Source: a virus
Virus record (IMG/VR): IMGVR_UViG_3300029268_001371
Span: 1 to 30,651 of that record
Reading direction: 5' to 3' (one strand)
Length of the DNA stretch: 30,651 nucleotides
Shown: in pieces, positions 1-30,651 of the stretch
Layout: each line of letters begins with the position of its first letter
How positions within the stretch are numbered: position 1 is the stretch's first letter
Notes under the pieces: model-generated
What the model saw: the letters and a program-made list of their open reading frames with translations, nothing else
Told to the model about the DNA's origin: nothing
The model's database searches: none
Translations under genes and position numbers: made by a program

Positions 1-462
1 TTTTGGGTTGATGATGATATGTCTTTCAATAATGATATTGTTGAGAAACTTTTATCTCACAAAAAAGATTTTGTATCTGCTTTAATGTTTTCTAAAACTC
101 CACCATTCATTCCAACAATAAAGAAAGTACAGGACGGAAATGTTTTGTCTTTCAATAATTATGTTGATTATCCAAAGAATTCTTTTATAGAAATTGCTGG
201 TTGTGGAATGGCTGCAACTTTAATTCACAGAAGGTTGTTTGAAGATTTGAAATTAGAAAACGGAGAATGGTTTGAAGAAAAGAAATTCATTGGAGAAAGC
301 GAAGATGTTAATTTTTGTATCAGAGCAAGAACAAAAGGACACAAACTTTGGTGTGATACTTCTGCTAAGACAAGACATATTGGCGGAATAGGGATTGGAG
401 AAGAGAATTTTGAATATTGGTTTAAGACAATGGATTGTAGAATTGAACAGATGTGGTTGTAA
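1..462 (+). CDS. Glycosyltransferase, GT2-like (5'-truncated by window edge)
   Basis: The reading frame is open from base 1, so the start lies outside the window; an internal ATG at 19 is unlikely to be the true start. The visible part opens with FWVDDDMSFNND, an acidic DDD cluster like the metal/nucleotide-sugar-binding DXD motif of GT-A enzymes. It continues with GCGMAATLIHRRLFEDL and a GESEDVNFCIRARTKGHKLW segment ending near a His, a pattern typical of virus-encoded GT2-like transferases (the ED pair is the usual catalytic-base region). The likely role is transfer of a sugar from an activated donor to a virion or host glycan. The stop TAA overlaps the next start (TAATG). The donor and acceptor cannot be told. 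Confidence 0.72.
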   Translation, partial: FWVDDDMSFNNDIVEKLLSHKKDFVSALMFSKTPPFIPTIKKVQDGNVLSFNNYVDYPKNSFIEIAGCGMAATLIHRRLFEDLKLENGEWFEEKKFIGESEDVNFCIRARTKGHKLWCDTSAKTRHIGGIGIGEENFEYWFKTMDCRIEQMWL

Positions 463-830
463 TGGGTATTGATTTAACTGATGAAGCAACCACTAAGAAA
501 TTAGATAGGGAAGAATGTGAAGCTCTTGTTAAGAGTTGGTTTGAAGAGTTTGAAGCTCAAGATGAAATTAGAAGAAGAATGTTGGAGAAGAAAATAATAA
601 ATCCAGTTTTTGATTGGAACAATAAATATTTAGGTAAATTCATTTTGCATTGTCCTGTGTTTAAAGAATTATTTAATTCTAAATCTGATTACTCAATTGA
701 TATTTTGTGGAACATTAAGAATTATAAATTGAAACTTTGCAAAGGAACTATGGAAAAAGTTTCTACTTCAAAGAGTTGTGTTATTTGCTCTAAAAAGAAC
801 AAGGGGTGTTTGGTATGGCAAAATTTATAA
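462..830 (+). CDS. Hypothetical protein with C-terminal Cys cluster
   Basis: This 122-residue product is not recognised. The start at 462 is chosen because it overlaps the upstream stop as TAATG; an in-frame ATG at 453 would add three residues. The N-terminal half is highly charged and probably helical (LDREECEALVKSWFEEFEAQDEIRRRM). The C-terminus has CVICSKKNKGC, which could bind a metal. It overlaps the radical SAM gene by 16 bases and lies between a glycosyltransferase and that enzyme, so a role in the same modification pathway is plausible but unproven. Confidence 0.6.
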   Translation: MGIDLTDEATTKKLDREECEALVKSWFEEFEAQDEIRRRMLEKKIINPVFDWNNKYLGKFILHCPVFKELFNSKSDYSIDILWNIKNYKLKLCKGTMEKVSTSKSCVICSKKNKGCLVWQNL

Positions 831-1843
831 GTAGTGATAAGATTTTCAATCATTTAGATAGACTTTGTGCTTGGAAGAATGATGAAGTTGTTTATCCAGT
901 TACAGTTGAATTGCACTTGTCTAATGTTTGTAATAACAAATGTTTTTACTGTTGTGCTGATGGGGTCAAAGATTCTAAAGTAATGACTAAAGCTGAAACA
1001 AAAAAAGCTATTGAATATGTCAAAAGTATTGATGCTAAAGCAATTATTTTTAGTGGGGGCGGAGAACCAAGTGTATCTCCTTTCTTTGAAGATGCTCTTT
1101 ACTATGCTGAAGGACTTGATATTGGAGTTATTTCTAATGGAGTAGCATTAGATTCTCAGAAGCAAGATACTATTTTGAAAACTTGTAAATGGTTGAGAAT
1201 TTCTTTTGATGCAGATAACGAAGAACTTTATACCAAAATAAGAGGAACTCATTCATTCAATATTGTAAAATCTCACATTAGTGAGATTCTTGAAAGAAAA
1301 GAAACTTCTAAATCTAATTGCACAATTGGATTACAAATTGTTGTGAATAAGTATAACTTTTCTCGTGTGAGAGAAATAGCTTACTGGATGTCAAAAACAT
1401 TTCCAACAATAGATTACATTCAAGTTAGACCTGTTGAAATGAAAATAAACGAAGATGGTTATTCTTTGAATGAATTGCAAGAAATTGAACCTCAATTAAA
1501 ACTACTTAGAAAAATGAGTAAAGTAATTGTTTCAGATAAACGGGATTTGTTCTTTGGTAAAAAAGAATTTGGTTTTACTAAGTGTCACTGCGCAGAATTC
1601 ATTGGGGCAATTGATGCTTATGGAGATTATTATTTGTGTTGTCACACAATAAAATACCCTCGATACAAATACTTAAATGTGTTTTCCGATGATAACTTAA
1701 TTGCAAAAAGAATTGATGTTTTGAATAAACTTCCAAATAGAGGACTTGATCCAAGAATTTGCTTTTTGGGTTGTAGAGGTTCAAATATTAATCGTAGGTT
1801 AGAGGGTTTAATAAAAGAAACAGAACATGGAAATTTTTTGTAA
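815..1843 (+). CDS. Radical SAM protein with C-terminal Cys-rich (SPASM/twitch-like) region
   Basis: The 342-residue protein has the radical SAM signature CNNKCFYC (Cys about 39, 43 and 46), which holds a [4Fe-4S] cluster that cleaves S-adenosylmethionine. The SGGGEP motif near residues 80-85 fits the SAM-binding GGE motif. A later Cys set (CHCAEF, LCCHT, CFLGCRG) could hold an auxiliary cluster, as in SPASM/twitch proteins that modify peptides or sugars. ATG 815 is preferred because GGGGTG lies about 9 bases upstream. It sits inside a glycosyltransferase cassette, so sugar or peptide modification is the inferred role; the substrate is unknown. Confidence 0.85.
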   Translation: MAKFISSDKIFNHLDRLCAWKNDEVVYPVTVELHLSNVCNNKCFYCCADGVKDSKVMTKAETKKAIEYVKSIDAKAIIFSGGGEPSVSPFFEDALYYAEGLDIGVISNGVALDSQKQDTILKTCKWLRISFDADNEELYTKIRGTHSFNIVKSHISEILERKETSKSNCTIGLQIVVNKYNFSRVREIAYWMSKTFPTIDYIQVRPVEMKINEDGYSLNELQEIEPQLKLLRKMSKVIVSDKRDLFFGKKEFGFTKCHCAEFIGAIDAYGDYYLCCHTIKYPRYKYLNVFSDDNLIAKRIDVLNKLPNRGLDPRICFLGCRGSNINRRLEGLIKETEHGNFL

Positions 1844-1886
1844 AGGGGTGAATTGAATTAAATAAAAGGTTGAAGGAGTTGGAATA

Positions 1887-2363
1887 ATGGTTGATAAGAA
1901 ATATGAGTTAGTTAAATATGATACAAAACAGTTTTTTGGTAAGACTTTGTTTAGAGTTAAAGCTTTGAAGGATTTTAGTATTTTTAAGAAAGGTGAGCTT
2001 GGTGGTTATATTGAGAAAGAAGAAAATTTAAATCAAAGTGGTGATGCTTGGGTTTATGGTGATGCTTGGGTTTATGGTAATGCTCAGGTTTATGGTGATG
2101 CTCGGGTTTATGGTAATGCTCAGGTTTATGGTGATGCTTTGGTTTATGGTGATGCTTGGGTTTCTGGAGAAATTAAAGTTAATTGTGTTTTGTGTTCAAA
2201 GTTTAGTTTTGAATGTCAAGCACAACTTGATAAATGGTTAGAATTAGAAAAACAATTTGAAGAAATTAAAGATACTTTAAAAGATAAACCAAAATCTTTA
2301 GAAGAAATGATTAAAGAAGAACTAATAAATAAAGTAAAAGAGTTGCAGGGTGTGAAAGAATGA
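1887..2363 (+). CDS. Hexapeptide-repeat left-handed beta-helix protein
   Basis: The 158-residue protein begins with a short domain (ending near GELGGYIEKEENL) followed by about seven VYGDA/VYGNA units. These match the hexapeptide-repeat pattern of left-handed beta-helices seen in LpxA-like transferases and in many phage proteins of unknown role. The tail is a charged, probably coiled-coil segment (about residues 105-158). Start ATG 1887 follows GGAGTTGG. An A/T stretch ATTAAATAAAA about 26 bases upstream could be a weak promoter. It may be an acyl/acetyltransferase-like scaffold for sugar modification, but no catalytic His is identifiable; a structural role is equally possible. Confidence 0.75.
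   Translation: MVDKKYELVKYDTKQFFGKTLFRVKALKDFSIFKKGELGGYIEKEENLNQSGDAWVYGDAWVYGNAQVYGDARVYGNAQVYGDALVYGDAWVSGEIKVNCVLCSKFSFECQAQLDKWLELEKQFEEIKDTLKDKPKSLEEMIKEELINKVKELQGVKE
2040..2165 (+). repeat. Seven tandem 18-bp units coding the beta-helix repeats
   Basis: Seven consecutive 18-base units of the form GGTRATGCTYRGGTTTAT (last unit ends TTTCT) encode the VYGDA/N coils of the hexapeptide-repeat protein. Near-identity at the DNA level, including synonymous positions, points to recent expansion by slippage or unequal recombination. The repeat also creates a spurious open frame on the same strand. Confidence 0.95.
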
Positions 2364-3229
2364 AAGTATTAATTGGAACATATTTACACAAAGTAAAATA
2401 TTATTGCATTGAGGATTGGTTCAAGAATGTAAAAAAGATGATGGAGAAATTCCCTGAAGCAGATTTACTTGTTGTAGATAATTCTGATGAAAAGAATTCT
2501 CCTGCTTGGTTGCGCCTTAAAATGGATAGTATTTTTGGAAAAAACAAACAAACAATGATGTGGATTGATACTATTGGAAAAAACTCAAGGTTTAAACAAA
2601 CTGAATCTCAAAAAGTTTTGTGGAATTATGCTCTTGAAAACAAATATGAAAAATTATTTATAATTGAATCAGATGTGTTCCCTAAAGATGTGAATACAAT
2701 AAAGAAATTGTATGATGCAGATAAACCAATTGTGTCAGGAGTTTTTCCTTTATGGGTTGATGAGAAAGATAAGGCGAATGATGTTCTTTGCATAATGGGT
2801 TATGGGCTCAATGCTGATTTGAAAAGATTTTGGTATCACAGATTTTTATTTGACAGAGCGATTGAAAAAGTTGGTAGAGATTCTTTGATTAAGATTTATG
2901 CTTGTGGTCTTGGTTGTGTAATGATTGATAGAGAAGTTCTTGAAAATATTAAACCTGAATATGCTACACAGAAAGTTGTTGATGATTTAATGAAAATACT
3001 ATTTAAAGTTGATAAAATGAAAAAGTCTAACTTAAAAAAATGGTTACAAATTAAATTGAAAGGGCTGATTATTTCTGAAGAAAAAATGGTAAAAGAGAAA
3101 ATTCACCCTGATACAAACTTTTTTATGCACTGCGAACTATATAATGTTAGTAGATATATGTTACCTTCTATAGATTGTGACCATAAAAGATCTGAATGGA
3201 GTGAAATTGAGAAAATTGTACCGAGGTAA
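2360..3229 (+). CDS. Glycosyltransferase, GT2-like
   Basis: The 289-residue protein shows the GT-A pattern. The N-terminal strand MKVLIGTYLHK precedes a LLVVDNSDE segment. IIESDVFPK (about residue 107) stands where the DXD motif is expected. ACGLGCVMIDREVLENI parallels the GCGMAATLIHRRLFEDL segment of the partial gene at the window start, and DTNFFMHCE may supply the late acidic/His residues. The gene overlaps its upstream neighbour as ATGA. It probably transfers a sugar to a glycan. It is longer than the usual small phage GT2 proteins because of a Lys-rich insert at about residues 210-245. Confidence 0.75.
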   Translation: MKVLIGTYLHKVKYYCIEDWFKNVKKMMEKFPEADLLVVDNSDEKNSPAWLRLKMDSIFGKNKQTMMWIDTIGKNSRFKQTESQKVLWNYALENKYEKLFIIESDVFPKDVNTIKKLYDADKPIVSGVFPLWVDEKDKANDVLCIMGYGLNADLKRFWYHRFLFDRAIEKVGRDSLIKIYACGLGCVMIDREVLENIKPEYATQKVVDDLMKILFKVDKMKKSNLKKWLQIKLKGLIISEEKMVKEKIHPDTNFFMHCELYNVSRYMLPSIDCDHKRSEWSEIEKIVPR

Positions 3230-3233
3230 AATT

Positions 3234-3632
3234 ATGTCAGATTACCATATTTCAAATAAATTATTTAAACATTTAAAAATAAAATGCAATCGTTGTAATT
3301 CAGAAAAAGATTTAAGATTACATCATATTGATAGAAACCCAAGCCATAATTTTGAAAAAAATATTGAAGTGCTTTGCAGAAGATGTCACCAATTAGAACA
3401 TGGGAAAAAATATGTTTGTAAATATTGTGGGATAAAGTTTAATAGAGAAGGGCACGGAGGAACTAAATTTTGTTCATATAAATGTTATTGGAAATCAATG
3501 GAAGGAGCAAAACAAAAACACATTAAAAAGAAGTGTGCTTATTGTAGAAAAACTTTTTTTGGTTATGTTCAAAAAAAAGATTGTTCTTATTCTTGTAAAA
3601 ATAAAAGAGTTAAAGCAAATAAGAAGCTTTAA
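3234..3632 (+). CDS. HNH endonuclease with two extra zinc fingers
   Basis: The 132-residue protein starts with an HNH nuclease core: CNRC (C18, C21), LHHIDRNPSHNFEKNIEVL, then CRRCHQLEH, with the His pair at 30-31, Asn at 43 and His at 52/56. Two treble-clef-like fingers follow, CKYC...FCSYKC and CAYC...CSYSC. Such free-standing HNH proteins in viruses are often mobile homing-type nucleases; DNA processing for packaging is the alternative but less likely this far from the terminase. ATG 3234 is preceded by GAGGTA. It interrupts a run of sugar-modification genes, consistent with insertion as a selfish gene. Confidence 0.85.
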   Translation: MSDYHISNKLFKHLKIKCNRCNSEKDLRLHHIDRNPSHNFEKNIEVLCRRCHQLEHGKKYVCKYCGIKFNREGHGGTKFCSYKCYWKSMEGAKQKHIKKKCAYCRKTFFGYVQKKDCSYSCKNKRVKANKKL

Positions 3633-3678
3633 ATACAAGATATGGTGTAATAGTTGTAATACAGAAATTGGTGGTAAA

Positions 3679-4581
3679 ATGAAAACAATAGCATTCGTGG
3701 GAATGATGCATTATTTTAAATGCACGATTCCAAGACAACTTCCTGGATTTAAAATATATGAAATCAACGTAACTTATGAATACAACGATCCAACCAGATA
3801 CCAAGCTTGTCTTGAATTGAACGAAAAAGAAAAGATTGATTACTGGGTGTTTTTTAGAGGAGAATATGTTCCTCAAGAAATAATGTGTTCTCTTCAAGGA
3901 AAGAAAATAAATATTTCTACTGAACCTCTTGGTAGAGAGGATATTCAAAGAATGTATCTTGGAGCCAACAAACCTTTTTTCTTAGAGCATTTTAAACAAT
4001 TTGATTATTTTACTCACTATGATTTTACTGAGATTAATAACTTAAAAATACAAGGATTCAATGTTGATTCAGCATTTGCTTTGCCTGTAGATGTTGATAC
4101 TTACAAACCAGTTAATTTAAAGAAACTTTGGGACGTTGTTTTCTTAGGAAGAGGGACTACGAGAAGAAATTGTGCTATGGGCCCAATTAAGAAAGACTTT
4201 AATGTGCTACATATTGACAATGGTTGTTTTGATGATGAAGCGGTTAGAGTTTATAATATGTCAAGAATTGGTTTGAATATGAATGTAGCAGGATTTCCTC
4301 AGAACCAACATAGAGTTTTCAATATGATGGCTTGTGGATTACCAATCATTTCTGATAAGATGAGTCATACTGATTGGCTTAAACCTGATGATGAGAAATA
4401 CTTTGAATTTATGTCAGATTTGGACGGAGTTAATTTGTATAAAAAAGTAGAAAGTATGTTGGAAGATACTTCAATCCCTTTAAAAATGAGGGGACAAATT
4501 TCAAGAAGAATTGCTGTTAATCAATTTAATGCTTCAAAGAATTGGGCTGGGTTGATTGAAAAAGTGGAGATGAAAGAATGA
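3679..4581 (+). CDS. Glycosyltransferase with GT-B C-terminal domain (CgeB-like)
   Basis: The 300-residue protein carries a C-terminal domain like Glyco_trans_1_2/CgeB proteins: DVVFLGRGTTRRN (about 152-164), VYNMSRIGLNMN (191-202), then HRVFNMMACGLPIISD (211-226), where the late helix normally contacts the sugar nucleotide. The N-terminal half looks like a reduced Rossmann domain. Start ATG 3679 follows GGTGGTAAA; the frame is open further upstream, but that part overlaps the HNH gene. The next gene overlaps as ATGA. It is probably an additional transferase in the same glycan pathway. Confidence 0.78.
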   Translation: MKTIAFVGMMHYFKCTIPRQLPGFKIYEINVTYEYNDPTRYQACLELNEKEKIDYWVFFRGEYVPQEIMCSLQGKKINISTEPLGREDIQRMYLGANKPFFLEHFKQFDYFTHYDFTEINNLKIQGFNVDSAFALPVDVDTYKPVNLKKLWDVVFLGRGTTRRNCAMGPIKKDFNVLHIDNGCFDDEAVRVYNMSRIGLNMNVAGFPQNQHRVFNMMACGLPIISDKMSHTDWLKPDDEKYFEFMSDLDGVNLYKKVESMLEDTSIPLKMRGQISRRIAVNQFNASKNWAGLIEKVEMKE

Positions 4582-4907
4582 GTGAGTGGGAAGAAAATAT
4601 TGGCAGTGGTTTAATACAAATTGAATTAATCCAAGAAAATTTAACTAAATTGAATAAGGATTTAGATAATGCAAGAAAGTTAATTAGAAAAGGATTTGAA
4701 AAAAATTATAATGAAACAAAAAATAATGAAAATTCTTATGCTAAAAGAATAGCATATGTTGCTGTTTTAATTGGGGCAGGAAAAAATGATGAGGAAATAA
4801 TTAAATTATTAAAGGTTAAATTTCCTACAGTTAGATTTGATGATGATTTATTAAAACATCACATAAAAAAACTTAAAGAATCAGGAATTAAGGAGATGAA
4901 ACAATGA
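4578..4907 (+). CDS. Hypothetical helical protein
   Basis: The 109-residue protein is not recognised. It is rich in Lys, Glu and Asn. The N-terminal part (about residues 10-50) has the heptad-like spacing of a coiled coil. The C-terminal half, from AKRIAYVAVLIGAGKNDEEIIKLLKVKFP, resembles a small helix-turn-helix by spacing (GKNDEEIIKLLK), but this is only suggestive. It overlaps both neighbours by ATGA, so it is translationally coupled within the cassette. Confidence 0.6.
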   Translation: MSEWEENIGSGLIQIELIQENLTKLNKDLDNARKLIRKGFEKNYNETKNNENSYAKRIAYVAVLIGAGKNDEEIIKLLKVKFPTVRFDDDLLKHHIKKLKESGIKEMKQ

Positions 4908-5089
4908 ACTGGATAGCTGAATTAGGAATAATATTATTCACTTTCAATGCTTTAGCAGGTATCAATACTGCGGTATTATTAGCAATAATATACTTGCTTT
5001 GGGGTGCAATAAAAACAATCACAACTTATAGAATGGCTGTTAAAATAATGGGGCGGTGTTGCAATGGCATTAAAAGAAATAAGAAATGA
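4904..5089 (+). CDS. Small membrane protein
   Basis: The 61-residue product has a long hydrophobic stretch at about residues 4-37 (GIILFTF ... AVLLAIIYLLWG), enough for one long or two short membrane spans, and a basic C-terminus (KIMGRCCNGIKRNKK) that probably stays in the cytoplasm. It starts in an ATGA overlap with the upstream gene and overlaps the downstream gene by 26 bases. Function is unknown; a holin-like or membrane-anchor role cannot be tested from sequence alone. Confidence 0.6.
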   Translation: MNWIAELGIILFTFNALAGINTAVLLAIIYLLWGAIKTITTYRMAVKIMGRCCNGIKRNKK

Positions 5090-5432
5090 AGAGTGGATAG
5101 ACAAAACTGACAAGAAGTTTGTATATCATCAAATCAGAGAAGTGTTGCTTGATGATGAAGATTTGTTAGCTTTGATTACAAGAGAAAAAACAAAGCTTGA
5201 TGAATTATCTAATCAAATATCTTCAGCTAAAGCAGGTATTCAAAAGATAAACACTTTCTTGTCAAAGAACAAGAAGTTTGTTGATATTGCTAAGAAAAGA
5301 GATGCTGAAAGATTCTGCGAAAAGTGTGGAATGGATTTCACTCTTGATGCAAATAAGAAATTAGTAAGTAATAAAACTATAGAACCTTACAAAATATTGT
5401 GCAAGAATTGTGCTGCAAAAGAGGGATTGTAA
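5064..5432 (+). CDS. Coiled-coil protein with C-terminal zinc ribbon
   Basis: The 122-residue protein has a central helical segment (about 45-75, LDELSNQISSAKAGIQKINTF) and a C-terminal pair of CxxC knuckles (CEKC and CKNC) spaced about 25 residues apart, the layout of a zinc ribbon. Start ATG 5064 follows GGCGGTG, which explains the 26-base overlap with the membrane protein gene. The stop overlaps the methyltransferase start (TAATG). It is possibly a nucleic-acid or protein-binding adaptor; function is not recognised. Confidence 0.65.
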   Translation: MALKEIRNEEWIDKTDKKFVYHQIREVLLDDEDLLALITREKTKLDELSNQISSAKAGIQKINTFLSKNKKFVDIAKKRDAERFCEKCGMDFTLDANKKLVSNKTIEPYKILCKNCAAKEGL

Positions 5433-5908
5433 TGTTTGATGTCCGTTTAAAAGGTAAAAGAATTTCGCTTGGTGGTGGAGAGTTTCCTAAAGCTGGGTTT
5501 GTGAATATTGATAATTCAACCATTAATCCTATAAACGGACACCACTATACTCCTGACATTTTGCACGATTTGAATGAAGGGATTCCTTTTCCTGATTCGT
5601 TTATTGATGAAGTAGAATGTAGTCACTTTATTGAGCACGTTAAAGATCCAGTTTTTTTGATGAATGAGATTTGGAGAGTTTGTAAGAATGGTTCAAAGGT
5701 TCAAATTGTTTGTCCTGTTCATGACATGGTTCCAGGACATTTGACTGATATGTCTTTTGATTGGTTTGAGAAGAATGTTTCTAAAGATAAGTTTGATTTA
5801 GTCAGCCATAAAGAATACCCTAAACCAGTTACTGATCCAATATATGGTGATAGGACTTTTGTTGAATTAAATTTAGAATTTGTGGTGAAAAAATGCACAA
5901 AAGAATAG
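5432..5908 (+). CDS. SAM-dependent methyltransferase (class I, type 11-like)
   Basis: The 158-residue protein has a glycine-rich SAM motif near the N-terminus (ISLGGGEFPKAGFVNID, about residues 11-27). It continues with HDLNEGIPFPDSFIDEV and SHFIEHVKDPVFLMNEIWRVCKNGS, the post-motif typical of type-11 methyltransferases (EHV..P...L.E..RVLK.GG). It is short for the family, as is common for virus copies that modify sugars or small molecules. It starts at the TAATG overlap. The gene ends in TAG, with a TAA seven codons later, so the amber here behaves as a stop. It probably methylates a glycan or its precursor. Confidence 0.82.
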   Translation: MFDVRLKGKRISLGGGEFPKAGFVNIDNSTINPINGHHYTPDILHDLNEGIPFPDSFIDEVECSHFIEHVKDPVFLMNEIWRVCKNGSKVQIVCPVHDMVPGHLTDMSFDWFEKNVSKDKFDLVSHKEYPKPVTDPIYGDRTFVELNLEFVVKKCTKE

Positions 5909-6138
5909 AGCGTTACCACGCTATTGTAATGTTTGCAAGAGCCGTTAAAAGAACTAAAATGTTTTGGAGTGTTAATGAGTTGCTTGAGTATTGGCGACAC
6001 TCTGATTTTCCTTTCCCTAAAGTTAAAAGAATAACTACTTCTAAGTGGTCTTTTTGTCATTGTTTTTCTTCAGCAGCTAAAAAAATAAAATTGAAGAGAG
6101 TGTTTGAGAAAGATATTTTAATTGGTTATGGTGGTTAA
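5893..6138 (+). CDS. Hypothetical basic protein
   Basis: The 81-residue protein is not recognised. It is rich in Lys, Arg and aromatic residues (WSVNELLEYWRHSDFPFPKVKR). Start ATG 5893 lies after GGTGAAAAA, inside the end of the methyltransferase gene (16-base overlap). It abuts the next gene directly (TAA then ATG). Its basic charge would fit a nucleic-acid-binding role, but no domain is visible. Confidence 0.6.
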   Translation: MHKRIERYHAIVMFARAVKRTKMFWSVNELLEYWRHSDFPFPKVKRITTSKWSFCHCFSSAAKKIKLKRVFEKDILIGYGG

Positions 6139-7149
6139 ATGGATTCAGTAGCGTATGTATTACCTTCACTCTATCCGAGTGGTGGAAACAAAATGTGTGT
6201 TGAACACGTTAAAAGATTAGCTAAGAGAGGACGCATTGCTGTTGTTTCTATTGTGTCAAGACACAAAGATGATGATGAGAAGTGGCTTGATCTTGAAGGA
6301 GTTAAAATAGTTCCTTTTACTAAGGTTGAGTTGGACAAATATTCTAATGTTGTTGCAACTTATTGGGAAACTTATTATTATATTGAAGCCCTTAAATTAG
6401 TGGGGCCGAGATTTAGTTACTTTGTTCAATCAAAGGAAGAGGATTTTGAAGGAGAATTCATTAGAAAGCAGAGGGTTTTATTTACTTTGATGGATAGGAA
6501 GTATCATATTTTTACTGAAGCTAAGTGGATTCAGTTGTATTTGAAGGAATTGTTGCAAAGAGAATCTGTTCTTGTTCCAAATCATATTGAATTGCCTTTA
6601 AATTTGGATCTCGTGAAGAAGAAAAGAAACAAACCGATTTTGTTAATTGAGGGAGAAGCTACTGCTGTTTGGAAGAACATAAATTTTGGAGCAAGGGTTT
6701 CACAAATGCTTAGGAATGAGTTTGAGTGTTGGCTTTTAACTTCAACAAAATACAATAAGATTTCTCCTCATATCTTTGGTTCATTTGACAAGATTATTCA
6801 AGGTGTTTCTTGGAGAGAAGCTCTTGAAACTATTGCTCAAGCAGATATTTTGTATAGACCTTCTACTCTCGAAGGTTTTAATGGAGCTATTTCAGAAGCT
6901 ATGGTTCTTGGAATCCCTACGGTTTCTAACAAGATCCCTGCAGGGTATGAAGTTGGAATTAATGGTTGGAATTGTTTAATGGTTGAACCAAATGCACTTT
7001 GGGAAACTATTGGAGCAATAAAACGCCTTAAAATAGATTCAGAACTAAAGGAAACAATTGTAAAGAATGCTCTTGAAACGAGTAAGAGTTTTACTGATTG
7101 GGATAAGTCAATTGATATCTTAGAAAATAATGTGTTTTGTTTAGTGTAA
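6139..7149 (+). CDS. Glycosyltransferase family 4-like (GT-B)
   Basis: The 336-residue protein has both GT-B halves. The N-terminal Rossmann part is AYVLPSLYPSGGNKMCVEHV, where the SGG loop normally contacts the acceptor or diphosphate. The C-terminal donor-binding part has ILLIEGEATAVWKNINFG and the E-x7-E signature in STLEGFNGAISEAMVLGIP (E245 and E253), followed by AGYEVGINGWNCLMVEP. This is a full-length, probably retaining, transferase. It is the last gene of the plus-strand cassette, ending 43 bases before the convergent operon. Confidence 0.88.
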   Translation: MDSVAYVLPSLYPSGGNKMCVEHVKRLAKRGRIAVVSIVSRHKDDDEKWLDLEGVKIVPFTKVELDKYSNVVATYWETYYYIEALKLVGPRFSYFVQSKEEDFEGEFIRKQRVLFTLMDRKYHIFTEAKWIQLYLKELLQRESVLVPNHIELPLNLDLVKKKRNKPILLIEGEATAVWKNINFGARVSQMLRNEFECWLLTSTKYNKISPHIFGSFDKIIQGVSWREALETIAQADILYRPSTLEGFNGAISEAMVLGIPTVSNKIPAGYEVGINGWNCLMVEPNALWETIGAIKRLKIDSELKETIVKNALETSKSFTDWDKSIDILENNVFCLV

Positions 7150-7184
7150 ATGTCACTATTTGGTTTTGATGTCACTTTGTCACA

Positions 7185-7204
7185 AAGAAGGTTTAAACCT
7201 TCTT
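7185..7204. terminator. 20-bp perfect palindrome at the convergent gene junction
   Basis: AAGAAGGTTTAAACCTTCTT is fully self-complementary and contains the TAA stop of the minus-strand gene (7193-7195). Just left of it lie TGTCACT copies (7151 and 7170) and the inverted repeat CTTTGTCACAAAG. Its position between two converging operons suggests a bidirectional transcript end or a protein-binding site. Archaeal termination mostly uses T-tracts, which are weak here, so the terminator label is an inference. Confidence 0.5.
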
Positions 7205-7420
7205 CGTATTCAAAGCTTGTTCTAATGTAGAAATAGATTCTTGGAAGTTCTTAAATTTTTCCAAGTCATTTTTCATAGTTTCTGTGTTTGTTGTGTCTAT
7301 TTGGAAATCTGCTATTTCAATTACAACAGAACCATTCGCATATCTGTTGGTTTTGAGTTTGCATTTGTTTCCACCAACGCTTTCAGTTGGTTGTTCTATT
7401 ACTAATTTCATCTCAGCCAT
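7193..7420 (-). CDS. Hypothetical protein, last gene of the minus operon
   Basis: The 75-residue protein is not recognised. Its first half is beta-rich (KLVIEQPTES, GSVVIEIADFQID) and its second half is a helix (METMKNDLEKF-like spacing). The start follows AGGGGATT about 8 bases upstream. It sits one base after the stop of the membrane protein gene. The stop lies inside the 20-bp palindrome. No function can be given. Confidence 0.62.
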   Translation of the reverse strand: MAEMKLVIEQPTESVGGNKCKLKTNRYANGSVVIEIADFQIDTTNTETMKNDLEKFKNFQESISTLEQALNTKKV

Positions 7421-7421
7421 T

Positions 7422-7574
7422 TTAATCCCCTTCCTGCAATAGTTGTATTATTCTTTCTACTTGCATTAGTAATAATGCGATTGGTATTCCTATTATTGTG
7501 CAGAATAATATTATGCACACTAAAGCACATAGTATCATTCTTATTCCGTCAGTTAATCCTACTTTATTCTTCAT
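7422..7574 (-). CDS. Small single-span membrane protein
   Basis: The 50-residue product (start MKNKVGLTDG) has one strong hydrophobic segment at about residues 13-37 (ILCALVCIILFCTIIGIPIALLLM), with a charged tail. ATG 7574 is chosen because GGAG lies about 9 bases upstream and it overlaps the upstream gene's stop. The frame stays open to 7628, which would add 18 residues made of an out-of-frame copy of the neighbour's acidic tail. Function unknown. Confidence 0.62.
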   Translation of the reverse strand: MKNKVGLTDGIRMILCALVCIILFCTIIGIPIALLLMQVERIIQLLQEGD

Positions 7575-7725
7575 CTTCATCATCTCCATAAACTTCATCT
7601 GATTCTTCAAACTCTTGTTGCTCATCATCTTCTTTCATTCTTGCTTCAATCTCGTGTTCGTGACAAAACCCTGTGCTTGATTCACACGGAGAATTGCAAC
7701 CTTCTACTTTACATTTTTCACTCAT
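7564..7725 (-). CDS. Small acidic protein with putative zinc finger
   Basis: This 53-residue gene has Cys and His residues spaced as CKVEGC, CESS, CHEH within residues 5-24, consistent with a compact zinc-binding knuckle. A very acidic tail follows (about residues 31-53, mostly D and E). It starts in an ATGAGTGA overlap with the upstream gene and overlaps the membrane-protein gene. The acidic tail resembles DNA-mimic or adaptor proteins, but that is only a possibility. Confidence 0.6.
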   Translation of the reverse strand: MSEKCKVEGCNSPCESSTGFCHEHEIEARMKEDDEQQEFEESDEVYGDDEDEE

Positions 7726-7954
7726 TTCTACCATTTTTCCTCATCTCCCTATTTTTCATCATTTCTTCATACGAAACCCAATACTTTTCCAAGTAATCTG
7801 CTTGGCTTCTTAATGCTGAAACCAAGTGATGTCTTGAATTCATATAGTGGTTCTTCTTTTGGACAAATTTCCACAAAAGGTTCTCAAGTTCTACATCAAA
7901 CTCTTCTGCACAATCATCTCTCCAACTTTCGTATCTTTCATCTTCGTCTTGCAT
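7718..7954 (-). CDS. Hypothetical charged helical protein
   Basis: The 78-residue protein is rich in Asp, Glu, Arg and Trp (start MQDEDERYESWRDDCAEE) and appears all-helical. The ATG at 7954 has GGAGTTGG about 8 bases upstream, which supports a 64-base overlap with the end of the larger upstream gene in a different frame, the deepest overlap in this operon. Not recognised. Confidence 0.6.
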   Translation of the reverse strand: MQDEDERYESWRDDCAEEFDVELENLLWKFVQKKNHYMNSRHHLVSALRSQADYLEKYWVSYEEMMKNREMRKNGRNE

Positions 7955-9222
7955 AGTTCCAACTCCTTTTCAATTTCTTCTAATCTGTTCTCTATTCTTT
8001 CGTAAGAAAATAGCTCTGCTTGTTCTATGTCCATAGCCATTTCCTCAATATTGAATTTAATTATTTGTTCTAAACATTTCTTCACATACTGCTCATAAGT
8101 AAGTGCTTCAAAATCTTCTTCTGTTAAACCTAATTCTTCAAATCCTGCAGAACCAATCTCGTACTCTCTACTTAATCCATCTCTTTCGTTGTTATCAAAG
8201 ATTTTACCACTATCAACTTCAGCGATTGTATCAATTGCGTGTTTCAACCACCAAATTTGATTTAAGTGTTCTTGTTCTGCAAGTAAAATTTTCTCTTTAG
8301 AGAGTGGTTTCTCAGCCACTCCACCAAAGAGAGAGGTTTGTTGTGCTTTCTGCTCTACATAGCTATTCTTTTCATTACCTTCTTCATCTTCAACGAGTTC
8401 TTCATCAATATCTTCATCATCAACTTCCCCACTCTCAACAGGATACTTCTTTGCGAGTTCTTCATCACTCAAATCATCATCTGTTGAAGAACCAAACAAA
8501 GTTGCTTGTTTTGGTTTGTATTTGTCCATTAATCCCTTATCATTCCACCTTTCTTTCATAGTGTAATGTTCAAAGAAAGTGTGCAAATCGTGAAGCAACC
8601 ACTCCATTCTTGTTTTGTGTCGGTGTATTCCGTCTTTCTCAAATGCTTCTTGAGAATATTCTACTCCAAGAGTTGTTTCACAACCTGTGTGTAAATTTTT
8701 ATACACTTGAGTATCGGACAAATCCCAACCAATTCTCTTGAAGAAATTCTCTTCTCCTTCTGAAGAAATGTAATTGAATATAACCAAATCTCTCATTCTT
8801 ATTTGCTCACTCCAATAATCTTCTTCATCTTCACTCTCTCCACCAAGAAGAATACTGCAAGAAGCAATTCCTCTAATTGTTTGCTCATCAGCATTAAGAA
8901 ATTCTTCGTAAGAAAAGATTGAGTTCTCACAAAACAAATCAAAGTTTCGTTCTTCATCATATTTCCAATTCTTTCTGTAATCTGCATAAGTGGTTTTCTC
9001 AGATTGTATTTGTCTTTCGTAATCAAAAGAAATATCTCTACAACCTTCATCATCAAACCAATTAAGTAATTTAATTTGGTTCTTATCCGTGAATCCTTTC
9101 TCAACTTCAACCTTCTTTATTTTCAAAAAAGCTTCATAAGTTTCTCTTTTGTATTCACTAACCTTTTCATCATCAACGCCTGTGTAGTATTCGTGTTCTC
9201 CTTCGGGTAATTTGAAAATCAT
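7891..9222 (-). CDS. Large acidic protein with two sliding-clamp-binding-like motifs
   Basis: The 443-residue protein shows no domain that I recognise. Its N-terminal two-thirds is acidic and rich in aromatic residues. Two short matches stand out: KQATLF (residues 238-243) and QTSLF (295-299), flanking a strongly acidic, probably disordered linker (about 247-286). KQATLF equals the first six residues of the PIP-box I recall for archaeal replication factor C large subunit, and both fit the bacterial clamp motif Q-x-x-L-F. A canonical PIP box would end with a second aromatic residue, which both lack. A helical C-terminus follows (about 310-440). It starts as ATGA with the AAA+ ATPase gene and ends in TAG. 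A replication-scaffold role is inferred. Confidence 0.7.
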   Translation of the reverse strand: MIFKLPEGEHEYYTGVDDEKVSEYKRETYEAFLKIKKVEVEKGFTDKNQIKLLNWFDDEGCRDISFDYERQIQSEKTTYADYRKNWKYDEERNFDLFCENSIFSYEEFLNADEQTIRGIASCSILLGGESEDEEDYWSEQIRMRDLVIFNYISSEGEENFFKRIGWDLSDTQVYKNLHTGCETTLGVEYSQEAFEKDGIHRHKTRMEWLLHDLHTFFEHYTMKERWNDKGLMDKYKPKQATLFGSSTDDDLSDEELAKKYPVESGEVDDEDIDEELVEDEEGNEKNSYVEQKAQQTSLFGGVAEKPLSKEKILLAEQEHLNQIWWLKHAIDTIAEVDSGKIFDNNERDGLSREYEIGSAGFEELGLTEEDFEALTYEQYVKKCLEQIIKFNIEEMAMDIEQAELFSYERIENRLEEIEKELELCKTKMKDTKVGEMIVQKSLM

Positions 9223-10349
9223 TTTCTACCACCCAACAAATCCAAATACTTCTTCTTCATTCTGAAAAATGTTCTTCTACCAAGTCCTGTTTCATCTATG
9301 AATTTCTGAACTTGAACATTTGTTGAATCCGAGCTTCTGATTAATTCCCCAACTAATTTTAAGTCCTCATCAATATCAAGGAAAGAATTGAGAGAATTCT
9401 CCCAAGTGTTAGAATTGTATCTGAATAATTCTACTGCTTTGTGAAACAATCTCAAATTGAGGTTCTTGATTTCCACACCAACTTTCTTTTGTAGCTTCTC
9501 AACTATTTCTAAGCACTTTGAAGAATCCAAATCCTTGTAGCCCTTCTTAGCCATAACAACGAACATCTTTTGAATATCTTGTATTGAGAAATGCAAATCA
9601 TAGAACAACACTCTTGAAAGAAGAGCTTCTGTTCTTGAATCCTTAGGCATTTTATTTGCAAGAAGAATTATTTTTCCTTTGAAAATGAATGACTTTGGTA
9701 AATGTTTTGCATTCTCCCAAGCAGAATGAAAAGTAATGTTTCTTATCATCTCTCCTTGCAAATCTGTTAATGCACTCCACAAAGCACTTCTGAGAATAGA
9801 AATAATTACTTCATTCTCAAGTATTTTCTCACAATCTTCAAAAAGAATTACTTTGTCCGAATTGTTATACAATAATTCAAAAAGAGCAACAGGAGATATG
9901 TGTGTGTTAATCAAAACATAGTCCTGCTTCTCTTTTGCTAATGTTTGGATAACAGAAAAAGATTTTCCAAAACCACCATTAGATACACAAAATAGTCCTG
10001 CGAAATGGTTCTTACAAAGCATTTTTACTCCTTCCGACAATTGAGTTAATTGAGGAATTAAATAATCATCTTGTTTTGATATTTGTTCCAAAGCTTGAGC
10101 TGTTTGAGTTTGAACCTCTTCAGTAATTTTCTTAATGTTCTCAACCTCAACAGCTTGAACTTGTGAATCAATTTGTTTCTTACTCAAATCTTCAGAAAGA
10201 TTTAACCCTTTCAAAAGGTTCTCTTTGTTCTCAAAGAAAGACAAAGAAGAATCTACTTCTGCTTCAAAATCAATAGTATCGGCAACAAGTCCTTTCTTTG
10301 AAATAAATTCTTTTAACTTCAATATTTGAAGAGCTTTATTCATAACCAT
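9219..10349 (-). CDS. AAA+ ATPase with C-terminal helix-turn-helix (replication initiator or helicase loader-like)
   Basis: The 376-residue protein has a Walker A-like loop SNGGFGKSFS (about 123-132), Walker B KVILFED (166-172), a sensor-1-like Asn in IILLANKMP (N232), and Arg residues (R239, R246) in TEALLSRVLF that could act as arginine finger or sensor 2. The last 30 residues (VQKFIDETGLGRRTFFRMKKKYLDLL) look like a helix-turn-helix. The N-terminal 100 residues are helical with a Gln-rich coiled coil. The start follows GGAGTGAG. With the clamp-motif protein directly downstream, a role in loading or initiating virus replication is the best reading; a transcriptional ATPase is less likely. 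Confidence 0.8.
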   Translation of the reverse strand: MVMNKALQILKLKEFISKKGLVADTIDFEAEVDSSLSFFENKENLLKGLNLSEDLSKKQIDSQVQAVEVENIKKITEEVQTQTAQALEQISKQDDYLIPQLTQLSEGVKMLCKNHFAGLFCVSNGGFGKSFSVIQTLAKEKQDYVLINTHISPVALFELLYNNSDKVILFEDCEKILENEVIISILRSALWSALTDLQGEMIRNITFHSAWENAKHLPKSFIFKGKIILLANKMPKDSRTEALLSRVLFYDLHFSIQDIQKMFVVMAKKGYKDLDSSKCLEIVEKLQKKVGVEIKNLNLRLFHKAVELFRYNSNTWENSLNSFLDIDEDLKLVGELIRSSDSTNVQVQKFIDETGLGRRTFFRMKKKYLDLLGGRK

Positions 10350-10513
10350 TTTCTCACTCCTTCTTGTTTTCTAATCAATTTGAATAAAGTTTCATAAGAA
10401 ATATATTTGAAATCTGTATTCAAGCAAATAAAATAAAACAAATTAAGTTTTACACTTTCAAAAAAAGAAAGGTTTTTGTATTGCCTAAACAAATCTAATT
10501 TTCCATAAATCAT
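10340..10513 (-). CDS. Small hypothetical protein
   Basis: The 57-residue product (start MIYGKLDLFRQYKNL) begins in a TAATG overlap with the upstream zinc-knuckle gene; a GTG nine bases earlier is also in frame. It ends ten bases inside the start of the AAA+ ATPase gene. It is rich in aromatic and basic residues, with no recognisable domain. Coupled overlaps on both sides are the main evidence that it is real. Confidence 0.5.
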   Translation of the reverse strand: MIYGKLDLFRQYKNLSFFESVKLNLFYFICLNTDFKYISYETLFKLIRKQEGVRKWL

Positions 10514-10689
10514 TAAGCCCACACTCCTTGACTTTCACACTCTCTGCATTTCCACTTCTTTTCTTTCTCAATCCAAGCAAAGTTATCCCCTCTGCCGATA
10601 TCAAAATACTTTTTGCAGCAATCACATTTACCCTGCAAATCATCTTTTACAAAATTCCTTGTATCAACCATATAAACCATTTCCCACAT
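10513..10689 (-). CDS. Small zinc-knuckle protein
   Basis: The product is 58 residues from ATG 10689, or 55 from ATG 10680; no strong ribosome site decides between them. It carries two metal-binding pairs, CDCC and CREC, about 24 residues apart, with Trp and Lys residues between them (FAWIEKEKKWKCREC). This layout suits a small zinc-ribbon that contacts nucleic acid. It lies between a 118-residue unknown and a 57-residue gene, with a TAATG overlap downstream. Confidence 0.62.
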   Translation of the reverse strand: MWEMVYMVDTRNFVKDDLQGKCDCCKKYFDIGRGDNFAWIEKEKKWKCRECESQGVWA

Positions 10690-10740
10690 TCTTTCTTATT
10701 TCTAAGAAAAGAATCAATTGGGTTTGAGTAATGCTTTGCA

Positions 10741-11097
10741 CTACTCCACCACACAAAACCATTCAATTTCAGAATCATTTGCCTGTTCTACAATCTCCCT
10801 CATATCTGCTTCGTTATACGCTCTCACTTCAATAAGAACTTTGAAAGATTTTAGCTCTGCTTCTTTCTTTTTAGTTGCAACAAAAGGTTTTCTGATTGAA
10901 ACCTTATCTCTTTCAAAATCAGAATCTATTTTCTGAGCGTTCTTAACCTTGAGGGCTAACCTATTCAAACAATAAGTTCTTTGTTTTCGGTTCAAAAGAA
11001 TCATATTCTCAATACAATATTCTTTCAAAAGACATTTATGATTTAAGATACTCCCTTTTGGAGAAAATATTGCTGAAACTATTCTATCAAGATTCAA
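10741..11097 (-). CDS. Hypothetical protein
   Basis: The 118-residue protein is not recognised. It starts at TTG (MNLDRIVSAIF) in a TTGA overlap with the preceding small gene. The first half is basic (LLNRKQRTYCLNRLALKVK) and the second half has alternating strand-helix patterning (SFKVLIEVRAYNEADMREIVEQAN ... EIEWFCVVE), suggesting a small alpha/beta fold. It ends in TAG with a TGA nine codons later. Position in the early operon suggests a replication or regulatory accessory. Confidence 0.62.
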   Translation of the reverse strand: MNLDRIVSAIFSPKGSILNHKCLLKEYCIENMILLNRKQRTYCLNRLALKVKNAQKIDSDFERDKVSIRKPFVATKKKEAELKSFKVLIEVRAYNEADMREIVEQANDSEIEWFCVVE

Positions 11098-11252
11098 TTT
11101 CTCACAACCTTTGTAATTTCAATATCATCCCCCTTCAAATAAGAATCACTCTTATCTGAATCAAGGAAAATTTCCTCTGCTTCTTTTTTGCTCTTAGCTG
11201 AAACAATCATTTCCTTAAAATTAGTTTCAGTAAAATAAATCCTGTATTTCAT
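11094..11252 (-). CDS. Small hypothetical protein (52 residues)
   Basis: The product starts MKYRIYFTETNFKEMIVSAK and continues with a helix SKKEAEEIFLDSD and a strand DDIEITKVV, a small beta-alpha-beta pattern also seen in many short virus proteins. ATG 11252 is preceded by GGAGAGGG at ideal spacing. It overlaps the 28-residue gene upstream and the TTG start downstream (TTGA). Function unknown. Confidence 0.6.
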   Translation of the reverse strand: MKYRIYFTETNFKEMIVSAKSKKEAEEIFLDSDKSDSYLKGDDIEITKVVRN

Positions 11253-11335
11253 TTTAACCCTCTCCAAAATAATTCTCTTCTCAATTTCATTTCAATCAAT
11301 AACTGCTCTTTTGTTTCAAATGAAAATAAATTCAT
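11249..11335 (-). CDS. Very small ORF (28 residues)
   Basis: The ATG at 11335 has GGTGG about 6 bases upstream, and the stop overlaps the next start as ATGA. The product is one amphipathic helix (SFETKEQLLIEMKLRRELFW). Evidence is limited to the ribosome site and the tight overlaps, so it may equally be a translational-coupling leader for the next gene. Confidence 0.42.
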   Translation of the reverse strand: MNLFSFETKEQLLIEMKLRRELFWRGLK

Positions 11336-11452
11336 TTATTCCACCCTCACAATATCAGTTTTATACCCTAAACTTTCTGCTAAAATTCTTTTAATTAAAG
11401 CAATTGAAGAATCGCTTAAACTCTCTTCAAAACTTATTTGTAATTTTTCCAT
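11336..11452 (-). CDS. Very small ORF (38 residues)
   Basis: The product starts MEKLQISFEESLSDSSIALI and appears as a strand followed by a helix (IALIKRILAESLG) and a strand (TDIVRVE). It begins two bases before the upstream stop ends, and its stop directly abuts the next ATG. A GGGGTTGG run lies upstream of the start. No function can be given. Confidence 0.48.
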   Translation of the reverse strand: MEKLQISFEESLSDSSIALIKRILAESLGYKTDIVRVE

Positions 11453-11581
11453 TCAAACCAACCCCAAAAAAGTTTTATTACTATTCAAGAAATAAGTATT
11501 TGAGCAAAAAGGTTTGAAACCTTTTGCAATATCTGTATTTCTTATTATTTTGTTTTGAGAAACTAAATTTTTGTAATCCAT
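11453..11581 (-). CDS. Small ORF (42 residues)
   Basis: The product starts MDYKNLVSQNKIIRNTDIAK, beginning directly after the TGA of the first operon gene. It is rich in Asn and Lys and has no visible domain. The coding sequence contains the near-perfect inverted repeat at 11507-11525, so the DNA may matter as much as the peptide. Confidence 0.42.
   Translation of the reverse strand: MDYKNLVSQNKIIRNTDIAKGFKPFCSNTYFLNSNKTFLGLV
11507..11525. repeat. Inverted repeat sharing its core with the 7185 palindrome
   Basis: Arms AAAAGGTTT and AAACCTTTT are perfectly complementary around a single G. The core AAGGTTT...AAACCTT is the same as in the 20-bp palindrome at the other end of this operon (7185-7204). 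It could be a protein site or an RNA hairpin. Two occurrences bracketing the minus operon are suggestive only. Confidence 0.5.
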
Positions 11582-11818
11582 TCAGAACACCTCAATTAAA
11601 TCAAAAATTTCATTTTGGTATTTATTAACACCAACTGATTTTATTTTAAATAATCCTGTTGTGTGTTCTGAAATTTTTCTTTTTATTTTTAATATTTTAT
11701 TTAACTCTTTTCTTTCTTTTTTTATTTTAGAAATCATTTTTTTCAATTCTTCTATACTCAATAATATTTTTTGTTCCATAAAAACACCTTTTCCCTGTGC
11801 AAAATGTTCATTTTGCAT
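11582..11818 (-). CDS. First gene of the minus operon, small coiled-coil protein
   Basis: The product is 78 residues from ATG 11818, which lies 25 bases from the centre of a TATA box and so could be translated leaderless. It is 65 residues from ATG 11779, which has AGGTG upstream. The conserved-looking part is helical and Lys/Glu-rich (LSIEELKKMISKIKKERKEL), followed by a basic stretch (KIKRKISEHTTGLFKIKSV). The operator palindrome 11798-11817 overlaps its first codons, so it may be an autoregulated early protein. No domain is recognised. Confidence 0.6.
   Translation of the reverse strand: MQNEHFAQGKGVFMEQKILLSIEELKKMISKIKKERKELNKILKIKRKISEHTTGLFKIKSVGVNKYQNEIFDLIEVF
11798..11817. promoter_or_regulatory. 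Operator-like palindrome at the minus-operon transcription start
   Basis: TGCAAAATG TT CATTTTGCA has two perfect 9-base arms around a 2-base spacer. It begins one base downstream of the probable transcription start of the minus operon (TATA box 11837-11847), where a bound repressor would block RNA polymerase. A related CAAAATGCA half-site sits at about 11871-11879. Confidence 0.65.
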
Positions 11819-11836
11819 ACATAAATGTCATACGGC

Positions 11837-11848
11837 TATATTATAAAC
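11837..11848 (-). promoter_or_regulatory. Archaeal TATA-box promoter of the minus operon
   Basis: On the minus strand the sequence GTTTATAATATA is centred about 25 bases before ATG 11818, matching the archaeal TATA-to-start distance for leaderless messages. No other good box is seen upstream of the operon. Confidence 0.65.
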
Positions 11849-11941
11849 CTCTCTTTTAGGGTAATGAATACAAAATGCAGGATAATTTTGTCCAAGAAAT
11901 ATGACAATAAAAACCTTTTTTTTATTTGTACATTCTCTCAA

Positions 11942-11959
11942 ATGTTGTAAGTACAACAT
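11942..11959. promoter_or_regulatory. Operator-like 18-bp palindrome in the control region
   Basis: ATGTTGTA AG TACAACAT has 8-base perfect arms. The inner TTGTA-n2-TACAA resembles the TGTA-n-TACA palindromes upstream of the two plus-strand promoters at 12298 and 15657, so it may bind the same or a related regulator. Confidence 0.55.
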
Positions 11960-12021
11960 ATAACAAAAAAAAAATAATAAAATTTAGGTTATTGTTTTTA
12001 GTTTCTTAGTTGTTCATATAA

Positions 12022-12071
12022 GGGAGTGCGTAGCACTCCCCATAAGGTAAGGGGTGTGCGTAGCCCACCCC
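12022..12071 (+). other. Two tandem GC-rich hairpins with identical GTA loops
   Basis: GGGAGTGC-GTA-GCACTCCC (12022-12040) is a perfect 8-bp stem. GGGGTGTGC-GTA-GCCCACCCC (12051-12071) is a 9-bp stem with one mismatch. Both have GCGTAGC at the apex. They are the most GC-rich segment of an AT-rich window. They could be a small RNA, an origin structure or a transcript end. Confidence 0.6.
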
Positions 12072-12281
12072 CACACACAGCACACACACAAAGGAAAAAC
12101 TCTTTTTCTTTTTATGTATGCACACACAGGCAAGGCATAGCTTAGGCACAGCACAGCACACATTAAGCACAGCATAAAGGGTATTTGATATGCTTTATTA
12201 GGGTAAGGGTGGGGTTGCAGAAAAGAGGAAAAAATCAGAATAAATTGGCTGAAATTTATATCAGGAATCATTTTAACCTTT

Positions 12282-12292
12282 CTGTATTACAG
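12282..12292. promoter_or_regulatory. TGTA-n-TACA operator-like site upstream of the late promoter
   Basis: CTGTATTACAG is an 11-base palindrome ending six bases before the TTTATATAC box. A similar site, TGTGTAATACACA, precedes the portal promoter, suggesting a shared regulator of both promoters. Confidence 0.55.
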
Positions 12293-12297
12293 ATATA

Positions 12298-12306
12298 TTT
12301 ATATAC
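12298..12306 (+). promoter_or_regulatory. Archaeal TATA-box promoter for the plus-strand late module
   Basis: TTTATATAC is centred 29 bases before ATG 12331, with no ribosome-binding site between, as expected for a leaderless archaeal message. Confidence 0.7.
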
Positions 12307-12330
12307 TTCTTCACACACAATATACTTGCT

Positions 12331-12429
12331 ATGGCCGTTCTTGAAAAAAGAATCCGTGAGCTGGAGTTTGGACTATTGTACAAATGTAGCTTAACACAAA
12401 CCGACCACTGCATTGATATTTATGGGTAG
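12331..12429 (+). CDS. Leaderless 32-residue ORF opening the late module
   Basis: ATG 12331 sits where transcription should begin from the TATA box at 12298. The product begins MAVLEKRIRELEFGLLYKCS and holds Cys19 and Cys26. Codon use is richer in C and G than its neighbours. It ends in TAG within an eight-base overlap with the next gene. It may be a real micropeptide or a leader that couples translation of the next gene. No function is recognised. Confidence 0.5.
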   Translation: MAVLEKRIRELEFGLLYKCSLTQTDHCIDIYG

Positions 12430-12589
12430 AAAAAAACTAATCTCGCAAAGGAAAGTATTCGCTGTTCGCTTGCCTCAAGAAGTAATCAACGACAGCAAAG
12501 CAATTCCTCACTTTCGTAAAAATATTGAGGACTTTGCTATTGAAAAGCACAAGACTTGGAAGGAAAAGGAGCGAATCTTAAATGAGTGA
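12422..12589 (+). CDS. Small basic protein, possibly ribbon-helix-helix-like
   Basis: The 55-residue product starts MGRKKLISQRKVFAVRLPQE. The KVFAVRLPQEV stretch has the strand-then-helix look of a ribbon-helix-helix DNA-binding protein (x-V-R-L-P), followed by a charged helix (FRKNIEDFAIEKHKTWKEKE). RHH proteins bind palindromic operators as dimers, and several lie just upstream, so a regulator of this module is an attractive but untested idea. It overlaps both neighbours by eight bases. Confidence 0.55.
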   Translation: MGRKKLISQRKVFAVRLPQEVINDSKAIPHFRKNIEDFAIEKHKTWKEKERILNE

Positions 12590-13064
12590 TTTAATCCTTG
12601 ACATAGAAACCAGTGGTCTTTTCCCTCTCAAAGACAGAATCTCTTGTATTTGTGTAGAATACAATCACACACAGCTTTGTTTCTCTGGTGATTTTGAATC
12701 TAAGGTTTTGCAAGATTTTTCTTTTTTCTTAAAAGATAAATTTGTAGATAGGATTGTAACTTATAATGGTTGGAGTTTTGACATTCCTTTCATTAGAGTA
12801 AGAGCTATGGTCAATAAAGTAAAACTTCCTTCTTATTTTTGGGACGATAAAAAGATTTGTGATCCTTATAATATTTTGATGCGAAGTAAGAGTGGGAAAC
12901 AATGTGAATTCGGTAATACTTTTGGAATAGAAACAATTGGTACTGGATTAGAGTGTCTTGATTTGTTACAAAAAGGGGATTTCATTTCTATTGAGAAACA
13001 TTGTATATCTGATATTAATGTTTTGTCAGAAATATATTATAGAATGAAGGAAGCTGGTTATTAA
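12582..13064 (+). CDS. DEDD-type 3'-5' exonuclease (RNase H-like fold)
   Basis: The 160-residue protein has exonuclease motif I in LILDIETSG (D7, E9) and motif II in TYNGWSFDIPFI (D67). Motif III is KHCISDINVL (H140, D144), where the archaeal PolB-exonuclease-like family usually shows YCxxD; here the Tyr is replaced by His. An intermediate acidic residue is in CDPYNIL (D94). It is close to a minimal exonuclease domain, with no polymerase domain attached. Its place just before the terminase genes suggests trimming of DNA during replication, recombination or packaging. The stop overlaps the next start (TAATG). Confidence 0.85.
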   Translation: MSDLILDIETSGLFPLKDRISCICVEYNHTQLCFSGDFESKVLQDFSFFLKDKFVDRIVTYNGWSFDIPFIRVRAMVNKVKLPSYFWDDKKICDPYNILMRSKSGKQCEFGNTFGIETIGTGLECLDLLQKGDFISIEKHCISDINVLSEIYYRMKEAGY

Positions 13065-13618
13065 TGGATTTAGTGGCGTGGAGTGACTTATCAGTCTTTA
13101 AAGAGTTTTGTCTTGACAGATTAGCAGTTGGTTTAGCAGCAGAGTCTATTGCGCAGGAACTTTCTATTGTGATTAATCACCCAATAAACCCTGAGCAAAT
13201 TATTGCTTCTAATTCCGAAGAGGAAATCCTATCCCGCCGAAAAGAGCTTCTTGAGGAAGCTAAATCTTCTGCTCCTGTCATCACACGAGAATTAATAATT
13301 TCTATGGGTAGGATTAAGAAATTCCTTGACCAAGCAGAGAAAGCTTTTGATTCCAGTGAAAAATTTGTTGAAGATTTTGATGGCTACAGAAGATCTCTTG
13401 AGTTGCAATTAAAAGCAATTGACGTTGCTTCTAAGCAAATTGCTTTGCTTAATGAATCTTCACAGAAAGCACCAGTAATTAACATTTCGTTTAATCTTGC
13501 TGATTTGAAGCGTTTGGAGTCAAGTGGGGCAATTACTATTGTTGATACTGATTTAGCAAACGAATTAATTGGAGGGGACACAGATGCCTTGCAAAAAGAA
13601 AAAGAAGTGATTCAATGA
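13064..13618 (+). CDS. Probable small terminase subunit
   Basis: The 184-residue protein is assigned mainly by position, two genes before the large terminase. The N-terminal 50 residues (SVFKEFCLDRLAVGLAAESIAQELS) have helix-turn-helix-like spacing. A long helical middle (about 70-130) would suit the oligomerising core of a small terminase, and the end is acidic. No decisive motif is present. The role would be to recognise virus DNA and start packaging. Overlaps TAATG upstream and ATGA downstream. Confidence 0.55.
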   Translation: MDLVAWSDLSVFKEFCLDRLAVGLAAESIAQELSIVINHPINPEQIIASNSEEEILSRRKELLEEAKSSAPVITRELIISMGRIKKFLDQAEKAFDSSEKFVEDFDGYRRSLELQLKAIDVASKQIALLNESSQKAPVINISFNLADLKRLESSGAITIVDTDLANELIGGDTDALQKEKEVIQ

Positions 13619-14250
13619 TAATAGATTCTAACGATTTCGTAATGGGTGACTTCAAACACCATTTGATTGAGGGTTATACTGTAAAACCTCTTGATTGTGG
13701 TGATTTCATGTTTGAGCTTAATGGTGGTCCTTTAATCTTTGAAAGAAAAACCGTTGGGGATTTTATGCAGTCTTTGAATTCTCATCATATTCATACCCAA
13801 TTAATGAAGATGCAGGAACTTACTCCTTACAATTATATCATTATTGTTGGCAATGTAAATAAATTCTTCATAGAGTCAGAGTTCTATACTAAAAAACAAT
13901 TTCTTGGTGGAATTGCTAATTTGTCTTTACATGGGGCAAAGATATTATTTGTTGATAATAATGAACAAATGTGTGATTTAATGTATTGTATGGCTGAAAA
14001 GTTTGCTTCGAAGGACAAACCAATTCTTATTGAACAAGATATTGTTTTTAAGAAAAGAGAGGTTTCTCCTTTGGTTAAGGTTCTTATGAACATTGAAACT
14101 ATTGGTGTGGAGAAAGCAGAAATAATTGCTACTAAATATACATCATTACAAACAATTTCTTTAGCAATTGAGGAAAATTCTTTTTATGTTAATTCAATTG
14201 GACCTAAATCCATTGAGAAGATTAAAAAATTCTTGGACGAGGTTTTGTGA
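13615..14250 (+). CDS. XPF/ERCC4-type structure-specific nuclease with helix-hairpin-helix tail
   Basis: The 211-residue protein has the hallmark catalytic motif ERKTVGDF (E43-R44-K45, D49), preceded by MIIDSND (D4, where the family has DxRE-like residues) and CGDFMFE. The C-terminal 55 residues form a tandem helix-hairpin-helix-like region (NIETIGVEKAEIIATKY ... NSIGPKSIEKIKKF). This is the archaeal Hef/XPF nuclease layout without the helicase domain. It cuts branched or flap DNA. Its start overlaps the small terminase and its stop the large terminase (TGATG), suggesting that it clears branches before or during packaging. Confidence 0.88.
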   Translation: MIIDSNDFVMGDFKHHLIEGYTVKPLDCGDFMFELNGGPLIFERKTVGDFMQSLNSHHIHTQLMKMQELTPYNYIIIVGNVNKFFIESEFYTKKQFLGGIANLSLHGAKILFVDNNEQMCDLMYCMAEKFASKDKPILIEQDIVFKKREVSPLVKVLMNIETIGVEKAEIIATKYTSLQTISLAIEENSFYVNSIGPKSIEKIKKFLDEVL

Positions 14251-15623
14251 TGCTTTCACTTAAGGCTTTCGCTTTTCGTATAATAGGGTTGTCACTCGCA
14301 CCTTTTCACAGAGATATGTGTGATTTAATAGAAAACAATCGTCACGTTGTTATAATGGCTCCTCGTCAGCACGGTAAGTCAGAAATTGGTTCTATTGCTC
14401 AAGCTTTGTGGAGGGCGTACTATGCAGAGAAGCCAATCAAAATAGTTATTGTTTCTAATATTGATTTGCAGTCAGGGAAGATTCTCGCAAGAATTCGTGA
14501 TTTGATTGAAACTAACCCAGCTCTTCGTTCTGTTTTAATGCCCGATAACATTTACAAAGAAAAGTGGGCTGCAACTATGCTTCATTGCAAAAATGGTGTT
14601 ACTATTGAAGGTTATGGTCTTTCTCCTAAAATCAGAGGATTACCAATTAATCACTTGATTTTAGATGATGTTCTTAGAGATGATACTGGAAGCACTTCTA
14701 AAACAAAGAAGTTGTTTCGTGAAGTAGTTCTTCCTACAATTAATGCAACTAAGGGAACTCTTTCTGTTGTTGGTACTCCTCAGTCAAAAGTTGATTTGTT
14801 ACACGATTTGCTTGAGAAAGATAATGGTTGGGCTAAAGCTCGTTATCAAGCAGTTTCTTTGAATCACGATGGTTCTTGGAAAGATCCTTTGTGGCCGAGA
14901 GCAGGTAATCTTGGTTACACTATTGATGAATTAAAGAAAATCCAAGCAACTATGGATTCTGTTTCTTGGTCTAAGGAAATGATGTGTAATCCTGTTTCAG
15001 GGAGCGCTTCGCTTTATCCTTGGGATTTAATTAAAGATTGTATTATTGAGGGGCTTGGAGAATCAGGAATAACTAATCCTAACTCTGCTTATTACTTAGG
15101 CGCTGATGTTTCTGTTTCAAGTAACCCTAATGCAGATTTTTCGGTTTTTACTGTAGCAGAACAGAGTGGAAAACAACCTCTTCGTATTGTTCATATTATT
15201 AGAGTTCCTGGAAAAACTATTGACGAGCAAGGGAGCATCATCAGAGAACTTGACAAGAAGTACAATTTCAGTCGTTGCCTTGTTGAACAGAATGGAATCT
15301 CTTATGATTTTGTTAGAACTATGCAAAAGGATCCGCAACTTGGTAGAAAAGTCGAAGGTTTCTTAACTACACACAAAAACAAAGAAAGGATTCTTGGGGC
15401 AGTAGAAATATCTTTCAGAAACAAAAACCTTTTCATTCCTAAAAACGAAACACTTATTGAAGAATTGCTTAACTTTGGTATTAAGGAGAGAGAAGATCAC
15501 TTTGGGGGCAAGACACAATCTTATGAAGGACTTGGTTCTCACGATGATTGTGTAATGTCTTTAGCTCTTTGTGTAGAGTGTGCTTCAAGTGGTTTGGTTA
15601 AATCAACTCTTTCTTTCTTGTAA
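14250..15623 (+). CDS. terL: Terminase large subunit
   Basis: The 457-residue packaging motor has an N-terminal ATPase with Walker A APRQHGKS (about 37-44), Walker B HLILDDV (about 135-141) and the coupling motif SVVGTPQS (about 172-179). The C-terminal RNase H-like nuclease shows GADVSVSS with ADF (D286, D296), LVEQNGISYDF, and GSHDDCVMSLAL (acidic pair near 441). Length and order match tailed-virus TerL. ATG 14250 overlaps the nuclease stop as TGATG; a GTG three bases earlier is also in frame. It cuts concatemeric DNA and pumps it through the portal. Confidence 0.95.
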   Translation: MLSLKAFAFRIIGLSLAPFHRDMCDLIENNRHVVIMAPRQHGKSEIGSIAQALWRAYYAEKPIKIVIVSNIDLQSGKILARIRDLIETNPALRSVLMPDNIYKEKWAATMLHCKNGVTIEGYGLSPKIRGLPINHLILDDVLRDDTGSTSKTKKLFREVVLPTINATKGTLSVVGTPQSKVDLLHDLLEKDNGWAKARYQAVSLNHDGSWKDPLWPRAGNLGYTIDELKKIQATMDSVSWSKEMMCNPVSGSASLYPWDLIKDCIIEGLGESGITNPNSAYYLGADVSVSSNPNADFSVFTVAEQSGKQPLRIVHIIRVPGKTIDEQGSIIRELDKKYNFSRCLVEQNGISYDFVRTMQKDPQLGRKVEGFLTTHKNKERILGAVEISFRNKNLFIPKNETLIEELLNFGIKEREDHFGGKTQSYEGLGSHDDCVMSLALCVECASSGLVKSTLSFL

Positions 15624-15638
15624 TACAGATTGATTCAT

Positions 15639-15651
15639 TGTGTAATACACA
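15639..15651. promoter_or_regulatory. TGTA-n-TACA operator-like palindrome before the portal promoter
   Basis: TGTGTA-A-TACACA has perfect 6-base arms and ends six bases before GCTTATATAC. A partial copy, TGTAATACAGA, lies at about 15620-15630. The same type of site stands at the same distance before the promoter at 12298. Confidence 0.55.
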
Positions 15652-15656
15652 GAAAT

Positions 15657-15666
15657 GCTTATATAC
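15657..15666 (+). promoter_or_regulatory. Archaeal TATA-box promoter of the portal gene
   Basis: GCTTATATAC (TTATATAC at 15659-15666) is centred about 25 bases before ATG 15687. There is no Shine-Dalgarno between box and start, so the message is probably leaderless. Confidence 0.7.
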
Positions 15667-15686
15667 TACAGCCCTAAGTGTAATGT

Positions 15687-17252
15687 ATGGCCGATATAGA
15701 GCGAACGTCAGTTTCAAACTCTTTGATTGATAATTACTCTCCTAATGTAGATGGGCAAGAGAAACCATCGAAAATTGCTGTTGAAAACTATTATGTTTGG
15801 TTACAGAAGATGCCTGAAGTAGCGGGCGTAGTAGGAGCAATTTGTAATGATATAATGGGTGACGGATTTGAATTTAGAGGGGAATCCAAAGCAGGAGTTA
15901 AAGCTGCTCAAGAATTTGTAAGATAGAACCATTTTACTAAAAAACTTTATTCTACTCTTCAAGATTATGTTTTGCTTGGAGATGCTTACTTAGGTGTAAG
16001 AATTATCCAAGAATCTTATATTAACAAAATGATTGAAGGAACAAGTATTATTGATGATTTACAGAAATGTGATTTGCAAAAAGATGATTTGATTAGCAAA
16101 CTTAAAATAAGAGATCCTGATTTATTTTTCCCAAGAGAGATTTTTCCACTCAAAGCAACTACAATTTATCCTAACTATGATGAACACGGTAGAATAAAAG
16201 AATACATTCAGAAAGTTAATGGTAATTCTAAAAAAGTTTCTTTCTCTCCATTTGAAGTTATTCACTTCTCCTTGAATAACATTGGAAATGATGTGTTCGG
16301 CTCTACCCCGTTAGCTTCTTGCCTTAATGATATAGCAACTCTTTGGTATGCTAAAGATTATGCCGGCACATTTTTCCAAAACGATGCTACTCCTGATAAA
16401 ATATATGTTCTTAAAAATACTGCTCCTAATAGTGCAGAGTATGATGAGTTCAAAAAACAAATTGAGAAATTCAAGAATTCTAAGAACAAGCATAAGTCAA
16501 TGGTTATGACTGGTGAAGTAGAAGTTCAGAATGTTAATGAGTTCAACAAAGACTTAGAATTTTCCACTCTTATTGACAAATTCACTCAGAGATTAAGAAT
16601 GGCTTGGAATATGCCTGGTTCTCGTTTAGATGACACTGGTAAATCAGGTACAAACAAATCTGCTGAAGCTGGGTATTATAAAAATATTAATAGAATGCAA
16701 TCAGAAATAGAGGAAACTCTTAATGCTGAACTTTGGTCAAGATTTGGTGACATTGAAATGATTTTTAAGAAAGCTTACAAGAGAGATGAGTCTATTGAAG
16801 CAGATATAATTACAAAAACTGTTGGAAAACCAGTAATGACACAAAATGAAGGAAGAGAATATCTTGGTTACAAACCACTCCCTGATGCTAAGTATGATGA
16901 AATCCAAGATGATTTCAAAGAAAATCCAGGTGGTCAATTACCTGACACAAAAGAAGGCGAAGAGGTTGGAAACCAACATAGACTTGCTCAAAAGATGGAG
17001 AAAAGAAATGTTGTTGTTCTTGATAATTTTAGAAATTTTAAAAGTATTGTTGAAGCTGATGGAAGAACATTTATGACTGCTAAAGTTTTCTGTAATGAAG
17101 ATTCTGACAAATTTACTTTTGTGTTTTCAGATAGTGTTGGGACTTATGAGTGCTCTGTAATGAAATCAGAAATACAAGATGAAAAAGATTTTAGATTCCA
17201 ATATGTTAATTATTCTATGAGTGGAAAATTGAAGAGTATTGTTGAGGTGTGA
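15687..17252 (+). CDS. Portal protein, interrupted by an in-frame TAG at codon 80
   Basis: The frame encodes 521 codons if TAG at 15924-15926 is read through. Residues 1-79 end KAAQEFVR; after the TAG the same frame continues NHFTKKLYSTLQDYVLLGDA with about 441 codons to TGA. The joined product follows the portal pattern: a helical N-terminus, a D-x-x-L-x-G-D-A-Y core strand, then FEVIHFSLNN, and the clip/crown part NAELWSRFGD. Position directly after TerL supports portal. No ribosome site or ATG lies close after the TAG (TTG 15972 and ATG 16029 lack one), so a separate downstream start is unlikely. Options are amber suppression, pyrrolysine or other recoding, or a nonsense mutation. The last 150 residues go beyond the usual portal core. 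Confidence 0.8.
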
Positions 17253-17254
17253 TA

Positions 17255-18337
17255 ATGGGTGACACACTCTACGAGGAAATAAAACTTTCTCGTGATGATT
17301 TAGAAAGAGATAAATTCGTTGGTTATTCTGATGGAAAAGTAGCTACAAGAACAATTTCTACTGTTGTACAACCAACAGGAACTAATCTTCATTCTGTTGT
17401 TGATTCAGGATTTTTACAAATAAAAGATCAGTATGGTTTTGCTGCAGAAAATACTCCAATGGACGAAGTAAGAGTGGCTGAAGCAACAAGACTTGTTGGA
17501 ACTATTTTTGAAGGAACTACTATTGACACAAACTTTTGGACAGCAACTCTTGCAAACAATGGTACTGCCACCCAAGCAAGTAATCAAATAACTCTTGGGA
17601 GTTCAACAGCAAACAATGGAAGTTCTATTTTGCAAACTACAAGAAAAGCAAGATATGTTGCAAGTATTTCAAATAGGTTTAGGGCGCAAGTTCAATTAGG
17701 GGATACTGGTGTCACTGGTAATACAAGAAGATGGGGTTGCTTTGATGGTACTGATGGAATGTATTTTGAATTAGCAGGAATAGTTTTATCAGCTTGTGTT
17801 ATGAAAGCAGGTGTTAGAACTTTGGTTTTGGCTTTAAACACTCCAACAACAAATATTACAAGTTACGAAATATATTATACTAATTCAAAAATTTATTTTG
17901 TTATGGGTGGTGTTTTAGTTGCTACTCATAATGCGACAACAGCTACTTATTCTGACACTTTAACTCTTCCTGTTAGAATTGATAATATTAATTCAGGAAG
18001 TACAACTAATTCGACAATATTAGTTAGGGTAGCAAGTATTACAAGACTTGGGAAACTTGAAACAAATCCTACTTACAAAAATATGACGGGAATAAGTTCT
18101 TCAACTATTCTAAAATATGGTGCAGGAATGCTACACAATATAATAGTTGGGACACCAGTAAATAACGCAACCATTGCTGTTTATGATAATACTACAGGCA
18201 CTGCTAATCCAATAAGTGTATTTACATTACCAAATTTAGCAAGTCCAATGAACATTGATTTCCATTGTCCATTCAGTAACGGGCTAAATATAGTTCCAAG
18301 TTCAACAGGTTTGAATTTAACAATAGTTTATGAATAA
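17255..18337 (+). CDS. Beta-rich virion surface or tail protein
   Basis: The 360-residue protein has a helical, charged N-terminus (MGDTLYEEIKLSRDDLERDK). A long Thr/Asn/Ser-rich beta region follows, including a segment (about 90-270, TNFWTATLANNG ... RFRAQVQLGDTG ... GMYFELAG ... KIYFVMGGVLVATHN) with the strand order of a concanavalin-like lectin or sugar-binding sandwich. A second small sandwich lies near the end. ATG 17255 follows GAGGTG. It is the first gene of the adhesin block after the portal. A role in host-surface or capsid-surface binding is inferred. Confidence 0.65.
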   Translation: MGDTLYEEIKLSRDDLERDKFVGYSDGKVATRTISTVVQPTGTNLHSVVDSGFLQIKDQYGFAAENTPMDEVRVAEATRLVGTIFEGTTIDTNFWTATLANNGTATQASNQITLGSSTANNGSSILQTTRKARYVASISNRFRAQVQLGDTGVTGNTRRWGCFDGTDGMYFELAGIVLSACVMKAGVRTLVLALNTPTTNITSYEIYYTNSKIYFVMGGVLVATHNATTATYSDTLTLPVRIDNINSGSTTNSTILVRVASITRLGKLETNPTYKNMTGISSSTILKYGAGMLHNIIVGTPVNNATIAVYDNTTGTANPISVFTLPNLASPMNIDFHCPFSNGLNIVPSSTGLNLTIVYE

Positions 18338-18346
18338 GCTTAAATA
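18336..18346 (+). promoter_or_regulatory. AAGCTTAAATA promoter before the baseplate genes
   Basis: This 11-base element is identical to one before the capsid protease gene (26359-26369). Its TATA-like part is centred about 38 bases before ATG 18381, leaving a short leader that contains AGGAAGGG as ribosome site. Confidence 0.6.
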
Positions 18347-18380
18347 ATATGAAAACAAATATTTTGTAGGAAGGGATTGT

Positions 18381-18740
18381 ATGACTGATTTAAAAATATA
18401 CCGAGGAGATAACAAGACTTGGGTTCTAACATTCAAGGATTCGGTAGGCGCAGCAATAGATATAACTGGCTACACAATCTTTTTCACAGTAAAAAATAAG
18501 CAAACTTATATTGATTCCATAACAGATACCACTGACGGATTAATACAAAAAACAGTTACTTCTCACACTACTCCTGCTTCGGGTATTTCAGCATTAAGTT
18601 TAGTTCCTGCTGACACTTCTTCTTTGGCTCCAACTAACTATATTTATGATATGCAATTAAAGGACGGTGCAGGAAAAATATTAACTTTTATCGAAGGTAA
18701 TTTTGAAATAATAGCTGATGTAACAAGGAGAAGCGTATGA
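18381..18740 (+). CDS. BppU-N-like baseplate/fibre adaptor
   Basis: The 119-residue protein starts MTDLKIYRGDNKTWVLTFKD and continues DSVGAAIDITGYTIFFTVK, the pattern of the N-terminal domain of phage baseplate upper proteins (RGDxxxWxLxFxD ... G..IDLTG.T..F.VK). In phages this sandwich attaches receptor-binding fibres to the tail. Ribosome site AGGAAGGG. It overlaps the next gene as ATGA, a likely partner. Confidence 0.7.
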   Translation: MTDLKIYRGDNKTWVLTFKDSVGAAIDITGYTIFFTVKNKQTYIDSITDTTDGLIQKTVTSHTTPASGISALSLVPADTSSLAPTNYIYDMQLKDGAGKILTFIEGNFEIIADVTRRSV

Positions 18741-20143
18741 CTGATGATATCAACGTGGTTTTCTCTGAAGAGGAAATTAATGTTACAGTTGCTGATGAGC
18801 AAACAATAGATGTCACTATTGAAGGCGGAGTTGTTGAACAGATAGAGTGGGGAACCATTACGGGGACTCTTTCTAATCAAACTGATTTGAAAGCAGAACT
18901 TGACAACAAATTAAATCAACCTTCCATTTATAATTTAGATACTGAAACATTAACTCTGGGTGTTGGATTAATCCATTCTTTTATTAGAGTAGGAAATTCT
19001 TTGTTTGGTGGAAGTAGAACTTCTCCGCCAACTATTACTAAAATAATTGATGCAAACAATATGGTTACTGGTGGAACTGAAGTAATTACTTTAACAGGAA
19101 AAACTTATTGTGAATCAGTAACCTACAATGAAACAACTAAAAAACTTTATTTTTTGTTAGTGAATGAAATTCTTGAATTAGATCCTGATACAATGGATTA
19201 CACTATTTTTCCAATAACAATGACTGGTGGGACTGGCGGGAGTGGGGCAATTACAAATGACGGAACTTATTTTTATGTTACAAGTTATGTGCTTCATTCA
19301 AAGGTTGCGAAGTTTTCTTTTAACGGAACTGCATTTACAAATATTGGTGAAGCATCAATGGTTTATGTTTCTTTAGAAGTTGGGTATGGTCACTCTGCGC
19401 AGTATGATAAAGATAGTGGTTACTTGTTTGTTTGTGGTGCTGAATCTCCTGGTTGGGTTGCGAAAGTAAATGTTAGTGATATGTCTTTTACTTTGATAAG
19501 ACTTGCTGGTGGAAATGTAACAATTTCTGATGATATTGCAGTTGCTCCTGATTATGTTTATGGGGTTCTTGAAGGGCCACCACAATACAAGATTTTGAAG
19601 GTTAAAAAATCTGATATGAGTTATACTTACATAGATCCTGGAATTGCTGTTTCTGGGTATGGTTGTATTTACAATCCGTATGACAGATGTGTTTATACTG
19701 TTTATAATACAAATCCTGGAAGTTACATAAAAATAAATGATAGCACAGGGGAAATGAGATTATTCACTGCACCTACAGGAATTGGTGGAATGAATGAATT
19801 ACAATTTAGTGAATATAATATGTGGCACACAACTTGGACTACTCCTGCAAAAGTTATTAGATTAGCTAATCCAAGTGAGAGATATGTTAGAATTTTAAAA
19901 GCTGATAATTCTATTGGTTATTCTTACAACGAAGGAGCAGTTGTTGCGGATAGTTTTGCTGGTAGTGGTGCTGGTTTAACAAATATTGCTGTTGGGAATA
20001 ATGGGGAATTACAATACAAGAATGGAACTGCGTTTGATAGCAATACTAAATTAGTTTATGATGAAACCACAAATAGTTTTACTGAAGGAAATTTAAAATA
20101 CTTATATATGGGTAGTAAAGTAGGTGTGTTTGTTTATGGTTAA
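18737..20143 (+). CDS. Tail fibre-like protein with beta-propeller-like centre
   Basis: The 468-residue protein opens with a short acidic strand region, then EWGTITGTLSNQTDLKAELD, a linker common in phage tail fibres. Residues about 70-380 contain repeated four-strand units (KLYFLLVNEILELDPDT, TYFYVTSYVLHSKVAKF, GYLFVCGAESPGWVAKV, CVYTVYNTNPGSYIKI), as in a beta-propeller. The C-terminus (GSGAGLTNIAVGNNGELQYK) returns to fibre-like sequence. Probable receptor-binding protein. The next gene overlaps as ATGGTTAA. Confidence 0.7.
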   Translation: MTDDINVVFSEEEINVTVADEQTIDVTIEGGVVEQIEWGTITGTLSNQTDLKAELDNKLNQPSIYNLDTETLTLGVGLIHSFIRVGNSLFGGSRTSPPTITKIIDANNMVTGGTEVITLTGKTYCESVTYNETTKKLYFLLVNEILELDPDTMDYTIFPITMTGGTGGSGAITNDGTYFYVTSYVLHSKVAKFSFNGTAFTNIGEASMVYVSLEVGYGHSAQYDKDSGYLFVCGAESPGWVAKVNVSDMSFTLIRLAGGNVTISDDIAVAPDYVYGVLEGPPQYKILKVKKSDMSYTYIDPGIAVSGYGCIYNPYDRCVYTVYNTNPGSYIKINDSTGEMRLFTAPTGIGGMNELQFSEYNMWHTTWTTPAKVIRLANPSERYVRILKADNSIGYSYNEGAVVADSFAGSGAGLTNIAVGNNGELQYKNGTAFDSNTKLVYDETTNSFTEGNLKYLYMGSKVGVFVYG

Positions 20144-22478
20144 TATTTCAAGTTGGACTGAATTGAATGCTGCAAGAAATCAGCCTTACGAATCATTTAC
20201 TCTTATAGCAAATCTTAAAATTACTGATGCTGATTACAATGGAATAGGGAATGCTTGGGCTCCTTTGTGTTACGATTATCAAGGTACATTTAATGGTAAC
20301 GGACATTATATTGAAGGATTAAGTGCTCCTTTATTTGGCTCTTTGTATATTTGTGTTGTGACAAAATTAGGATTAAAAGACATAAGTATTTCTGGTGCTT
20401 CTGGTGGATTGGCTAATGGGGCAATGTATAGTACAGTGGATAATTGTTGGGTAACTGGGACAATTTCAGGAGCAAATGTTGGTGGATTAATTGGGGAAGG
20501 ATATTATTGGGTAGGGATAACTAATTGTTATGCAAATGTAACTGTGACTGGTAGTGGTACTGCGGGGGGATTGATGTCTTATTCCCCAGTTGAAATAGTA
20601 AATTGTTTTTCAACAGGAAATGTTACTGGAAGCACAGTTGGTGGATTAATAGGTTCAGCAGATGTTGCTCCAACTAATTGTGGTTGGGTAACTACAACTG
20701 CAACTAATGCTATTGGAAGTCTTGGTGGAAGTCCTGCTAATGTTACTTATAATGAAGCAACTCTTACTCCTTATTATTTTAGTTCTCACGGAGTTTTTTC
20801 TGCTTGGGATTTTGTTAGCACTTGGCACACAAATACTGGCGCATTGCCTACTTTGAACCCAATAGGTACTACTCCAACTACTCCTGTTTTATCATTTACA
20901 TTATCTACTGATTCTTCAGTAACATTGGTTTGGACAGCAAGTACAACTGTTGGTGGAGAAATGATTGGTTATAAGATTGAAAGAGCTTTGGCAGGTGGAA
21001 CTTTTTCTGTGCTTGTAGCAAATACTGGGAATTTAAATTTGACTTACACAGATTCTTCTACTACAACAAAAACAGAATATGATTACAAAGTAACAGGATT
21101 AGCTTACGGTACTTCTTCAGCAGTATCAAATGTAGTCAGAGCTATTGCAAAAAATGCAGCTCTTAAATTTTTAGCTGATGGTATTGAAGTTCCAACTTCT
21201 CAATTTGTTTATTATGGAGATCCAAATACTGATGGAAGTTTAAGAGAATCAAATAATGGTACAACATTATTGCTTCAAAAAAGAGTTAATGGTTCTTGGG
21301 TTGAAACAACAAGTGATGAAGTTGATCCAGTATTTACTGCGCACCCTGCTTATGGATTAACTACGCAAGATATGATTGACATTGGTAATTTAAGTGGGAC
21401 TAATACTGGGGACCAGGTTTTGCCAACAAGAGATTCACTTGGGCTTGATACTGATGACACAGTAACTTTTGCTAATCTTTCAGGAACTAACACAGGTGAC
21501 CAAACTCTTCCTGTTAATTCTGATTTTAATTTATCTGATTTGGGTGATGTTGATGACACTGATAAAGCCGAAGGAAAAATATTAAAAGTAGATTCTGAAG
21601 GAAATCATGTTTATGTTACTGATGAAAGTGGAACAGATGAAAAAGTAAAATATGATGTTAGCGACCAAACAGCAGGTTATATTGCAGATAAGTTTGTTGC
21701 AGGAAGTGGAATATCTTTAGCTGAAGGAACTGGTGCTGATGAGAATAAATTAAAGATTACTAATTCAGGAGTTGTTACTGAAACTGACCCTGTGTATAGT
21801 GGTTCTCAAGCAGCAAATATTACAGCAACTGATATAACTAATTTAGGAAATTTAAGTGGGACTAATACTGGTGACCAAGATTTATCAGGTTATTTATTAT
21901 TAGACCAAACAACTCCTCAAACTTTTTCAGCAGGAACAGTAACAGGAAGCGGATTACTAAATGTTTCAAGCGGAACTATAGGACTTGATACTAATACTTA
22001 TTTGCCTACTGGTGGGTGGTATGATACTGACCAATATAATATTAATATTTCAGGATTTAATAACGATGCAGGTTACTTGGTTTATGGAAGCACTATTAGT
22101 TATGCTGAAAGTGCAGGTTATGCGTATAGTTCTGATTATGCAAATAGTGCAAATTATGCAAATAATGCAGGTTATGCTGGCACTGCAGGAACAGCAAACT
22201 ATTATGCTGAAACTGACCCTTTGTCTTTGCATACTTCAGGAGATAACACTACAGGATTAACTATTGAACTTCAAACTACAGGAAAGATTACAGGGGAAAT
22301 GGCTAAAGTAACTACTGATGCACCAAGTACTCAAAAAGGAGATTTATGGTTAGACACTGACGAACCAGCACCTACCCCTGTAGCTGACGGAACTTATACT
22401 ATTGGTTTAGGTTCTACTCAAGACGGAACAATTACAGTATTGAATGGAATAATTACAGCAATACAGGAAGTGATTTGA
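20136..22478 (+). CDS. Long modular tail fibre or adhesin with GLUG-like, fibronectin III and fibre repeats
   Basis: The 780-residue protein has three parts. Residues about 20-210 carry beta-helix repeats with GGLIG/GGLMS turns like GLUG adhesin repeats (VGGLIGEGYYW, AGGLMSYSP, VGGLIGSAD). Residues about 250-345 form a fibronectin type III-like domain (TPVLSFTLSTDSSVTLVWTA ... YKIERA ... YDYKVTGLAYG). The rest has fibre-shaft repeats, including three copies of NLSGTNTGDQ, a Tyr-Ala-rich segment, and TQKGDLWLDT. The start at 20136 follows TAGGTG. It is the largest gene seen and a strong candidate for a host-recognition fibre. The reading frame is intact. Confidence 0.8.
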   Translation: MVNISSWTELNAARNQPYESFTLIANLKITDADYNGIGNAWAPLCYDYQGTFNGNGHYIEGLSAPLFGSLYICVVTKLGLKDISISGASGGLANGAMYSTVDNCWVTGTISGANVGGLIGEGYYWVGITNCYANVTVTGSGTAGGLMSYSPVEIVNCFSTGNVTGSTVGGLIGSADVAPTNCGWVTTTATNAIGSLGGSPANVTYNEATLTPYYFSSHGVFSAWDFVSTWHTNTGALPTLNPIGTTPTTPVLSFTLSTDSSVTLVWTASTTVGGEMIGYKIERALAGGTFSVLVANTGNLNLTYTDSSTTTKTEYDYKVTGLAYGTSSAVSNVVRAIAKNAALKFLADGIEVPTSQFVYYGDPNTDGSLRESNNGTTLLLQKRVNGSWVETTSDEVDPVFTAHPAYGLTTQDMIDIGNLSGTNTGDQVLPTRDSLGLDTDDTVTFANLSGTNTGDQTLPVNSDFNLSDLGDVDDTDKAEGKILKVDSEGNHVYVTDESGTDEKVKYDVSDQTAGYIADKFVAGSGISLAEGTGADENKLKITNSGVVTETDPVYSGSQAANITATDITNLGNLSGTNTGDQDLSGYLLLDQTTPQTFSAGTVTGSGLLNVSSGTIGLDTNTYLPTGGWYDTDQYNINISGFNNDAGYLVYGSTISYAESAGYAYSSDYANSANYANNAGYAGTAGTANYYAETDPLSLHTSGDNTTGLTIELQTTGKITGEMAKVTTDAPSTQKGDLWLDTDEPAPTPVADGTYTIGLGSTQDGTITVLNGIITAIQEVI
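21387..21878 (+). repeat. Three copies of a 30-bp NLSGTNTGDQ-coding repeat
   Basis: Copies lie at 21387-21416, 21474-21503 and 21849-21878; the first and third differ by only two bases. The peptide is a well-known tail-fibre shaft motif in phages. The repeats could allow recombination between fibre genes. Confidence 0.85.
22101..22213 (+). repeat. Tyr-Ala-rich short tandem repeats in the fibre gene
   Basis: The segment codes for YAESAGYAYSSDYANSANYA and continues in the same style, with degenerate units built on TATGC-n-AATAGTGCA. Low-complexity shaft of the long fibre. It also produces spurious open frames on both strands. Confidence 0.8.
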
Positions 22479-22967
22479 ATGGCAGTATTGAAAGTGTATG
22501 ACGGAAGTAATTGGGTTAATATTGCAGGTCCTGGACTTGTTGGTCCTCAAGGTCCAACTGGTAGTTATCCAAGAAGCTTACAATTCAACGCTGACCTTAG
22601 AGGTATGTGGCTAACTACTCCTTATTGGAAACTCGTTGATATGAATAGAGGTGCTCTTAGTTTTCCAAGTGGAATAACAATTACAAGTTGGTATGTTGAT
22701 TGTAGCAGTGCTGACCCCACTACAGAATTAAACGCTAATTTAAAGTATTGTGATGCAAGTGGAACAGGAGCTTTTCCAGGAGCAAATCCTGTTTTGATAG
22801 ATGCTCTTGATACTACTACTGGTAATTCAAGCAGAACTGATATGAGTGGAAGTGCTTTAGGTAGTGGAGTAATTCCTGCAAATAAAATTATTTATTTAGA
22901 ACTTGATGCAAACCCAGTTGATTTAGGAGTAATGTGGTATATCACAATAAATTTTGAGGCGTTATAA
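22479..22967 (+). CDS. Fibre-tip-like protein with short collagen-like stretch
   Basis: The 162-residue protein begins MAVLKVYDGSNWVNIAGPGL, a common opening of phage fibre tips, followed by a short collagen-like GPQGPTGS. A beta-rich C-terminal domain (about 35-162) includes MWLTTPYWKLVD and LDANPVDLGVMWYITINFEAL. The gene starts directly after the previous stop. Probably part of the receptor-binding complex. Confidence 0.65.
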   Translation: MAVLKVYDGSNWVNIAGPGLVGPQGPTGSYPRSLQFNADLRGMWLTTPYWKLVDMNRGALSFPSGITITSWYVDCSSADPTTELNANLKYCDASGTGAFPGANPVLIDALDTTTGNSSRTDMSGSALGSGVIPANKIIYLELDANPVDLGVMWYITINFEAL

Positions 22968-22968
22968 C

Positions 22969-24552
22969 TTGGCTAATAAATATTTAAGTGCTTCGCTTGG
23001 TACAAGACAATGGGCAGATACTACAGGAACTTGGGTAACGAGTAATGGAGGAACAACTCCAACAACACCACCTGCAGGAAGTGACACTGCTTTTTTAACT
23101 TCGTTAAGTGGAGCAGTAACAGTAAATACTGCAGGTTGTATAACTGCAATAATTAATTGTACTGGTTATACAAATACATTAACAATTAATTCATCTTGTA
23201 AATTGCTTTGTTATGCTTCAATTATTTTTCCAGCAACAATGACTTTAGTAAATAATGGTAATTTAACTTGGGGAGATGGAGCAAGTGTTGGAGATATTAA
23301 TAGTGCAATAGATATCCCTGGTAATTTTACTTTTGGCGGAAGTGGTAATTCTACAAGAACAATAAGTGCAAACCTTACTTTACTTGGAGCAGTAACTATG
23401 ACTGGACAACAGAAAGTAAATGGAGCTTTTAACATTTATATCAAAAATGGTTTTGAAGGAAATGGAAATATTTTTGATGGTACTTGTTCTATTTATTTAC
23501 AAGGCGGACAACTTGGAGCAAGATTTGCTAATAGTAATGTTTATTTAGACGGGACACTTACTACAAGAGCTCAAGCAAGTGCTACTTTTGGTTATTTTGG
23601 TTTTGGTTGGGTTAGTGCTTGTACGGTTACTTGGTTAAGTGGAACTCTTACAAACACAAACACTTTTACTGTTTTTAGTGGTCTCACAAGTTTCAACATT
23701 GGGAGTAATGTAGTTTTTTACAGAGTAAAGTTTAATGAAAATACTGCTTACACTTACACTTTACTTGCAGATTTATATGTAACCGATATTCTTACTGAAT
23801 ATCTTAGTGCAAACATTGCTATCACTATAGATGGAGCTTTTAATATAAAGGTTGCTGGGAATCTTAGAAGTTATACTGCAAGTACTTATTATTCTACTTA
23901 TTTTAAAGGAACTGCTACTTTTGAAATGGTTGGAACTGGAACTCTTGGACTTGCACAAAATTATGCTGGTTCAGGCTCTGTTAAAGCAATTACTTATGTT
24001 GAAAACAATATTATAATTAACACTGCAGGAACTATTACTTTTGGAAACATTGGTATAAGTGGAAGTAATACTCTTACTTATACAGCAGGAACTATTGCAG
24101 GGACAGGTGAAATTTATATTGTTGGAACTGCAAGTCTTACAGGAACAGTTACTTATCCAAATGTAACAATAGGTTTTCTAAACAAAGGAGAATCAAGTTA
24201 CTTTACTGGTCCTTTTGTTTTAAATGTTTTAACAGATATGACTTTTACAAACTTATATATTAATTATAATTCAACAATGAATATTACTGATACAAAGACT
24301 TTAACTATTCCAACTACTTTTCATTCAAGAGGAAACTATTTAGCTAACAATGTAATCGCTTCAAGTGGAACAGGAACAATTACTTTCAATGGTGCTAAAG
24401 GAAGTCTTGATTTAGTAAAAACAGATTTCACAAACATAAGTGCTACAAATAGATTAATTACTTATGGTGGGACTATTACTACTTCAACTTTAGTTAATTC
24501 AGTAGATGTGACAGATTTGAGCTCTCCAAGAAATACTGTGTTGGTGGTTTAA
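22969..24552 (+). CDS. Beta-helix-like adhesin A (TTG start)
   Basis: The product is 527 residues from TTG 22969 (MANKYLSASLGTRQWADTTG), chosen because the next gene has the same LANKY opening at a TTG. GAGGCG lies about 10 bases upstream. The sequence is Thr/Ser/Asn/Gly-rich with repeated short strands (GTITFGN, TLTYTAGTIAGTGEIYIVG), the look of a right-handed parallel beta-helix adhesin. It is a paralogue of the following gene: both share the start, a Cys-bearing TGYTNTLT turn and an end with NxxATNRL/NIVSTNRL. Host-surface or glycan binding is inferred. Confidence 0.7.
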   Translation: MANKYLSASLGTRQWADTTGTWVTSNGGTTPTTPPAGSDTAFLTSLSGAVTVNTAGCITAIINCTGYTNTLTINSSCKLLCYASIIFPATMTLVNNGNLTWGDGASVGDINSAIDIPGNFTFGGSGNSTRTISANLTLLGAVTMTGQQKVNGAFNIYIKNGFEGNGNIFDGTCSIYLQGGQLGARFANSNVYLDGTLTTRAQASATFGYFGFGWVSACTVTWLSGTLTNTNTFTVFSGLTSFNIGSNVVFYRVKFNENTAYTYTLLADLYVTDILTEYLSANIAITIDGAFNIKVAGNLRSYTASTYYSTYFKGTATFEMVGTGTLGLAQNYAGSGSVKAITYVENNIIINTAGTITFGNIGISGSNTLTYTAGTIAGTGEIYIVGTASLTGTVTYPNVTIGFLNKGESSYFTGPFVLNVLTDMTFTNLYINYNSTMNITDTKTLTIPTTFHSRGNYLANNVIASSGTGTITFNGAKGSLDLVKTDFTNISATNRLITYGGTITTSTLVNSVDVTDLSSPRNTVLVV

Positions 24553-24553
24553 T

Positions 24554-26116
24554 TTGGCTAATAAATATGCAGTTGGAAGTGGTAATTGGAATAGTGCTAC
24601 TCTTTGGAAAACTTCTTCTGGTGGTTCTACGGCTACTACTCAACCAACATCTTCTGACACAGCTTATCTTGATGCAAATTCAGGAGCAGTTGCTATAAAT
24701 GCTACAACTTGTGGTGCTAATTCAATAATTTGTACAGGATATACAAACACTCTTACTTTTACTGCTGGACAAACATTAACTATTGCAAATGGAGCAATAA
24801 CTTTTGTATCAACTATGACTATTGCTGGAAGTGGTAAATTAAAAGTTGGAACATCTCCTGCTGTTACATATACTTCTGGGGGAATAGCGATATCAGGAGA
24901 TTTCGAATGTTCAGGTGGTTCTGGTGCTAAAACTCTTTCAGGAGCTTGGATAATAAATGGTTTATTTATTTCAACAGGTACAGAAAAGACTGTTTTTAAC
25001 GGAAGTACTCTTAGATTAAATGGAGGAATAACTTTAGGACAAAGTGTTGATGGAACTACAGTTGCTACAATAGCTGGAGGAACATTAAGTTCTACTAACG
25101 AAAGTGCAGGTTGGGGTTTAACAACTTCTTATGCAGGAACTATTACTATAGGGAATTTTGGGTTTCAGAAAGGAACTCATACTTATTCAAGTGGTACTGT
25201 TACCGTAACTGCAGGAACTACGCAATACTTAGTTGGAGGAAACGATTCAACAGCTATATTTAATTTTGGAACAAACATTAGATTTCAGAACTGTAAAGTA
25301 ACTGGTAATCGTTCAAATGCAAGAGCAACAGGAACTCTTTATATTGATGGAAATTATGATTTTGCAGGAGATGGATATCATTCTATAGCAAGTGGAACTA
25401 TTGCTATCGCAGGAAGTATAATTAATTCAGCAGGACTTGTTGCTTCACTTTTTGGTGCTGGAACTTGGTTACTTAGTGGAACTGGAAGTGTTTGTGGAAT
25501 AACTCTCGCAACAAACATGACTATTAATACTACAGGAACTATTACTTTCCTTTCAACAGGTTTTATTAGACATAGTTATTTAACAAGTACAAGAATATTT
25601 ACTTATACTGCAGGAACTGTTGTTGTTGAAACAGGACATAAATTAATTAGTGGTGCAACAAGCGTTTATATTAATTCAGGGAGTATTAATTGGGACGAAG
25701 TTTATTTTGGAGTAAGTGATACAAATACTATTATTTATTTGACTGGAAACTTTGTTTGTAACAAATTAAATGTTTCTCCTTTTGCTTATTTTTATTTGCC
25801 TGCTAGTTTAACTCCTTATGAAAGAGGTTATTCAGTAAGTTTAAGAATTTACAACACTTACACTTTAACAGTAAAAACTTCTATGAATTGTTTTAGAGGA
25901 AAAGCAGGTTGTGGGATTAGAAGTAATTCAGGAACTGCTTATTTAGATTATCAAGGAAATATTGCTAATATGGATATTTCTAATGTTGATTTTGCAAACA
26001 TTGTTTCAACAAATAGGTTATATTCTTACTATGGAACAGCAAGTGTTTGGTCAAATGTTTTTGTGTTTAAAGAGTATGATGTGCTTGATGCAGGAATGAG
26101 TATGACTTTTATTTGA
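24554..26116 (+). CDS. Beta-helix-like adhesin B, tandem paralogue (TTG start)
   Basis: The 520-residue protein opens MANKYAVGSGNWNSATLWKT at TTG 24554 after GGTGG. It parallels adhesin A along its length: TGYTNTLTF near residue 60, repeated TAGTxxV strands, and SNVDFANIVSTNRLYSYYG at the end. The two genes are one base apart. Duplication followed by divergence gives two receptor-binding options or a heteromeric fibre. Confidence 0.7.
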   Translation: MANKYAVGSGNWNSATLWKTSSGGSTATTQPTSSDTAYLDANSGAVAINATTCGANSIICTGYTNTLTFTAGQTLTIANGAITFVSTMTIAGSGKLKVGTSPAVTYTSGGIAISGDFECSGGSGAKTLSGAWIINGLFISTGTEKTVFNGSTLRLNGGITLGQSVDGTTVATIAGGTLSSTNESAGWGLTTSYAGTITIGNFGFQKGTHTYSSGTVTVTAGTTQYLVGGNDSTAIFNFGTNIRFQNCKVTGNRSNARATGTLYIDGNYDFAGDGYHSIASGTIAIAGSIINSAGLVASLFGAGTWLLSGTGSVCGITLATNMTINTTGTITFLSTGFIRHSYLTSTRIFTYTAGTVVVETGHKLISGATSVYINSGSINWDEVYFGVSDTNTIIYLTGNFVCNKLNVSPFAYFYLPASLTPYERGYSVSLRIYNTYTLTVKTSMNCFRGKAGCGIRSNSGTAYLDYQGNIANMDISNVDFANIVSTNRLYSYYGTASVWSNVFVFKEYDVLDAGMSMTFI

Positions 26117-26125
26117 GGTGTTAAA

Positions 26126-26359
26126 ATGAGTTATGTAATAAAAAGTGTTAGAGTAGAGGACAAGAGTTTAGTAACTGAAGTTGAATATACTTTCTTTGAT
26201 GGAAGTAAAAAGACTATGAATGTTGCTCACTTTTATCCAAGTAGTAAAGAGGAAGTTATTCAAGGAATTCAGAATAGGGAAGTTTCTGAACAACGAGAAA
26301 TAGACGCTCCAGCTTTGTTAGTGGTAGTAAGAGCAGAAATAAGTGCTTTAATTGAGTAA
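26126..26359 (+). CDS. Hypothetical small protein ending the adhesin block
   Basis: The 77-residue protein starts MSYVIKSVRVEDKSLVTEVE and has a beta-rich first half (VEYTFFDGSKKTMNVAHFYP) and a helical second half. GAGGTG lies just upstream of the start. Not recognised; by position it could be a fibre chaperone or small tail component. Confidence 0.55.
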   Translation: MSYVIKSVRVEDKSLVTEVEYTFFDGSKKTMNVAHFYPSSKEEVIQGIQNREVSEQREIDAPALLVVVRAEISALIE

Positions 26360-26369
26360 AGCTTAAATA
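26359..26369 (+). promoter_or_regulatory. AAGCTTAAATA promoter of the capsid maturation genes
   Basis: Identical to the element at 18336-18346. The TATA-like part is centred 26 bases before ATG 26392, so the message is probably leaderless; the in-frame ATG at 26386 is too close. Confidence 0.65.
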
Positions 26370-26391
26370 CCATGAATTACAGGAAATGTGT

Positions 26392-27423
26392 ATGCCGTAT
26401 AACGATTTGCCAAAACAATTGGAATCACTCCCGAATGAAGCAAAGAAGATATTTTTATCTAAGTTAAATTCTGCTTTTGACCAATATAATGACGAAGAGA
26501 AAGCGTTTTCTGAAGCTTGGTATAATGTTGAAAAGAAATATAAAAAAGAGGGGGAATCTTGGGTGGAAAAAGCTATTAGTGAAATTAATGATTTTGAAAT
26601 GTTTTGTGACTTTCAAAAGATGGACGAGGAAAAAAGAATGGTGTATGGTTACGCCACTAATGATATGCTTGATTCTCAGGGAGAAATAACTGAAATGGAT
26701 GCTACTGCTAAGGCAGTTGAAGATTACTCTAAATGGAGAAACATTAGAGTTATGCACAAACCTGATCCAGTAGGGACAGCCCCTGTTATTGAAATGAGAA
26801 AAGCTGGTCTTTGGATTGGTGCTGAAATTGTTGATGATGATGCTTGGAATAAGGTTAAGAAAGGAGTCTATAAAGGATTTTCTATTGGTGGAAGAAAGTT
26901 AAGAGTAGTACAGGAATTTAGTGACACTCTAAAGAAGAATATTACACGAATTAAGGAATATTTGCTGACTGAAATTAGTTTGGTTGATAGACCAGCTAAC
27001 CCTTCAGCAACATTTTCTTTTATTAAAAGAGAGGTGAATGAAATGGTTGATTCAGTTGTTCCTGTAGAGGAACCAATTGCAAAAGTAACTGAACCCGCAC
27101 CTACTGAAGCCCCTGCTCCTGTTATAGAAAAAGCTGTCGAAGCGCCTGTAGCCGAAGTAAAGGTTGAAGAGGTACAGGCAGTAGCTAAGTCAGAAGAACT
27201 TGAAGAACAAGTTACTATGACTAAGTCAGAATATGAAGCTTTGAAGAAACAGGCTGACCTTGCTAAGAAGCAAGACGAAGTTCTTGATTTACTAAAAGCT
27301 AAGGTTGAGAAAGCCTTTGAATCTGAAGAACCAAAGGAACTGGTTCAAAGAGAAGAGAAAGTTGTTCCAAAGTCAATAGGAGAGCTGTCACTTGTTAAAG
27401 GTGGCTGGCTAAGTAAAGAGTAA
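26392..27423 (+). CDS. ChaB-domain / prohead protease / scaffold fusion
   Basis: The 343-residue protein has three parts. Residues 1-60 match ChaB (MPYNDLPKQLESLPNEAKKI ... AWYNVEKKYKKEGESW). Residues about 65-205 match the XkdF-type caudoviral prohead serine protease, with VYGYATNDMLDSQGE, a likely catalytic His in IRVMHKPDPVG (H122), a Ser in YKGFSIGG (S164) and TEISLVDRPANPSATF. The Pro/Glu-rich tail (about 215-343, QVTMTKSEYEALKKQADLAK) is a probable scaffold. The capsid gene that follows lacks a clear N-terminal delta domain, which fits a scaffold supplied here. It matures the capsid. Confidence 0.88.
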   Translation: MPYNDLPKQLESLPNEAKKIFLSKLNSAFDQYNDEEKAFSEAWYNVEKKYKKEGESWVEKAISEINDFEMFCDFQKMDEEKRMVYGYATNDMLDSQGEITEMDATAKAVEDYSKWRNIRVMHKPDPVGTAPVIEMRKAGLWIGAEIVDDDAWNKVKKGVYKGFSIGGRKLRVVQEFSDTLKKNITRIKEYLLTEISLVDRPANPSATFSFIKREVNEMVDSVVPVEEPIAKVTEPAPTEAPAPVIEKAVEAPVAEVKVEEVQAVAKSEELEEQVTMTKSEYEALKKQADLAKKQDEVLDLLKAKVEKAFESEEPKELVQREEKVVPKSIGELSLVKGGWLSKE

Positions 27424-27440
27424 TTCGTGGAGGAATTATT

Positions 27441-28352
27441 ATGGTTGATATTCAAAAAGCAATGAACGAAGCAGCTACAACTGCAGGTGGATATTTCGTT
27501 CCAGATGAACAAGCTAAGTTTTTCTTAGAACTAATGCAGCAAAGTAACACAGCAATACCGCTATGTAGATCATTCACAATGACTACTGACACTTTCAATG
27601 TGCCAACAATTAGCGCAGGTAACACAGCTTACTGGGTAAGTGAAAATGCTGAAATAACTTCAAGTGATGCTACTACTGGTCAAATCCAATTAGTTGCAAA
27701 GAAAGTTGCAGCAATATCTGAAGTATCTACAGAATTAATTGAAGATGCTAACCCTCAGATTGCTCAAGCTTTGAACGAACAATTAGCAAAAGATGTTGCA
27801 ATAGCTGTTGATGAAGCAATCTACAATGGCGGAGTTGGAACATACACTGCATCAGGATTGAACGGATTCAGAGATAGAAGCACATACACTGATATTAATG
27901 CTGTTAATGGTTCAAGTGCAGAAATCACTGTTGCCAAAATCCTTGAAATCAAGAAAATGATTAAAGATGATTACTTCGCAATGGGTGGAGATACAATGGT
28001 AATTAACCCAACAATAGAATACAAGATTATGAACCTTGTTGATTCTAATGGACGACCTTTGTTCTCAGCATTAGACACACAGAACCCATTATACTCTACA
28101 GGAGTGGTTGGAAGAATACTTGGATTGAATGTTGTAGTAACACCAGCAGTTCCAGTTGTATCAAACGTAGCCGACATCATAGTTTTAACTAAAGGTGTTT
28201 CAGGTTACTTCGGTATGAAGAGAGGATTCAACTTCCACAAAGAATATATCATAGAAAAAGATAACTACAAGATCCAAACAAATATGAGAATGGGATTCAG
28301 AGTAGCTTACCAAAAATCTATGGGTATAATCTACGATGTTAAATGTAACTAA
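27441..28352 (+). CDS. Major capsid protein, HK97 fold
   Basis: The 303-residue protein starts MVDIQKAMNEAATTAGGYFV and has HK97-family features. These are a VPDEQAKFF arm; an E-loop-like segment (FNVPTISAGNTAYWVSENAE); the spine helix (EDANPQIAQALNEQLAKDVA then AVDEAIYNG); a central domain with GDTMVINPTIEYKIMNL; and a final strand FRVAYQKSMGIIYD. The strong ribosome site GGAGGAAT lies just before ATG 27441. Codons favour AAC, TTC, TAC and ATC more than the neighbours, as expected of the most highly expressed gene. It forms the capsid shell. Confidence 0.93.
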   Translation: MVDIQKAMNEAATTAGGYFVPDEQAKFFLELMQQSNTAIPLCRSFTMTTDTFNVPTISAGNTAYWVSENAEITSSDATTGQIQLVAKKVAAISEVSTELIEDANPQIAQALNEQLAKDVAIAVDEAIYNGGVGTYTASGLNGFRDRSTYTDINAVNGSSAEITVAKILEIKKMIKDDYFAMGGDTMVINPTIEYKIMNLVDSNGRPLFSALDTQNPLYSTGVVGRILGLNVVVTPAVPVVSNVADIIVLTKGVSGYFGMKRGFNFHKEYIIEKDNYKIQTNMRMGFRVAYQKSMGIIYDVKCN

Positions 28353-28363
28353 TGGTGATTGAA

Positions 28364-28900
28364 ATGGCTTCAGCATATTTAACAGCAACTGAGTTTAGGA
28401 ATGTTACTAACTTAGGTACTGCTGAATATGTTGATTCCCAACTTAATCAAATGATTCTCTCTGCTACTTCAGAAATCGATTTGAGGACTGGTAGGACTTG
28501 GAGAGGAGAACAAACAGTTACAGATGAATATTATGATGGTGACGGAACAACAGAATTGCATCTGAACCACACAGATGTTAATTCTGTTTCTGCACTTTCT
28601 ATAGATAAGAATTACGATGGAACATTTGTTTCAGTAACTCCTTCTTATGTTTTGATTTATTCTTCTGAAGGTAAATTAGTAATTGATTCAGTGAGATACA
28701 CTCCTGAAGTTGATGTCTTTGTTAAAGGAAACAAGACGGTTAAAATTACTTATAAGTATGGGGTTAGCGCTCCAACAGATTTCGTAAAGAATTTATGTGC
28801 ATTAATGGTCCTTCAGGAACTGAGGGCTGATGAAAAGTTACAAGAAATAATCGATAAGAGAATAAGCTTATTAAGGGCGAATTCAATTAAGGTTATTTAG
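28364..28900 (+). CDS. Head-tail connector (adaptor, gp6-like)
   Basis: The 178-residue protein starts MASAYLTATEFRNVTNLGTA. It has the helical start and DLRTGRTWRGEQTVTDEYYDGDGTTEL segment common to small adaptor proteins that bind the portal (as in HK97 gp6/SPP1 gp15). ATG 28364 is preceded by GGTGATTGAA; an alternative ATG at 28352 would overlap the capsid stop. It ends in TAG, with TAA ten codons later. Confidence 0.72.
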   Translation: MASAYLTATEFRNVTNLGTAEYVDSQLNQMILSATSEIDLRTGRTWRGEQTVTDEYYDGDGTTELHLNHTDVNSVSALSIDKNYDGTFVSVTPSYVLIYSSEGKLVIDSVRYTPEVDVFVKGNKTVKITYKYGVSAPTDFVKNLCALMVLQELRADEKLQEIIDKRISLLRANSIKVI

Positions 28901-28943
28901 CTATCCCATTTGTTTGGGTTAATCCTGTAAAGGAGGTGGAAGA

Positions 28944-29387
28944 TTGGTAACATACGATACTTTGATAGATACTACACAAGAGAAAATTTCTTCTATTCTT
29001 TCTGCCAATTCCACAGTAACAGCAATCACTTCTAAAATACTTCCAGGAACTCCTTATACTGACATACAGAAATCAATTGGAATGCCTTACATCAAGGTTG
29101 AAACTCCTACTTATTCAGCAGTTAAGAAAACCTTTAGCACATTTATTGTTTCATTAACTTGTCCAATTGTTTGTTACAATACTCAAGCTTCAAGAGGAAG
29201 AGAACTTGCTGATGCAGTTAGAAAAGCAATTACTGATAATCGTTCTGCAATGGATTTAGTTGAACTTGATGAAACAAGATTACCTTCAACAGCGCACAAT
29301 GAATCAATTCTTGATGATGGTAAAACAGTTCTTTACACTGATACAATTACGGCAATTTACCAATATTGGGGTGAGATTGATGTCTAA
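28944..29387 (+). CDS. Tail terminator or head-tail joining protein
   Basis: The 147-residue protein starts at TTG (MVTYDTLIDTTQEKISSIL) after the very strong ribosome site AAGGAGGTGG. The fold pattern (helix, strand, then TFIVSLTCPIVCYNTQASRGRELADAVRKAI and strand-rich end) suits small tail terminator proteins, and the order adaptor, this gene, joining protein, tail tube supports that role. Overlaps the next gene by eight bases. Confidence 0.6.
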   Translation: MVTYDTLIDTTQEKISSILSANSTVTAITSKILPGTPYTDIQKSIGMPYIKVETPTYSAVKKTFSTFIVSLTCPIVCYNTQASRGRELADAVRKAITDNRSAMDLVELDETRLPSTAHNESILDDGKTVLYTDTITAIYQYWGEIDV

Positions 29388-29850
29388 ACAAATTATAAAT
29401 GACATTAAATCTTTTGCAGAAGTTTCAATTACAAAACTTTCTAAGAAAGCATTAGAGAAAGCTAAACCAAAAGCACAACTTGTTAGGTTTGAAGGACAAA
29501 TGTCAGATACAATGAGTGTTAAAAAAATTAATAGTACAAATTCACAAGTTGTTGCTAACTCTAATCAAGCAGGAATGTTTGAAAATGCTTTTGTAGGGGA
29601 AGCTGAAGTTACTCCTTTGTTAAGGAGATGGGCTGAAGTTAAAGATGTTAAACTTGGTAAAAGAAGTAAGATTGATGTTGATTATGGTTGGACTTCAAAA
29701 CAAGTTAAAAAAAATGGAGAATTGATAACTATAACAAGGCCCAACATGAAAAAGTTTATGTTTAACTCTATCCCAAATGATGCTGAAGTAAAAGCTGAAT
29801 TGGATAAGGTTATAAGATCTACAATGAGAGGTGGAACAGTTTATGGTTAG
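29380..29850 (+). CDS. Head-tail joining protein (HK97 gp10-like)
   Basis: The 156-residue protein starts MSKQIINDIKSFAEVSITKL. It is basic, with an N-terminal helix and a beta-rich centre (SQVVANSNQAGMFENAFVG), like gp10/neck proteins. It is encoded between the terminator and the tail tube. It ends in TAG inside the overlap ATGGTTAG with the next gene, so this amber must normally stop translation; a TAG-TAA pair follows. Confidence 0.6.
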   Translation: MSKQIINDIKSFAEVSITKLSKKALEKAKPKAQLVRFEGQMSDTMSVKKINSTNSQVVANSNQAGMFENAFVGEAEVTPLLRRWAEVKDVKLGKRSKIDVDYGWTSKQVKKNGELITITRPNMKKFMFNSIPNDAEVKAELDKVIRSTMRGGTVYG

Positions 29851-30445
29851 ACAAGCATGGTTTAGTAAAAATGCTGTCATCACTCTTGAGAAAGCAGGTG
29901 GCTCTTCAGTAAGTTCAATTACTGGAAAAGTAACTTCTTTTGGAGAAGGTGGCGGAGAAAAAGCTACTGATTACATAGCAGTATTCGGTGGAGGACAAAT
30001 AGCAAAGGAAAACAGAATGGCTCCTTTTGAAGTAACATTAGAAGCAATTCCAACTGATGTAACTTTGTTTGAACCTTTTATGGGCGCAGCTACAACAGAA
30101 TCAAGTGTTCAAGTTGTTAAATCAACTGAAATTGATTTCCTTAATTACAGAATTACTGTAACTTGGGCTGATGGTTTCGCAGCGGCTTCTGCTCCAAATC
30201 CAAAAGTCCCTAATTCAGGAGAAGCATTAAGATTCACTTATGTTGATGCAAAAGCAGCAACAGTTGAACCTGATGAAGATGCTGAAGGAGAACTAACAGT
30301 GTCAATGACATTCAATGTTGCTCCAACTGATGAAGATGGAAATCCAAAAGTTTTCAAAGAATACACAGCTTCAGCTTCAGCAAGTCCATTAGGAAATCCT
30401 TATGGTAAAGCTGCATTAAGAGTAGCTTACGGAAGTTTCGTATAA
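29843..30445 (+). CDS. Major tail tube protein
   Basis: The 200-residue protein starts MVRQAWFSKNAVITLEKAGG and has the tail-tube pattern: alternating strands, an acidic domain (AVFGGGQIAKENRMAPFEVTLEAIP), a later Ig-like stretch (EGELTVSMTFNVAPTDEDGN) and end LRVAYGSFV. It overlaps the preceding gene as ATGGTTAG. A tube protein implies a Siphovirus- or Myovirus-like tail; no sheath protein is seen in this window. Confidence 0.7.
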   Translation: MVRQAWFSKNAVITLEKAGGSSVSSITGKVTSFGEGGGEKATDYIAVFGGGQIAKENRMAPFEVTLEAIPTDVTLFEPFMGAATTESSVQVVKSTEIDFLNYRITVTWADGFAAASAPNPKVPNSGEALRFTYVDAKAATVEPDEDAEGELTVSMTFNVAPTDEDGNPKVFKEYTASASASPLGNPYGKAALRVAYGSFV

Positions 30446-30457
30446 AGGTGAAATTAT

Positions 30458-30651
30458 GTATGAGAAGGACGCACAAAGAAATGCTGTTCCACAGAAAGAA
30501 TTGGTGTCTTTTATGATATACAATATGGATGCGAACCAAAAAGAAAGGTTCCATCTATTTTGTAAATCAAAGGGTTTCAATTATGGTCCGGGAATAACTT
30601 ACCTAATGGATATGGTTGAAGCATTAAGAGAGAAGAAAGGAGAGGACAAAA
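30458..30651 (+). CDS. Probable tail assembly chaperone-like or unknown tail gene (3'-truncated)
   Basis: ATG 30458 follows AAAGGTGAAATT. The visible 64 codons start MYEKDAQRNAVPQKELVSFM and include a helical region (FHLFCKSKGFNYGPGITYL). Its position directly after the tail tube is where tail assembly chaperones usually lie, but no motif proves this. The frame runs off the window end. Confidence 0.45.

Follow-up and report, generated by a model that had tools for sequence, protein, structure and literature searches.

The DNA analysed here, called the window, corresponds to an entire IMG/VR record, a linear fragment of 30,651 bases, and in it a portal protein gene carries a TAG codon within its reading frame. 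The features on which the analysis is centred are the following:

14247..15623, + strand: terminase large subunit gene (phrog_38, E=4e-53), intact and directly upstream of the portal gene
15658..15665, + strand: TATA-like box of archaeal type, CTTATATA, beginning 29 bases upstream of the start codon of the portal gene
15687..17252, + strand: portal protein gene (PHROG and Pfam portal matches, 49 relatives), with TAG at codon 80
15924..15926, + strand: TAG in frame as codon 80; it corresponds to the final residue of the predicted helix 68-80 and to a variable polar or charged position in relatives
18339-18346 and 26362-26369: TATA-like boxes elsewhere in the window
27441..28352, + strand: major capsid protein gene (phrog_10, E=1.1e-39), intact, used as a control for internal stops

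The portal frame opens at ATG 15687, meets the TAG at 15924-15926 (codon 80) and ends at TGA 17250-17252. It stays open for 441 codons past the TAG and encodes 521 amino acids when this codon is read as a residue. Profile searches gave portal matches to phrog_12 (E=1.4e-34), phrog_2662 (E=3.6e-31) and Pfam Phage_portal (E=5.5e-22), and a weaker match to Phage_portal_3 spans the TAG, from residue 38 to 346. The match over the portal core is significant and places the gene in the portal family (PF04860/PHROG 12). An in-frame amber codon in a portal gene, with the frame intact after it, had been pointed out in an earlier note made from the letters of this DNA, and both the ORF coordinates and the PHROG and Pfam matches bear this out.

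Some other parts of the window are worth describing. Between the portal and the protease and capsid genes there are several large repetitive genes (17249-26116), probably coding for tail-fibre or surface proteins, which is an unusual location; long low-complexity ORFs likewise follow the portal in the related records L009 and L028. At the left end (1-7149), genes for glycosyltransferases, radical SAM proteins and methyltransferases are clustered; they could be involved in glycan or surface modification, and L009 also begins with a glycosyltransferase-like/methyltransferase-like ORF. On the minus strand, 9219-10349 matches phrog_1250 (function unknown, E=3.7e-21); distant relatives of this protein occur in Bacteroides phage DAC19 and in large Pseudomonas phages.

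Single-protein searches with the portal and the terminase revealed no close kin. An alignment-led search of IMG/VR first found L009, which is 42% identical between residues 5 and 406; the portal relatives finally numbered 49, with identities of 27-42%, many of them in records that also have matching terminase and capsid genes; the terminase-portal order is common to the window, L009, L026 and L027. The site of the TAG is covered by 48 of the 49 relatives and is a sense codon in all of them: Lys in 25, Gln in 13, Glu in 3, Arg in 3, Ser in 2, Ile in 1 and Asn in 1, TAG being found at the aligned position in 0 of 48. In a maximum-likelihood tree the window falls inside a clade of 13 rows (the window and 12 relatives, support 100/99), and within these 12 relatives only Lys, Gln or Glu are present at the site. 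The local motif is FVR*NHF in the window (the asterisk being the TAG), FLRENHF in L009, FLKKNEF in L028 and FLR[K/Q]N.F in most of the others; L009 and L064-L074 read FL(R/K)[K/Q/E]N.F without gaps, L073 being left out because it is without this region. The G-ending codons for Lys, Gln and Glu are one base away from TAG. The single-base change from a sense codon that the earlier note had mentioned as an explanation is therefore consistent with the aligned portals (48/48 sense, with Lys, Gln or Glu in the clade), the nearest relative found being only 42% identical, so that the comparison does not give the codon of the immediate ancestor. Sense codons in related viruses, together with a host free of suppressor or Pyl genes, had been named in that note as what would speak against a recoded amber; the first of the two, the sense codon, is found in the relatives.

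Internal stops were found in none of the matches, of which 49 are to the portal, 45 to the capsid and 41 to the terminase. Stops in the matches of L010 and L011 were considered as interruptions and rejected, as they are normal TGA ends combined with alignment overrun.

The alignment with the nearest relatives runs across the TAG site without gaps, so that the two halves of the frame are parts of one protein, with nothing inserted there; an intron, an intein or any other insertion at the TAG was rejected for the same reason. This also bears on the proposal that translation restarts downstream of the stop, or that the portal works as two chains. An ORF of 426 codons does open at TTG 15972, but no ribosome-binding sequence precedes this codon and no ATG occurs for about 34 codons past the stop, in agreement with what had been noticed before about the lack of both signals soon after the TAG. 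Besides, the region of the stop is continuous in all the relatives, and the helices flanking the site are both confidently predicted in the AlphaFold2 model, so that restart or split chains are considered very improbable. The model was built with 19 sequences and has a mean pLDDT of 66.5, rising to ~90 locally (without relatives the pLDDT is 35). In it, residue 80 is placed at a helix end, which fits a variable position. Since the site tolerates many residues, an amino acid inserted at it would be harmless to the fold, and in this respect suppression of the stop could be accommodated.

One way of obtaining a full-length portal from this frame would be a host that places pyrrolysine, or another residue by means of an amber-suppressor tRNA, at the TAG in part of the translation events. 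An in-frame TAG within a conserved frame, as is expected for pyrrolysine proteins, is what the portal gene has, and a variable position at a predicted helix end could accept pyrrolysine. There is also a precedent: in 'Ca. M. alvus' the methyltransferases are not the only proteins with predicted in-frame ambers; 16 others have them as well, and for half of these 16 there are homologues in related genomes that lack the amber (PMC4153887). Related to this, boxes of the type [TC]TTA[AT]ATA are enriched across the family at ~30 and ~55 bases upstream of gene starts (10 and 14, where ~1 is expected at each position), and no such positional peak before gene starts was found in the family for the bacterial TATAAT. 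This suggests, from motif positions, that archaea are the hosts of these portal-bearing IMG/VR records as a group, and for this reason pyrrolysine stays conceivable. Some of the relatives come from metagenome 3300035698, which was used in an Antarctic lake study (PMC8542988). Scans of genome contigs revealed no provirus, and no host genome was found.

The use of TAG as terminator argues in the opposite direction. Five of the 43 genes of the window end credibly in TAG (5908, 7891, 10741, 28900, 29850), and in the family 62 of 641 long frames do so (9.7%); thus TAG is not depleted as it is in archaea with a constitutive pyrrolysine system. In the archaea thought to express this system constitutively the share of TAG ends is about 4-5% (Methanosarcina) or 1.6% ('Ca. 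M. alvus') (Borrel et al. 2014, PMC4153887), and smacoviruses thought to infect Methanomassiliicoccales also avoid TAG ends (4.25%; PMC6336856). At the family rate, at least 5 TAG ends in 43 genes have a binomial probability of 0.40, compared with 0.043 at a rate of 4.5% and 0.0006 at 1.6%. The earlier note had counted at least six TAG terminators besides the portal amber, and five of the six that it listed stand; the sixth, at 12429, is probably not a gene end, as it closes a 32-codon ORF without relatives that overlaps a better gene candidate at 12413/12422-12589. After the five TAG ends a further TAA or TGA is met 5-16 codons on, within the limit of about 18 codons given previously. Such short extensions were rejected as a special pattern, because they are similar after TAA ends (median 5 codons) and TGA ends (median 10).

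The search for other traces of recoding covered 628 kb in 39 records. The portal of the window is the only coding-strand frame split by TAG without a start just after the stop, which is in line with the earlier remark that no other amber here breaks a long conserved frame; the other frames that TAG splits with no ATG close by look like antisense shadows of real genes, and the numbers of frames split by TAA and TGA are similar to those for TAG. A single one of the window's roughly 9,900 codons (9,907) is an internal TAG, and no tRNA genes and no Rfam matches were found. The close relatives have one tRNA-Met only, so that neither they nor the window, all of them fragment records, contain a suppressor tRNA with a CUA anticodon, and searches for PylS in the window and 35 related records, likewise fragments, were negative. 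The missing tRNA and PylS weigh little, because the records are fragments and the virus could use the machinery of its host. Taking into account the single internal TAG, with none splitting a coding-strand frame in relatives, and a frequency of TAG ends higher than reported for constitutive pyrrolysine archaea, pyrrolysine insertion or amber suppression seems unlikely. A lower probability still is given to the wider proposal that an archaeal tailed virus relies on the pyrrolysine or amber-suppressing machinery of its host for an essential portal, coupling its assembly to a host that decodes UAG. If suppression were true, an essential structural protein of an archaeal virus would require UAG decoding and host range would be tied to an expanded genetic code.

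Programmed readthrough would be a regulatory device yielding a little full-length portal together with an N-terminal product of 79 residues. The frame is certainly intact on both sides of the TAG, but none of the relatives has a stop there or close by, and the RNA downstream of the TAG shows no unusual folding (z = -1.18) that could act as a stimulatory structure. Full-length chains make up a portal ring, and the 79-residue product would thus be without obvious use. As a precedent, it has been proposed that purifying selection keeps some in-frame stops in bacteria, genes of mobile elements being over-represented (PMC7918605). Nevertheless, this explanation is regarded as the least probable of those considered.

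Very likely, then, the TAG is an isolated nonsense codon, non-programmed and due to a change of one base, this judgement taking together a consensus error and a recent loss-of-function variant. One base of a Lys/Gln/Glu-type codon would have changed to TAG, either recently or as an error of the consensus, and such an origin is proposed because neither the other 441 codons of the frame nor the adjacent head genes are damaged. If the change is real, translation would end at 79 residues and no portal would be made, so that the record would represent a dead or minority genome; if it is an error, the true gene would be a normal full-length portal. About 5.3% of random substitutions in the 9,907 codons of the window create a stop, and consequently a lone nonsense site in a record, or one such case among tens of related records, is no surprise and can come from ordinary mutation or error without a special cause. 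A point against a nonsense change is that the TAG belongs to the consensus assembled for an essential gene, in which lethal variants should be rare. Of the explanations offered previously, the 48/48 sense codons best support a one-base nonsense change (there a recent loss), whereas suppression and pyrrolysine are without positive support. A lone in-frame stop in one metagenomic record, missing from 48 relatives, should not be taken for recoding.

Compared with known systems, the gene shares with the portals of tailed viruses (PHROG 12, PF04860; probably archaeal Caudoviricetes) the core match and the position after the terminase, but differs in carrying a stop and in being 42% identical to its nearest relative found. 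With archaeal UAG decoding as pyrrolysine, known from the methylamine methyltransferases of Methanosarcina and Methanomassiliicoccales, it has in common an in-frame TAG in a long conserved frame and a probable archaeal host; here, however, the TAG is unconserved in relatives, TAG is a usual terminator and no pyl genes are seen. In phages with reassigned TAG (such as those with genetic code 15, TAG = Gln), in-frame TAG codons are numerous and a suppressor tRNA is often present. The window resembles them in having TAG where some relatives have Gln, but its lone internal TAG and lack of tRNA set it apart. No difference was found with respect to the ordinary amber mutations or consensus errors of metagenome-assembled viral genes, which the portal gene resembles in the one-base step, in being otherwise intact and in having a stop that is missing from relatives.
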